The position numbers and the translations under genes were made by a program. DNA of 64,000 nucleotides. It comes from Azoarcus sp. GTDB lineage: Bacteria; Pseudomonadota; Gammaproteobacteria; Burkholderiales; Rhodocyclaceae. Of this stretch, positions 1-64,000 are shown piece by piece. Numbering within the stretch: position 1 is the stretch's first letter; the number at the start of each line of letters is the position of its first letter. The notes beneath the pieces were generated by a model. The model had not been told where the DNA came from, searched no databases, and worked only from the letters and a program-made list of their open reading frames with translations. Location of the stretch: the NCBI GenBank assembly GCA_031289095.1, contig JAITQD010000105.1:1-64000 (forward strand), in the 5' to 3' direction.

Positions 1-2
1 CC

Positions 3-1703
<1,701 letters not shown>

Positions 1704-1733
1704 GGCCAAATCCGCTTCGCCATTCCCGGCCCG

Positions 1734-4700
1734 TTAACTGCGAGCCTTGTCTTGCCGTTCCCCCCAAATCTTCTGCAAGCGCTTCGTCGACACCGGCATC
1801 GGTGTTTTCAGTGCCTGCGCGTACAGCCCCACCCGCAGTTCTTCGAGCAGCCAACGGAAGGCTTCCAGTTCGGGTGCGATGACACCGGCGCGGCGACGGG
1901 CAAGGCTTTCGCGTTCCCAGGGCTGCGCGAGCGATTTCCATTCCGCCATCGCGCTGGCGTCGCGGGCGGAATTCTCACGCAGCTTGTCGAGGCGCATCGC
2001 GGCAGCCTTGAAGTAACGCGGGAAATGGGCGAGACGCTCCCAATCGAAGGCGGACAGAAAATCCGCTGGCAGCAGTGCGGCGACTTGCGCGCGCACGTCG
2101 GCCACGGCGTCGGGAAACACCTTGTTGAGCGTGAGCAGGCGTTTTTGCAGCGCGGCGTTTTCCGCGACCAGTTGCGCGGCCAGCCGCATGAATTCCTGCG
2201 CGACCAAGGTGATGCGCGGACGGGCTTCCTGACAGCGGCGCTCGAAAGCGCCAGCATCGGACGGCAGCGGTTCGCCGAGGCAGCAGCGCGCCAGTGTGGC
2301 TTCGACAAGCCGGGTCTTGAGTTCGGCTTCCGTGCCGAAATCGCGGTATTGCAAGACCAGTTCGCGCAGGCCGGACAGACGCCCGGCAGCTTTCACCTGA
2401 TCCTTGAGCGCGAGGGCAAACAGCCGCGCCAGCCCGCGACGATGCACACGCGCCGCGTCCTCGGGCGTGTCGAAGGGGCGTAGCGAAACGCTGTCGCCGT
2501 CGTCGTGGAGCGCGGGAAAGCCGACCGTCTCATGCCCGCCGATCTTCACTTCGATCAACTCGGGCAACGCGCCGAACGTCCAGGCGGTAAAACCATTGGC
2601 ATCTCTCTTCTCCTCTCCCGCAAGCGGGCGAGGAGAAGACGCCGGCAGGCCGTCATCCACCGTCGCCGCCGCAAAACTTGCCGCAACCTGGTCTTTCAGC
2701 CGCGCGCGCAATTCGCCCAACTGGCGCGACTGCCCAAGCACGCGGCCATGTTCGTCGACGACGCGGAAATTCATGAAGCAGTGCGGCGGCAGGTTTTCCG
2801 GGCGAAAACTCTCCAGCGGCAACTTGAGATGCACGCGCTCCTCAATGAAGTGCTGGAGCGCCTTGAGAAGCGGGCCGTTGCGCTCGAATTCACCCGCCTC
2901 GCAGGCGTCCATGAACGCCGCCGCACTCGCGGCGAGCGGTTGCAGCCGATGGCGGATTTTTTGCGGCACGGTTTTCATCAGCGCCGTCACTTTTTCTTCC
3001 AGCAAGCCCGGCGCCAACCATTCGCAACGCTGTGCCGGCACTTGGTTGAGCATCGCCAACGGCACGATGAGCGTCACACCATCGTCGGCCTCATCGGGCT
3101 GGTGGCGGTAATCGAGCCTGAGCCGCTGGCCGAGCACGTCGAGCGCGGGTGGAAAGCGTTCGCTGGTCACGCCTTCCGCCTCGTGGCGCATGAGCTGTTC
3201 GCGCGAGAGATGGAGCAGCTTCGGCGCGTCTTTTTCCGCCTGTTTGCGCCAAGGCTCGAACGATGCAAGATCGACGACGTTCGCGGGTATTTTGCTGTCG
3301 TAGAAAGCTTCTATCAGGGTTTCGTCGACAAGCACGTCCGGGCGGCGGGTCTTGTGTTCCAGCCGTTCGATTTCGGCCACGAGCTTGCGGTTGTGGGCGA
3401 GAAACCCCATCGTGCGCGCCGGCCCTTCGGCAATGTCGCCTGCGACCAGTCCTTCGCGGATAAACAGTTCGCGGCACAGCGCCGGGTCGACGTCGCGGTA
3501 CGGCACGCCCCGTCGCGGCCAAAGGGTGAGGCCGTAAAGCACGCCGCGTTCCCAGGCGCGCACGCTGCCGGCAGCCTTCGACCAGTGCGGTTCAAACATT
3601 TGCCGCCGAATCAGGTGGTCGCCGACTTCTTCCACCCATTCCGGCTCAATGCGGGCAAGGCAACGCCCGAACAGGCGCGAGGTCTCGACCTGTTCGGCGG
3701 CCACAATCCACTTGCCCGCCTTTTTCGCCAGCATTGATCCCGGATGCGGCCAGAAACGGATGCCGCGTGCGCCAAGATAACTGCCCGCCTGCGGGCCAGC
3801 GGCTTCTTCCGCCTTGCAGCCGATGCTGCCGAGCAGTCCGGCGAGCAGCGATTTGTGGATTGTTTCGTAGTTCGCGGGCTGTTCGTTGATTTTCCAGCCA
3901 TGTTCGACGCACAAAGTGTGCAGTTGCGCATACACATCGCGCCATTCGCGCATGCGCAGGTACGAGAGGAAATGGCGGCGGCACCACTGTTTCTGCTGGT
4001 TGCCGGATTCGTGGCGCTGCACCTCACCCCAGGCTTTCCACAAATTCCAGTACCAGAGAAATTCGGACTGCCGATCTTGTTCCGCGCCGCGAAACTGCGC
4101 GTGAGCCTGCTCCGCCGCGCCGGGGTTCTCGCGCGGACGTTCGCGCGGTTCCTGCACCGAGAGCGCGGCGGCAATCGCCAAGACTTCGGCCAGTGCCCCG
4201 CGTTCGCGCGCGGCCAGCATCATTCGTCCGATGCGGGGGTCGAGCGGCAGCTTCGCCAGTTCGCGCCCGATGGGCGTGAGCACACGCGCCGCCGCTTCTC
4301 CCTCATCGCCGATAGCGCCAAGTTCGGCCAACAGTGCGTAGCCGTCGCCGATCAGGCGCGACCCCGGCGGGTCGATGAAGGGGAAATCCTCGACCGCGCC
4401 GAGCTGGAGCGCCTTCATGCGCAGGATCACCCCGGCGAGCGACGAGCGCAGGATTTCGGGATCGGTGTGCGCCGGGCGCCGGTTGAAACCGTCCTCGTCG
4501 TAGAGCCGCAGGCAGATGCCGTCCATCACCCGTCCGCAACGTCCGGCGCGCTGGCGGGCCGAGGCTTGCGACACTTTTTCGACTCGCAACTGTTCAACTT
4601 TGTTGCGCGGCGAGTACCGCTTGATCCGGGCCAGGCCGGTATCGACCACATAGCGCACGCCCGGCACGGTGAGCGAGGTTTCCGCCACGTTGGTCGCCAG

Positions 4701-5762
4701 CACCACCCGACGTCCGCTTGATGCGGCGAACACCCGCGCCTGCTCCCGCGCCGACTGGCGTGCGAACAGCGACAACACCTCGCTGCCGGGCGCAAGCCGG
4801 GCCTTGTGCAAGGCTTCGGCAGCCTCGCGTATCTCGCGCTCGCCGGGGAGGAAAACGAGCACGTCGCCGGGGCCGCAGCGTTGCGCTTCGTCGACGGCGT
4901 CGACCAGCGCATCGTAGAGGTCTCGATTGCGGCTCGCGCGCCCGCCCCGTTCGCCGTCCTTTTTGCTGTCGTCGTCCTCGTCGAGCACCGGGCGGTAGCG
5001 CATCTCGATGGGGTAGAGCCGCCCGGAGACCTCGATCACCGGTGCGGCGCGCTCAGAAGCGTCTGCGAAATGGCGGGCGAAACGGTCGGCGTCGAGTGTG
5101 GCCGAAGTGATGATGAGCTTGAGGTCGGGCCGTTTCGGCAGCAGTGTCTTGAGGTAGCCGAGGAGAAAGTCGATGTTGAGGCTGCGCTCGTGCGCCTCGT
5201 CGATGATGATGGTGTCGTAGGCCGAAAAGAGCGGATCGCCCTGCGTTTCGGCCAGCAGAATGCCGTCAGTCATCAGTTTGATGTAGCTTTCCGCGCTGGT
5301 GTGGTCGCTGAAGCGAATCTTGTAGCCCACCGCGCCCCCGAGCGGGCTGCCAAGTTCCTGCGCGATGCGCGCGGCGGTGGCGCGCGCCGCCAGCCGGCGC
5401 GGCTGGGTGTGGCCGATCAGCCCCGCTACGCCGCGCCCGAGAGAAAGGCAAATCTTCGGCAATTGTGTGGTCTTGCCGGAGCCGGTTTCGCCACAGACGA
5501 TGAGGGTCTGATGCACGGCGAACGCAGCGGCAATGTCATCGCGCCGGGCGGAGACGGGGAGTTCAGGGGGAAAAGTCGGGCTGGGCAGGGAGGCGCGACG
5601 AGCGGTGCAGGCGGCGCGGGAACGGGCCAGAAGGGCGTCAAAGTCGGCTTGCGCGGCGGAGTTGCCGCGCCCGGCGCGCAACTCGCGCCAGAGACGAAGC
5701 AGGCGGGGACGGTCGGCGGTCAGGGCGCCATCGAAGGCTGGGGAACTGGAACGGGACGCCAT
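1734..5762 (-). CDS. hrpA: ATP-dependent RNA helicase HrpA
   Basis: 1342 aa; GETGSGKTTQLPKI Walker A, DEAH box, QRAGRCGR motif VI, long HrpA-type C-terminal region. Confidence 0.95.
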   Translation of the reverse strand: MASRSSSPAFDGALTADRPRLLRLWRELRAGRGNSAAQADFDALLARSRAACTARRASLPSPTFPPELPVSARRDDIAAAFAVHQTLIVCGETGSGKTTQLPKICLSLGRGVAGLIGHTQPRRLAARATAARIAQELGSPLGGAVGYKIRFSDHTSAESYIKLMTDGILLAETQGDPLFSAYDTIIIDEAHERSLNIDFLLGYLKTLLPKRPDLKLIITSATLDADRFARHFADASERAAPVIEVSGRLYPIEMRYRPVLDEDDDSKKDGERGGRASRNRDLYDALVDAVDEAQRCGPGDVLVFLPGEREIREAAEALHKARLAPGSEVLSLFARQSAREQARVFAASSGRRVVLATNVAETSLTVPGVRYVVDTGLARIKRYSPRNKVEQLRVEKVSQASARQRAGRCGRVMDGICLRLYDEDGFNRRPAHTDPEILRSSLAGVILRMKALQLGAVEDFPFIDPPGSRLIGDGYALLAELGAIGDEGEAAARVLTPIGRELAKLPLDPRIGRMMLAARERGALAEVLAIAAALSVQEPRERPRENPGAAEQAHAQFRGAEQDRQSEFLWYWNLWKAWGEVQRHESGNQQKQWCRRHFLSYLRMREWRDVYAQLHTLCVEHGWKINEQPANYETIHKSLLAGLLGSIGCKAEEAAGPQAGSYLGARGIRFWPHPGSMLAKKAGKWIVAAEQVETSRLFGRCLARIEPEWVEEVGDHLIRRQMFEPHWSKAAGSVRAWERGVLYGLTLWPRRGVPYRDVDPALCRELFIREGLVAGDIAEGPARTMGFLAHNRKLVAEIERLEHKTRRPDVLVDETLIEAFYDSKIPANVVDLASFEPWRKQAEKDAPKLLHLSREQLMRHEAEGVTSERFPPALDVLGQRLRLDYRHQPDEADDGVTLIVPLAMLNQVPAQRCEWLAPGLLEEKVTALMKTVPQKIRHRLQPLAASAAAFMDACEAGEFERNGPLLKALQHFIEERVHLKLPLESFRPENLPPHCFMNFRVVDEHGRVLGQSRQLGELRARLKDQVAASFAAATVDDGLPASSPRPLAGEEKRDANGFTAWTFGALPELIEVKIGGHETVGFPALHDDGDSVSLRPFDTPEDAARVHRRGLARLFALALKDQVKAAGRLSGLRELVLQYRDFGTEAELKTRLVEATLARCCLGEPLPSDAGAFERRCQEARPRITLVAQEFMRLAAQLVAENAALQKRLLTLNKVFPDAVADVRAQVAALLPADFLSAFDWERLAHFPRYFKAAAMRLDKLRENSARDASAMAEWKSLAQPWERESLARRRAGVIAPELEAFRWLLEELRVGLYAQALKTPMPVSTKRLQKIWGERQDKARS

Positions 5763-5804
5763 ATCGTCAGGCGCGGACAGGGACAGCCTGCCAGATCACC
5801 TGGG

Positions 5805-5930
5805 GAAACGTTGAATAATACCATTCGCCCTGAGCCTGCCGAAGGGCGCGCCTTGCCGGAGCAAGGGCTTCGACAAGCAGGGGCGGTTCGGAACCGCCCC
5901 TGCCCATGGTTGGAAATTGTTCAGTGCTTC
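5805..5930. repeat. Dispersed repeat copy 1 with inverted termini (GAAACGTTGAAT...ATTGTTCAGTGCTTC)
   Basis: Aligns along its length with 9985-10113; internal strong hairpin GGGGCGGTTC/GAACCGCCCC. Confidence 0.85.
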
Positions 5931-5983
5931 CTTCAAGAACGCCTGATTGGCGTCTTTTTTATTGGCGGCGGGCTTCGCCTTTT

Positions 5984-6448
5984 TCAGTTGCGAGCCTTGA
6001 ACTGGTCGTGGCACGCCTTACAGGTTTTGCCAACGTCGCCGAAGGCAGTCTTTACCGTGGCGGCATCGCCGCTGTCGGCTGCCTTGACGAGTGCGGCGGC
6101 GGCGGTGGCGAAGTTACCGGCCAGCTTGGCGACTTCCGCACCGTTCTGGAACAGTTCGGGCTTGACCGCAGTTTTCTGGTCACCGATGGCTTTTTCGGTG
6201 CCCGGCCCGAAGAGCGCGCCCAGGCCCGAACCGGCGACGGCGGCGACGGCATCAGCCGCAGCCCTGACTTGCGCTGCGTCATAGGCACCGTCGATGTTGG
6301 CCTTGATCTTGCCCATGTTCCAGGACGCGAAACTGTAGGCCGCCTTGCGGTACTTGATCTGGTCTTCGGGCTTGACCTGGGCGGAGGCGCTGCCGGCAAG
6401 GAACAGGGCGGCGGCGCCCAATGCGATGGAAACAGTGATTTTGTTCAT
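5984..6448 (-). CDS. Cytochrome c' (periplasmic monoheme)
   Basis: Signal peptide MNKITVSIALGAAALFLAGSASA; C-terminal CKACHDQFKAR heme motif; four-helix cytochrome c' style sequence. Confidence 0.88.
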   Translation of the reverse strand: MNKITVSIALGAAALFLAGSASAQVKPEDQIKYRKAAYSFASWNMGKIKANIDGAYDAAQVRAAADAVAAVAGSGLGALFGPGTEKAIGDQKTAVKPELFQNGAEVAKLAGNFATAAAALVKAADSGDAATVKTAFGDVGKTCKACHDQFKARN

Positions 6449-6704
6449 GTCTGACCTCATGTCATGGTGGATAGTGTGTGTGGCGGTGGTACTGATCGGC
6501 GCTCCACAGAGCGTCGATGATATTCGACTCGCGCCATAAGTCAAAAAGAAACGCGCGTTGCACATGACGAAGGCAAAAAAAACATTGCTCAAGCTCATGC
6601 GGGACGTGTCGTAAACGCTGGAAAGCGACAGTGACGACAGTGCTAGTCGACAACGGCCCGGAAACAAGGTTCCAGGCGCAACAGTTTGTCAGGAGAATCA
6701 AGCC

Positions 6705-8324
6705 ATGCCTCGTCTCTCGGATACGCCCATCTGGATACGCCTTACCGGCGCGATCTGGCTCATGTTGTTGTTTGCCTGGGGCGTCATGATCGTATGGGAA
6801 ACCAAGGTGAATCGAGGCATCGTCATCGGCCAGGCGCAGGATTTCGCGTACACGGTCAACGAGATGACCCTGGCCGGACTGACCGGGATGATGATTACCG
6901 GCACCGTGGGTCAGCGTGACGTGTTTCTCGACCAGATCAAGGAACTGTCGCTGGTCAACGACCTCAAGGTGATCCGGGGCGAGGCGGTATCGAAGCTTTA
7001 CGGCCCCGGCAACGCTGCTGCGGTGATGCCCGATGAAGTCGAACGTCAGGCGATGGAGAGCCGCAAGCCCTACATGCAGGTGAAATCGGACAGCCGGGGC
7101 GAATACCTGCGGGTGGTGATTCCGTCACTGGCCGCGAAGAATTACCTCGGCAAGGATTGCATCTCCTGCCACGTGGTCGAGGAAGGCGTACCGCTGGGTG
7201 CGGTGAGCATGCACATTTCGCTGCAACATGTGAATGAGGCGGTCACTCGCTTCCGCAACGAGAGCGTGCTGTTCGCCATCGTCGTCTCTCTGCCCCTGAT
7301 CTGGTTCATCTATTTCTTCATTCACCGCTTCGTGACCCGTCCCTTGTCGCACCTGACTTCGGGCCTGTCCGAAATCGCCCAGGGCGGCGGCGATCTCACT
7401 CGCAGGCTGGATGCCGGTCACCGGGATGAAATCGGCCTTGCCGCCGCCACTTTCAATCGCATGCTGGGAACTTTTTCCGGGTTGGTGCGCCAGGTTGGCA
7501 CTTCGGCAACCGCCGTGACCGGGCAGGCGCGCGACCTGACCAAGAGCGCTTCTCTCATCGCCGAAAGTTCGCGCAGCCAGACCGCCAGTTCGGTGCAGGT
7601 CGCCACGGCGGTCGAGGATCTCAACGGCAAGATCGCGTCGATTGCCGATAACTCCGGCTCGGTGCGCGCGCGCTCGCACGAAAGCCTCGTCCGCTCACAG
7701 GCCGGGCAGGCCAGTCTCGGGCAGTTGATCGGCGAATTGGGACAGGTACGGGACGCGGTGAGGCGCATGGCCGATTCAATGAGAGCTTTCGTCAATTCGA
7801 CACAAGCCGTCACCAACATAACCAGGGAAGTGCGCGAGATCGCCGAGCAGACCAACCTGCTTGCGCTCAACGCGGCGATTGAGGCCGCCCGCGCTGGCGA
7901 ACAGGGGCGCGGCTTTGCGGTGGTGGCTGACGAAGTGCGCAAGCTCGCCGGAAAATCGGCGCATTCGGCTGGACAGATCGACGACATCACCAAAGACATC
8001 GGGCAACAGTCGGCTTCGGTGCAGGACGCAATCGCGCGCGGCCTGAACCATATCGAATCGAGTTGCGTCACCGCAGACCGGGTCGTGACCGTGCTGAACG
8101 CAGCCAACGAACTGGTGGTCGAAGTCGGCGGCAGTCTCGACCTGATTTCCACAACCGTGGACGAGCAGCGTAGCAGCAGCGCCACAGTAACGGACGGCAT
8201 CGACTCCATCGCCGCCATGGCGCGCGAGAACGACGTCGCCATCGAAAGCACGGTGGAAGCGGCGCGCAGAATGGAACGGCTGGCCGGGGAATTGCAGGAA
8301 TCGGTGGCGCGCTTCAAGGTGTAA
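6705..8324 (+). CDS. Methyl-accepting chemotaxis protein with periplasmic c-type heme motif
   Basis: TM-periplasmic-TM-HAMP; signalling hairpin [43 protein letters not shown] in sensor domain. Confidence 0.9.
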
Positions 8325-8378
8325 CGCGGCACGAGCGCCGGAAAAAACCCGGCGGGAAAGCGGCCTCTCGCCAGACCG

Positions 8379-8426
8379 CCATCCGGAAGGGCGCGGTTGA
8401 CGCCGCACCCTTCCGGACGGTTTTTC
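8379..8426. terminator. Probable bidirectional rho-independent terminator
   Basis: Stem CCGGAAGGGCGCGG / CCGCACCCTTCCGG followed by TTTTT, between the convergent MCP and degP-like genes. Confidence 0.75.
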
Positions 8427-9876
8427 AGTCGAGCTTGACCGGCACGAAAATCCGCGCATTGCCGCGCTGGATCAGGAGCGCGAAACGCTTGCCCGCCTTG
8501 TCGAACAGTTGCCGGAATTGCGCCAGCGAGGAAATCTGCTGGCTATTGAGGGTCAGGATCACGTCACCGGGCTGCAAGCCGGACTTGGCCGCTTGCCCGC
8601 CGACCGCCTCAACCAGCAAGCCGCCCGGCACGCCCAGGCGAGACGCTTCACGGGCGTCAAGGGCGCGCAGGGCAAGGCCCAGCTTGTCGAGCGAACCGTG
8701 CGCGTTTTTGTCCTTGCCGGGACGGACGGAGGCGGTGTTTTCCGCTGGCAGTTCGTCGAGTACGGCGGTGATTTCGCGGCTTTTGCCGTCGCGCCAGATG
8801 TCGAGCCTGACCTTGCTGCCCGGTTGCCTGTCGCCGATGATGCGCGGCAGTTCGCTGGATTCACTCACATCCTTGCCATCGACCTTGAGTACGACGTCGC
8901 CCGTTTTAAGACCGGCGCGGTCGGCGGCGCTGCCCGGTTCGATTTGCGCCACCAGCGCGCCGCGCGGCTTGTCGAGGCCGAACGACGGAGCCAGATCCGG
9001 ACTCAGCTCCTGAATGTAGATACCCAGACGGCCACGCTGCACGCGACCGTGCTGCACGAGCTGATCCCTGATCTTCATGGCGACGTCGATGGGAATAGCG
9101 AAAGAAATGCCCATGAAGCCGCCGGAGCGCGAGTAAATTTGTGAGTTGATGCCGATGACTCGTCCATTGAGATCGAACAGGGGGCCGCCCGAGTTGCCGG
9201 GGTTGACGGCGACGTCGGTCTGAATGAAGGGCACGTAATTCTCGTCCGGCAGGCGGCGCGCCTTGGCCGAGATGATGCCGGCGGTAACGGTGTGTTCCAG
9301 GCCGAACGGCGAGCCGATGGCGGCCACCCATTCGCCGACGCGGGCGCGGTCGGGATCGCCGATGGCGACTGTTGGCAGGTTACTGGCTTCGATCTTGATG
9401 ACGGCGACGTCGGTGCGGCGGTCGACGCCGATCACTTTGGCCTTGAATTCGCGCTTGTCGCTCAGTTTGACGGTGACGGTGGCATTGCCGCCTTCGCCGA
9501 CCACATGGGCATTGGTGAGCACGTAGCCATCGCTGCTGACGATGAAGCCGGAACCAATGCCCTGACGGCTGTGTGGCGTGTTGGGAAAGCCGGGCTGGTT
9601 GGGAAAGCCCGGCCCCGGCATGCCGAAGCGGCGCAGGAAATCGAAGAAGGGATCGTTGGCGAAGGGGTTGTCGCCATCATCGGCCTGGATGGTTTCGTTG
9701 ATGCTGATATTGACCACGGCGGGGCCGACTTTTTCGACAAGACTGGCGAAGTCGGGCAGGGCGCGCGGCGCGGACGCGGCGGCGTCCTGGGCGTGGGCAG
9801 AGAGCATAAGCCCGTTTTCAGGCAAGCAGACGGCCACGACGAGCGCCAGGGCCGTAATGGCAAGGGTTTTTTTCAT
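8425..9876 (-). CDS. Periplasmic serine protease, DegP/HtrA/MucD (Do) family
   Basis: Signal peptide; GNSGGPLF catalytic Ser; TNAHVV and DVAVIKI; two PDZ domains. Confidence 0.93.
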   Translation of the reverse strand: MKKTLAITALALVVAVCLPENGLMLSAHAQDAAASAPRALPDFASLVEKVGPAVVNISINETIQADDGDNPFANDPFFDFLRRFGMPGPGFPNQPGFPNTPHSRQGIGSGFIVSSDGYVLTNAHVVGEGGNATVTVKLSDKREFKAKVIGVDRRTDVAVIKIEASNLPTVAIGDPDRARVGEWVAAIGSPFGLEHTVTAGIISAKARRLPDENYVPFIQTDVAVNPGNSGGPLFDLNGRVIGINSQIYSRSGGFMGISFAIPIDVAMKIRDQLVQHGRVQRGRLGIYIQELSPDLAPSFGLDKPRGALVAQIEPGSAADRAGLKTGDVVLKVDGKDVSESSELPRIIGDRQPGSKVRLDIWRDGKSREITAVLDELPAENTASVRPGKDKNAHGSLDKLGLALRALDAREASRLGVPGGLLVEAVGGQAAKSGLQPGDVILTLNSQQISSLAQFRQLFDKAGKRFALLIQRGNARIFVPVKLD

Positions 9877-9984
9877 CAGTGTTCCTCGGTAAAAAGATCA
9901 GGAAAATACGCAACACCCAGCAAAAGCAGGGGCATTTGACAGTATTTTTACCGTGCTGTTCCCGGCATTTTGCCAACTTCTCAG

Positions 9985-10113
9985 GAAACGCTGAATACTA
10001 CCGTTCGCCCTGAGCCTGTCGAAAGGTGCGCCTCGCCGGGGGCAAGGGCTTCAACAAGCAGAGACGGTTCACGAACCGCCCCCTGCCCACGACTGGAACA
10101 AATTCAGCGTTTC
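9985..10113. repeat. Dispersed repeat copy 2 with perfect 12-bp terminal inverted repeats (GAAACGCTGAAT/ATTCAGCGTTTC)
   Basis: Second copy of 5805-5930; contains CGCCCTGAGCCTGTCGAA core. Confidence 0.88.
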
Positions 10114-10237
10114 TTTGGCCAAACTGCGAAGATGCAACATTGGCGCATTCGATCCGTGTTGCGGTAACCACGAATACAGCGCATTCTTTCGCCAGGATGA
10201 TCGCGCGGAATAATCGTTTCCCCCCTGGAAAGATTGC

Positions 10238-11173
10238 ATGACTCTAACATACCTGCGTTATCTCGTCGCGCTGGCGCACGAACGGCATTTCGGCCACGCC
10301 GCCGAAAAGTGTCATGTTTCGCAGCCGACGCTCTCGGTAGCGATCAAAAAAGTCGAAGAAGAACTCGGCATCCAGCTTTTCGAGCGCGGCGCATCCGAGG
10401 TCAAGATCACCGAAACCGGGTGGCGCATCGTCGCCCAGGCCGAAAAAGTGCTGGTCGAAGTGGGCCACATCGAGGAAATCGCCGCCGCTGGCAAGGATCC
10501 GCTCGCCGGGCCGCTGCGGTTGGGCGTGATCTACACCATCGGCCCCTACCTGCTGCCGCGCCTGATCATGCGGGTACACGAACGCGCGCCGCGCATGCCG
10601 CTCATCATCCAGGAAAACTACACAGCCCGTCTGGCCGAGGCGCTCAGACGCGGCGAGATCGACGTCATTGTGGCCAGCCTGCCGTTCGAGGAAGCGGGCA
10701 TCGTCACCCAACCCCTGTACGACGAACCTTTCCGCGTGCTGCTTCCGGTCTCGCACCCATGGTTCCGGCAAGAAAAAATCGCCCCCGCCGCCCTCGCCGG
10801 GGAACAGCTTTTGCTGCTCGGGGCCGGCAACTGCTTCCGCGATCAAGTGCTGGAAGTGTGCCCGCAATGCCGGAGCGTCGGCGGTCTGCAACGCACGCTC
10901 GAAGGCAGTTCGCTCGAAACCATCCGCCACATGGTTGCTTCCGGCCTGGGCGTAACGGTGCTGCCGAGCACGGCGGCGGACGAACTGGACAACAACCCGC
11001 TGGTGGCGGTGCGTCCCTTCGCCAGTCCTGAACCGTCGCGCCGGGTGGTGCTGGCCTGGCGGGTGACTTATCCGCGCAATGGCGCGATCGACATCCTGCG
11101 CGCCGCGATCCTCGACAGCAACCTGCCCGGGGTGCAACCGGTTGGCCCGCAGCCGTCGCACCGGCCAGGATAA
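10238..11173 (+). CDS. oxyR: LysR-type peroxide sensor OxyR
   Basis: LysR HTH at N-term; redox Cys region GAGNCFRDQVLEVCPQC typical of OxyR. Confidence 0.88.
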   Translation: MTLTYLRYLVALAHERHFGHAAEKCHVSQPTLSVAIKKVEEELGIQLFERGASEVKITETGWRIVAQAEKVLVEVGHIEEIAAAGKDPLAGPLRLGVIYTIGPYLLPRLIMRVHERAPRMPLIIQENYTARLAEALRRGEIDVIVASLPFEEAGIVTQPLYDEPFRVLLPVSHPWFRQEKIAPAALAGEQLLLLGAGNCFRDQVLEVCPQCRSVGGLQRTLEGSSLETIRHMVASGLGVTVLPSTAADELDNNPLVAVRPFASPEPSRRVVLAWRVTYPRNGAIDILRAAILDSNLPGVQPVGPQPSHRPG

Positions 11174-11260
11174 TTGGCAGGAGCTTGCGGCGGCCCGAGG
11201 GATTCCGCGCAGGGGCGAGAGGGCGCATGCAGCGCGCCCCTACAGACATTCTTAAAATAT

Positions 11261-11989
11261 TTATAACTTGTGATGTACTTCTTTTCCTATATAGAAGTTT
11301 GTTTCAAGATTTTCAGGATACTTTATAAATTCGCCATTATAGTTCGCAACTTTTTTGAATAAGAAAAAATTAGTGACTGCCATGGATGGCAATATTTTAC
11401 TCAAATATTTTGCGATAAATGGCGAAAATGGATAAAAATTACTACCTTTAAATAGAGTGAGTTCGTAACCGTTTGCCCAGCAAGAATTCATGAAATTGCA
11501 CAGATCATGTTTTGTGAATCCCCGAAGATGTGCGGACGAATTTTTTATACATGTTGGATGCCTTCCCATCATAAGCAGTATGCGATTATGAAACGATGCT
11601 AAGTTAGGGACGCCTATATATAAATATCCTCCAATTTCTAATACCCTGCTAATCTGATCCAATACCCAATAAATCTCTTTTATGTGCTCTAAAACCTGGT
11701 TGGCTACAATAAAATCAAAACTATTGTCAGGATACGGGAATACGAACCTTTCAATATTTATGTTCGAGACCCGGATTCCTTTTGATGAAACGTAATTTGC
11801 ATAATGTATATTGGATTCTATGCCTTCACAATGAACGTTTGGATGTATATTTTTAATAATATCAATGTCTGAGCCGTGTCCAATGCCGACATCAAGAACG
11901 GAAGAAATTTTTAGTTTACTTGCCCAGTTCGCAAGAATCTCTCTCCCATAGTTTAGCCCTTGATCTTCTTTGTGAATTTCTGAAGACAT
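11261..11989 (-). CDS. SAM-dependent class I methyltransferase
   Basis: VLDVGIGHGSD motif I, FDFIVANQVLEHI, IGGYLYIGVPN; start placed at MSSEIHKEDQ within ORF 11261..12181 (coordinate approximate); A+T-rich. Confidence 0.72.
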   Translation of the reverse strand: MSSEIHKEDQGLNYGREILANWASKLKISSVLDVGIGHGSDIDIIKNIHPNVHCEGIESNIHYANYVSSKGIRVSNINIERFVFPYPDNSFDFIVANQVLEHIKEIYWVLDQISRVLEIGGYLYIGVPNLASFHNRILLMMGRHPTCIKNSSAHLRGFTKHDLCNFMNSCWANGYELTLFKGSNFYPFSPFIAKYLSKILPSMAVTNFFLFKKVANYNGEFIKYPENLETNFYIGKEVHHKL

Positions 11990-11999
11990 TTCAACTCCT

Positions 12000-12122
12000 G
12001 ACAAAAGCGGAAGTACTCTGTTTTTCGACGCAGCATGATACCGCAGACATGGTGAGCGGCAAATTGCGCGGGTGGCACTGTAAGGACGCACTTCGTCGTA
12101 GTCGCGCCGGAAGCCGTGCATC
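12000..12122 (-). pseudogene. Degenerate IS3-type transposase C-terminal remnant
   Basis: Minus strand encodes HGFRRDYDEVRPYSA and, after a frame change, VPPAQFAAHH; resembles the (D)YNxxRPHSSLGxxPPAxFAA end of IS3-family integrase domains. Confidence 0.5.
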
Positions 12123-12198
12123 AGCGGTCGAAGACAGCCCCATTCCCGGGCCGCTGCCGTAAAATCCCTCCTTTCCTGCAACGCGCGCCTTCACGCCC

Positions 12199-14091
12199 AT
12201 GACGCTTCATCCCACCCGTTTCGATGTCATCGTCGTCGGCGGCGGCCATGCGGGCACCGAGGCCGCGTTGGCGGCGGCGCGCATGGGGTGCCGCACCCTG
12301 TTGCTGACCCACAATTTCGAGACCCTCGGCGCGATGAGCTGCAACCCGTCGATTGGCGGCATCGGCAAGGGGCATCTGGTCAAGGAAGTCGACGCCCTGG
12401 GGGGGGCGATGGCGGCGGCGGCGGATGAGGCGGGCATCCAGTTCCGCATCCTCAATGCGTCCAAGGGGCCGGCAGTGCGGGCGACGCGGGCGCAGGCCGA
12501 CCGCGTGCTCTACAAGGCCGCCATCCGGCGGCAGCTGGAGAACCAGGCCAATCTGTGGCTTTTCCAGCAGGCGGTCGATGACCTCCTCGTGGAAGGCGGA
12601 CGCGCGACGGGCGTTGTCACCCAGATCGGGCTGCGGTTTGCGGCGGAGACGGTGGTGCTCACCGCCGGCACCTTTCTCAATGGCCTGATTCACGTCGGGC
12701 TGGCGCATTACCCGGCGGGCCGCGCCGGCGATCCGCCCGCGATCCGGCTTGGCGAACGCCTGAAAGAACTCGGCCTGCCGCAAGGCCGCCTCAAGACCGG
12801 CACCCCGCCCCGGCTCGACGCCCGCAGCATCGACTTCTCCGGCATGACGGTGCAGCCCGGCGACACGCCATTGCCGGTATTCGGCTTTCTGGGCCATCCG
12901 GCACAGCATCCGGCGCAACGGCCCTGCTGGGTGACGCAAACCAACCCCCGCACCCACGACCTCATCCGCGCCAATCTCGACCGTTCGCCGATGTACACCG
13001 GCGTAATAGAAGGCGTGGGGCCGCGCTACTGCCCGTCCATCGAAGACAAAATCCACCGCTTCGCCGGGCGCGACAGCCACCACGTCTTTCTCGAACCGGA
13101 AGGACTGGCGACACATGAAATATACCCGAACGGAATTTCTACTTCGCTGCCCTACGACGTGCAGCTCGACCTTGTGCACACGATTGCCGGACTGGAAAAC
13201 GCGCACATCCTGCGCCCCGGCTACGCCATCGAATACGACTATTTCGATCCGCGCCACCTGCGTTCGTCGCTGGAGACGCGCGAAATCGGCGGTCTGTTTT
13301 TCGCTGGACAGATCAACGGCACCACCGGCTACGAAGAAGCGGCGGCGCAAGGGCTGCTCGCGGGCCTGAACGCCGCGTTGCGGGCGCAAGGGCGCGAGCC
13401 GTGGCGTCCGCGCCGCGACGAAGCCTACCTGGGCGTGATGGTGGACGACCTCATCACGCGCGGCGTCTCCGAACCGTACCGGATGTTCACCTCTCGCGCC
13501 GAATACCGCCTGCAACTGCGCGAAGACAACGCCGACCTGCGGCTCACCGAAAAAGGGCGCGAACTCGGCCTGGTGGACGATGTGCGCTGGGAAGCCTTCT
13601 GCACCAAGCGTGAGGCGATCGAACGCGGGGCGGCGGCGCTGAAAACGGCGTGGGCGCGGCCCGAAGCGATTCCCGCCGCCGAACAGGAGCGGGTGCTCGG
13701 CAAGCTGCTGGAGCGCGAGACGCGCTACTTCGACCTCCTGCGCCGCCCGGACGTGAGCTGGGAGGCGCTGATGTCGCTGCCCGGCGCGCCCGTCCCCGGC
13801 ATCGACGACGAGCGCGTCATCGAGCAGATCGGCATCGCCGCCAAGTACCAGGGCTACATCGACCGCCAGCGGGACGAAGTTGCCCGCCAGTCGCATGCTG
13901 GAGAATGGCGGCTGCCGGAAGACATCGACTACGCCGAAGTGCGCGGCCTCTCCAGCGAGGTGCGGCAAAAACTCGCCACGGCCCGTCCCGAAACCATCGC
14001 CCAGGCGAGTCGGGTGCAGGGCGTGACGCCTGCGGCAATTTCGCTTTTGCTGGTGTGGCTCAAGCGCCGCGAAGCGGCGGTGCAGTCATGA
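12199..14091 (+). CDS. mnmG: tRNA uridine-5-carboxymethylaminomethyl modification enzyme MnmG/GidA
   Basis: [45 protein letters not shown]; full length. Confidence 0.97.
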
Positions 14092-14738
14092 GCGTGCTCG
14101 CCCCCCACGCCCGCAGCCTGGCGGATGGCATTGCCGCGCTCGGCATTGCGTCCGCGCCGGGGCTGCACGCGCGCCTTCTGGCCTTCGGCGAACTGCTGCT
14201 GAAGTGGAACCGGGTCTACAACCTCACCGCAATCAGCGACCCGGCGGAAATCGTCACCCATCACCTGCTCGACTCCCTTGCCGTGCAGCCCTTGATCGCA
14301 GGCCTGCGCACGCTGGTGGATGTCGGGTCGGGCGCGGGACTGCCGGGCATTCCGCTCGCGCTCGCCTGCCCTGGTTTGGCCATCCATTCAGTCGAAGCAG
14401 TGGGCAAGAAAGCGAGCTTTCAACAACAGGCGAAAATCGAATTACGGCTGGACAACTTCAACATCCTCAACCGCCGGGTCGAAGCGATCAAACCGGCGGA
14501 TTTACCCGCCGGAGGCGTGGAGGGCGTCATCTCGCGCGCTTTCTCCAGTCTGGCCGACTTCGTGCGTCTCGCGGGCCCTCTGGCAAAAACCGATGGCGTC
14601 CTGTACGCGATGAAAGGCGCGCGCCCGGACGACGAAATCAGGGCGCTGCCCCCCGGCTGGCGCATTGCGGACGTACGGGTGCTGACGGTGCCGGGGCTAG
14701 GCGCCGAACGGCATGTGCTGTCGATCAGGCGAGGGTAA
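14088..14738 (+). CDS. rsmG: 16S rRNA (guanine527-N7)-methyltransferase RsmG/GidB
   Basis: [35 protein letters not shown]; overlaps mnmG stop by ATGA. Confidence 0.95.
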
Positions 14739-14812
14739 GCGCACCTGCCGTTCCGCGACGGAATGTGTAATAATTACGATTCCTTTTATTTTATTTTTGG
14801 AGAAATTTTTCC

Positions 14813-15670
14813 ATGTCGCTGAAAAGTTTGGCATTGGGCGTTGCTGCGGCTAGCCTATTGAGTGGAACGGCCTGGGCCGATACGATTGATGTGCCACTTT
14901 CGTGGTACGGAATTTCGTTGTCCGGAACCACCATGGAGCGGGGGTTTTACGTTGAACTGCACTCCCCCAGCGAAGTAGGGTATTTCGATGAAGAGGTCGA
15001 CCTTGGTTTTTCTGCTTACCTTCACACCTGGATGACTGGCTCCACCTGGATCAATGACCTGCAAATAGTGCCCTATTTCGACCCCGACAGCGTTGAGGAT
15101 CGTTATGGTCATGAGAACGGCTATTACAGTTTCATCAACGAAAATATATCTTCCCAATATTCTCTTGGCGAGAACGGCGTGCTGCTTTATGCCGAATATG
15201 CCTACACAAACCCTGTGACGGGCGAACTTGAGTCTTGGCAGTACGATCAAGATCAGTTCGGTAACGGAGCCGTTTATACCTACAGTCTCACCAACAGCGA
15301 TGGGGAACTGCTTGACAGCAACGACACGCCTTTCGATGAGGCGCAACTGCTGGCCCGGATACGGGGTGATTTTCCGCTGTCAGGGGTTGGCATATTCGAC
15401 TTCGAGAATTCCTGGGTCGAATACGAAGGCATTGGCCGTGTCTCCCTGGCGTCTATCCTGGCGACCGATGACTACGAAGGCAACGGAACCCATCGTGTCG
15501 ACTTCTACGACGGCATAGTCGACCTTAGGTGGGGCTCCGACGCAGCAGTCACGGGGATACTGCTTGCCTACAATCTTCAGCCCGTGCCGGAACCGGAAAC
15601 CTGGGCCATGCTGCTGGCCGGTCTGGGCTTGACGGGTCTGGCCGCACGGCGGCGCAAGGCGCTGGTCTGA
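14813..15670 (+). CDS. PEP-CTERM sorting-domain exported protein
   Basis: N-terminal signal peptide; C-terminal VPEPETWAMLLAGLGLTGLAARRRK. Confidence 0.88.
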   Translation: MSLKSLALGVAAASLLSGTAWADTIDVPLSWYGISLSGTTMERGFYVELHSPSEVGYFDEEVDLGFSAYLHTWMTGSTWINDLQIVPYFDPDSVEDRYGHENGYYSFINENISSQYSLGENGVLLYAEYAYTNPVTGELESWQYDQDQFGNGAVYTYSLTNSDGELLDSNDTPFDEAQLLARIRGDFPLSGVGIFDFENSWVEYEGIGRVSLASILATDDYEGNGTHRVDFYDGIVDLRWGSDAAVTGILLAYNLQPVPEPETWAMLLAGLGLTGLAARRRKALV

Positions 15671-15702
15671 CGGCTGTCCCGCCCGCCGCATCCAGATAAA
15701 AA

Positions 15703-15735
15703 CCCCGTCTTCCGCGCATCGTGCGGAAGACGGGT
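15703..15735. terminator. Probable bidirectional terminator hairpin
   Basis: CCGTCTTCCGC-GCATCGT-GCGGAAGACGG between convergent genes. Confidence 0.7.
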
Positions 15736-15746
15736 GTTCCTGAGTC

Positions 15747-15971
15747 TCAGGACTTCTTGCCGATCAAGCAGTTGCCCGACGCGCAGCCGCCTTTGGCGGT
15801 GTTGATGCCCAGCAGCGAATAAGCCGGGCAAAAGCGGAAAACGGCGCTCAACAGCGGCAGAACGCCGAGCCAGCCCCACCAAGTGACGATCCCGGTCGCG
15901 GCGAGCGCGACGAGGACGAGCCCCACGACTGCGCGCAAGGCGCGGTCGGAACAACCTACATTGATTTTCAT
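15747..15971 (-). CDS. DUF2892-type small inner-membrane protein
   Basis: MKINVGCSDRALRAVVGLVLVALAATG...FRFCPAYSLLGINT. Confidence 0.75.
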   Translation of the reverse strand: MKINVGCSDRALRAVVGLVLVALAATGIVTWWGWLGVLPLLSAVFRFCPAYSLLGINTAKGGCASGNCLIGKKS

Positions 15972-15999
15972 GCTGCATTCTCTCCGTTTTGGGGACAAA

Positions 16000-16353
16000 T
16001 CAGGCTTTCGCGGCGGAAAACTCATCGAAGGCCGTCATCGCCTCAAGTGCCCACATCATTGAGGGGCCGCCGCCCATCTGGATGGCGACGCCGAGCGTTT
16101 CCATCACTTCGGCGCGGGTCGCCCCCAGTTTTACCAGCATCTGCGCATGGAACGCGACGCAACCTTCGCAACGCGACGCCACGCCGAGCGCCAGCGCAAT
16201 CAGTTCCTTGGTCTTGCCGTCGAGCGCTCCGTCGGCGATGGCCGCCTTGCCGAGTTCCTGAAAACTTTTCATGACGCCGGGAATGGCGGCGGCCAGTTCC
16301 TTCATGCGGCTCATGTTCTTTTTGCCAGCATCCTGGTATTGCGTACTGCTCAT
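16000..16353 (-). CDS. Carboxymuconolactone decarboxylase / AhpD-like protein
   Basis: CEGCVAFHAQMLVKLGATRAEVMETLGVAIQMGGGPSMMWA. Confidence 0.85.
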   Translation of the reverse strand: MSSTQYQDAGKKNMSRMKELAAAIPGVMKSFQELGKAAIADGALDGKTKELIALALGVASRCEGCVAFHAQMLVKLGATRAEVMETLGVAIQMGGGPSMMWALEAMTAFDEFSAAKA

Positions 16354-16629
16354 CGTGTTTCTCCTGTGAAAAGGCACAAAGGCCCGAAATTCATCACCAA
16401 ACGCCCGACCGTCCATATGCACGGAAGCGTTCCCGGCGGGGACTATAACACAATATTTATAAAATACTAATATTTTGGATGGTAAATAAAACAATGCTTT
16501 TATCATTAGTTCATGTGTAATCGACTCACTACGATCCGCCACCGCGGCACGTTACATTCACGTACAACAACACTTCAAGGGGGCGGTTACACTCACGGCC
16601 TCGATTTTTGTCATTGACAGGAAAGGGGC

Positions 16630-17964
16630 ATGAAACGGATCAAATGGATTTACGGCGTGTCGTTCGCCGTGTTGTCCGCGTTGTGGCTGCTCGCCGAGCA
16701 GCCGTGGGCGCAGAGCTATGACTTCTTTCGGCTGCGCAGCGCAATCGTCAATTACACGGGCATTCTGGCGATGGGGGCGATGAGCGTCGCGATGATGCTG
16801 GCCATTCGCCCGATGTGGGTGGAACCCTTGCTGGGCGGGCTGGATAAAAGCTACCGCCTGCACAAATGGCTGGGTATCGGTGCGCTGGTGACGGGCGTGC
16901 TGCACTGGTTGTGGGCGCAAGGGGCGAAATGGGCAGTGGGCTGGGGATGGCTCACAAAGCCTGTGCGCGGCCCGCGACCGGAATACGACAACCTGGTTTT
17001 CCGGTTTTTCCAGCAGGTGCACGAGTTTGCCGAGCATTCGGGTGAATGGGCGTTCTATGCGGCGGCGGCGCTGATTGTGCTGGCGCTGATCAAATATTTT
17101 CCGTACCGCTGGTTTTTCAAAACGCACCGGTTGATCGCCATCGCCTACCTGGTGCTGGCGTTTCACTCCGTGGTGCTGATCAGGATTTCATACTGGCAAA
17201 GCCCGGTGGCCTGGGTGATGGCCTTACTCATCGCTGGCGGCGTGGCGGGCGTGGTGCTGAGTCTGACGCGCCGCATCGGCCAGCAACGCCGGGCGCTGGG
17301 TAAGGTGGAAGCACTCGCCTACAACCAGAACCATCGCGTGCTGAAGGTAGACATCCGTTTCGATAAGGATCGCTGGGAAGGCCACCGCGCCGGGCAGTTC
17401 GCATTCGTCACCTTTGACGACGGCGAGGGCGCGCATCCGTTCACCATTTCGTCGGCATGGAATGACGACGGCTTGCTGCATTTTCACGTCAAGGAACTGG
17501 GCGATTACACCAATCGCCTTTCCGCCACACTCAAGGCGGGAGACCGCGCCACAGTCGAAGGCCCCTACGGCTGCTTCCGCTTCGAGAGCGACAGGCCGCA
17601 GCAGGTCTGGGTAGCGGGCGGTATCGGCATCACGCCGTTCATGGCGCGCATGGAGGAACGCATGCAGCGGGGCGAAACAAAGAATGCGGTCGACCTGTTC
17701 TACAGCGTGAAAAACCCGGACGAGGCTTTTATTGCCGGGCTGCGCCAGTCCGCCGAGGCGGCGGGTGTGGCGCTGCACGTCGTCGACAGTGACCGCGACG
17801 GTTTTTTCGATGCGGACAAACTGCGCGCCGCCGTGCCGCAATGGCAGGACGCATCGGTATGGTTCTGCGGCCCAGCAGGTTTCGGACAGGCGCTGCGGCA
17901 AGGGCTGAAACAAGCCGGTTTCGACGGCAGCCACTTCCATCAGGAACTGTTCGATATGCGCTGA
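16630..17964 (+). CDS. Ferric reductase-like transmembrane / FAD-NAD(P) ferredoxin-reductase family protein
   Basis: Ferric-reductase TM region with paired His, HPFTISS FAD motif, GGIGITPFMARM NAD motif, CGPAGFGQAL. Confidence 0.85.
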   Translation: MKRIKWIYGVSFAVLSALWLLAEQPWAQSYDFFRLRSAIVNYTGILAMGAMSVAMMLAIRPMWVEPLLGGLDKSYRLHKWLGIGALVTGVLHWLWAQGAKWAVGWGWLTKPVRGPRPEYDNLVFRFFQQVHEFAEHSGEWAFYAAAALIVLALIKYFPYRWFFKTHRLIAIAYLVLAFHSVVLIRISYWQSPVAWVMALLIAGGVAGVVLSLTRRIGQQRRALGKVEALAYNQNHRVLKVDIRFDKDRWEGHRAGQFAFVTFDDGEGAHPFTISSAWNDDGLLHFHVKELGDYTNRLSATLKAGDRATVEGPYGCFRFESDRPQQVWVAGGIGITPFMARMEERMQRGETKNAVDLFYSVKNPDEAFIAGLRQSAEAAGVALHVVDSDRDGFFDADKLRAAVPQWQDASVWFCGPAGFGQALRQGLKQAGFDGSHFHQELFDMR

Positions 17965-18120
17965 TGGACGGGCGCTGTGACGACGCGCCAACACTGTCTG
18001 TTTGTCTCTCCCCGATAAGGTGGCGGGTGCGCTTTTGAAAGCGCTACGCAACTCGCTTGGGTGAAACGCCCTTCGGGCGCGTGGCCGTAACCCTCCCGAC
18101 AGGTAAAAACGCTTGACGAT

Positions 18121-18139
18121 GTTAATAATAACTATTATC
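18121..18139. promoter_or_regulatory. Candidate Fur box
   Basis: GTTAATAATAACTATTATC matches 15/19 of the consensus GATAATGATAATCATTATC (counted by eye), ~40 bp 5' of the likely start at 18178. Confidence 0.6.
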
Positions 18140-18177
18140 GTTTGCATCAATCGAACGGCTGGGAGGAAAAACCCCAG

Positions 18178-18396
18178 ATGCAAAACCTGGAAAAAACAGC
18201 GGACGGCAAGGCCGTCCAGTCCAACGGCCAGGTGTTGTCCAAGCTCAATGAGCTTTACATGGAAGCCTTTGCCCACGACGGATTTGCGGAAATCCGGGTG
18301 GAACTACGCATCCTGCGGCGCGGGCAGAAGGAAGTCATTTTGCATTGCGGCAAGCAATACCGGTTTGTTGTGGACTACGCGCCTTCCGCATCTTAG
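18178..18396 (+). CDS. Small conserved-looking protein (HemP/DUF2292-like tail)
   Basis: MQNLEKTADG...RRGQKEVILHCGKQYRFVVDY; directly 3' of the Fur-box-like site; alternative start at 18142. Confidence 0.5.
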   Translation: MQNLEKTADGKAVQSNGQVLSKLNELYMEAFAHDGFAEIRVELRILRRGQKEVILHCGKQYRFVVDYAPSAS

Positions 18397-18566
18397 GAAG
18401 GCGGCATTTCCGGCCAGGATGGGCCTGGCGGATGAAGAAAACTGGCTGGCGACGTGGGGTCGCGGCGAAACCTGTCGGCAAAGCGCCGACTCTTTCGTGC
18501 AAAACCCGGCCAAGGCGTTCCCGAGGGGGGGAACCGAAGCCGAAAATTCATCCATCAGGAGCTTAT

Positions 18567-19580
18567 ATGTCCATGCTGTCCAAACTGTCGGCCATGTCCG
18601 GAGCCGAACTGAAGTCCAAGCTGCAAACCGTCGATGCCGCCGCCGTCAAGAGCCGCGGCCTGCGCCGGAAATTTGAGAAGATTCGCGCCAAGGAAGGCGG
18701 CTTCACGCTGCTGGAACTGCTGGTCGTGGTCGCCATTCTCGCCGCCATCGCGGGTACCGCCACCATCATGTTGCAAGATACCGACCGCAAGGGCGCGGCG
18801 GCTGCGCACGTGGCGATGATGGATGAACTCTCGAAGGGTATCCAGACTTATCGCGTGTTGAATGGCGGCGTATATCCCGACATTTGGGATTCGCTTCTTG
18901 CCTCTGCTGACGGTTCGATGACAGGTGCTGCAAAGCTCGCAATCGTCAGCGATGACCTAGCTGGCAATCTGGATTTCGCCGCTACGGTGAATACCGCCGA
19001 AGTCGCCGCGCTGAACGCTGCGGGCATCCATCTGGTTCGTGTCGTGAACACAAGCTCGACCATCCCGGGCTATGCAGGCACCGCCTCTTGCGCGAATGAT
19101 CTGACCGACACCGGCATTCAGGCGCTGATCAATGACAAGAGCAATGATGTCACGCCGCAGAATATCTTCCGTATTCCAGAAGCCAACGGTTGCGGCGATG
19201 CCGCGCATCATGAGTTGGCGGACGGCGATACCGTCGCTGAATGGACGGGTGGCCCGGAACGTGTCGGTGTGCCGATTGGTGCGCCGGCAGGAACCAACCG
19301 GCTGGTCGCTTTCGGTATCGGCCCGGATTCCACGCTGTTCGAGCCGACCCGGATTGGCGCGATGTCCAACTCGCCCGTTTATCGCCACGTCGCCAGCGAT
19401 GAGTACAACCGCTTCATCGTGCTCTTCAACTTGAATCCGACGCTTCAGGTTTGGGAAGACGGCACCGGCTATGTGCACAAAGCCGGCGGCGGTCAGGTTT
19501 CCTTCCAGGCCATCATCGACGGCGCGGGCGACACCAAGGACGAAGAACTGGGCGAAGTCGACAACGTGCGTCCGACTTGA
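18567..19580 (+). CDS. Large GspG/PulG-type pseudopilin with ~45-aa leader
   Basis: AKEGG|FTLLELLVVVAILAAIAGTATIM prepilin motif; ~290-aa predicted mature part. Confidence 0.8.
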   Translation: MSMLSKLSAMSGAELKSKLQTVDAAAVKSRGLRRKFEKIRAKEGGFTLLELLVVVAILAAIAGTATIMLQDTDRKGAAAAHVAMMDELSKGIQTYRVLNGGVYPDIWDSLLASADGSMTGAAKLAIVSDDLAGNLDFAATVNTAEVAALNAAGIHLVRVVNTSSTIPGYAGTASCANDLTDTGIQALINDKSNDVTPQNIFRIPEANGCGDAAHHELADGDTVAEWTGGPERVGVPIGAPAGTNRLVAFGIGPDSTLFEPTRIGAMSNSPVYRHVASDEYNRFIVLFNLNPTLQVWEDGTGYVHKAGGGQVSFQAIIDGAGDTKDEELGEVDNVRPT

Positions 19581-19703
19581 TTGCGTAACCCTGTTGCATC
19601 CCGCATGAAGGACGCTTTTTCTCCTGTCTTGCCTTTCATGCCCTGGCGGGCGCTCTTTCCCGGAGCGCCTGCTTTTTTGCCCAATCTGCCGTATCCCTTC
19701 TCC

Positions 19704-20561
19704 ATGCGTCGTCAGCCGGGTTTTACCCTGATCGAACTTCTCGCCGTGTGCTCGATTCTCGCCGCCATTTCCTATCTGGCGTGGGGCGCTTATGTCGATG
19801 TCGATCGCCGCGCCGAGGACGAACTTGCGCGCGCGGAACTGCTGCGTCTGGCCGATGCGTTGCGGCGCTTTCACGACGACACTGGCTATTGGCCCGGCGA
19901 AGGGCCGTGGCGACTGGCCTCCGTCGGCGGCGCGGTACCCGATACCGCCATAAATGCCGATGACATCGAAGGCGGCAACACCGCTACCCTGAACAAGGAC
20001 TGGTTTGCCTCCCCGGCGAACATGACCTTGCTGTACACGCGGCCTGCGCTCGACGCCTCGCACCCGCTCGCCTTTCTGGCGCAATGGAACGCGGGCGCGC
20101 ATCGCGGCTGGAACGGCCCCTATCTGCCGCTCGCCAGCCGTTACTGGGTCGACGTCTGGCCGGATGTGGGCGAAAACGCGCCCAACGGCGGCATCAAGTT
20201 CGCCAATGTTCCCGCTTTCGGAACCGGGCCTAAATTCCCGCCCGCGAGCGCCGGTTACGCAAGCTGCGCCGCCACGGCGTCCTCCTGCTTTTTGGGCGCG
20301 CGCAGCCTGCCCAGGCCCAGGGTTTTCCATGACGGCGACCACGACGGCGCGGACGACATCACTGGCTACAACCCGGTGCGGCATGAATTCGCCCGTCACG
20401 CCCGCCCCTTTTTCTTTTTGCGCGACCCCGCGCGCGTCGTCTACCTCGGCGCGGATGGCCGCTACGGCGGCACGAATACGGGCGATGTCTGCCTGCCCAA
20501 CGTCCATGACCCGGAAGGCGACGGCGCGGACGACAGCGTGATTTGCCTTGCAACCCATTGA
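19704..20561 (+). CDS. Pseudopilin / type II secretion G-like protein
   Basis: MRRQPG|FTLIELLAVCSILAAISYLAWGAY; possible upstream starts in ORF 19581..20561. Confidence 0.82.
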   Translation: MRRQPGFTLIELLAVCSILAAISYLAWGAYVDVDRRAEDELARAELLRLADALRRFHDDTGYWPGEGPWRLASVGGAVPDTAINADDIEGGNTATLNKDWFASPANMTLLYTRPALDASHPLAFLAQWNAGAHRGWNGPYLPLASRYWVDVWPDVGENAPNGGIKFANVPAFGTGPKFPPASAGYASCAATASSCFLGARSLPRPRVFHDGDHDGADDITGYNPVRHEFARHARPFFFLRDPARVVYLGADGRYGGTNTGDVCLPNVHDPEGDGADDSVICLATH

Positions 20562-20575
20562 AGAGAGAAACCGCG

Positions 20576-21154
20576 ATGACCCCCTTGACGACCGCCTGGG
20601 AAAACCCGCCGCATTCCGCAAGAGCGCCGCACAAGCCCGGACTGTGGAACCGCCCTTCGTTGTTCCCCATTTGCTCCACCATTTTCGCGCTGGCGACGCT
20701 GATGTTCTGCGCCCTGAGCTTCGCGCAGGACAGCACGCAGGCAGGCGCGCAGGTAAGTGACAAAGCCGCCGCTGCCGACCCGCGCGCCGCCTACCAGCAG
20801 ATCGAACTTGTCAAACTGGTGCCCGTCACGCGCATGACCGATGGCGGACGCGCCATTTTCGAGCCGCGCCCGGTGCGCTTCACGGCCCGCCTCGCACAAC
20901 TGCCCTCGCCGCAGAAGGCCGATTACCTGAAACAGGTGATGGGCATGATGGGCTCCACCGCCGACATCCAGGTCAGTCAGCGCGTCGCGCTCGACTACGG
21001 CGGCGACAAGCCGCTCGCCGCCTACGTGGAGGACAAGGCCGCCGCCCGTATTGGCAAGGAACTCAAGGCGGGCGATGCGCGCACCTTCTATGCGTTCCAC
21101 GTCTATAACAACCGCTACGGGCCAGCGCTGGTGATTACGTCATTCGAGGATTGA
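20576..21154 (+). CDS. Hypothetical exported or membrane-anchored protein
   Basis: N-terminal hydrophobic segment SIFALATLMFCALSFAQ-like; tightly packed between two pseudopilin genes. Confidence 0.65.
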   Translation: MTPLTTAWENPPHSARAPHKPGLWNRPSLFPICSTIFALATLMFCALSFAQDSTQAGAQVSDKAAAADPRAAYQQIELVKLVPVTRMTDGGRAIFEPRPVRFTARLAQLPSPQKADYLKQVMGMMGSTADIQVSQRVALDYGGDKPLAAYVEDKAAARIGKELKAGDARTFYAFHVYNNRYGPALVITSFED

Positions 21155-21169
21155 AACGGACGCCGCCGC

Positions 21170-22213
21170 ATGAAACGCTGCTCTGCTCCCGCCGGTTTTA
21201 CCCTGGCCGAACTGCTGGTGGTGGTGGCGATTCTTTCCGCCACCGCCTTGGCTGCGTTCGGGCTGGTGAGCGAGGATCGCGCCCAGGTGCGCGGCGACGA
21301 CACCCGCAACCGCCTCACAATTTTGCGCCGCGCCGTGCTCGGGCCGGAGACGCCGGCCTACGGCGGCGAATGGCGGCTTGCGGGCTACGTGGCGGACAAC
21401 GGACGGCTGCCAGAACACCTCCGCGACCTGCTCGATTCGGTGGATCATGCGCCGCAGGCGGGCGTGACGCCGCTGCTGACCGCCACGGTCGATGGTGCGT
21501 GCGTCCAGACGGGCACGGGCGGCAGCCTCGGCGATGTCGCCCGCGTTCTCAAGGGCCATCGCGGCAACTACCTTGGCGGATTGGCGTCCGACGGCAGGTT
21601 CCGCGACGGCTGGGGCAACGAAGGCGCGCCCGGCGAGGAGGACGCGCTCGATTTCGGCTGGCAGGTGGTCTTGGGTGTCGATGCCAGCCTGGAGATGACG
21701 AGCCTCGGGGCGGACAACGCGCCAGGCGAGACGACCGGCGCAGCGGCGGAAGCCGACCAGTCGATGAAGATCGCCGATGCGGACTGGCGGGTGGCGCTCG
21801 ACGGCTGGCAAGTCACGCTCCGAAACGCGGGCAGCGACCCGCTCGACGCCCACGACTTCGGCGTCAACGATTTCAGCCAGCTCGGTCTCGCCCTGCTGGT
21901 GTTCGAGAACACCGGCGCGGACGGACGCTGGCGGCAGTACCGGAGCCATTTCAATAGTTGCCCCGCCGGTACGAGTACGCCAACACTGGAAGCCGGGGAA
22001 AGTTGCGTGCTGAAGTTCGTTGCGGGCAGCGACGGCAAAATCGCCTGCGATGCGCCGGGCAACCGGATTGCAGCCCAAGCGCCGCTGGGCCGTCACGTGC
22101 TGACGCTCACCGCTGGCGGCGCGCTGCCGCCGCTCGTTCGCCGCGTCGTGGCGCAGGCCGATTTTTATCCCGGCGCGCATCCGCCCAATCTCGTCTGGGA
22201 ATTCCGGCCATGA
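21170..22213 (+). CDS. Pseudopilin (prepilin-type N-terminus)
   Basis: MKRCSAPAG|FTLAELLVVVAILSATALAAFG. Confidence 0.82.
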   Translation: MKRCSAPAGFTLAELLVVVAILSATALAAFGLVSEDRAQVRGDDTRNRLTILRRAVLGPETPAYGGEWRLAGYVADNGRLPEHLRDLLDSVDHAPQAGVTPLLTATVDGACVQTGTGGSLGDVARVLKGHRGNYLGGLASDGRFRDGWGNEGAPGEEDALDFGWQVVLGVDASLEMTSLGADNAPGETTGAAAEADQSMKIADADWRVALDGWQVTLRNAGSDPLDAHDFGVNDFSQLGLALLVFENTGADGRWRQYRSHFNSCPAGTSTPTLEAGESCVLKFVAGSDGKIACDAPGNRIAAQAPLGRHVLTLTAGGALPPLVRRVVAQADFYPGAHPPNLVWEFRP

Positions 22214-24021
22214 GCGCGGCGGACAACAAGGCGCTGACAAACGGCCCAACGGGCGGCGCTGCGGTCGCGCCGGTCATTGCCCTGCCGGCGCGTTTGCGGC
22301 AGGCGCTCGCGCCCTCGCTGCTCTTGCTCGTGTGGGATGTGGATCGCCTGTGCGCCGTGGCGGCGCGTCGCGTCGGCGGCAGCTGGCATTTTTCGGAAGA
22401 AGGCTCATCCCGCCTCGTCGATTTCGCGCCCGCGCTCGACGAGGCGCTCGCCCGCCTTGAAGCCGCTGGCGTCAAGCCGCCGCGCCGCTGCTATCTGGCC
22501 GCGCGCTTCATCGTTCCGGCGCGGGTGGATTTGCCCGTCGCCCCGGACAAGCCGCGCCCGCTCCTGCAAATGCGCGAACTGGCGCGCGCCGAGGTGGAAC
22601 CGGCGGTGGCGGAAGCCGGGGCGCTGTGGACAATAGGCGCGGTGCTCGCCGCGCGCGGCGCAATCAGTCCGGGCGAGCGCGAACGCATCGCGCTGGAACT
22701 GGCGGTGCGGCGCGAACAGTCGAACGAACCGACCTATTTCGGGCAAGTGGCCTGCGACCTTGGGCTGATCGGCAAGGAGGACGTGCAGGCGGCCCTGCGC
22801 GTGCAGGAAAAACTTCAAACGCTCGAATCCGCGCTCGCCTGCGGCTGGACGGGCGGCCAGGGCGAGACCGGCGAACCCCCGGTGTGGCTGGCTTCGGCCA
22901 CGGGGCTGACGCTGTGGAACCAGTTCGAGACCGCCTGCAAGCGCCGGGGGCTGAAACTCCTCGGCGGCTTGCCGCTCGCCTGGAGCCTGAGCGAACCCGC
23001 CGCCGCGCGCCGACCGACGGACGAACAGGAAGGCGACCGCGTTGCGCTGGAAATCCACGCCGAAGAAATCGTGGCGGTGCTGCGCCGGCGCGGGCGCGTC
23101 GTCTCCGCGCGCAGCGAAGGCCGCATGGAACGATCCCTGGCCTTCGACTGGTTGGCGCGCTTTATCGCCGACTGGCGCGCGGCGGGCATCGACGAACTGG
23201 CAATCGTCTGCCGCGAGGCGGATGACGAAATGGCCGGTGCGGCGCTGTGCGACGACTTTGCCCAACGCTGGGGCAAACCGCCGCGCCTTGTGGGCGCAGG
23301 CGAGGCCTGCCGCAGCCTGCTCGAATGCCTCGTCCGCCAATACAAATTGCGCGCTGCGACGCTGCCCGTCGTCCGCTTCGGCGAACCGCCCCGGCCCGTC
23401 TGGAAACAGGCCGGGGTCTGGCACATTCTCTGCCCGCTTCTCGTCGCCGCCGCCGCTACCGGGTTGGGCGTGCGGCAACGCATGGAGATTGATGCCATCC
23501 AGGCGCGTTTCGACCGCGCCGAACTGGACAGCAAACGCACGGCGAACGTCCGCCAGCAGGAAGCCAACGTCATCGGCTCGGCCAAACGCGACAAGGAAGA
23601 ACTCGACACCGCGCGCCAGCAGCTTGCCCGCCTCGCGCCCGAGGTCGACCGCCTGCAAGCCATTGAGGGCATGGCGAACCGCCTGCCGCAATTGCTGCAC
23701 GCGCTCGCCCGCAACATCGGCGACGACGTGGTGCTGGAAGTGGTGCGCAACAGCCGCTCGGGCGGCAACATCGGAGATGTGATGATCCTTGGCTGGACCA
23801 TCGAGCACAGCAGCGCGCAGGCGTTCGCGTCGCGGATGCAGGCGGCGCTCTCCAGCCTTGGCTACACGGTGGCGCAGACCGACGTACGCGCCGGGCCGGG
23901 GCGCGATGGCCGTCCCGGCTATTTCGTGTCGTTCTGGCTCATTCCGCATACCCCGGCGGAAGAACTCGGATCGCCGGAAGAAGCCGGGGCGGCGAATGAA
24001 GCGGGAGGCGGCGAACGATGA
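22210..24021 (+). CDS. GspL / PilM-PilN-like assembly platform protein with inserted helical module
   Basis: PilM/GspL-like N-terminal region; central FGQVACDLGLIGKEDVQAALRVQEKLQ; TM plus coiled coil and PilN-like C-terminus; ATGA overlap with upstream gene. Confidence 0.65.
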   Translation: MSAADNKALTNGPTGGAAVAPVIALPARLRQALAPSLLLLVWDVDRLCAVAARRVGGSWHFSEEGSSRLVDFAPALDEALARLEAAGVKPPRRCYLAARFIVPARVDLPVAPDKPRPLLQMRELARAEVEPAVAEAGALWTIGAVLAARGAISPGERERIALELAVRREQSNEPTYFGQVACDLGLIGKEDVQAALRVQEKLQTLESALACGWTGGQGETGEPPVWLASATGLTLWNQFETACKRRGLKLLGGLPLAWSLSEPAAARRPTDEQEGDRVALEIHAEEIVAVLRRRGRVVSARSEGRMERSLAFDWLARFIADWRAAGIDELAIVCREADDEMAGAALCDDFAQRWGKPPRLVGAGEACRSLLECLVRQYKLRAATLPVVRFGEPPRPVWKQAGVWHILCPLLVAAAATGLGVRQRMEIDAIQARFDRAELDSKRTANVRQQEANVIGSAKRDKEELDTARQQLARLAPEVDRLQAIEGMANRLPQLLHALARNIGDDVVLEVVRNSRSGGNIGDVMILGWTIEHSSAQAFASRMQAALSSLGYTVAQTDVRAGPGRDGRPGYFVSFWLIPHTPAEELGSPEEAGAANEAGGGER

Positions 24022-24728
24022 AGCCGAAGCAGTTCCCGCGCGCCGCCGCCGACCTCTGGAACCGTTTTTCCGCCGCCGAGCGCCACCAGATCGTCGGGGC
24101 GGTCTGCTTTCTGATGGCGCTCTGCTATGGCTTGCTGCTCTGGCAGCCGGGGCAGAAGAAGCTGGAAAACATGATCTACGCCGAGCAGAAGCAGGCCAAA
24201 CGCCTCAAGAGTTCGAGCGGCGGCGTGGACTTGCTCAAAAACTTCAACCTGACCGACGTCGAGACGATCCGCAAGGAAGCCAGCCAGGCGCGGGCCGCGC
24301 TCGCGGCGCTGGAGACGGAACGGGCGCGCCTCGTCGGGCGCTTTGTGCCGCTCGAAGACCTGGAAACGCTCCAGGCGCTGAAGTCGGATCTCACCCGCCT
24401 CGCCGAAGGCGGCGACATGGAAATTGCCGCCCTCGAACACATCTACCGCGACCCCCGCGACCGGGATCGCCCGCCGACGCAGGAACTCCTGAAAAGCGCG
24501 AGCGAGGCCAACCCGTACAAGCGCCCGCTCCTGCGCCTCAAGGCAAAGGCGAGCTACCGGGGACTGATGTCCTTCCTCGACGGGCTGGCGGCGCTGCCGC
24601 GCGTGGCCGCGCCGGTGTGGAGCGACATTTCGGTGCGCGCGGAACAGGGCGAGGCCCAGGGCGGCGCATTCGCCAGCCCCACCGTCGCGCGGCAATGGCT
24701 GGAAGTGGAGATTCATTTTGCCATCTGA
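24018..24728 (+). CDS. GspM / PilO-like protein
   Basis: N-terminal TM, coiled coil, C-terminal ferredoxin-like segment; operon position after the GspL-like gene. Confidence 0.65.
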   Translation: MKPKQFPRAAADLWNRFSAAERHQIVGAVCFLMALCYGLLLWQPGQKKLENMIYAEQKQAKRLKSSSGGVDLLKNFNLTDVETIRKEASQARAALAALETERARLVGRFVPLEDLETLQALKSDLTRLAEGGDMEIAALEHIYRDPRDRDRPPTQELLKSASEANPYKRPLLRLKAKASYRGLMSFLDGLAALPRVAAPVWSDISVRAEQGEAQGGAFASPTVARQWLEVEIHFAI

Positions 24729-25875
24729 AAAAACCTCGCCCGCCATCACCGACGACATCATGCCCACGGCGCGCCTGCCCGTGCTGGAAGCGTTTCGCCT
24801 GTTGCTCGAACAACTGCCAGTGAACGGCGTGTCCGACCTGCACCTGGGCGCGGGCCGCCACGCGCACTGGCGGGCGCACGGCGAACTGGCGGTTTGCGAC
24901 GACCGCGACTGGCGTGCCGAAGACCTGCATACCCTTGCCGAGCACCTGCTCGACCCCGCGCGCCGGCGCATGCTCGAAGAAACCGGTAGCGCCGACCTGG
25001 GCTATGCCTCGCCGGGCGGGCGCTTCCGGATCAACTTTTTCCGTTCGCTGGGGGCGCTGGCGCTCGTGGCGCGCCACCTGCCGGAACGCTTCGCCAGCCT
25101 CGCCGAACTCATGCTGCCGCTGGAGCTGAAAGACCTTGCCTATCTGCCGTCTGGCCTCGTCCTTGTCACGGGTGTCACCGGCAGCGGCAAAAGCACCACG
25201 CTCGCCACCCTGATCCACGAGATCAACGCCCACATGGCGCGCCACATCCTCACCATCGAAGACCCGGTGGAATTCGTGCATCGCCCCGTGAAAAGCTTGG
25301 TCAGCCATCGCGAACTTGGCGTCGACACGCCGGATTTTGCGCTCGCCGTGCGCGCCGCGATGCGGGAAGACCCGGACGTCATCCTCGTCGGCGAACTGCG
25401 CGACACCGAAACCATGCGCGCCGCGCTCACCGCCGCTGAAACGGGCCACCTCGTCTTTTCCACCCTGCACACCGCCGACGCGGTGGGGGCAACGGAACGC
25501 TTCATCGGCGCGTTTCCCGGCGAGGAACAGGATCTGGCGCGGCATCGACTCTCACTTGTCATGAAGGCGGTAGTGGCGCAGCAGCTTTTGCCGCGCGCCG
25601 ACAGGAAGGGGCGTGTTCCGGCAGTGGAAATCCTGCGCGGCACCACGGCGGTGGCGAACCTCGTCGCCTCGGGGCGCACGGCGCAGCTTTATTCGGCCAT
25701 GGAATCCGGCGCGGGCCTCGGCATGCAGACCTACGATCAATCGCTGGCGCGGCTGGCGCGCGACAAGCGGGTAGCCATCGAACTGGCGCGCCCGCTCACG
25801 CGCAACCCGGAAGGCTTCGACTGGCTGATGAAAAACGGCGGCCACGGCGCGGCAAGCGCAGGGGAGCGGCGATGA
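24718..25875 (+). CDS. PilT-like ATPase
   Basis: GVTGSGKSTTLATLIHEIN Walker A; AMREDPDVILVGELRDTETMRAALTAAETGHLVFSTLHT. Confidence 0.88.
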   Translation: MPSEKTSPAITDDIMPTARLPVLEAFRLLLEQLPVNGVSDLHLGAGRHAHWRAHGELAVCDDRDWRAEDLHTLAEHLLDPARRRMLEETGSADLGYASPGGRFRINFFRSLGALALVARHLPERFASLAELMLPLELKDLAYLPSGLVLVTGVTGSGKSTTLATLIHEINAHMARHILTIEDPVEFVHRPVKSLVSHRELGVDTPDFALAVRAAMREDPDVILVGELRDTETMRAALTAAETGHLVFSTLHTADAVGATERFIGAFPGEEQDLARHRLSLVMKAVVAQQLLPRADRKGRVPAVEILRGTTAVANLVASGRTAQLYSAMESGAGLGMQTYDQSLARLARDKRVAIELARPLTRNPEGFDWLMKNGGHGAASAGERR

Positions 25876-27479
25876 GCGCCCTTGCCGAATCCACCCTGAT
25901 CCAGGCCGGCTTGCAGGCGGGGCTGTTCGACAACGACACGCTGGCCCGCCTGCGTCCGGTAGCGCGAACGCGGCGGACGAGCCTCATGGAGACGCTCGCC
26001 ACCGAGTGCGCGTTGCCGCAGACGGCGTTCTATCTCGCGTTTGCCGAGATACGGGGCTTGCCCTACGCGCATCTCGCGCGCTGGACGGCGGACGAAATCC
26101 TGCTCGCCAAACTTCCCGCCGCGCTCCTGAAGCGTCATCCGATGGCGGTGTTGCGCGATCCGGCGAAGGTGGCGCATCTCGCGCTGGCAAACCCCGATGA
26201 CGCCCTGGGTGTCGAGACCGCGCGCCGGGTGGTCGGCGCGCTGCCGCTGGCGATTGCCGAACCGGAAGGACTCGCTACCCTGCTGCTGCGCCTGCGCGGC
26301 AAGGAAGCGAGCGCGAGCGGCGGGGTCGAAGACCCGGTGATGCTGTTCGAGCGCATCGTGCGCGAAGCCTTTTTGCGCCGCGCCTCCGACATCCATGTCG
26401 AGGCCATCGAGAACGGTGCGCGCGTGCGGCTACGGGTCGATGGCAGGCTGGAAATCCTCGGTGCGCCGCTCGTCAAGGAACTGGGCGAGGCGCTGATTTC
26501 ACGCATAAAAGTGCTCTCCGGCATGGACATCGCCGAAGCGCGCGCGCCGCAGGACGGCAGCCTTGTCTATCCGTCCATGGAAGGCGGCGCGGTGGAGATG
26601 CGCGTCGCCTCCGCGCCGGTGAAATTCGGCGAGCGGCTCACCTTGCGGGTGATGAAAAGCGACCCCAACCGCCGCAACCTCGACTCGCTGGGGCTGCCGG
26701 GCGCGATGACGGCGCGGCTGCGGCAGGCGCTCGGCCATCCGCACGGCATTGTGCTCGTCACCGGCCCCACCGGCAGCGGCAAGAGCACGACGCTCTATTG
26801 CGCCCTGCGCGAACTCGACGCCGACAGCTTCAACATCCTCACCGCCGAAGACCCCATCGAGCAAATCATCCCCGGCGTCTCGCAAGTGCAGGTCAACGCC
26901 AAGGTGGGCTTTGCCGACGCGCTGCGATCCTTCCTGCGGCACGACCCGGATGTGATTCTCGTGGGCGAAATCCGCGACCTCGACACCGCCGACGTGGCGC
27001 TGAAGGCGGCCACCACCGGCCACATGGTGCTCTCCACCCTGCACACCAACAGCGCCCCCGGCGCAATTACCCGGCTCACCGACCTCGGTTGCGAGCGTTT
27101 CATGCTCGGCGCAACCCTGCGCGGCATTCTCGCGCAGCGGCTGGTGCGCATGCTGTGCCCGCATTGCCGCCGGATGCGCGAGGCGACGCCGGAAGAACGC
27201 CGCCTGCTCGGGCTGGCGGAGACGGCGAGCGAGGGCGAGGCGGCGCAACTGTGGGACGCAACGGGCTGCCCGCGCTGCCTGGGTTCCGGCTACCGGGGGC
27301 GAATCGGGCTGTACGAGGCGCTGTGGGTGGATGGCGACACGGCTGTTGCGATTTCCGCCGGGGCGAACGAGCGCGACATTGCGGCGACGGCGCGGGACTA
27401 CTGGCGGCTCGCGGACGATGCGCGCGACAAGGTGCTCACCGGCATGACGAGCCTGAACGAAGCGAGGGCCTTTCTGTGA
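25872..27479 (+). CDS. GspE/PilB-like assembly ATPase
   Basis: GPTGSGKSTTLYCALRELD; DPDVILVGEIRDLDTADVALKAATTGHMVLSTLHTN; CPHC...CPRC zinc site; GRIGLYE. Confidence 0.92.
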   Translation: MSALAESTLIQAGLQAGLFDNDTLARLRPVARTRRTSLMETLATECALPQTAFYLAFAEIRGLPYAHLARWTADEILLAKLPAALLKRHPMAVLRDPAKVAHLALANPDDALGVETARRVVGALPLAIAEPEGLATLLLRLRGKEASASGGVEDPVMLFERIVREAFLRRASDIHVEAIENGARVRLRVDGRLEILGAPLVKELGEALISRIKVLSGMDIAEARAPQDGSLVYPSMEGGAVEMRVASAPVKFGERLTLRVMKSDPNRRNLDSLGLPGAMTARLRQALGHPHGIVLVTGPTGSGKSTTLYCALRELDADSFNILTAEDPIEQIIPGVSQVQVNAKVGFADALRSFLRHDPDVILVGEIRDLDTADVALKAATTGHMVLSTLHTNSAPGAITRLTDLGCERFMLGATLRGILAQRLVRMLCPHCRRMREATPEERRLLGLAETASEGEAAQLWDATGCPRCLGSGYRGRIGLYEALWVDGDTAVAISAGANERDIAATARDYWRLADDARDKVLTGMTSLNEARAFL

Positions 27480-28702
27480 GCGCCTACGCTTACCTTTGCC
27501 TCACCGCACAGGGCGCGGAGACGCGCGGCAACCTGGACGCACCGGACGAGGCCGCCGCGCGCCGGCTGTTGCGGGAACGGGGCCTGAAAATACTGGACAT
27601 TGCGGAGGGCGCTGCGGGCGGCGGCGCGCGGGCGGTGCTCGGGCAGATCGGGCATGCCCTCTCGCGTCTGCGCACCCTCGGCGACAACGACCGGGTGCTT
27701 TTGTTCCGGCAGATGCACTTGATGCTCAAGGCCGGACACACCCTGCTCGAAGCGCTGGCCGCCGCCTCGCGCCTTGCGCCGAAGGCGCGCCTCGCCGACA
27801 GCCTCGACCACATCGCCGCCCGCATCCAGCGCGGCAGCAGCCTGTCGGTGGCGTGCGCGGGCGAACCGGCGCTCTTCAACCGCCTGGCCCTGAAGCTGAT
27901 CGAGGCGGGTGAGGCGTCCGGCGAACTGGGTGTCGTGTTCGAGCGGCTGGCGGGGCTGATCGAGCGCCGCGCCGAAGTGCGGCGGCAGCTCATCAACGCG
28001 CTGGTATATCCGGGTGTTGTCCTGCTCGCCGCCATCGGGGTGATCTCCTTCCTGGTCATCACGGTGATCCCGCGTTTCGCCGTTTACCTGAACGGGCGCG
28101 GCAGGGCGGTGCCGTGGGCGGCGCAGACCATGATGGACGCCGCCGACTGGCTGGCCCGCTGGGGCGGCATGATCGGCGTCGGCATCGTGGCGGTCGCCGT
28201 GGGCCTGCCGCTGCTGCGGCGCTTGCCGGGGACGCGGCGGCTTATCGACCGCACCGTACTCGCCGTCCCGGTGCTGGGCGGCACGCTCGTCATGGCGGCG
28301 ATGGCGCAGGTGACGTGGATTTTCGGCGTACTCGTCAAAAGCCGTCTCACGGTGCTGGAGTCCCTGCGCATCTGCGCGCAGGTGGCTGGCAACGCCGCGT
28401 TCGCCGGGGCGTTCGCGCGTGCGGCGGACGACGTGCTGGCGGGCAAAAGCCTTGCCGTCGCCCTCGACCGCCCGGTTTTGCCCAGCCTTGTGCAGCACAT
28501 GGCCGCCGTCGGCGAAAAAAGCGGACAGGTGGATACGGTCATGGAATCCCTTGGGACGCATTACCAGAAAGTGCTGGACGCCCGCGTGAAGCTGCTCGCT
28601 TCCATGATCGAACCCGCGCTCACCGTGCTGATCGGCGCGGTGGTGGGCTTTGTCTATTACGCCTTTTTCCAGGCGATGTTGTCCGTCTCTACCGGAGCAT
28701 GA
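27476..28702 (+). CDS. GspF/PilC-like inner-membrane platform protein (GTG start)
   Basis: LLRERGLKILDI; FRQMHLMLKAGHTLLEAL; LIEAGEASGELGVVFERLA; three TM segments. Confidence 0.9.
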   Translation: MSAYAYLCLTAQGAETRGNLDAPDEAAARRLLRERGLKILDIAEGAAGGGARAVLGQIGHALSRLRTLGDNDRVLLFRQMHLMLKAGHTLLEALAAASRLAPKARLADSLDHIAARIQRGSSLSVACAGEPALFNRLALKLIEAGEASGELGVVFERLAGLIERRAEVRRQLINALVYPGVVLLAAIGVISFLVITVIPRFAVYLNGRGRAVPWAAQTMMDAADWLARWGGMIGVGIVAVAVGLPLLRRLPGTRRLIDRTVLAVPVLGGTLVMAAMAQVTWIFGVLVKSRLTVLESLRICAQVAGNAAFAGAFARAADDVLAGKSLAVALDRPVLPSLVQHMAAVGEKSGQVDTVMESLGTHYQKVLDARVKLLASMIEPALTVLIGAVVGFVYYAFFQAMLSVSTGA

Positions 28703-29229
28703 ATGTCATGAACATGAAGCGGTTTTGCCTGCTCGCCGCCGTCCTGCCGGTGCTCGCCGCCCGGCCCGCGCTGGGCGTCGACCTGCCGCCGGAGACGCCG
28801 GAGGCTATCCGGAGCGGGCTGGAGACCATCGACAAGTACCGCGCCGAAGTGGAAAAACGCACCGGCAACGCGCCGCTTGCGCCGCTGACCGTTGCGCCGC
28901 CACGGACTTCGATCACGCCCGATGCGCCCGCGCGCGACGCCAGCGCGCTCCCTGAGCGCGACCCCTTCGAGGTGTCGCCCCGCCTGCGCGAAGGCGGCGG
29001 GCGCGACGCCCGCCTCGGGCTGGCACTCAATCAGGCGCTCCGCCTGCGCGCCGTGGTGCGCACGCCGGAAGGCGGCATCGCCAAGATCGAATCGGGCAAG
29101 GATTCCCTGGTTGTGCGCGACGGCGACGAACTCGACGTCAACGGCATCCGCTACACGGTGAAGGTGGAAGCGGACGGTCTGGTGCTGCGCGGCGCAGGCG
29201 CGCCGCAATACAAAATGCAAATCAGGTAG
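28699..29229 (+). CDS. PilP/GspC-like periplasmic protein
   Basis: Signal peptide; ERDPFEVSPRLRE; C-terminal LRAVVRTPEGGIAKI...VRDGDELDVNGIRYTVKVEADGLVL; located just before the secretin. Confidence 0.65.
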   Translation: MNVMNMKRFCLLAAVLPVLAARPALGVDLPPETPEAIRSGLETIDKYRAEVEKRTGNAPLAPLTVAPPRTSITPDAPARDASALPERDPFEVSPRLREGGGRDARLGLALNQALRLRAVVRTPEGGIAKIESGKDSLVVRDGDELDVNGIRYTVKVEADGLVLRGAGAPQYKMQIR

Positions 29230-29232
29230 ACC

Positions 29233-31242
29233 ATGAAATTTTCGAGAAAAGCGTCCGATGGAAGACCCTGGCCGCGCGCGCTGGCGTTGGCGCTGGCGCT
29301 GGCCTTGCCGGGCGCGCTTTCCCACGCCGCGCCGCCCGCTGGCAAAACCATGCCGGGCGACGTCTACCTCAAGCAGATCACGCTCGACGAGGCGGCGCAG
29401 TTCATCTCCCAGGTGGGCAACGCCAGCATCGTGGTGACGTCCAGCGTCGCCAACAAGGTGGTGTCGCTCTACCTGCGCGACGCCACCGTCGAAGGCATGG
29501 TGAAGAACCTTGCCCGCGCCGCCGGGGTCTGGTATCGCCACGACGCCCAGACCAACGCCTACATCCTGATGGACGGCAAGGAATACCGGCAGGACATCGC
29601 CATCACCCGCGACGAGATCACCCGCAATTTCGTGCTGCGCCACCACAACGTCGTCAGCGTCGCCAATGCGGTTGCGGCGCTGTTCGGGGAACGGGTCAAC
29701 CTTGTCGAGCCGGTGGAGGAAATGCCGCCGCTCGAAATGGGCAGCACCACCCGCACGCAGAGCGGCACGGGCGGCAGCCGGAGCAGCAGCGGTAGCGGCA
29801 ACGATTTCGGCGGCAACCGTGGCGCAGGCACGGGCGGCAGCTTCGGCAACAGCAGCGGACGTGGCACGAGCATGAGCGCCGAAGGCGCGGTGACGCGCCG
29901 CAGCGGCGGCAGCCGGGGCGGCAACCGGACGGACGCACGCGAGGAACTGGCGAAAGTCTCGCAGGCCGGATTGGAGGCCTCGCTCGACATCGACAGCGGC
30001 GAGACGGAAACCGTCGAAGCCTCCCGGCTGCAACAGGCGGTGTCGACGCAGGGGCCACCCATCCACCTGACCTACAACAAGATGCACAACCTGTTGCTGG
30101 TGCGCACCAGCGACGAGACAGCTTTGCAGGACATCGAAAAACTGGTGCAGGACATGGATCGCCCGCCGCGCCAGGTGTTGCTGGAGATGCGCATTGTCGA
30201 AGTGGAACTGGGCGGCGATTTCCGCTCGGTGTTCGACATCGGCTTCGCCGACAGCTCATCGAGCGGGCCGCGCGGGCTTGGCCATGGCAGCCCGATCGAC
30301 GGCGCTTACACGGACGCGGCAGGCAATACCCGCTACCCGGGCAACGCCGCCTCGCTCGGCAACTTCAGCCCCGAACAAGCCGCGACCGCTGTCTGGCAAC
30401 TGGTCAACAACAGCCTGCGCATGCGGCTGCAACTCCTGGAGAGCGAAAACCGGGTCAACGTGCTCGCCACCCCGATGCTGGTCGCTTCCAACAACCAGCC
30501 TGCGCGGCTTTTCATCGGCGACGAGCAGATTCTGATTACCGGGGCGGAAAGCGACAGCACCACCGGCACCACCGGCGCAACCAACACCACGATCACGGTG
30601 GAGACGGAGCGGCGCAACGTCGGGCAGACGCTCATCATTTTGCCGCGCATCAACGCCGACCGCACGGTGACGCTCACCATCGACCAGGACAATTCCCGCA
30701 TCAACGCGGGCGGCGCGCACATGCCGTTGCCGCTGCCCAATGGCGAGACCTTCGATTACCCGATCGACACGGTGAACACCGCCAACCTGCAAGTCACCGC
30801 GCACGCGCGCGACGGCTTGACCGTGGCGGTGGGCGGCATGATTACCCAGCGCATCACCGATGCGGAAGAAAAGGTGCCGGTGCTCGGCGACATTCCCATA
30901 CTCGGCCATCTTTTCAAGAAAACCGTGCGCAGCAACTCGCGCAAGCAGATCGTCCTGCTCATCACCCCGCACGTGCTGGAGACGCCCGAGGAAAGCGACG
31001 CGCTTGCGCGCACCCGTGAAAACGAGGCGCGGCGGCTCGACGAGAGCGGACGCAACGAAGCGGGGAACAAGGCCGTGCAGGGCGACAGCATCTTCCAGAA
31101 CGCTGCGCCTGCCGCCCCCGCCGCGCTGCCGGAGGCTGGCGCCATGCGCGCTCCGGACGCGCCGCCGACCAACGAGCTACGCCCGGCGCCACTGCCTGCT
31201 CCTCCGCGTCATCCGTTCGAGCGCGCCATGGAGCTGCCGTGA
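29233..31242 (+). CDS. Secretin (GspD/PilQ/MshL-like)
   Basis: QVLLEMRIVEVELGGDF; LESENRVNVLATPMLVASNNQPARLFIG; VGGMITQRITDAEEKVPVLGDIPILGHLFKK; RKQIVLLITPHVLE. Confidence 0.94.
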   Translation: MKFSRKASDGRPWPRALALALALALPGALSHAAPPAGKTMPGDVYLKQITLDEAAQFISQVGNASIVVTSSVANKVVSLYLRDATVEGMVKNLARAAGVWYRHDAQTNAYILMDGKEYRQDIAITRDEITRNFVLRHHNVVSVANAVAALFGERVNLVEPVEEMPPLEMGSTTRTQSGTGGSRSSSGSGNDFGGNRGAGTGGSFGNSSGRGTSMSAEGAVTRRSGGSRGGNRTDAREELAKVSQAGLEASLDIDSGETETVEASRLQQAVSTQGPPIHLTYNKMHNLLLVRTSDETALQDIEKLVQDMDRPPRQVLLEMRIVEVELGGDFRSVFDIGFADSSSSGPRGLGHGSPIDGAYTDAAGNTRYPGNAASLGNFSPEQAATAVWQLVNNSLRMRLQLLESENRVNVLATPMLVASNNQPARLFIGDEQILITGAESDSTTGTTGATNTTITVETERRNVGQTLIILPRINADRTVTLTIDQDNSRINAGGAHMPLPLPNGETFDYPIDTVNTANLQVTAHARDGLTVAVGGMITQRITDAEEKVPVLGDIPILGHLFKKTVRSNSRKQIVLLITPHVLETPEESDALARTRENEARRLDESGRNEAGNKAVQGDSIFQNAAPAAPAALPEAGAMRAPDAPPTNELRPAPLPAPPRHPFERAMELP

Positions 31243-31285
31243 AAATCCATCACGTCCATTTCATTACTGAACCGCAAGGAAATAC

Positions 31286-32239
31286 ATGAACGCCATCACC
31301 GCCACCCTCCGCGAAGCCGCCCCGTTCGAGGCGGCTGCCGCGCTCCAGCGCGCCACGCAAAGCGTGGGCGGCATCCTGCTCGGCAAGGACGAGGCCGTGC
31401 GCCTGTCGTGCGCCTGCCTCGTCGCGGGTGGCCACCTGCTGATCGAAGACCTGCCGGGCATGGGCAAGACGGTGCTCGCGCAGGCGCTTGCCCGCGTCGC
31501 CGGGCTGCAATTCAACCGCGTGCAGTTCACCAGCGACATGCTGCCCGGCGACTTGACCGGCGCGGCGGTGTTCAGCCGCGAGCGGGAAGAATTCGTTTTC
31601 CATCCCGGCCCGGTGTTCGCACAGGTGCTGCTCGCCGACGAGATCAACCGCGCCTCGCCCAAGACGCAATCGGCCCTGCTCGAAGCAATGGAGGAACGGC
31701 AGGTGACGAACGACGGGGTGAGCCGGCCTTTGCCAAAACCTTTTTTTGTCATCGCCACCCAGAACCCGGTCGACCAGTCTTCCACCAATCCGCTGCCGGA
31801 AGCACAGCTCGACCGCTTTCTGATGCGCCTGTCGCTCGGCTATCCGGACATGGCGGCGGAACTGGAAATCCTGCGCGGCGAGGATCGCCGCACCCTGCTC
31901 AAACGGGTTGAACCGGCGCTGAACGCCGACCTGCTCGCCGAGCTACAGGGACAAGCCCGCGCTGTCCACGCCGCCGAACCGCTGCTCGCTTACGTGCGGG
32001 CGCTCGCCGAACACACCCGCCACGGCGCGGGCCTGGTCTATGGCCTGTCGCCGCGCGGTGCGCAGGCGCTCCTGGCTGCGGCGCGCGCCTGGGCCCTGCT
32101 CGACGGACGCGACCACGTATTGCCCGGCGACGTACAGGCGGTGTTTCCCGCCGTCGCCGGGCATCGCCTCGGACTCGGCGACGTGCGCGAGGCGGCGCAG
32201 GCGGCGCACGAACTGCTCGTCGCGGTGCCAATGCCATGA
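31286..32239 (+). CDS. MoxR-family AAA+ ATPase
   Basis: IEDLPGMGKTVLAQALAR; LLADEINRASPKTQSALLEAMEERQVT; FVIATQNPVDQ. Confidence 0.93.
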   Translation: MNAITATLREAAPFEAAAALQRATQSVGGILLGKDEAVRLSCACLVAGGHLLIEDLPGMGKTVLAQALARVAGLQFNRVQFTSDMLPGDLTGAAVFSREREEFVFHPGPVFAQVLLADEINRASPKTQSALLEAMEERQVTNDGVSRPLPKPFFVIATQNPVDQSSTNPLPEAQLDRFLMRLSLGYPDMAAELEILRGEDRRTLLKRVEPALNADLLAELQGQARAVHAAEPLLAYVRALAEHTRHGAGLVYGLSPRGAQALLAAARAWALLDGRDHVLPGDVQAVFPAVAGHRLGLGDVREAAQAAHELLVAVPMP

Positions 32240-33201
32240 GCATTGAAACGAGGGGCCCGGAAACGCAGCCGAACGGCGAAAGCAGCGCGACAGCGGCCCC
32301 GGCGCGCATCGTGCTCCTTCCCACCACCGCCGGTACCGTCTGGCTGCTGGCGGCGCTGGCGCTGCTGGCGGTGGCGATCAATTACGGCAACAACCTCGTG
32401 TTCGCGCTCGCCTTTCTGATCCTGTCGGTGTGGCTGATGGCGGCGTGGCAATGCCGCCGCAACCTCGTCGGGCTGGAATGGCTGCCCGCCCCGCCGCCGA
32501 TGGCGTTCGCGGGGGAGGCGCTGTGCGTTGCGGGTCAGGTGCGCGACATGGCCGGACGGCGGCGCGATCCGGTTGCGCTGGGTGCAGGCAGGGGGCGGAA
32601 CCACCGTCGGGGCGTCGCCGTCGGTTCGGCCCGGCGCATGGGCGACGCGCTGGCGCTGGAACTGTCGTTGCCCGCACCCGAGCGTGGTCGCCGGACGCTC
32701 GGCGGCCTGCACCTGCTGGCGCTGCACCCGCTCGGTCTGTGGCGGGCGCGGCGGGCGCTGCCTGCGCTGACGGCGCTCGTCTATCCCCATCCGGCGGGCG
32801 ATCTGCCGCTGCCCGGCAACGCACCCAGACCAGCGCATTGCCGTCAGGAAGCGGGCGATTTTCAGGGGGTCGCGCCTTATGCGCCGGGCGACCCCTTGCG
32901 CCGGGTCAACTGGCGTGTTTACGCGCGCCGGGGCGAACCGGCGGTCAATCGCTACGACGGCGGCGCGGGCGGCCCGGCGCTGTGGCTGGACGCTTCCGCC
33001 TGCGACGGCGGTGTGGAAGCGCGCCTGTCGCAGTTGTGCCAATGGGTTGTCGCCGCCGAACGGCAGGGACGCGAATACGGCCTGCGTCCGGGTAACGGAC
33101 AGGATCGCGCCCCAGGCCGGGGAATGGCCCACTACCGGGCATGCCTGGCGCGGCTGGCGCTGTATGGAGAAACACCGGCGCAGGCCACCGCCGGGTCATG
33201 A
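32236..33201 (+). CDS. DUF58 domain protein
   Basis: Two N-terminal TMs; DFQGVAPYAPGDPLRRVNWRVYARRGEPAVNRY. Confidence 0.85.
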   Translation: MSIETRGPETQPNGESSATAAPARIVLLPTTAGTVWLLAALALLAVAINYGNNLVFALAFLILSVWLMAAWQCRRNLVGLEWLPAPPPMAFAGEALCVAGQVRDMAGRRRDPVALGAGRGRNHRRGVAVGSARRMGDALALELSLPAPERGRRTLGGLHLLALHPLGLWRARRALPALTALVYPHPAGDLPLPGNAPRPAHCRQEAGDFQGVAPYAPGDPLRRVNWRVYARRGEPAVNRYDGGAGGPALWLDASACDGGVEARLSQLCQWVVAAERQGREYGLRPGNGQDRAPGRGMAHYRACLARLALYGETPAQATAGS

Positions 33202-33213
33202 GGAGACGGCATC

Positions 33214-33750
33214 ATGTCCGCTGAAACCGCATCGAAACCCGCCTCGCCCGAAGGACTGCTGGTGTGGCGCACACGGGAATCTTCCCGCCACCTGCTGATG
33301 GCGATGGTCTATAGCCTCGGCATCGCCACGGCCAGCGGCATCGTGCTGATGCTGCCGCTGGGCAATGGTCATCTCACCCTGGTCATGCTGGTGGCGCATC
33401 TCGTTTCCGGGGCGCTGGCGCTGCTGTTCTTTGTGCCCTTCCTGTTCATCCACCTGCGCGACGGCAAGGAGCCGCTCCTCAACCTGCTGATGCCCTGGCG
33501 GATGTTGCACCGGCTCTACCGGGGGGAATCCCTTCATCACCGCATCCTCGGCTACCTCCTCACCGGCTGTGTGCTGCTCGTGATGGGAACGGGGCTGGCG
33601 ATTGCCGCGCCCGCCGTTCTCTATCTCTCCGGGCAGCCCACGGTGATGCCGTTCGGCACAGCGGCGGCGCTGCTGCGGGTGCATCTCACTTTTTCGGCGC
33701 TGCTGGTCTTTTTTGTGGCGCTGCATTTCCCGAAAAGGTCGTTGTCATGA
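33214..33750 (+). CDS. Four-TM, His-rich membrane protein, cytochrome b561-like
   Basis: Hydrophobic segments with spaced His (HLVSG..FIHLRDG, HHRILGYLL, RVHLTFSALLVFFVALHF); overlaps the pentaheme cytochrome gene. Confidence 0.6.
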   Translation: MSAETASKPASPEGLLVWRTRESSRHLLMAMVYSLGIATASGIVLMLPLGNGHLTLVMLVAHLVSGALALLFFVPFLFIHLRDGKEPLLNLLMPWRMLHRLYRGESLHHRILGYLLTGCVLLVMGTGLAIAAPAVLYLSGQPTVMPFGTAAALLRVHLTFSALLVFFVALHFPKRSLS

Positions 33751-35369
33751 AATTTCCAGCGCATTTTTTCGCCCTGCCGCTCGTCCGCTTCCTGCTCGCG
33801 CTCGCCGCCACGCTGCTCCTGGCGCTGGCGCTTGATGCGCTGTTGCCGCCGCCGCCCAGTCTTGCCGTGGAGGTGGAAAAAGATCTGCCGCTTTACTCGA
33901 AACCGTTCGGCAAGGAACAGTCGCCTTTCTATCCCGCCGAACTGTCGACGCCGGACGGCAAGCTGCTCAACTGGCGCGCCGTGCCGGGGGCGTTGAGCTG
34001 TGGCGAGTGCCACCGCAAGGAGACGCTGGAATGGGCGACGTCGATGCACGCCATCTCCGACCGTGACCTGATCTACGACAGCACGGTGCTGGAAAACACC
34101 CTGGCCAGCCAATCCGGCAAGGCGGCGCACGGGGTGGAAAAAGGGCGCTGGTGCGAGTCCTGCCACAACCCGCTCGGCACCCTGGCCGGGGCGGTCACGC
34201 CCGCCAACAGTGTGCAGGAAACTGCGGCGATGGAAGAAGGCACCGCCTGCGTCGCTTGCCACGCCGTCAACCATGCCGAACCGCTGGCGGGCAACGGCGC
34301 GCTGGAAATCGACATCAATGGCATTTTCCGCTACGCGCACCCGGCGCTCCTCGCCGCCGCGCCCGCGCGGCACTCCCGCGACATGCGCGCGCGCCGCCTC
34401 AAACCATTGATGGGCGACAGCGCCCTGTGCGGGGCCTGCCACACGGAAATCCGCCCCACCTCGGTCAATGGCGCAACGCCGCCGATGAACCTTCAGGACA
34501 CCTATGACGAATGGCGGCATTCGCCTTACGCCAAGGCGGGCATCCAGTGTCAGGACTGCCACATGGCCGCCGATCCGGCGGGGTTCGTCGCGGCGCTCAA
34601 GCGCGGCGAGCGCCAGAAGAAAACGGTGTCGCACCGCTTTGCGGGCAACAACTACCTGCTCTCCAACACCGCCTTGCCTTCCGGTCTGCTTTTGGCCCTG
34701 CGCGGCGGTTCGCCGCCGGGACTCAACCGCCTGTACGACCGCGCCACTTTCACCAAGGCATTGGGCGAAACGAACGACGCCGTGGTGGCGCTGCTGCGCG
34801 AAGCCGCCGAATTGCGGGTGGAGCGCGCCGCCGCCACGCCGGGAGACGGGGGGGCGTTCAACCTGTCGGTGTCGGTGACGAACGCCGGTGCGGGCCACGC
34901 GCTGCCGACCGGCCCGCTCGACCAGCGTTATCTGTGGCTCGAAGTAGAGGCGAAGGACGCCGCAGGCAACACCGTGTTCCATCAGGGCAAGTTCGGGGCG
35001 AAAGGCGAGGAAGACCCCGATGCCGTGCGCTGGATGAAGGAAGTGCGGGACATCGACGGCAACCCCGAACGCCGCCACCTGCTGTTCGACGCCTTCACGC
35101 TCCATTACACGCGCAAGCCGATTCCGCCGCGCCAGACCGACACGGTAAACATCCGCATCGCGCCGCCGCCGGGCGCGGCAGAACCGGCGACGGTCGACGT
35201 CCGCCTCTGGTACCGGATCGCCGTGCAGGACATTCTCAAGAACATCGAAAACCAGGGGCTGGGCAAGGTCGACGTCGTCCTGCCGCCGCTGCTCCTGAAG
35301 GAAGTGCGCCACGAGGTGGCGCCGCGTGCGCTGTCCGCCCATGACGCCGCGCGGGGAGGAAAATCATGA
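33747..35369 (+). CDS. Pentaheme c-type cytochrome
   Basis: Five CXXCH motifs: CGECH, CESCH, CVACH, CGACH, CQDCH; N-terminal signal/anchor. Confidence 0.9.
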   Translation: MKFPAHFFALPLVRFLLALAATLLLALALDALLPPPPSLAVEVEKDLPLYSKPFGKEQSPFYPAELSTPDGKLLNWRAVPGALSCGECHRKETLEWATSMHAISDRDLIYDSTVLENTLASQSGKAAHGVEKGRWCESCHNPLGTLAGAVTPANSVQETAAMEEGTACVACHAVNHAEPLAGNGALEIDINGIFRYAHPALLAAAPARHSRDMRARRLKPLMGDSALCGACHTEIRPTSVNGATPPMNLQDTYDEWRHSPYAKAGIQCQDCHMAADPAGFVAALKRGERQKKTVSHRFAGNNYLLSNTALPSGLLLALRGGSPPGLNRLYDRATFTKALGETNDAVVALLREAAELRVERAAATPGDGGAFNLSVSVTNAGAGHALPTGPLDQRYLWLEVEAKDAAGNTVFHQGKFGAKGEEDPDAVRWMKEVRDIDGNPERRHLLFDAFTLHYTRKPIPPRQTDTVNIRIAPPPGAAEPATVDVRLWYRIAVQDILKNIENQGLGKVDVVLPPLLLKEVRHEVAPRALSAHDAARGGKS

Positions 35370-35767
35370 GCCGCCCATCGCAAACCCCTGCTCGTCCGTC
35401 GCGTTTTCCGAGTCTGGCGGAAATCCTGGCGCTCATCTTGCCCGTAGCGGCGGCCATCGCCATGGGGGCATATCTGCTCGCCGGGCGGCCCAAGGGCGAG
35501 GACGCGAACTACGCCCGCGCCCGCGACGACATCCGCGCCCTGCGCAGCGTGCTGTTGTCCGGCGCAGCGCTGCCCGATACCGCCTCGGGCCTGGCCCGCC
35601 TCGTCGAAGGCGGCCTGATTCCCTTTTTGCCGAAAGACCCGTGGGGACGGCCCTACCAGTACCGCAATCCGGGCACGGAATACGCATGGGAACTGTTTTC
35701 GCTCGGCCCCGACGGGATGGAGAGCAAGGACGACGTGATCGCCTGGAACCTTTACGGCGGGCGATGA
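35366..35767 (+). CDS. GspG-like protein without canonical prepilin cleavage motif
   Basis: C-term LPKDPWGRPYQYRNPGTEYAWELFSLGPDGMESKDDVIAWNL; N-term TM RFPSLAEILALILPVAAAIAMGAYLL lacks GFxxxE. Confidence 0.75.
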   Translation: MSRPSQTPARPSRFPSLAEILALILPVAAAIAMGAYLLAGRPKGEDANYARARDDIRALRSVLLSGAALPDTASGLARLVEGGLIPFLPKDPWGRPYQYRNPGTEYAWELFSLGPDGMESKDDVIAWNLYGGR

Positions 35768-38001
35768 TGGCCGCGATTCCCGCTTTTTCCGTCTTTTCCG
35801 CGCGGCTGCCGCGTTCGCCTGTCGTCGTCGCGGACGTGTCCGATTGCGTGCGCTGGAGTTTCGCCCTGCTGGCGCTGGCCCTGGCGAGCCACGCGCCCGC
35901 GTTGCCCCTCGCGGCCTGGCCAGCGCTTGCGCTCGCCCTGTGCAGCCGGTGGCCGTCGTGGCGCGGCATACCGGCCCTGCGTCTGCTGCTGCTCGCGGGC
36001 GCGCTTGCCGCCGCTGGGATAGTTTTCGGATGGATGGACAACCGCACGCTGCGGCTGGCGCTGCTCCTTGTGCTGGCGTTGAAGTGGGCCGAGGCGCGCA
36101 GTGCGCGGGAATTCGCCCTACTCGCGGGCGGGGCGCTGATCGCGGGCGCGCTCGGTCTGCTGCAATGGGGCGATTGGGTGGGGCTGGCGCTGGTCGTGTG
36201 TCTGCCGCTCCTCGCGCTGGCGACGCTGGAAGCGGCTGCGAGCGCGGAGATGCACGGCACACGGGCGGAAACGCCGTCGCCGCGCCACGCCGCGCGGCGG
36301 CGAATTGCTGCAAGCCTGGGCGCGCGTCTGGGCGCGAACCTGGGCCGCCTCGCGCTGGCCCTGCCGTTCGCGGCGGCGCTGTTCCTGTTTTTTCCGCGCA
36401 TTCCGGGGCCGCTGTGGGACATCGGCCTGACCTTCGGTTTGCCGATGTCGCTGTCGCTGGAAAAATCCGATCAGGGGCTGGGGGTTTCCACTCGCCTGAA
36501 ACCCGGACAGGGACAGACCCAGACAGGCATCGCCGAAAGCGCCCCGGTGCTGCTGGCCGAATTCGACAACTGGGTGCCGCCGACGAGCCTGCTCTACTGG
36601 CGCGGCCCGGTCTATTACGATTTCGACGGGAGCGAATGGCGGCTCGACCCGGCCTACGAAGCGGGACAGGGGCGGGCGCTGATGCGGCGCGGCTGGACGA
36701 AAAGCAGCGCGTTTGCTGACACGCTGGCGAAGAAGGTGCAGGAAATCACCTACACGGTTCGTCTCACGCCGCACAAACATCTGTGGCTGTACGGGCTCGA
36801 TTTGCCCGCCGCGCTCGCCGCCGAATCGTTTGTCAGCGCCGACTGGCAGGTGCTCTCGCATCGTCCGGTGACGGCGGAGACGAGCTACCGTTTGAAATCC
36901 TGGCTGGACTGGGAAGCGGGCGGCGCGCTCGACGACGACACGCGCCGCCGCGCCCTGGCGCTGCCCGCGACGGGCAATCCCCGCCTGCGCGCGCTCGGCG
37001 CGGAACTGGCCGCGCAGCCGCCGGACGGACGCATCGCCGCCGCGCTCGCCGCGCTGGCGCGGGAAGGCTACAAGGTGCGCGACCGCTTCACGTTCCGGGA
37101 AGGGCCGGATGCGCTCGACGAATTCTGGTTTGACCGCCGCGAGGGCAACGCCGACCTGTACGCCGGTACTTTCGTCTTTTTGATGCGCGCCGCCGGTCTG
37201 CCAGCGCGCCTCGTCACCGGCTACCGGGGCGGCAAGCTGATGGCGCTGACCGATTACGTCATCGTCAAGAAAAGCCACGCCCACGCCTGGGCGGAAGTCT
37301 GGGACGAGGCGCGCGGCTGGCGGCGCATCGACCCCGTCGACCTGATTGCGCCGGAACGCTTCGCCGACGCGCGCCGGGTGCAGGCAGCGCCGTCCGGGGC
37401 AGCGAAACCCGCTGCGCCGCGCCGTCCGCAGGAAGCTGCGCAGCGGCAGGCGGCGGATGCCGGGATGCGGCAAACGTCGCCCGCCACGGCGTCGACCACC
37501 GCCGTGGCGGCGGCGGGCTGGCGCGCCCCCGGCGAGGAGAGCTTTTTTGCGCGCTGGGTTTTCCGGCTGGACGGTGAAACGCAAAAGGCGCTGCTGGCCG
37601 CGCTGGGCAGCGGCTTTGGCGACGAGCCGGACGGCGCAAAGCGCAGCGGCTTTGCCTGGGCCTGGCTGCTGGCGGGCGCGGCGTTTTCCGGCGCGCTGGC
37701 GTTTGCCGCAGTCGGGTTCGTCGTCTGGCGGCGCGAAACGCGCCGTCTGCCGCCGCCGCAACGGCACTGGAACCGTCTCGCCCGGCTGCTCGCGCGGCGG
37801 GGTTTTCGCCGGGAAGTGTGGGAATGTCCGGCGAATTTCGCACGCCGGGTCGCCGCCGCCCGTCCGCTGTGGGCCACCGCTGTGACCGCGCTGGCAAACG
37901 CCTACACCGACTGGCGCTACGCCTTGGGCCGCGCCGACGCGCCCCGCCGCGTCGCAGCCTGCGCCCGCAAGCTCCACAACCTGATTCTGGCTGACCGTTG
38001 A
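35764..38001 (+). CDS. TgpA-like (DUF3488/transglutaminase-like) membrane protein
   Basis: N-terminal multi-TM; transglutaminase core FVFLMRAAGLPARLVTGYRGG...SHAHAWAEVWDEARGWRRIDP; C-terminal TM. Confidence 0.88.
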   Translation: MMAAIPAFSVFSARLPRSPVVVADVSDCVRWSFALLALALASHAPALPLAAWPALALALCSRWPSWRGIPALRLLLLAGALAAAGIVFGWMDNRTLRLALLLVLALKWAEARSAREFALLAGGALIAGALGLLQWGDWVGLALVVCLPLLALATLEAAASAEMHGTRAETPSPRHAARRRIAASLGARLGANLGRLALALPFAAALFLFFPRIPGPLWDIGLTFGLPMSLSLEKSDQGLGVSTRLKPGQGQTQTGIAESAPVLLAEFDNWVPPTSLLYWRGPVYYDFDGSEWRLDPAYEAGQGRALMRRGWTKSSAFADTLAKKVQEITYTVRLTPHKHLWLYGLDLPAALAAESFVSADWQVLSHRPVTAETSYRLKSWLDWEAGGALDDDTRRRALALPATGNPRLRALGAELAAQPPDGRIAAALAALAREGYKVRDRFTFREGPDALDEFWFDRREGNADLYAGTFVFLMRAAGLPARLVTGYRGGKLMALTDYVIVKKSHAHAWAEVWDEARGWRRIDPVDLIAPERFADARRVQAAPSGAAKPAAPRRPQEAAQRQAADAGMRQTSPATASTTAVAAAGWRAPGEESFFARWVFRLDGETQKALLAALGSGFGDEPDGAKRSGFAWAWLLAGAAFSGALAFAAVGFVVWRRETRRLPPPQRHWNRLARLLARRGFRREVWECPANFARRVAAARPLWATAVTALANAYTDWRYALGRADAPRRVAACARKLHNLILADR

Positions 38002-38009
38002 GGATTCGC

Positions 38010-39209
38010 ATGATCACCCGGTTTTTGAAGCACATCGCCCCCATCGTCCTGTCCGTCCTGCTTGCCGTCGCCGCCGCGCCATTGCGCGCCGCACCGGACG
38101 GGAACGCGATCATTGCCGACATTCTCCAGCGTGGCGAAGCCGCCGTCGCGGCCTACGACGAAGCCGCGCCGCTGGCGAGCGCGAGCGAATTTTCGGCGCT
38201 CTACTTCGGGCGTTTCGAGGCGCTGGAACTGGATCTGGGCCTGCGCGACGCCGGGTTGAAAAATGAACTGGAAGTGCTTTTCGGCGCGTTGAACGGCAAC
38301 GCCATGCGCGGCGTACCGCGCGCGCGGCTGGAGAGCACATGGCGCGACCTGAAAACGAAGCTCGTCGAGGCGCAGCAACATTACGGCGCGGACGGGCAGG
38401 GCGTCGCGGGCGAGCGCGGCGCTTTTCTCAAGGCCTTCCTCATTTTGCTGCGCGAAGGCGCGGAAGCCTTGCTGGTAGTCGGCGCGCTCGCGGCCTACCT
38501 GCGCCGTGCCGGCGCGGCGGACAAGGTATGGGTGCTGCACGTTGGTGTTGCGGTGGCGATTCCCTTGTCCATCCTGACCGGCTGGGCCATCAATGGTTTG
38601 CTCCAGGGCATCGGCGCGCCGCTCGCGGTGGTGGAAGGCGTCACACTGCTTGCCGCCAGCGCCATGCTGTTTTACGTGAGTTGCTGGCTATTCGCCAAAC
38701 GCGAGGCCCGGCGCTGGGAAGACTGGATTGCCCGCCAGATGGAAACCGCCTTGGGTGCGGGGTCGCTCTGGGCGCTCGGCGCGACGGCCTGCCTTGCGGT
38801 GTACCGGGAAGGCGCGGAAACCGTGCTTTTCTATCAGGCGCTTGCCGCCGGTGCGCCCGGGCAGGAAGGCGCGCTGCATGCCGGGTTGGCGCTTGCCGCC
38901 GTCGCGCTTGTCGCGGCCTATTTTCTGATGCGTCATGCCGCGCTCCGCCTGCCGTTCGGCCTCTTTTTTGGTGCGACCTCCGCTTTGCTCTATGGTCTTG
39001 CCGTCGTTTTTCTTGGGCAAGCCATTGTCGAACTCCAGGCCGCAGGCTGGATTGCCAGCATTTATCTGCCGGGATTTCCGCAAGTCGATTGGCTTGGCAT
39101 TGCGCCGAGTGCGCAAAGCCTGGGCGCGCAGACGTTGCTGCTGCTCCTGCCTCTCGCGTGGCTTGCGCTTCGCCGCACGCCCGTACCGAAAGCCGCGACG
39201 GCGCGCTGA
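38010..39209 (+). CDS. FTR1-family high-affinity iron permease with periplasmic N-terminal domain
   Basis: LLREGAEALLVVGAL and VYREGAETVLFYQAL (REGAE motifs); signal peptide. Confidence 0.85.
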   Translation: MITRFLKHIAPIVLSVLLAVAAAPLRAAPDGNAIIADILQRGEAAVAAYDEAAPLASASEFSALYFGRFEALELDLGLRDAGLKNELEVLFGALNGNAMRGVPRARLESTWRDLKTKLVEAQQHYGADGQGVAGERGAFLKAFLILLREGAEALLVVGALAAYLRRAGAADKVWVLHVGVAVAIPLSILTGWAINGLLQGIGAPLAVVEGVTLLAASAMLFYVSCWLFAKREARRWEDWIARQMETALGAGSLWALGATACLAVYREGAETVLFYQALAAGAPGQEGALHAGLALAAVALVAAYFLMRHAALRLPFGLFFGATSALLYGLAVVFLGQAIVELQAAGWIASIYLPGFPQVDWLGIAPSAQSLGAQTLLLLLPLAWLALRRTPVPKAATAR

Positions 39210-39255
39210 AACCGCGTCCGGCGCTTATCCCTCCACGTCACGAAAGGAAGAACTC

Positions 39256-39483
39256 ATGAACAAGTCCTCGATTGTTTTTGCCCTTGTTGCCCTGTCCGCC
39301 GTCCTTGCCGGTTGTGAAAAGGAAGTCCGTTCCGTCGAGTGGTACAAGGCGAACGACACCGAGCGCATGGCCGTCATCCGCGAATGCAAGGAAAACGCCG
39401 ACAAACTGAACAAGACGGAAAACTGCATCAACGCGAAGAAAGCGAACCGGGAGATTCTCAACGCGGGGAGTGGTGGGAAGTAA
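39256..39483 (+). CDS. Small EexN-like lipoprotein
   Basis: Lipobox SAVLAGC; VEWYKANDTERMAVIRECKENADKLNKTENCINAKKAN. Confidence 0.65.
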   Translation: MNKSSIVFALVALSAVLAGCEKEVRSVEWYKANDTERMAVIRECKENADKLNKTENCINAKKANREILNAGSGGK

Positions 39484-39644
39484 GGCGAGATGAGAAAAAG
39501 CATATAAAACATTGACAATAAAATCCACCATCATCGGCGGGCAGCGGCATGGATTGGGCGACGCCGGGAAGTCGGCCTGTAGGGGGAGATATTTTCCTGA
39601 TTCACCAGCCGGGAACAGAATCGCGGGCCAGCCGCGTCGCCCGG

Positions 39645-40895
39645 TTACTTGGTGTTTCCGCTGCCCTGGACGCGAAGATCCACACCGAGATCTCTAGCCG
39701 TTCTGGCAGTCAACAAATCCACAAGCGCGGTGGCATTCATACCTCCATTTCCTTGGGTACCCTGACTGCCCATTACAACGGTCGGACTCCATGCACCTGG
39801 CGCCGCCTCTTTGATGGCGTCGGCATACATGCTGTTGATACGCACCAATGCTTCCAGTTTCTTTTCCAGCTGACCGTCAGCTTGCATCACCATGCGTTTA
39901 CGTTCAGCTTCACCCTGACCTTTCAGGATCTCGGCCTTTTTGAATGCGTCGGCTTCTTCCACACCCGCCTGGGCGATAGTCACTCTGGCTTGGGCATCGG
40001 CAATCGTTTTTGCGTTCAGGGTTTCCTGCTCCCACTTTGCTCTCGCGGCGTTGGCGCGGCCTTGCGCTTCCACCGTCAAGGCGTCCTGGTCTGCTTTCTT
40101 CGCGTTTGCAATAGCAACTACCGCAGCATTGGTAGCATCTTGTTGCTGGCGAATCTGATCCTCGACGCGGTCTTCATACTTGAAGGTATTAATCGTCATG
40201 GGCAGGAGTTGAACGTTATATGCCTGTACGAAACTGCTCTGAGCACGCAGAGGAAAGCCTTTCTCGTCCCGGACGATTTCAATCACTTGCATGTCTTTTT
40301 CCACACCGGCAATATCCGTTGCGCGAATACTTTTCGTAATGGTTTTGTAGACACCACCCAGAGTCTGATCGTTCAAAATCTGAAGAAGCTCGTTACGTCG
40401 TCCAGCAGCAGATTCAAACGAACTCATGGCAGGGCCGGAGAAAGTCGCGGCGGCCTCCATGCTTCGGCGGATAGCCTGGGTTTCAAATGCTTCCGCACTA
40501 CGGAAATCTTTATGAATACTCAGCACGTTCTTGGGATCCAACGGCATCACCCATGACATGGTGCCACAAAGGATTGCATTTCCCCCGTCATAGAAGCGAA
40601 GGTGCAAGCCACGTGTCGCTTTTTCACGATCGCCATTTATAACGCATGCCGGATCGAGAAAGGACAATTCATTGCGACGTGGATATTTTGTGACAGTGCC
40701 AAAGCCCTGTATTTTCCAGCCAGGATCTGTGTACACGGCAAGCTCACCGCTGATGGGGCTTTGAATCACCATGATTTCAGAAGCATCGAGGTTTTCGACA
40801 ATCATGGGGCCTGTGAGAATCAGAAAGACAACAATCAGCGTAGCAAAACTTGCGCCGAGGATGCGTCCCATGTTTAGGCTTACTTTAGCCAGCAT
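39645..40895 (-). CDS. SPFH/band 7 (stomatin/prohibitin-like) membrane protein
   Basis: N-terminal TM; SPFH-type region and Ala/Glu-rich C-terminal coiled coil AQGRANAARAKWEQETLNAKTIADAQARVTIAQAGVEEADAFKKAEILKGQGEAERKRM. Confidence 0.72.
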   Translation of the reverse strand: MLAKVSLNMGRILGASFATLIVVFLILTGPMIVENLDASEIMVIQSPISGELAVYTDPGWKIQGFGTVTKYPRRNELSFLDPACVINGDREKATRGLHLRFYDGGNAILCGTMSWVMPLDPKNVLSIHKDFRSAEAFETQAIRRSMEAAATFSGPAMSSFESAAGRRNELLQILNDQTLGGVYKTITKSIRATDIAGVEKDMQVIEIVRDEKGFPLRAQSSFVQAYNVQLLPMTINTFKYEDRVEDQIRQQQDATNAAVVAIANAKKADQDALTVEAQGRANAARAKWEQETLNAKTIADAQARVTIAQAGVEEADAFKKAEILKGQGEAERKRMVMQADGQLEKKLEALVRINSMYADAIKEAAPGAWSPTVVMGSQGTQGNGGMNATALVDLLTARTARDLGVDLRVQGSGNTK

Positions 40896-41163
40896 TATTT
40901 TGCTCCAGTTCTGCCTTTCGGCGATTAATGTCTGCCAAGTCTTCCTTGAGCTTGGTGATCTCAGCAAGCTCGGCAAGTTCATTTTGCGCTTTCTTCACCT
41001 CTTTCTCCAAAGGTTTGGCTGTACGAAAGAAGGGAAAAAGAGGAAGTCCATAAATCAGCGGCACGATAACCTGCATTACAAAGAGTAGCAACAAAACCAG
41101 CGCAAACATTGCTAAAGTCAAACGCAAAAACAGCATATACCCTCCTGAGGATCTGCTGAACAA
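40885..41163 (-). CDS. Small membrane-anchored coiled-coil protein
   Basis: Hydrophobic N-terminus, then KEVKKAQNELAELAEITKLKEDLADINRRKAELEQ; overlaps start of SPFH gene. Confidence 0.6.
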   Translation of the reverse strand: MFSRSSGGYMLFLRLTLAMFALVLLLLFVMQVIVPLIYGLPLFPFFRTAKPLEKEVKKAQNELAELAEITKLKEDLADINRRKAELEQNNAG

Positions 41164-41459
41164 TTTGGCGCAGCCAAAGCGGTTGAGAGGACAAAGCGGT
41201 ATTGAAGCACGATTTCATGGAGCATGATGATTTCAGCGTCGTGTCTCGCATCAGGTCTCGCTCCAGTATTCCCCGTTTGTATTCCCCCCCATTTGTATTT
41301 CCTGTCTCTATCCTCATTCTCGGCTATTTTCTAACACACATTATTTCGTATGTCAACACCTGTTCTTTATGGATATTCATCCGCTACTGTTTTCGTAGAG
41401 CTTATCTATTATAAAGTACACGCTTCCGTTTCGTGTTTTCGCAGCTTTGTATTCCGCCG

Positions 41460-41927
41460 ATGTTCGACGTCATCCTTTACGAACCCGAGATTCCGCCCAA
41501 TACCGGCAATATCGTCCGCCTCACCGCCAACAGCGGTGTGCGCCTGCACCTGGTCGAGCCGCTCGGCTTCGATCTCTCCGACCGCCAGTTGCAGCGCGCC
41601 GGACTCGATTATCACGATCTTGCCCATGTCACCGTCCACCGCGACTGGGCAGCGTGCCGAGCGTGTTTCGCCGGGCGGCGTATGTTCGCCCTGAGTACGC
41701 GCGGCGATGTCCGCTACGACCGCATCGTCTATGTTCCCGGTGATGTGCTGCTTTTCGGCCCCGAAACACGAGGGTTGCCGCAGGCGGTGCTGGAGGATCT
41801 GCCGCCGTCGCAGCGCCTGCGCATCCCGATGCGCCCGGGCAATCGCAGCATCAACCTGTCGAACGCGGTGGCGCTGGTGGTGTATGAGGGCTGGCGGCAG
41901 AGCGGGTTCGCGGGTGCGGGGGGGTGA
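41460..41927 (+). CDS. trmL: tRNA (cytidine(34)-2'-O)-methyltransferase
   Basis: SPOUT: EPEIPPNTGNIVRLTANSGVRLHLVEPLGF; FGPETRGLP; IPMRPGNRSINLSNAVALVVYE. Confidence 0.94.
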   Translation: MFDVILYEPEIPPNTGNIVRLTANSGVRLHLVEPLGFDLSDRQLQRAGLDYHDLAHVTVHRDWAACRACFAGRRMFALSTRGDVRYDRIVYVPGDVLLFGPETRGLPQAVLEDLPPSQRLRIPMRPGNRSINLSNAVALVVYEGWRQSGFAGAGG

Positions 41928-41957
41928 TCGCCTTTGCGTGCCTGTGAGCCGGCGGTC

Positions 41958-42953
41958 TTATTCCTGCTTTGGTTCCCGCGCCAGTAGTTGATCCACCGCA
42001 TCGCGGGCGACGAGTTGGCCGTGCAGCAGGGCGTCTATGACGGCGCAGATCGGCATCTCGACGCCGAGACGCTGGCTGAGTTGGGCGACTTCGCGCGCGG
42101 TGGGAACGCCTTCGGCGACGTGCCCGAGTTCGGCAAGAATGTCTGAAAGCGTCTTGCCGGCGGCCAATGCAAGGCCGACCGTGCGGTTGCGGGAAAGGTC
42201 GCCGGTACAGGTGAGGACGAGGTCGCCCATCCCGGCCAGTCCCATCAGGGTATCGCGGTGACCGCCGAGCGCCGTGGCGAGGCGGGCGATTTCGGCCAGC
42301 CCCCGGGTGATGAGTCCGGCGCGGGCGTTGAGGCCGAAGCCCATGCCATCGGCCACCCCGGCGGCGATGGCGATGACGTTCTTGAGCGCGCCGCCGATTT
42401 CGCAGCCGATCATGTCGTCGTTGGCGTAAATGCGCAGACGCGGCTGGTGCAGCTTGTGTATCCAGTCATTGGCGAAAGCGGCGTCCCGCGAGGCCAGCAC
42501 GATCGCTGCCGGCAGGCCGCGCCCCACCTCGGCGGCAAAGGTCGGGCCGGTGAGTGCGCCACAGGCGGCGTCCGGCCCCAGTTCGTCGGCGACGATTTCG
42601 TGCGGCAAGCGGCCACTGCCGGCTTCCAGTCCCTTGCAGGCCCACAGCAGCGGCGCGGTCGGCGCGCCAGCGGGCTGGATCTGGCGCAGGGCGCGCACGG
42701 TGTCGCGCAGACCAGCGAGCGGTGTCACAACCAAGTGCAGATCGGCGTCGGCGGCTGTACGGGCGAAATCGGTGTTGAACGTTAATTCCGGGCGCAGAAC
42801 GACGCCGGGCAGGAAAAGCCGGTTCTCGCGCGCGCGGCGCATCTCGTCGATGTTGCTGGCTTCCCGCCCCCACAGGCAGACTTCGTGGCTGGCGGAAAGC
42901 GCCTGCGCCAGCGCCGTGCCCCAGGCTCCCGCGCCAAAAACCGCGATGCGCAT
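41958..42953 (-). CDS. gpsA: Glycerol-3-phosphate dehydrogenase [NAD(P)+]
   Basis: MRIAVFGAGAWGTALAQAL; LTGPTFAAEVGRGLPAA; EIGGALKNVIAIAAGVADGMGFGLNARAGLITRGL. Confidence 0.96.
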   Translation of the reverse strand: MRIAVFGAGAWGTALAQALSASHEVCLWGREASNIDEMRRARENRLFLPGVVLRPELTFNTDFARTAADADLHLVVTPLAGLRDTVRALRQIQPAGAPTAPLLWACKGLEAGSGRLPHEIVADELGPDAACGALTGPTFAAEVGRGLPAAIVLASRDAAFANDWIHKLHQPRLRIYANDDMIGCEIGGALKNVIAIAAGVADGMGFGLNARAGLITRGLAEIARLATALGGHRDTLMGLAGMGDLVLTCTGDLSRNRTVGLALAAGKTLSDILAELGHVAEGVPTAREVAQLSQRLGVEMPICAVIDALLHGQLVARDAVDQLLAREPKQE

Positions 42954-42958
42954 TGGTC

Positions 42959-43408
42959 TCAGACTCCCCAGACCTCGGTGGTGCGCAGGTAGCCTTCGCT
43001 GCCATCGGGATGCCGCACCTTGACCCAGCCGTCCGGGGCGCTGGAGACGAATTCGAGCACCACGTCACGGACGACCTCGAAGGCCACCGGGGCATTGCTG
43101 GCCGGGTTGCGCCGTACCGCTGCTTGCGTGGCGGTGATGAGCACGGTGCGTTGCTTGCTGAGCGCGCCGCCTTCGATCCAGGTCATGCCGCCGCCGGAAT
43201 CGCGCACTTTTACCCATTGCAGGTCGGGGCTTGCGATCACCACTTCGACCGGGGTGCCGGCGTGGATGATGGCAAGCCTGCGCGCCTGCATGGACGAGGT
43301 TTCGTAGAGAATGGCTGTTCTGGCGACCGAGGCGTAGTCGATGGCCAGCGCTGCACCGCTGGCCTGGAGGGCCAGGGCGGCTGCGGCGAGGATCACGAAG
43401 CGGCGCAT
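42959..43408 (-). CDS. SH3-domain periplasmic protein
   Basis: Signal peptide; two SH3b-like repeats ending in DGWVKVRHPDGSEGYLRTTEVWGV. Confidence 0.75.
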   Translation of the reverse strand: MRRFVILAAAALALQASGAALAIDYASVARTAILYETSSMQARRLAIIHAGTPVEVVIASPDLQWVKVRDSGGGMTWIEGGALSKQRTVLITATQAAVRRNPASNAPVAFEVVRDVVLEFVSSAPDGWVKVRHPDGSEGYLRTTEVWGV

Positions 43409-43418
43409 GACGCTTTCC

Positions 43419-43892
43419 TTATTGTATCGGCGCTTGTTGGCCGTCGGCCTGCATCTGCTGACGCGACTGGTTGAAAAGAGCCTCGAAATTGACCGGAGCA
43501 AGCAGCACCGGCTGGAAGCCGGCGCGGGTCACGGCGTCGGAAACCACTTCGCGTGCGTAGGGGAAAAGGATGTTCGGGCAACCGATTCTCAGCACCAGTT
43601 CGAGTTCGTCTTCAGGAATGTTCTGGATGCGGAAAATACCGGCCTGGGTGATTTCAACCAGGAAAAGCGTGCGCTTCTCGCTCAGGGTGGCTTCGACGGT
43701 GATGGTGATCTTGACTTCGTAGACGCCGTTTTCGATCGGGCCACCTTCGGTGCTCAACTTGACGTTGACTTGCGGCGTTTCGCGGATGAGAAAGCTTTGC
43801 GGCGCGTTGGGGACTTCGAGCGAAAGATCCTTGACGTAAATTTTTTCGATCGCGAAAAGCGGCTGGTTGTTGGCTTGGGCGTTATCGGCCAT
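43419..43892 (-). CDS. secB: Protein-export chaperone SecB
   Basis: PLFAIEKIYVKDLSLEVPNAPQSF; NILFPYAREVVSDAVTRAGFQPVLLAPVNFEALF. Confidence 0.96.
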   Translation of the reverse strand: MADNAQANNQPLFAIEKIYVKDLSLEVPNAPQSFLIRETPQVNVKLSTEGGPIENGVYEVKITITVEATLSEKRTLFLVEITQAGIFRIQNIPEDELELVLRIGCPNILFPYAREVVSDAVTRAGFQPVLLAPVNFEALFNQSRQQMQADGQQAPIQ

Positions 43893-43898
43893 ATTGAT

Positions 43899-44240
43899 CT
43901 ACCTTGCAGGTTGACTTGAAAAACGGGTTGATGGGTCACGGGAAACCCGGGCGGGCTGTCCGTGCAGCAAAAGGGTGAGGCTTCCCTCGCGGTCGAGGGC
44001 GAAGATGTCTTCACAATCTCCGACATGGTCATCGCCGATGAAAATCTGGGGAACCGAGCGGCGACCGGTGATGCGCATCATCTCATCGCGGCGGACGGGA
44101 TCGAGGTCGACGCGAATTTTTTCGATGCTGTCCACGCCACGCGCGTGCAGGAGCTTTTCGGCGCGGATGCAGAACGGGCAGGTGGCGGAAGTGTACATCC
44201 TGACCCGGGGCCGCCCGGACGCAGGGAAAAGTTCGTTCAC
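43899..44240 (-). CDS. grxC: Glutaredoxin 3 (GrxC-like)
   Basis: MYTSATCPFCIRAEKLL; GRRSVPQIFIGDDHVGDCEDIFALDREGSL. Confidence 0.88.
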   Translation of the reverse strand: MNELFPASGRPRVRMYTSATCPFCIRAEKLLHARGVDSIEKIRVDLDPVRRDEMMRITGRRSVPQIFIGDDHVGDCEDIFALDREGSLTLLLHGQPARVSRDPSTRFSSQPAR

Positions 44241-44250
44241 GTTTTTGCGC

Positions 44251-44667
44251 TCACTTTTTCTTGCGGGTGATCGGCTGCCCCGCCTTTTCCCACTCGAAAA
44301 GACCGCCGCGCAGGCTGTAGAGCTTCTCGAAACCCGTTTTTTTCAGGGTGGCGATGGCCTTGGCCGTGCGTGAATCGCTGTCGCAATAGAAGATGAGCGG
44401 GCGGTTGCGGAACTTTTCGAGTTCGGTCGCGCGCCGGTCGATGTCGGCGAGCGGTAGATGGCGGGCGTTGGGCAGGTGGCCCTGTTCAAAGTCGCCCTGG
44501 TCGCGCAAATCGACCACGATCGCGTCCTCGCGGTTGATGCGCAGCGTGACTTCGAGTGGCGTGAGCAGGCTTTTGTCGCGCCACTGGCGCACCAGATCGA
44601 AAAGCAGCCACAGACCGGAGCAGACGGCCAGCGCGACCCACGGCAGGTTTTGTTGCAGAAACTCCAC
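44251..44667 (-). CDS. Rhodanese-like domain membrane protein
   Basis: N-terminal TM; VVDLRDQGDFEQGHLPNARHLPLADI; IFYCDSDSRTAKAIATLKKTGFEKLYSLRGGLFEWEKAG. Confidence 0.88.
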   Translation of the reverse strand: MEFLQQNLPWVALAVCSGLWLLFDLVRQWRDKSLLTPLEVTLRINREDAIVVDLRDQGDFEQGHLPNARHLPLADIDRRATELEKFRNRPLIFYCDSDSRTAKAIATLKKTGFEKLYSLRGGLFEWEKAGQPITRKKK

Positions 44668-44733
44668 GTAACGGATACTCCAGAGAGGGGGGGTTGATCG
44701 AAGGGGAAGACGGAAAGCGGAATCGCCGGGCGC

Positions 44734-45072
44734 CTAACGGTATTGCTGTCCTGGCGCGCCATTGCAGAACACGTCTCGAATCAGCTCAATGAGTTGCAGG
44801 GTGCGTGGGTCGCTTATCCGATAATAAACGCGGTTGGCGTCCTTGCGGGTGGAGAGTATGCCCTTGTCGCGCAGGATGGCGAGATGCTGGGAGATGTTGC
44901 TCTGCGAGGTGCCGACTGCGCCGACGATATCCTGTACGCATATTTCGTCGCTACCCAGGATGCAGAGAATCCGCAGCCGCAAGGGGTGAGCGACCGCCCT
45001 GAGCGCGCGTGCCGCAGTCTCGGCATGCTGTTCGTGGTCGCCGAAAAGGATGGTTTTGTCTAGGGTGTTCAC
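44734..45072 (-). CDS. ArsR-family HTH transcriptional regulator
   Basis: AVAHPLRLRILCILGSDEICVQDIVGAVGTSQSNISQHLAILRDKGILSTRKDANRVYYRI; GTG start inferred. Confidence 0.85.
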   Translation of the reverse strand: MNTLDKTILFGDHEQHAETAARALRAVAHPLRLRILCILGSDEICVQDIVGAVGTSQSNISQHLAILRDKGILSTRKDANRVYYRISDPRTLQLIELIRDVFCNGAPGQQYR

Positions 45073-45187
45073 GGATAAAAGCGATCCAAAGACGCTAGTA
45101 TAGAATACAAGCGCCGCGCGCAGGAGCGCTTCCCCATGCGGTCTGTTTGCAATGTGTCTCAACCCGTTTTTCCCGGATTTTAATGGT

Positions 45188-45937
45188 ATGTACAAAATTG
45201 TGCTGCTTCGCCACGGTGAATCCACCTGGAATAAAGAAAACCGCTTCACCGGCTGGACCGACGTTGATCTCACCGCGCAGGGCGTCGCGGAAGCGCACGC
45301 CGCCGGACAACTGCTCCGGCGCGAGGGCTATACCTTCGATCTGGCCTACACCTCGGTGCTCAAGCGCGCCAACAAGACGCTCAACATCGTGCTCGAAGAA
45401 CTCGATCTGCTCTGGCTGCCGGTCGAGCATAGCTGGCGGCTCAACGAGCGTCATTACGGCGGTCTGCAAGGGCTGAACAAGACCGAGACCGCTGCTTGCT
45501 ACGGTGACGCGCAGGTGCTGGCCTGGCGGCGCTCCTACGGCATTCCGCCCGAGCCGCTTGCGGAAGACGACCCGCGTCTCACTTTCGATGATCCCCGCTA
45601 TGCCTCGTTGCCCAAGGCGGCTTTTCCGCGCACCGAATGCCTGCGCGACACCGTGGCGCGCGTGGCGCCGTACTGGGAAACCGTGATCGCGCCGCAGGTG
45701 CTCGCCGGACAGCGCATCCTGATCGCGGCGCACGGCAACAGCCTGCGCGCCCTCGTCAAGTACCTGGACGGCATCGCCGATGCGGACATCATGGGTGTCA
45801 ACATCCCGACCGCGCAACCGCTGGTCTACGAACTGGATGCGAATCTGCGCCCGCTCGGCAGCCGTTATCTTGCGGATGCTGACGTTATTCGTGCCGCCCA
45901 GGCCGCCGTGGCGAGCCAGGGCAAGGTCGCGGGCTGA
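45188..45937 (+). CDS. gpmA: 2,3-bisphosphoglycerate-dependent phosphoglycerate mutase
   Basis: [56 protein letters not shown]. Confidence 0.96.
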
Positions 45938-45950
45938 TACGCTTGCCGCC

Positions 45951-47258
45951 GTGATTGCCCTTTCCGTCCGGCGCGCATTCGCCGTGATCCTGCTGGCATG
46001 GGCCGGACTGGTTCCGCCCGATACGGCGTATGCCCAGGCGGGCAAGACCAGGGCTGAGATTCGTGCCAAACGTTCCGATCTCAGCAACATCAAGCGCCGC
46101 ATCGGCAACTTGCAGCACGACCTGGAAAAGACCGAGGCGGCGCACGCCGAAGCGATCGCCGCCGTGGCCGAGGCCGAGCGCGAAGTCTCGAAAGCGGTGC
46201 GCGCCCTGCGTCAGGCGGTGGCCGAACGCACCGGGGCCGAACGCCAGCTCGCCGCGCTCGAAGCCGGACAGCGCGAACTCGAAACCCGTATCGCCGCCCG
46301 CCAGGAAGAACTCGGTGGCTGGCTGCGCCGCACTTACGTGTATGGCGCCGGCAAGGACGTCGCCGCCCTGCTGGCGGCGCGCGATCCCAACCAGCTCATG
46401 CGCGATGCCTATTACCTCGAACGCCTGGGCCGCGTGCGCCTGGAATTGATCGAGGGCCTGCGCGGCGACCTGACACTACAGGCTGGGCGCGCCGCTCACA
46501 TCGCCGCGCGCCGGGAGTCCCTTGTGCGTATCGAGGCGGATCGCCGCCGCCGTCAGGAAAGGCTGGAAGAAACCCATGCCAGTCGCCGCAAGGCGCTGGA
46601 AAAAATCGTACTCACGCTGAAATCGCAACGCGAACGGGTCAGCGCGCTCAAGGCCGATGAGGAAAGGCTCACGCAGGTCGTCAACACCTTGGTGCAGAAT
46701 GCCCTCGAAGCCGAGGCGCGCGCCGAGACTGCGCGGCGCGAGCGCGAACGCGCCCAGACGCGCGCCACCCCGGCGCCTTCGCCGCGTCTTGAAAAACCGG
46801 CGACAGAACCCGTGGTCGGCAAGGTGCGCGAAGCCGCCGGGCCGGCCTCGTCGGGGGTGAGTTTCGCGCAACTGCGTGGCAGGCTGAACTTCCCGGTGAC
46901 CGGCGAACTCATTGGCCGTTTCGGTTCGTCGCGGGCCGGGCGGGGCACGGCTTGGCGCGGCGTCTTCATTCGCGCCGTCAACGGCGCGGAGGTACGCGCG
47001 GTCAGCGATGGAGAAGTCGTGTTTTCGGACTGGCTGCGCGGCTATGGCAACCTGTTGATCGTCGATCATGGTGGCGGTTATCTTTCCATCTATGGCAACA
47101 ACGATGCGCTCTACAAGGAAGTCGGCGACACCGTGCGCGGCGGCGAGGCCATCGCCAGCGTCGGCGCGGGCGGGGCGGAAGCGGATTCCGGCCTATACTT
47201 CGAAATCCGCCACCGGGGACAGGCCGTCGACCCGATGCAGTGGGTAAAACTCAGATAA
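45951..47258 (+). CDS. Murein hydrolase activator EnvC-like (M23 peptidase domain)
   Basis: Signal peptide, long coiled coil, C-terminal LytM-like region VIDHGGGYLSIYGNNDALYKEVGDTVRGGEAIASVG; GTG start inferred. Confidence 0.88.
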   Translation: MIALSVRRAFAVILLAWAGLVPPDTAYAQAGKTRAEIRAKRSDLSNIKRRIGNLQHDLEKTEAAHAEAIAAVAEAEREVSKAVRALRQAVAERTGAERQLAALEAGQRELETRIAARQEELGGWLRRTYVYGAGKDVAALLAARDPNQLMRDAYYLERLGRVRLELIEGLRGDLTLQAGRAAHIAARRESLVRIEADRRRRQERLEETHASRRKALEKIVLTLKSQRERVSALKADEERLTQVVNTLVQNALEAEARAETARRERERAQTRATPAPSPRLEKPATEPVVGKVREAAGPASSGVSFAQLRGRLNFPVTGELIGRFGSSRAGRGTAWRGVFIRAVNGAEVRAVSDGEVVFSDWLRGYGNLLIVDHGGGYLSIYGNNDALYKEVGDTVRGGEAIASVGAGGAEADSGLYFEIRHRGQAVDPMQWVKLR

Positions 47259-47275
47259 CGTTTCGTGGAGCGCTC

Positions 47276-48682
47276 ATGCCCAACAGCAAGTTGAAACAGT
47301 TCGGTCTGGTGATGGTCGGCGTCCTGGCCGGCATCATGCTCAGCCTGAATTTTTCCGCCAACGCCGACAAACTCGGGGCGCAGCCCTTGCCGGTCGAGGA
47401 ATTGCGTGCTTTCGCCGACGTGTTCAACGTCGTCAAGCGTGACTACGTAGAGCCGGTCGACGACAAGAAACTGTTCACGCAGGCGATCACCGGCATGCTG
47501 AGCGGTCTCGATCCGCATTCGGCCTATCTCGACGCCAGCGCCCTGAAGGAGCTTCAGATCAACACCCGGGGCGAGTTCGGCGGTCTCGGTATCGAAGTCA
47601 GCATGGAAGACGGCTTCGTCAAGGTGGTGTCGCCGATCGAGGACACCCCGGCGTTCCGCGCTGGCATCAAGGCGGGCGACTTCATCATCAAGATCGACGA
47701 CACCCTGGTCAAGGGCATGAACCTGGACGAAGCGGTCAAGCGCATGCGCGGCAAGCCCTTGACCAAAATCGTCCTGACGCTGGCGCGCAAAGGCGAAGCG
47801 CAACCCATCGTGGTCAACCTGATGCGCGAAGTCATCAAGGCGCAGAGTGTCAAATCCAGGCTGGCCGAACCCGGTTACGGCTACCTGCGGGTAACGCAGT
47901 TTCAGGAAAATACCGTCCCGTCGGTGATCGAACATCTCGCCAAGCTGGCAAAAGACGGGAAACCGAAAGGGCTGGTGTTCGACCTGCGCAACGATCCGGG
48001 CGGTCTCCTCAACGGCGCGGTCGGCGTGGCGGCGGCCTTCCTGCCGGGAGGCTCAATGGTGGTGACGACCAATGGCCGTACCGAGGGCGCGCAACGTGAA
48101 TACCGCGCCTCCCTTGGCGATTACCTGTCGGGCGACGCCCTGCGCGCGCTGCCGCCCTGGACGCGCGACGTGCCGATGGTGGTGCTGGTCAATGGCGGCT
48201 CGGCCTCGGCCTCAGAGGTCGTCGCTGGCGCGCTTCAGGATCACAAGCGCGCCACGATCATGGGCACCCGCACCTTCGGCAAGGGGTCGGTGCAGACTAT
48301 CCTGCCGCTCGCCAATGCCGCCGCGCTCAAGCTCACCACGGCGCGCTACTACACTCCGAATGGCCGTTCGATCCAGGCCAAGGGCATCGACCCCGATATC
48401 GTCGTCGAGGAATCCGCCCAGGGCGGCTCTGCCCAGCGCCTGCGCGAGGCCGATCTCCAGGGGCACCTTGGCAACGACCGCGACCCCGATGCCGACATCA
48501 AGCCGGAAGACAGCAAGGCGCTTGACGCCGCCCGTGCCGAACGGCCCAAGCCATTCGAGTTCGGCAGCGCCGATGACTACCAGTTCGTGCAGGCGCTCAA
48601 CCAGCTCAAGGGCCTGCCAGTGGATAAAAGCGCGAGCGCGCCTGCGAAAAAAGCACCATTGGCGGGAAAGGACAAAATTTGA
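47276..48682 (+). CDS. S41 carboxyl-terminal processing protease
   Basis: PDZ; LRNDPGGLLNGAVGVAAAFLP; NGGSASASEVVAGALQDHKRATIMGTRTFGKGSVQT. Confidence 0.94.
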   Translation: MPNSKLKQFGLVMVGVLAGIMLSLNFSANADKLGAQPLPVEELRAFADVFNVVKRDYVEPVDDKKLFTQAITGMLSGLDPHSAYLDASALKELQINTRGEFGGLGIEVSMEDGFVKVVSPIEDTPAFRAGIKAGDFIIKIDDTLVKGMNLDEAVKRMRGKPLTKIVLTLARKGEAQPIVVNLMREVIKAQSVKSRLAEPGYGYLRVTQFQENTVPSVIEHLAKLAKDGKPKGLVFDLRNDPGGLLNGAVGVAAAFLPGGSMVVTTNGRTEGAQREYRASLGDYLSGDALRALPPWTRDVPMVVLVNGGSASASEVVAGALQDHKRATIMGTRTFGKGSVQTILPLANAAALKLTTARYYTPNGRSIQAKGIDPDIVVEESAQGGSAQRLREADLQGHLGNDRDPDADIKPEDSKALDAARAERPKPFEFGSADDYQFVQALNQLKGLPVDKSASAPAKKAPLAGKDKI

Positions 48683-48774
48683 TTTCAAGGCGGGCGCCTT
48701 TCCTCCCCGTTTCGGTTCCGGCTGAAGGAGACGTACAGTGAGATTGCGCTTCATCTTTCGCGCGCCCGCATGTC

Positions 48775-49572
48775 GTGTCTGATTTTTCCCCGGTCTCGCC
48801 TGCTTCCGATATGGACGCCGGGCGTCGTTTCGGCGGCATCGCGCGGCTTTACGGCGACGGGGCGCTCGTCCGTCTGGCGGCGGCAAGGGTTGGGGTAATC
48901 GGTCTCGGCGGTGTGGGTTCCTGGGTGGCCGAGGCGCTGGCGCGCAGCGGTGTCGGTATGTTGCGGCTGGTCGATCTCGACAGCATTGCCGAATCCAACA
49001 TCAATCGCCAGGTTCATGCCCTCGATGACACGCTCGGGCAGGCCAAGGTGGGGGCAATGGCGGCGCGCATACGGGGCATCAATCCGCAGTGCCGGGTGGA
49101 GACGGTGGAAGATTTTCTCACCCCCGAAAACGCGACCGGTTTGTTGGGCGATGTCGATGCGGCGGTCGATGCCATCGACGATGTGCGGGCCAAGGTCGCC
49201 ATTGCCGTCCATTGCCGGCGGGAGCGCCTGCCCCTGCTGATGGCGGGCGGGGCGGGCGGCAAAACCGATCCGCGCCGGATACGGGTCGGCGATCTGGCGC
49301 ATACCGAACAAGACCCGTTGCTCTCCAGGGTGCGGTCGCGCCTGCGCCGCGAGCACGGTTTTACGCGCACGCCTGGCAAGGATTTCGGTATTGAAGCGGT
49401 GTATTCGGATGAGCCTTTGCGGCGTCCGGCGGCGTGCGCCAGCGGCGCGCCGCAGGGGCTGTCGTGCGCCGGTTACGGTTCGAGCATGGCCATGACGGCG
49501 GGCGTCGGTCTTTTCATCGCGGCGCGCATGCTTGAACGCCTGCTGCGCGCGCGGCGCGGGGAAGGCGAGTGA
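48775..49572 (+). CDS. tcdA: tRNA threonylcarbamoyladenosine dehydratase (TcdA/CsdL-like)
   Basis: E1-like GVGSWVAEALARSGVGMLRLVDLDSIAESNINRQVHAL; DAIDDVRAKVAIA; SCAGYGSSMAMTAGVG. Confidence 0.9.
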   Translation: MSDFSPVSPASDMDAGRRFGGIARLYGDGALVRLAAARVGVIGLGGVGSWVAEALARSGVGMLRLVDLDSIAESNINRQVHALDDTLGQAKVGAMAARIRGINPQCRVETVEDFLTPENATGLLGDVDAAVDAIDDVRAKVAIAVHCRRERLPLLMAGGAGGKTDPRRIRVGDLAHTEQDPLLSRVRSRLRREHGFTRTPGKDFGIEAVYSDEPLRRPAACASGAPQGLSCAGYGSSMAMTAGVGLFIAARMLERLLRARRGEGE

Positions 49573-49943
49573 ACGCGCTCGTCCTGCTCGGCCATGGGTC
49601 GCGCGATCCCGGCTGGGTCGCGCCGCTCGTGCGGGTGCGGGAAGTGGTGACGCACGCCAGACCGGCACTTGCGGTCGAACTGGCTTTTTTGGAGTTCATG
49701 TCGCCGACGCTGGAGGAAGCCGTGGCTGCGCTGGCCGGATGCGGCGCGACGCGAATCGTCGTCGCGCCGGTCTTTCTCGCCCAGGGGGGACACCTCAGGC
49801 GCGACTTGCCGGCGCGGCTTGATTCGTTGCGCCAGCGGTATCCGGCCTGCACCTTGCGGCTCGCCACGGTGGCCGGCGAGGCTCCCGGGGTGATCGCGGC
49901 CATCGCCGCCCATGTCGGCGCGCAGGCGGATTTGCCTGGGTGA
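49569..49943 (+). CDS. Short single-domain CbiX/sirohydrochlorin chelatase-like protein
   Basis: ALVLLGHGSRDPGW; VELAFLEFMSPTLEEAVAALAGCGATRIVVAPVFLAQGGHLRRDLP. Confidence 0.82.
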   Translation: MNALVLLGHGSRDPGWVAPLVRVREVVTHARPALAVELAFLEFMSPTLEEAVAALAGCGATRIVVAPVFLAQGGHLRRDLPARLDSLRQRYPACTLRLATVAGEAPGVIAAIAAHVGAQADLPG

Positions 49944-49962
49944 CGAGAGGCCGCGCGCGGGG

Positions 49963-50700
49963 TCAAGCCGGCGCGGCAGGAAGCGGATCAGAAGGCGCGG
50001 CAGGAAGCGGTGCAGGGGGTGCGGCAGGACGCGCCGGACGCACCGGGCGAGGAACCGCTGGCGTGCGTGGGATGTTGAAACCGCGTGGCGGCGGCGCGAA
50101 AGGTTCGATTGTGTAGCGCTTGCCATGCTTTTCACAGTCGGCGAGCACGTTCTCGACGTTTTCCATGAAGCTGGCCGAGCCTTGCTCCAGAAGTTGATCC
50201 TTGCTGTCGCCAAACAGGTCGCTGTCGAGCGAAATACCGGGCGAAAACGTCAGGGTGCGGGCGGCGTAGGGATCTTCCCGCGCTGCATTCGGGTCGCCGC
50301 CGGCCCAACGGTAGAGAATTTTGCCCTCCCGCCAATGAACGACGACTTCCTTGCGCGGTGCGCTCTTGTTCTTGCGGTCGCGCGGCAACACATAGCCCAC
50401 GGCGCAGAAGTGGTTCGTGGTCTTGAAGCTGTCGTCCATCTTGTCGACGATCAGGTTTTTGAGTTCGGTCTCGATGATGCTGAAGTTGTAGTCGGACTCA
50501 AAGTCGAAATGTCCCACCGGATAGGGCGGCTTGAAGATGAGGATCGAAAAGTCTTCCCGCGGCTCCTGCATCTCCGGTGGCGCTTGCACGATTTCTTCCT
50601 GATCTTCCAGCGAAAATTCCGTTTCCAGCGGATTTTCCATGCCATGGTGCAGCAGCAGGGAGATCAAGAACAGCAATGCGAAAATCGAAAGCAGCCTCAT
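49963..50700 (-). CDS. Hypothetical exported/membrane-anchored protein with Pro/Ala-rich C-terminus
   Basis: N-terminal hydrophobic segment LLSIFALLFLISLLLHH; C-term PRPVRPARPAAPPAPLPAAPSDPLPAAPA. Confidence 0.6.
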   Translation of the reverse strand: MRLLSIFALLFLISLLLHHGMENPLETEFSLEDQEEIVQAPPEMQEPREDFSILIFKPPYPVGHFDFESDYNFSIIETELKNLIVDKMDDSFKTTNHFCAVGYVLPRDRKNKSAPRKEVVVHWREGKILYRWAGGDPNAAREDPYAARTLTFSPGISLDSDLFGDSKDQLLEQGSASFMENVENVLADCEKHGKRYTIEPFAPPPRGFNIPRTPAVPRPVRPARPAAPPAPLPAAPSDPLPAAPA

Positions 50701-50948
50701 TTCAAGTTCCTGTCATTTCCCGGATGCAGAACCCGCACCGGCGTGCCGCCAGCCCGCGAGGCGCACGGGAATTCTCCCAAAATTCGGACATGGCGTACGA
50801 ACGGATTCATTCTAGCCATGGATGATCGGCAAGTTCAAATTACGCATTGGCCTCCGTGCTCCCCCCCGCCCGTTTCGCGCTGGCGGAACCGTGCCGCTGT
50901 CGTTCTCGTGGGATAATCACCCTTTCGATATTCCACGCTGTTTGCTCC

Positions 50949-51899
50949 ATGTCCGTCACCCTGCCTGATTTTTCCACCGGTTGCCTCGTCGTCGTGGGCG
51001 ACGTCATGCTCGACCGCTATTGGCACGGCGCCGCCACGCGCATTTCTCCCGAAGCGCCAGTACCGGTAGTGAAGGTGGAAAACGACGAGTTCCGCGCTGG
51101 CGGTGCGGGTAACGTGGCGCTCAACGCCGCTTCGCTGGGGGCGACGACACGCCTGGTCGGTCTGGTCGGGCGGGACGAGGCGGCGCAGTTGTTGTTTGAG
51201 AAGCTCACGGCGGGTGGGGTGCATTGTAGCCTGGTCGATGTGCCAGGACACCCGACAATCACCAAGTTGCGGGTCATCAGCCGTCATCAACAACTCCTCC
51301 GACTTGATTTCGAGAGCGATTTCGCTGGGGCGGAGCCGGCGGGCATCGACGGCCACTTTGCCGCCGTGCTCGACAACGTCGGTGCGGTGGTGTTCTCCGA
51401 CTACGGCAAGGGCACGCTCGCCCAGATCGCAACGCTGATTGCGGCGGCGCGCGCGCAGGGGCTGCCAGTGGCGGTCGACCCCAAAGGCGGCGACTTTGAA
51501 CGCTACAGAAATGCCTCAGTCATTACGCCGAACATGAGCGAATTCGAGGCCGTGGTCGGGCGTTGCCCCGACGAACGGGCGGTCAGGGAACGTGGCGAGG
51601 CGCTGCGCGACCGGCTGGGACTCGACGCGCTGCTCATCACGCGCTCGGAGCGCGGCATGACGCTGTTGCAGAAAGGCGAACCCGTCCTCGATTTGCCCAC
51701 CCGCGCCCGCGACGTGTTCGACGTCACCGGCGCGGGCGATACCGTGGTTGCGGTGCTCGGGGCCAGCCTTGCCTGCGGACTCGACCTGCCCCATGCCATG
51801 CAATTGGCCAACGTCGCCGCCGGTATCGTGGTCGGCAAACTCGGCACCGCCACCGTGAGCCGTACCGAACTTGCCAGGGCGCTGGCGCATTCCGCATAA
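50949..51899 (+). CDS. rfaE1: D-glycero-beta-D-manno-heptose-7-phosphate kinase (HldE kinase domain)
   Basis: PfkB-type: [63 protein letters not shown]. Confidence 0.94.
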
Positions 51900-51915
51900 A
51901 GACAGGAGATTCTCC

Positions 51916-52881
51916 ATGATCATCGTCACCGGCGGCGCCGGTTTTATCGGCAGCAACATCGTGCAGGGCCTCAACGCCCGCGGCGTCAGCGACATCCTGG
52001 TGGTCGATGACCTCAGCGACGGTCACAAGTGCCTGAATCTGGCCGACGCCAACATCCGCGACTATCTCGACAAGGACGACTTCATCGCCCGCGTCGGCAA
52101 GGGCGAGGACTTCGGCGCGGTCGAAGCGGTGTTCCACGAGGGGGCTTGTTCGTCGACCACCGAGTGGGACGGGCGCTTTGTGATGAAGGTGAATTTTGAA
52201 TACACCAAGGCGTTGCTGGCCTGGTGCGTGACGCGCGGGACGCCGTTCATCTACGCTTCCTCGGCCTCGGTCTATGGCATGGGGCCGGTCTTCCGCGAGG
52301 TGCGCGAGTGTGAACGCCCGCTCAACATGTACGCCTATTCCAAGTTTCTGCTCGACTGCCATTTTCGCGCACGCGCGGGCGGCATCGCCAGCCAGGTGGC
52401 GGGGTTGCGCTACTTCAACGTCTACGGCCCCCGGGAACGGCACAAGGGTGCGATGGCGAGCGTGGCTTTTCACGTCGACAGCCAGTTGCACAGCAGCGGT
52501 CGCCTGCGTCTTTTCGAGGGTTCCGACGGTTACGGGCCGGGCGAACAGCAGCGCGACTTCATCCACGTCGACGACGTTGTGGCCGTCAACCTGTGGCTGT
52601 TCGATCATCCCTACATCTCGGGCATTTTCAACGTGGGCACTGGCCGGGCGCAGAGCTTCAACGACGTGGCGCGTGCCGCGATCGACTGGTATCGCCGTCG
52701 GCTCGGCGACAACGGCTTCGGCGGCATCGACTACATTCCCTTCCCCGATCACCTCAAGGGTCGCTACCAGAGCTTCACTGAGGCCGACATGTCGGCGCTG
52801 CGCGCTGCCGGGTGCGAGCACGCCTTCATGGACGTCGCCACGGGCGTGACGCGCTACCTCGACTGGCTGCACCGGGATTGA
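51916..52881 (+). CDS. hldD: ADP-L-glycero-D-manno-heptose-6-epimerase
   Basis: [56 protein letters not shown]. Confidence 0.96.
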
Positions 52882-52890
52882 CGCTGGACG

Positions 52891-53907
52891 ATGCGCAAAA
52901 TTCTGGTGGTGGGGCCGTCGTGGGTCGGCGACATGGTGATGGCGCAGAGCCTGTTCATGAGCCTGAAAACAGGCGGCGAGTGTGGCATCGACGTACTTGC
53001 GCCGGCTTGGTCGCTGCCGATTCTCGCCCGTATGCCGGAGGTGCGGCGCGGCGTGGTCATGCCGCTCGGGCATGGCCGGCTCGGACTGGGAGTACGCTGG
53101 CGGCTCGGGCGCGAACTCGCCGCTGAACGGTACGATCAGGCCATCGTGCTGCCCGGTTCGTTCAAGTCCGCACTCGCACCTTTTTTCGCCCGCATCCCGC
53201 AGCGCACCGGCTTTCGCGGCGAGATGCGCTACGGTCTCCTCAACGACGTGCGCCCGCTTGATCGTGCCCTGTTGCCGATGACGGTGCAGCGTTTCGTCGC
53301 CCTCGGTCAGCCGACCGGTGTCATGACCGCAACGCCGGTCTTCCGCGTGCCACGGCTGGTTGCCGACGCGGCCAACCAACACACGCTGGCCGAGCGTTTC
53401 GGGTTCGACGCGGCGCGTCCGGCCATCGCCTTCATGCCTGGGGCGGAATACGGCCCCGCCAAGCAGTGGCCGCCCGCGCATTACGCCGCGCTTGCCCGCC
53501 TGCTCGTTGCGCGTGGTTTCCAGGTCTGGGTGTTGGGGTCAAAAAAAGACGGCGACGCCGCGCGCCCGATTGCCGAAGGCAACGAGGGCGTGTTCGACCT
53601 CACCGGGCACACCGAACTTGGCGATGCGGTCGATCTGCTCGCCCTGGCGCGCGCTGCCGTCACCAACGATTCCGGTCTCATGCATGTCGCCGCCGCGCTT
53701 GATGTGCCGTTGGCGGCCATTTTCGGTTCGAGTAGTCCCGAGCACACGCCGCCGTTGAGCGCCAAAGTCGCCATTGAATCTCTGCGGCTATCGTGCGCTC
53801 CCTGTTTCGAGCGTCGTTGTCCGCTCGGCCACACCCGTTGTCTGACCGATATTGCCCCGGCGCAGGTCTTGGCGGCGCTGGAGCCATTTCTTGTGGAGGC
53901 GTATTGA
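52891..53907 (+). CDS. waaF: LPS heptosyltransferase II
   Basis: ILVVGPSWVGDMVMAQSLF; MPGAEYGPAKQWPPAHYAALA; TNDSGLMHVAAALDVPLAAIFGSSSPEHTPPL. Confidence 0.94.
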   Translation: MRKILVVGPSWVGDMVMAQSLFMSLKTGGECGIDVLAPAWSLPILARMPEVRRGVVMPLGHGRLGLGVRWRLGRELAAERYDQAIVLPGSFKSALAPFFARIPQRTGFRGEMRYGLLNDVRPLDRALLPMTVQRFVALGQPTGVMTATPVFRVPRLVADAANQHTLAERFGFDAARPAIAFMPGAEYGPAKQWPPAHYAALARLLVARGFQVWVLGSKKDGDAARPIAEGNEGVFDLTGHTELGDAVDLLALARAAVTNDSGLMHVAAALDVPLAAIFGSSSPEHTPPLSAKVAIESLRLSCAPCFERRCPLGHTRCLTDIAPAQVLAALEPFLVEAY

Positions 53908-53970
53908 CGTGTCTATTTATGCTACGTACGATGCCGCAATTCCGCATTCATTTTTGTGAGGAGATGAGAA

Positions 53971-54414
53971 ATGGGAAGATGTACCCTATTTTCCGGGAAG
54001 CCGCTGTTGCGGAGGGTGTTTTTGGCATTTGCCACGCTTGCGGTTTTGCCAGCGTTCGCGCACCCGCAAGACACTATTCTGAAAAATGAGGGGCTCCTGT
54101 TCGGAGATAAATTGCCGCCTTCTCATGGTAGGTCTATATTCACTAATAGAAATATCTTGTCTCTACAGTCGTTTCTGAACTCATACCGTAGTGCAGATGC
54201 GGAAGAACAAAATGCTGCCTACGCATTCCTGTTGGGTGTTGTTGATGCAACGGAAGGGAAAGAATGGTGTAGTTATAGGGTATTAAAAACAATTTCCATC
54301 CTTGAAACACTCGCTATGGAGTTTAAAGATTTTGACCCATCCAGGTATGATGAACGTGCGGCTTATGTCATCACGGAAGTCCTGAAAAAATACCATCCTT
54401 GTAAGGGGCACTGA
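53971..54414 (+). CDS. Rap1a/Tai-family immunity protein (Tai4-like)
   Basis: Signal peptide; FLNSYRSADAEEQNAAYAFLLGVVDATEGKEWC...VITEVLKKYHPC; immediately precedes Tae4-like gene; AGGAG RBS. Confidence 0.65.
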   Translation: MGRCTLFSGKPLLRRVFLAFATLAVLPAFAHPQDTILKNEGLLFGDKLPPSHGRSIFTNRNILSLQSFLNSYRSADAEEQNAAYAFLLGVVDATEGKEWCSYRVLKTISILETLAMEFKDFDPSRYDERAAYVITEVLKKYHPCKGH

Positions 54415-54415
54415 G

Positions 54416-54907
54416 ATGAAGCCAGTATTTTCTACGTTGAAAAAGAATCACTATTCATCTGATGAGAATAGCCCGGATTACAAGGGAAAAACGGATGTTT
54501 ACAATGAAATTGGCTACGATTTCGGCAAGCTGGTTGCACAGAACGGCCAGTATGGAAACACATGCGCTGTGCGCATGAGTCTGGCTCTGCTCAAATCGAA
54601 CGTCAATTTCGGGCATCCGATCAGCCGCCTGGTAATAAAGAGCGGCCCTTATAAGGGGCGTTTTGTTGGCACAGGCGCGAAAACATTAGCGGATGCGCTG
54701 GCATCTCCGACGGTTCTGGGTAAGCCGTTAACCGGGGAAAAAGCGAAAGATGCGATAGAAACCAAACGGGGTATCGTCCTTTTTTATGATTGGCCGGGCT
54801 ATTCCAGAGGCGGTCATATCGACCTGATCGAGCCAGGAAGTATCTGTCACTCGTCATGTTTTTTCAAAGAAGGCCTCAAGGAACTCTGGTTCTGGCCGCT
54901 GGATTGA
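54416..54907 (+). CDS. Type VI secretion amidase effector Tae4-like (NlpC/P60-like fold)
   Basis: GNTCAVRMSLALLKSNVNF (Cys motif), YSRGGHIDLIEPGSICHSSC (His motif and Cys pair), terminal LWFWPLD. Confidence 0.78.
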   Translation: MKPVFSTLKKNHYSSDENSPDYKGKTDVYNEIGYDFGKLVAQNGQYGNTCAVRMSLALLKSNVNFGHPISRLVIKSGPYKGRFVGTGAKTLADALASPTVLGKPLTGEKAKDAIETKRGIVLFYDWPGYSRGGHIDLIEPGSICHSSCFFKEGLKELWFWPLD

Positions 54908-54958
54908 ACCTGGGAATTCCCCGCACAACCCCTTGCATCCTTTCCCCGCAACGCCTCC

Positions 54959-56053
54959 ATGCGCGTCCTGATCGTCAAAACCTCCTCGTTGGGTGACGTC
55001 ATTCATACCCTGCCTGCCGTCACCGACGCGGCCCGCGCCTTGCCTGGCGTCCGTTTCGACTGGGTGGTGGAAGAAGCCTTCGCCGAAATTCCCGGCTGGC
55101 ATCCGGCGGTCGAGCGTGTCATCCCGGTGGCGCTACGGCGCTGGCGCGCGCATCCCTTTGCCGCCGCCACACGGTGCGAATGGCGCGCCTTCCGCGCTGC
55201 GCTTGCCGAATCGCGTCCCGACCTCATAATCGACGCACAGGGGTTGCTGAAAAGCGCCTGGCTGGCGAGCAAAGCGTGTGCCCCCGTGCACGGACTTGAT
55301 CGCCGTTCGGCGCGCGAACCCTTGGCGAGTCTGGCTTACGCGCACCGTTACGCCGTGCCCTGGAGCCATCATGCCGTGCGCCGCGTGCGTGAGCTTTTCG
55401 CCGCCGCACTCGGCTACGCTCTGCCGCCGGAGGCGCTTGCCGACGATGACGGCGCCGCCTGCGCCGATGCCGCTACCTACGGGCTGGATCGCGCCCGCGT
55501 GCTGGCGGGCGCACAGACCGTGCCCGAAGACGACACGCCTCGCCTGGTTTTTCTCCACGGCACCACATGGCCCACCAAACACTGGCCGGAAGACTATTGG
55601 CACGACCTCGCCCGTATCGCCTGCGCCGCCGGTTGGCAAGTGCGACTACCGTGGGGCAACGACGCCGAACGCGCGCGCGCCGACCGCATCGCCGCCGGCG
55701 CCGGGGGCGCGCAGGTGCTGCCCCGCCTGCCGCTGGCGGGACTCGCCGCCGAACTCGCCGCCGCCGTCGCCTGCGTCGCCGTCGATACCGGCTTGGGTCA
55801 CCTCGCTGCCGCGCTCGACGTACCGGCCCTGTCGCTGTTCGGCCCCACCCACCCCGGCTTCACTGGCGCATGGGGTTGCCGCCAGTGCCGCCTTGCCACG
55901 GATCTGCCCTGCGCGCCGTGCCTGCGAAAAACCTGCCGCCTTTCCTCGCCGGATACCAGCGTCGAGCCACCCTGTTTCGCCCGTCTGCCGCCAAAACGGG
56001 TCTGGGAAACGCTGACCGCGATGGTGGCGAAGCCCGGTAAACTGCGCTCCTGA
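54959..56053 (+). CDS. waaC: LPS heptosyltransferase I
   Basis: MRVLIVKTSSLGDVIHTLPAVTDA; FDWVVEEAFAEIPGWHPAVERVIPVALRRW; HGTTWPTKHWPEDYW. Confidence 0.94.
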   Translation: MRVLIVKTSSLGDVIHTLPAVTDAARALPGVRFDWVVEEAFAEIPGWHPAVERVIPVALRRWRAHPFAAATRCEWRAFRAALAESRPDLIIDAQGLLKSAWLASKACAPVHGLDRRSAREPLASLAYAHRYAVPWSHHAVRRVRELFAAALGYALPPEALADDDGAACADAATYGLDRARVLAGAQTVPEDDTPRLVFLHGTTWPTKHWPEDYWHDLARIACAAGWQVRLPWGNDAERARADRIAAGAGGAQVLPRLPLAGLAAELAAAVACVAVDTGLGHLAAALDVPALSLFGPTHPGFTGAWGCRQCRLATDLPCAPCLRKTCRLSSPDTSVEPPCFARLPPKRVWETLTAMVAKPGKLRS

Positions 56054-56091
56054 ACCCACGCTCACGCCATGCCCTTTTCAATCCCTGCCCA

Positions 56092-57231
56092 ATGCAACTA
56101 GCGTTCTGCCTCTACAAGTATTTCCCCTTCGGTGGGCTGCAACGCGACTTCCTGCGGATCGCGCTTGCCTGCCAGGCGCGCGGCCACACCATTCGCGTCT
56201 ACACCCTCGAATGGCGGGGGGACGTTCCGGCGGGGTTCGACCTAGTGCGCGTGCCGGTGCGGGCCTGGTCGAACCCTCGCCGCTATCGCAAATTCAGCGC
56301 CTGGGTCGACGCCGACCTCGCGCGCCGGCCCGCCGGTTGCGTCATCGGCTTCAACAAGATGCCCGGCCTCGACATCTATTACGCCGCCGACCCCTGCTAC
56401 GAGGAAAAGGCCCGCACCCTGCGCAATCCGCTCTACCGCCTGGGCGGACGCTATCGCCACTTCGCTGCCTGGGAACGCGCCGTGTTCGCGCCCGCGAGCC
56501 GCACCGACATCCTGATGATCTCCAGCGTGCAGCAACCGTTCTTCATGCGCCATTACGGCACCCCGGCGGAACGCTTCCACCTGTTGCCGCCGGGCATCGC
56601 CCCCGACCGCCGCGCCCCTGTCGACGCTCCCGCCATCCGCGCCGCGTTCCGTGCTGAATTCGGCCTGCGCGACGACGACTTCCTGCTGGCGCAGATCGGC
56701 TCCGGCTTCAAGACCAAGGGGCTTGATCGCAGCCTGCTGGCACTGGCCGCGCTCCCCGAGGCGTTGCGCCGCCACACGCGCCTCATCGCCATCGGCGACG
56801 ACGACCCGCGTCCCTTCCAGCGCCAGGCCAAGGCGCTCGGACTGGACGAGCGTGTCGCCATCCTGCGTGGCCGCGACGACATCCCGCGCTTCTTGCTCGG
56901 CGCGGATCTGCTCATCCACCCGGCCTACAGCGAAGCCGCCGGCATCATCCTCCTTGAAGCCCTCGTCGCCGGTCTGCCGGTGCTTACCACCGACGTGTGC
57001 GGCTACGCGCACTACATCGCCGAAGCCGATGCCGGCCAGCTCATCGCTGCGCCCTTCGCACAGGAAAACCTCAACGCCGCGCTGGCCGCCATGCTCGCCG
57101 ACACCGGCGCGCGCGTACACTGGTCGCAGCACGCGCTCGCTTTCGCCGACAAGGCCGACATTTACAGCCTGCACGAACGAGCCGCCGACTTCATCCTGAG
57201 CCACGCGCACGCTACCTCGGAGACCGCATGA
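56092..57231 (+). CDS. waaG: LPS core glycosyltransferase WaaG-like
   Basis: FCLYKYFPFGGLQRDFLRIALACQARGH; GT4 domain HPAYSEAAGIILLEALVAGLPVLTTDVCGYAHYI. Confidence 0.93.
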   Translation: MQLAFCLYKYFPFGGLQRDFLRIALACQARGHTIRVYTLEWRGDVPAGFDLVRVPVRAWSNPRRYRKFSAWVDADLARRPAGCVIGFNKMPGLDIYYAADPCYEEKARTLRNPLYRLGGRYRHFAAWERAVFAPASRTDILMISSVQQPFFMRHYGTPAERFHLLPPGIAPDRRAPVDAPAIRAAFRAEFGLRDDDFLLAQIGSGFKTKGLDRSLLALAALPEALRRHTRLIAIGDDDPRPFQRQAKALGLDERVAILRGRDDIPRFLLGADLLIHPAYSEAAGIILLEALVAGLPVLTTDVCGYAHYIAEADAGQLIAAPFAQENLNAALAAMLADTGARVHWSQHALAFADKADIYSLHERAADFILSHAHATSETA

Positions 57232-58067
57232 ACGAAGTCGTCCTGCGCCCGCCCTTCGACCGCCTGTGGGCCGGGCGCGACCCCTTCGCCGCCGTCGAAG
57301 CCCTGCAAGGACAAGTGTTCCGGGAACTGGCCGGACGACGCACCCTGCGCGTCGACATCGACGGTCGCGGCTATTTCGTCAAAATCCATCGCGGCGTCGG
57401 CTGGGGCGAAATCCTCAAGAACCTCGTCTGCCTGCGCCCGCCGGTGCTCGGCGCACGTGACGAATGGCGTGCCCTCGAACGCCTCGCCGAACTCGGCGTC
57501 GATACCATGCGCGCGCTCGCCTTCGGCGAACGCGGTGACAACCCGGCGCGACGGCATTCCTTCATCATCACCGAAGAACTTGCACCCACCGTCAGCCTGG
57601 AAGACATCTGCCGCGACTGGCCACGCACCCCGCCGCCGCCCGCGCTCAAACGCGCCCTCATCGCCCGCGTGGCGAACATGGCGCGACGGATGCACGAAGG
57701 CGGGGTGAATCACCGCGACTTCTATATCTGCCACTTCCTGCTTCACACCGAACCGCCGCCCGTACCCAAAGCGTTGCGGCTGTCGCTGATCGACCTGCAC
57801 CGCGCCCAGGTGCGCGCCAGCCCGCCGCCGTCGCGCTGGCGGCGCAAGGATCTGGCCGGACTGTATTTTTCCGCGCTCGATATCGGCCTCACCCGGCGCG
57901 ACCTGTTGCGCTTCCTGCGCGCCTACCTCAACGGGCCTCTGCGCCGCGTGCTGCGGGACGAAGCGCCCTTGCTGGCCTGGCTCGGCGGCGAAGCCGCACG
58001 CCTGGCCAAACGCTACCAACGCAAATTCGCCTCAGAATCCGATGCGACGGGAAACGCCCCGTCATGA
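57228..58067 (+). CDS. waaP: LPS core heptose(I) kinase
   Basis: GRGYFVKIHRGVGWGEILKNL; GGVNHRDFYICHFLLH; LSLIDLHRAQVR. Confidence 0.92.
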   Translation: MNEVVLRPPFDRLWAGRDPFAAVEALQGQVFRELAGRRTLRVDIDGRGYFVKIHRGVGWGEILKNLVCLRPPVLGARDEWRALERLAELGVDTMRALAFGERGDNPARRHSFIITEELAPTVSLEDICRDWPRTPPPPALKRALIARVANMARRMHEGGVNHRDFYICHFLLHTEPPPVPKALRLSLIDLHRAQVRASPPPSRWRRKDLAGLYFSALDIGLTRRDLLRFLRAYLNGPLRRVLRDEAPLLAWLGGEAARLAKRYQRKFASESDATGNAPS

Positions 58068-58807
58068 ACAGCTGGCGGCTTCTTCCCCCTTACGACGGCG
58101 GCGAGACAGCGCGCGCCTTCGCCTCGCTCGCCGACGTCTTCGCCCTGAGCGGCGAACGCATCTCCTGCGACCCCCAGAGCAACGTGATCCGCGTCGAGCT
58201 TGGTGGCGTGCGCTACTACGTCAAGCGTTACCACCGCGCTGGCAAAAACCCGTTACGGTGCTGGCTGCTGCGGCCACGGGTGCAGGCCGAATGGGAAAAC
58301 CTGCTCGCCTTCGCGTCCTGGGGCATCCCCTGTGCCGCCATGGTGGGCTACGGGCTGGAACGCCACGCCGGTGTTTTCGTGCGTGGCGCGCTGATCACCC
58401 GCGAGCAGACCCACACCGTCGACCTCGCCCAACTGGCGCACGAACACGATCCCCGACTGCGTACGCGCGCCTGGCTTGCCCGGATCGTTCCGCAGGTCGC
58501 ACACGTTGCCCGCACCATTCACGCCCACGGCTTTGTCCACAACGACCTCAAGTGGCGCAATTTGCTCGTCGATAACACCGCCACCGTCTACCTGATCGAC
58601 TGTCCCGGCGGGGAACACTGGCCGGGGCCATTCCTGCGCTATCGCATCGACAAGGATCTGGCCTGCCTCGACAAAATCGCCAAGTACCAGCTCTCGCGCA
58701 CCTGGCGGCTACGCTTTTTCCACGCCTATACCGGCAGGGCTCGCCTCACCGCCGCCGACAAAAACATGATCGGGCGCATCCTGCGCTTTTTTGAGGGGCG
58801 GGAATGA
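58064..58807 (+). CDS. Kdo/WaaP-family lipopolysaccharide kinase
   Basis: VRYYVKRYHRAGKNPLR; HGFVHNDLKWRNLLVDNTATVYLIDCPGG. Confidence 0.85.
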   Translation: MNSWRLLPPYDGGETARAFASLADVFALSGERISCDPQSNVIRVELGGVRYYVKRYHRAGKNPLRCWLLRPRVQAEWENLLAFASWGIPCAAMVGYGLERHAGVFVRGALITREQTHTVDLAQLAHEHDPRLRTRAWLARIVPQVAHVARTIHAHGFVHNDLKWRNLLVDNTATVYLIDCPGGEHWPGPFLRYRIDKDLACLDKIAKYQLSRTWRLRFFHAYTGRARLTAADKNMIGRILRFFEGRE

Positions 58808-60231
58808 GCGACGCCGCGCCCGTCCTTGCCGCTGGCGAACTGGCCGCCGCTCACCGCGCGCCGCCTTTTCCGTGCGCGGTTCAGCTCGATGGCGGTGCGC
58901 GTCTTGACCTGCTGCGGCCCTTGCGCGTGTTGCCTGGCAAACGCATCGTTGGGGAAGGCCTCTGGAACGGGCGGCAGGTGCTGGCAAAACTGTTTGTCGC
59001 CGCCGGCAGCGCCCGCCACTGGCGGCGCGAATGCGACGGACTCGCCGCCCTGACGGCGGCGACGATTCCGACCACGCCGATTCTCGCGGCGGGAACGCTC
59101 GCGGGCGGCGGACATTACCTGCTCACCGCCTTCCTGCCCGAAGCGCACAGTCTGGCCGACGAACTGCGCGCCGACGCCGCCACCGTGCGAGCGTGGCTGC
59201 TCGCCGCCTGCACGGGCATCGGGCGGCTGCACGCCCATGGCCTGACCCATGGCGACCTGCATCCCGGCAACTTCCTCATTGACGTCGGCGAGCCGCTCAT
59301 CATCGACGGCGACGCCGTGCGCCGCCATACCGCACCGCTGCCGGAAGCCGACGCCGCCGACAACTTTGCGTACTTCCTCGCCGAATTGCCGCCGGGCATG
59401 GCACTCGAAGCGCTGATCGACGCCTACCGCGCTGGCGATCCGCGCCGCAACCCCTCGCTGTCGCTCGCCGCGCTGCGCCCGCGCATCGAAAAGCACCGCC
59501 GCGCCCGGCTCTTGGATTACCTGCGCAAAACCGTACGCCCCTGCACGCTGTTCGAGGTGCAGCACAACGCCCACCGTTTTACCGCTGTGGGCCGCGCCGA
59601 CGCCGATGCGCTCGCGCCGCTCATCGCCGATCCGGATCGGGCCATGGCCGCAGGCGATCTCCTCAAGGACGGCAACACCGCCACCGTCGTCCGGGTCGAC
59701 GTCGATGGCCGGGCGCTGGCCGTCAAACGCTACAACCTCAAGGGCGCGACACACGCGCTATCACGCGCATGGCGGCCAAGCCGGGCCTGGCATTCCTGGC
59801 GCGAAGGGCACCGCCTGCGCTTTCTCGGCCTGGAAACACCGATGCCGCGCGCCCTGATCGAAGAACGCCTCGGCCCCCTGCGCCGCCGCGCCTGGCTGAT
59901 TGCCGATTACCACCGTGGCCGCAACCTTGCCGAACACCTCGCCCCCCACATCGACGCCGCCGCGCCGCCGCCCGCCGAAAGCGAAGCCTTGCTGCGCTTT
60001 TTCGACGCCCTGACCGCGCACCGCCTTGGCCATGGCGACCTCAAGGCCACCAACCTGCTTTGGGACGACGCGCGGGGCATCGTCGTCATCGACCTCGACG
60101 CCATGACCCAGTACACGAGCGCCGCCACGTATGCGCACGTCTGGCGGCGTGACCGGGCGCGGCTGCTCGCCAACTGGCCGGCAGGCAGCGGCCTGCATCG
60201 CTGGCTGGACGAACACTTGCCGCGAGGGTAG
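58804..60231 (+). CDS. Tandem-domain LPS kinase-like protein
   Basis: Two catalytic-loop motifs: HGLTHGDLHPGNFLIDVGEPLIIDGDA and HRLGHGDLKATNLLWDDARGIVVIDLDA. Confidence 0.85.
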   Translation: MSDAAPVLAAGELAAAHRAPPFPCAVQLDGGARLDLLRPLRVLPGKRIVGEGLWNGRQVLAKLFVAAGSARHWRRECDGLAALTAATIPTTPILAAGTLAGGGHYLLTAFLPEAHSLADELRADAATVRAWLLAACTGIGRLHAHGLTHGDLHPGNFLIDVGEPLIIDGDAVRRHTAPLPEADAADNFAYFLAELPPGMALEALIDAYRAGDPRRNPSLSLAALRPRIEKHRRARLLDYLRKTVRPCTLFEVQHNAHRFTAVGRADADALAPLIADPDRAMAAGDLLKDGNTATVVRVDVDGRALAVKRYNLKGATHALSRAWRPSRAWHSWREGHRLRFLGLETPMPRALIEERLGPLRRRAWLIADYHRGRNLAEHLAPHIDAAAPPPAESEALLRFFDALTAHRLGHGDLKATNLLWDDARGIVVIDLDAMTQYTSAATYAHVWRRDRARLLANWPAGSGLHRWLDEHLPRG

Positions 60232-60280
60232 GCGTGTTGCAGCCTTCGTGAAGGCGGCAGGACGGACAAAGATTTCTTCC

Positions 60281-61342
60281 TCAGCAGCACTGCGACAGCA
60301 TTGCCGTCGCCAGTTTTCCGATTGCCGCTTCCGAAAGATCGTCCGCATCCAGTCGGCAGGCATCGGGAAGACGCTGGAAATGCCTGCCCTGCGAACGCGC
60401 ATACAACGGGTCGTAATGGCGGACGATCAATTCCCGGAACAGATTGGGCAGATCGCCCTGCCGCGCCCAGTCCTTCCAGCGGTCGAGTGTGGCGTTGTCG
60501 ATGAAGCCCTGTAGGCGCTGCAAGCGCGCCACGAGGGTAGCGAGGTTGTCGCCGAGATAGGCGTATTCGTCAAGCAGATAGGCGAGTCGTGCTTCGAGAC
60601 TGGCGTGGATTTCGGTGCACAGCGAAACGCGCATGGCGTCCACCAGCGTATTGGGCAGGGCGCACGCGCCGATCTTGCGGCTTTCTGCTTCCACGTAGAC
60701 GACTCGCGTCGGATCGAAACGCTCCAGCCGTTGCGCAAGGCCGGTTTCAAACCATTTCTGCGTCGGCTGGACGCGATACGGCAGCCCGCCGAGCACCGAT
60801 CCCTTGTGCACGGCCAAGGCTTCGAGGTCGAGTATTTGCTCGCCCCGCGCCGCCAGCGCTGCGAGCAGGCGGGTCTTGCCGCTGCCGGTCGCACCGCAGA
60901 TCACATGCCACTGCAAGCTGGCAGGCAAAGTGTCCAGCGTGGCGACGACGTGCCGCCGCCATGCCTTGTAGCCATCGACGAGCTGTCCGGCGCGCCAGCC
61001 GATCAGGTTGAACCACAGGGCGGCGCTCTGGCTGCGCATGCCGCCACGCCAGCAATAGATGAGCGGTCGCCAGGTTCTGGGGCGGTCGTGGAACTGCCGT
61101 TCCAGCATTCCGGCAAGATTTTTCGCCACCATGGCCGCGCCCAGCCGCCGCGCCGCGAATGGCGACTGCGCATACAACAGGCCGACTTCATGGCGTTGAG
61201 CATCGTCCAATACGGGACAATTCAACGCACCAGGAATATGATCCGCAGCGAATTCGGCGGGCGAACGAACGTCGACGATCTCATCGAAATCGGCGCGTTG
61301 CGCAAGGGTATGACGCAGGTCGAGCGCCGATGGACAGGACAT
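60281..61342 (-). CDS. mnmH: tRNA 2-selenouridine synthase
   Basis: Rhodanese VRSPAEFAADHIPGALNCPVLDDAQRHEVG, YCWRGGMRSQSAALW, P-loop CGATGSGKTRLLAAL; start at MSCPSALDL inferred. Confidence 0.92.
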   Translation of the reverse strand: MSCPSALDLRHTLAQRADFDEIVDVRSPAEFAADHIPGALNCPVLDDAQRHEVGLLYAQSPFAARRLGAAMVAKNLAGMLERQFHDRPRTWRPLIYCWRGGMRSQSAALWFNLIGWRAGQLVDGYKAWRRHVVATLDTLPASLQWHVICGATGSGKTRLLAALAARGEQILDLEALAVHKGSVLGGLPYRVQPTQKWFETGLAQRLERFDPTRVVYVEAESRKIGACALPNTLVDAMRVSLCTEIHASLEARLAYLLDEYAYLGDNLATLVARLQRLQGFIDNATLDRWKDWARQGDLPNLFRELIVRHYDPLYARSQGRHFQRLPDACRLDADDLSEAAIGKLATAMLSQCC

Positions 61343-61357
61343 GGGGGGACTCTGATC

Positions 61358-62407
61358 GTGGAAGAAAAAATCAGGCTGACGCAATTCTCACATGGCGGTG
61401 GTTGCGGCTGCAAAATCTCGCCAGCCATCCTGCGTGACATGCTGGCGCGGATGCCGGCCAGCATCGCGCCGCCAGCGCTCATGATCGGTGCCGAGACGAG
61501 CGATGATGCCGCCGTCTACAAACTGAACGAGCAACAGGCCCTGATCGCAACCACGGACTTTTTCATGCCCATCGTCGATGACCCTTTCGATTTCGGGCGC
61601 ATCGCGGCGGCCAACGCGCTCTCCGACGTCTATGCCATGGGCGGCGCGCCGATTCTGGCGCTGGCGCTGGTCGGCATGCCGATCGACAGACTGTCGCCAG
61701 ATGTGATCGGGCGCATTCTCGAAGGCGGTGCGAGCATTTGCCGCGAGGCGGGCATCCCCATCGCGGGCGGGCATTCCATCGACAGCGTGGAGCCGATTTA
61801 CGGCCTGGTGGCGCTCGGGCTGGCGCATCCGGCGCGGGTGCGCAGCAACGCCGGGGCAAAGCCGGGCGATGTGTTGATCCTGGGCAAGCCGCTCGGCATC
61901 GGCGTCCTGAGCGCCGCGCTCAAAAAAGGGCGGCTGGACGAAGCTGGTTATGCCGCCATGATCGCTGTCACTACGCAACTGAACCGTGTCGGTGTGCAAC
62001 TGGGCCTGCGCGACGACGTACATGCGATGACCGATGTCACCGGCTTTGCCCTGCTCGGCCACCTGCTCGAACTGTGCAGAGGGTCGAATTGCCGCGCCGA
62101 ACTGACGTTCGACGCCTTGCCCGTCATCGAAGCGGCGAGCGAACTGGCGCGCGCCGACGTCAAAACTGGCGCATCGGGGCGCAACTGGGCTTCCTGCGCC
62201 GACGACGTGGAACTGCACGGCATCGCCCCCTGGCAACAAATTCTGCTCACCGACCCGCAAACCAGCGGCGGCCTGCTGGTGGCCTGCGCCCCCGAAGCCG
62301 CGTCCGAAGTACTGCGGCTTTTCCACGCCGAAGGTTACGTGAACGCGGCGAAAGTGGGGCATTTGCAGGCGTGGGAGCCGGGCTGTCATGTGACGGTGCG
62401 CGGATAG
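61358..62407 (+). CDS. selD: Selenide, water dikinase
   Basis: IRLTQFSHGGGCGCKISP; TTDFFMPIVDDPFDFGRIAAANALSDVYAMGG; GTG start inferred. Confidence 0.95.
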   Translation: MEEKIRLTQFSHGGGCGCKISPAILRDMLARMPASIAPPALMIGAETSDDAAVYKLNEQQALIATTDFFMPIVDDPFDFGRIAAANALSDVYAMGGAPILALALVGMPIDRLSPDVIGRILEGGASICREAGIPIAGGHSIDSVEPIYGLVALGLAHPARVRSNAGAKPGDVLILGKPLGIGVLSAALKKGRLDEAGYAAMIAVTTQLNRVGVQLGLRDDVHAMTDVTGFALLGHLLELCRGSNCRAELTFDALPVIEAASELARADVKTGASGRNWASCADDVELHGIAPWQQILLTDPQTSGGLLVACAPEAASEVLRLFHAEGYVNAAKVGHLQAWEPGCHVTVRG

Positions 62408-62462
62408 CGTTTCCGCGCCCCAACGGATTTTTGCCCTTTGCGGGCGAGAGGATGGCTGCGCA

Positions 62463-63524
62463 TCAAGCGCCGTGCGCCGTCTTGCCGCGCGTAGATAGCC
62501 AGCCAACAACAGCGGCAAAGACCAGCCCCGCGATCACGATGCTCTTTCCCCCGACAGTCGGCCCCGCGCCGCTGGAAGCCAGCGCAAAGTTATGCGCCGC
62601 CGCCGCGCCGAGGAGCATGCCGATCACGGTCATCGCAGCGTCCGAGTTGCCCTCTCCCGCGCCGGTCACCTGTCGCAACGGGCAACCGCCCAGGAATGCG
62701 CCGCACAGACCGGCCAGCATCATGCCGAGGAAGTTCCAGAGTGCGTCACTGTGCGCGATGGGCTGTCCCTCGACACCGAAATGAACCTGTCCCAACGCCG
62801 CGTTGCCGATGAACACGGCAGCGGTCAGCGCCGCCACGCCCAGCAGCATGGAAAACTGCCGGAACAGGAAGATGTGGCTGATCATGCCGATGAAGCAGAA
62901 ACGTGTGCGCTGCACGATGACACCGATGCCCAGTCCGGCGGCGAGCGACAGCCACACGGGCGCGTGCTGGGAACCGGGGCCTTGTTGGCTGGCGGCGAAA
63001 AATCCGTCCTTGAAAAAAAACAGCAGCAGGAGCACGAGGGCGAGCAGAGGGAACCACAAGCCTTCGCTGGCGGGTTGCGGGTTGCGCGGCGGCAGGGAGA
63101 AGTCCCGGCGCAGGAACAGGACGCCGATACCGATGCCAGCAGCGAAACCGAACAGACCGACGACGGCGTTCAGGTCGCCGCCCGCGATGCGCAATACCAT
63201 GCGTAGCGGACAGCCGAGGAACACCAGGCAGCCGGTCATCATGAAGAAGCCGAGCGCAAGACGCAGGAAGGGCGAAGAACCCGCCGCCGGTCTGAATTCG
63301 CGCGCCGCCAGCGCCGCCGCGAATGCGCCGAGGATGAAGCCGGGAATTTCGGGACGCAGGTATTGCACCGGCGCGGTTCCGTGCAGTTTCAAGGCGCCTG
63401 CCGTATCGCGCAGGAAACAGGCGACGCAGACGCCCATGTTGGGCGGGTTGCCGTTTACCGTCAGAAGCAGCGCCAAAACGCCAATGGCAACACCAGAGGC
63501 AGCCAGTAATATGGTTTTCGACAT
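62463..63524 (-). CDS. YedE-family putative selenium transporter
   Basis: Multi-TM YeeE/YedE repeats: GCPLRMVLRIAGGDLNA and GCPLRQVTGAGEGNSDA; NMGVCVACFLRDTAG; adjacent to selD/mnmH. Confidence 0.85.
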   Translation of the reverse strand: MSKTILLAASGVAIGVLALLLTVNGNPPNMGVCVACFLRDTAGALKLHGTAPVQYLRPEIPGFILGAFAAALAAREFRPAAGSSPFLRLALGFFMMTGCLVFLGCPLRMVLRIAGGDLNAVVGLFGFAAGIGIGVLFLRRDFSLPPRNPQPASEGLWFPLLALVLLLLFFFKDGFFAASQQGPGSQHAPVWLSLAAGLGIGVIVQRTRFCFIGMISHIFLFRQFSMLLGVAALTAAVFIGNAALGQVHFGVEGQPIAHSDALWNFLGMMLAGLCGAFLGGCPLRQVTGAGEGNSDAAMTVIGMLLGAAAAHNFALASSGAGPTVGGKSIVIAGLVFAAVVGWLSTRGKTAHGA

Positions 63525-63721
63525 GTCTGTTCCTTGTGAGGCCGATCTGAAAAGGGTGATGAAATCGCCGCCAGGCGTTCTGGCGAGCAGCCGGACTGCG
63601 CAGAATGGGCCGGCATGGCGCGTATCTCCGGCGCGGCGATGGCCCGGCATGGCTGAAGCTGGAGCGCGCGCATTACCCTGATCGCCAGATGAAGAACGCG
63701 GCGCAAGCCCAGCGGGTCATG

Positions 63722-64000
63722 TCAGTCCATTCCCCACTTCTGCAAGCGGTAGCGTAGCTGGCGCAAGGTCATTCCCAGTTTGCGCGCCGCCGCCGAGCGG
63801 TTCCAGTGCGTTTCGTCGAGCGCCTTCAGCGCCTCCGCGCGTTCGTCGTAGTAGGTGTCGCCCGCGATGTCGTCATCGGTGTCGTCAGTGTCGGCATCGT
63901 CTTCCACGAGCGGCGGCGCAATGCTCGCTTGCCCGCTCCCGGCGGCGCTCAGACCAAGGTCGCCCACGCTGATTTCGTTGCTCTCGCACAGCGCGCAGGC
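63722..64000 (-). CDS. Sigma-54-dependent response regulator C-terminus, PilR-like (truncated by window end)
   Basis: Fis-type HTH EALKALDETHWNRSAAARKLGMTLRQLRYRLQKWGMD; frame stays open to window edge (ALCESNEISVGDLGLS). Confidence 0.75.
   Translation of the reverse strand, partial: ACALCESNEISVGDLGLSAAGSGQASIAPPLVEDDADTDDTDDDIAGDTYYDERAEALKALDETHWNRSAAARKLGMTLRQLRYRLQKWGMD

Follow-up and report, generated by a model that had tools for sequence, protein, structure and literature searches.

A cytB-cytC cytochrome gene pair linked to an FTR1-family iron permease in Azoarcus and candidate for its redox partner

The window (the whole 64,000-nucleotide stretch of Azoarcus sp. DNA analyzed here) contains two overlapping genes that encode a four-transmembrane (TM) protein, cytB, and a pentaheme c-type cytochrome, cytC. 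On balance, the pair probably supplies the electron-transfer part of an iron-uptake cassette of the FTR1 type, most likely serving as an O2-independent ferroxidase that passes electrons to quinone. The direct results of the analysis are the gene order, its linkage across phyla, its co-inheritance, the placement of the linked FTR1 proteins in a single clade, the invariant histidine sets of the two cytochromes, and their folds.

The gene run and its iron permease

The genes of the run, and the secretin gene that precedes it, are as follows.

29233..31242, + strand: GspD secretin of a T2SS/T4P-like system, in the genus confined to cassette-bearing species (context)
31286..32239, + strand: MoxR AAA ATPase (island context)
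32236..33201, + strand: DUF58-like protein (island context)
33214..33750, + strand: cytB, a 178-aa four-TM protein and predicted diheme b-type cytochrome, DUF4405/Ni-Fe-hydrogenase cytochrome b-like, with four invariant His
33747..35369, + strand: cytC, a 540-aa pentaheme c-type cytochrome of the PHC/ExtKL/c552 family, with five CXXCH motifs
35366..35767, + strand: GspG-like protein with a T2SSG domain and a degenerate prepilin cleavage motif, directly 3' of cytC
35764..38001, + strand: TgpA-family transmembrane transglutaminase-like protein
38010..39209, + strand: FTR1/EfeU-family iron permease with both REXXE motifs (REGAE, REGAE)

The cytB and cytC ORFs are both present and overlap by 4 bp, as described in the initial annotation. 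They are flanked by the DUF58 gene on one side and by the GspG-like gene, followed by tgpA, on the other. The genes for MoxR, DUF58, cytB, cytC, the GspG-like protein, TgpA, and FTR1 form one run of overlapping or near-abutting genes, in which FTR1 is located two genes beyond cytC; a TTG start for FTR1 at 37998 would create a further 4-bp overlap with TgpA. The initial annotation regarded the redox pair as out of place in a MoxR-DUF58-TgpA set. That view overlooked the probable partner encoded at the end of the same run: the product of 38010..39209 matches PF03239 at 1.8e-21 and its two REGAE motifs are intact, so the cluster at this locus includes an FTR1 permease with REXXE motifs. FTR1/FtrC proteins take Fe2+, and oxidation is thought to be coupled to transport (PMC11966278, PMC9174327).

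Genes for P19 (FtrA), the FtrB cupredoxin, and FtrD were not found beside FTR1 in the window cluster, and imelysin was not found anywhere in the genome. The cassette is therefore not accompanied by a dedicated periplasmic iron-binding protein of the P19, EfeO, or imelysin type, and the P19 of this genome sits in a separate FTR1 cluster on contig C60 (2734-7458). There, genes for P19, a porin-like protein, an FtrB-like cupredoxin, a second FTR1, and an FtrD-like NapH occur in that order (the middle and the last of these names were read from translations and are not profile matches). This arrangement corresponds to the FtrAPBCD type mentioned for Rubrivivax (PMC11966278), which makes the window cassette a second, differently partnered FTR1 system.

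Both cytochrome genes recur in other members of the genus; cytC was identified in 12 of 22 genomes, with 70-85% identity in 11 of the 21 other species. Orthologs of FTR1 (67-83% identity) and TgpA (60-78%) are present in those 12 genomes and in none of the 10 that lack cytC (Fisher p = 1.5e-6); nine of these 10 carry a distant TgpA paralog (35-40%) and one a distant FTR1. The cognate GspD (59-80%) accompanies them in 11 cassette genomes; it was not found in the twelfth (G003), which has its locus on a short contig, nor in any of the 10 others. The order GspE-GspF-GspC-GspD-MoxR-DUF58-cytB-cytC-GspG-TgpA-FTR1 is held wherever contigs from the genus are long enough. The joint presence or absence of these genes indicates that the T2SS/MoxR-DUF58-TgpA island is gained or lost as one block.

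Properties of the two cytochromes

The predicted structure of cytB (pLDDT 87.5) consists of four long helices (residues 12-45, 52-84, 108-138, and 149-171). The initial annotation drew attention to regularly spaced His residues in this protein; His residues are indeed numerous, but only H62, H80, H157, and H171 are invariant in 20 relatives with identities down to 17%. H62 and H80 are located in TM2 and H157 and H171 in TM4, at matching heights, and cytB is predicted from this pattern to be a diheme b-type cytochrome. The four-helix b-type layout with four central His is shared with DUF4405/FezC proteins, the Ni-Fe hydrogenase cytochrome b (HyaC), and FdnI. A comparison with the FdnI profile gave E 9e-4, and a Foldseek alignment with HyaC gave TMq 0.58 with an E-value that was not significant. 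The DUF4405 (PF14358) assignment is weak: 8 of the 20 aligned relatives match at E<0.1 (best 3e-4), whereas the window cytB itself falls below detection; an ortholog in Shinella is annotated as DUF4405. Heme b binding has been demonstrated for DUF4405 and FezC, and their relatives act in ferrosomes (PMC11334425).

cytC is a member of the pentaheme PHC/ExtKL/c552 family; the PHC family is known from cable bacteria and Geobacter (PMC11976967). All five CXXCH motifs listed in the initial annotation were located (CGECH at residue 85, CESCH at 136, CVACH at 168, CGACH at 228, and CQDCH at 268), compared to a chance expectation of 0.006 and a maximum of one in 20,000 composition shuffles. The AlphaFold model (pLDDT 87, pTM 0.88) was used for the Foldseek comparison that the initial annotation had proposed, and it matched 5ze8, the pentaheme c552 of Thermochromatium tepidum (E 7e-16). 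Profile searches also matched 5ze8 (1.6e-14), together with the selenoprotein MccSep (7e-8). The C-terminal part forms an Ig-like β-sandwich that carries a GAGHALPTG motif, and cytC thus has the combination by which the PHC/ExtKL family is recognized: five CXXCH motifs and a C-terminal Ig-like domain in a c552/ExtKL fold. These features, including a GHxxPTG-type motif, are shared with ExtKL, Gsu2801, T. tepidum c552, and MccSep. Unlike those proteins, cytC has a putative N-terminal membrane anchor, the subfamily-specific residues H209 and H444, cytB and FTR1 as partners, and Pro at the Sec position. The anchor assignment refers to a helix at residues 9-32 with no obvious cleavage site, which probably remains uncleaved in the inner membrane. 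A selenoprotein identity for cytC was rejected, given that the Sec position of MccSep aligns with Pro and the ORF is free of internal in-frame stops.

Ten His residues of cytC are invariant in the cytB-linked subfamily, five within the CXXCH motifs and five outside them (H101, H209, H296, H384, and H444). H101, H296, and H384 are common to all or nearly all distant relatives; H209 and H444 are conserved in the cytB-linked subfamily but occur in few or none of the distant ones. The five invariant His outside the motifs equal the hemes in number, which gives no indication of an open catalytic heme, and cytC would be an electron-transfer protein with five bis-His hemes rather than an open-heme enzyme. 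Assignment to the NrfA, c554, or HAO catalytic multiheme enzymes was rejected on the same residue count and for want of a family-level match; the matches to NrfA were only short ones in CXXCH regions. A nitrite/hydroxylamine-type detoxification enzyme was rejected likewise, the similarity being short and at the level of CXXCH motifs and no spare unligated heme being suggested. The initial annotation had named a housekeeping detoxification enzyme with no conserved linkage to MoxR/T2SS genes as the outcome that would count against it; the family search did not lead to one, and the linkage is conserved in Rhodocyclales.

Kinship in sequence and fold with ExtKL, MccSep, c552, and the pentaheme PHC cytochromes of cable bacteria (PMC11976967) could also be taken to mean that cytC is an ExtKL/MccSep-like catalytic multiheme enzyme that receives electrons from cytB and reduces nitrite, selenite, sulfite, or a similar substrate, or a component of nanowires or extracellular electron transfer. 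We consider this very improbable: besides the five invariant non-CXXCH His, the score against the NCBIfam ExtKL model is 58.8 bits, under the 250-bit cut-off, cytC appears to be anchored in the inner membrane, and the linkage to FTR1 would be left unexplained. The analysis supports the earlier proposal insofar as a b-type-like membrane protein and a pentaheme c-type protein appear to form an electron-transfer module between membrane and periplasm.

Linkage and phylogeny beyond the genus

A cytochrome profile scan of 84,980 species genomes was followed by neighbor profiling. All relatives of cytC with at least 36% identity adjoin cytB (a fragment that starts inside cytC, L090, cannot be judged). 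FTR1 is encoded within ~6 kb of cytC in 13 of the 15 such close relatives with enough contig, compared to 1 of 60 distant relatives with at most 31% identity (Fisher 1e-11). The cytB-cytC-FTR1 trio was found in Rhodocyclales, Alphaproteobacteria, Nitratiruptor, and Chloroflexota, and bearers outside Rhodocyclales mostly also have imelysin, a periplasmic iron protein. In context A, the order is imelysin-cytB-cytC-FTR1; it occurs in Alphaproteobacteria, including Shinella plasmids, and in Nitratiruptor. The Nitratiruptor locus has a ferritin gene directly upstream and a flavodoxin gene two genes downstream, and nos genes lie beside the cassette in Shinella. Context Ac (FTR1-imelysin-cytB-cytC) is that of Chloroflexota, with one case split over contigs and FTR1 and imelysin at the contig edge. 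Context B is the T2SS/MoxR island of Zoogloeaceae, Dechloromonas, Sulfuricella, and Thauera. Context C, from two gammaproteobacterial metagenome-assembled genomes (MAGs) with FTR1 elsewhere in the genome, combines cytB-cytC-GspG with a ferredoxin-NAD(P)H reductase and MoxR-DUF58-TgpA. In these two loci (L085, 7384-17564; L089, 7381-16416), cytB-cytC-GspG is followed by the 2Fe-2S/FAD/NAD reductase and a Band-7 protein, with MoxR-DUF58-TgpA adjoining and FTR1 not nearby. A remoter version, context P, was seen in Aeromonas caviae and a Hyphomicrobiales genome and comprises a 4-TM protein, a cytC fused to a β-propeller, and FTR1. Here (A. caviae KAM479 L017, 4888-9150; L119, 5799-10096), the 4-TM gene (L017) or a counterpart of it lies ahead of, or is fused to, the β-propeller-cytochrome gene, and genes for FTR1 and an FAD amine-oxidase-like protein follow.

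The FTR1 proteins of contexts A, Ac, and B group together on a single branch (SH-aLRT 99), which unites β-, α-, ε-, and Chloroflexota lineages and is separate from 31 FTR1 proteins of the window's own family; context P is its next neighbor (85). In the cytC tree, contexts A, B, Ac, and C are clades and P is their sister group, all apart from unlinked PHC cytochromes (97-100). The groups of the cytC tree are those of the FTR1 tree, and the cytB tree, although weaker, is compatible with that of cytC. These were quick trees with SH-aLRT support only, and long branches were flagged by the program.

The MoxR-DUF58-TgpA setting emphasized in the initial annotation is conserved in Rhodocyclales, but the T2SS/MoxR set did not hold up as the functional partner: such genes were not found in the flanks of the alphaproteobacterial, Campylobacterota, and Chloroflexota pairs, where FTR1 and imelysin are present instead. 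This distribution, and an FTR1 phylogeny that tracks cytC, make it improbable that the pair mainly serves the T2SS/MoxR-DUF58-TgpA envelope system, in a redox step of secretion or of secreted-protein maturation, with FTR1 as a bystander. An envelope role would nevertheless fit the Rhodocyclales, in which cognate GspD, TgpA, and the cytochromes share the same genomes. It would also fit two Rhodocyclales loci (L082 and L084) in which cytB-cytC-GspG is intact while its position relative to MoxR/DUF58 varies, indicating that the trio travels as a unit, as well as the context C loci.

Proposed function and other genes of the window

In the reading we favor, membrane-anchored cytC would exchange electrons with periplasmic iron at the mouth of FTR1, and cytB would link cytC to the quinone pool. 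Oxidation is the most likely direction: cytC would act as a ferroxidase, taking an electron from Fe2+, the resulting Fe3+ would pass to the FTR1 REXXE sites, and from cytC the electron would run through cytB to quinone. What we infer in this scheme is the ligation of the hemes, the contact with quinone, the role of iron as redox substrate, and the direction of electron flow. cytC and cytB would then stand in for the O2-, peroxide-, and copper-dependent oxidants of Fet3-Ftr1, EfeUOB, and FtrABCD. The complete version, a ferroxidase-permease coupled to the respiratory chain in which pentaheme cytC oxidizes Fe2+, diheme cytB reduces quinone, and FTR1 uptake is freed from O2, H2O2, and copper, is advanced more tentatively. 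Bearers that include nos-adjacent Shinella, Nitratiruptor, and Chloroflexota MAGs fit, but do not prove, a need for an O2-free oxidant.

The main rival of the ferroxidase reading is a ferric reductase. Electrons would flow in the opposite direction, from quinol through cytB and cytC to Fe3+, freeing iron in the periplasm from complexes or imelysin for FTR1 or another importer to take up; this is the direction given in the initial annotation, here with iron as the acceptor. The solved structure nearest to cytC, that of the pentaheme c552, has a title that calls the cytochrome low-potential (Chen et al. 2019, cited in PMC11976967). A low potential favors this rival, in that it suits iron reduction at least as well as oxidation. 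DUF4405/FezC relatives have been discussed as membrane iron-redox cytochromes (PMC11334425), and clusters combining flavinylation with iron transporters have been interpreted as assimilatory iron reductases (PMC8238504). Characterized FTR1 systems, however, work with Fe2+ and require an oxidant (PMC11966278, PMC9174327), and the REXXE motifs of the window FTR1 are intact; we therefore regard a reductase as rather unlikely, if clearly the strongest competitor. Other observations that sit less well with the ferroxidase reading are the retention of cytB-cytC-GspG without a nearby FTR1 in the two gammaproteobacterial loci, the lack of imelysin in the window genome, and the weak DUF4405 assignment of cytB.

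The cassette resembles FtrABCD/FtrAPBCD (Bordetella, Brucella, and Rubrivivax) and P19-cFtr1 in that periplasmic redox partners and an electron carrier in the membrane accompany an FTR1-family permease. It differs from FtrABCD in that pentaheme c-type and four-TM b-type proteins replace adjoining P19, FtrB cupredoxin, and FtrD-like proteins, and in that its FTR1 belongs to another branch. An FTR1-type permease is likewise common to EfeUOB/EfeUOB-M and Fet3-Ftr1, and imelysin (M75) accompanies the cassette in Alphaproteobacteria, Nitratiruptor, and Chloroflexota, but the redox partner is a multiheme cytochrome with cytB, in place of an adjoining DyP peroxidase or multicopper oxidase. A search of the open-access literature, with subscription papers outside its scope, found no paper joining FTR1 with DUF4405 or multiheme c-type cytochromes in one system. 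FTR1 uptake itself is known; a heme-based redox partner for it appears to be new, as the search turned up no published account of one. By the prevailing view, FTR1 permeases depend on an adjacent oxidant, and how they work without O2 is a standing question. A heme partner wired to the membrane electron pool, conserved in at least three phyla and sharing a genome with a conventional FtrAPBCD system, would make that question testable. If the ferroxidase reading is true, high-affinity iron uptake could run in anaerobes and denitrifiers, and one branch of the PHC cytochromes, a family with few assigned roles, would gain a function.

The upstream T2SS/T4P-like system (18345-31242) includes several N_methyl pseudopilins, a PilM/N-like fusion, a second PilT-like ATPase, GspE, GspF, and GspD. 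The GspG-like protein 3' of cytC keeps its T2SSG C-terminal domain; throughout Rhodocyclales it has a degenerate prepilin cleavage motif (for example, PSLAEI, PSLPVL, PGLLVT), whereas gammaproteobacterial orthologs retain a canonical G-[M/I]SLIE leader; judged by its leader, the window protein may be anchored and uncleaved. A ferric-reductase-like FAD/NAD transmembrane protein (PF01794) is encoded upstream of the secretion cluster (16630-17961) and is widespread in the genus; it was rejected as part of the cassette because its orthologs are found whether or not the cassette is present, and on other contigs. Positions 14813-15667 encode a secreted protein with a PEP-CTERM sorting signal (PF07589).
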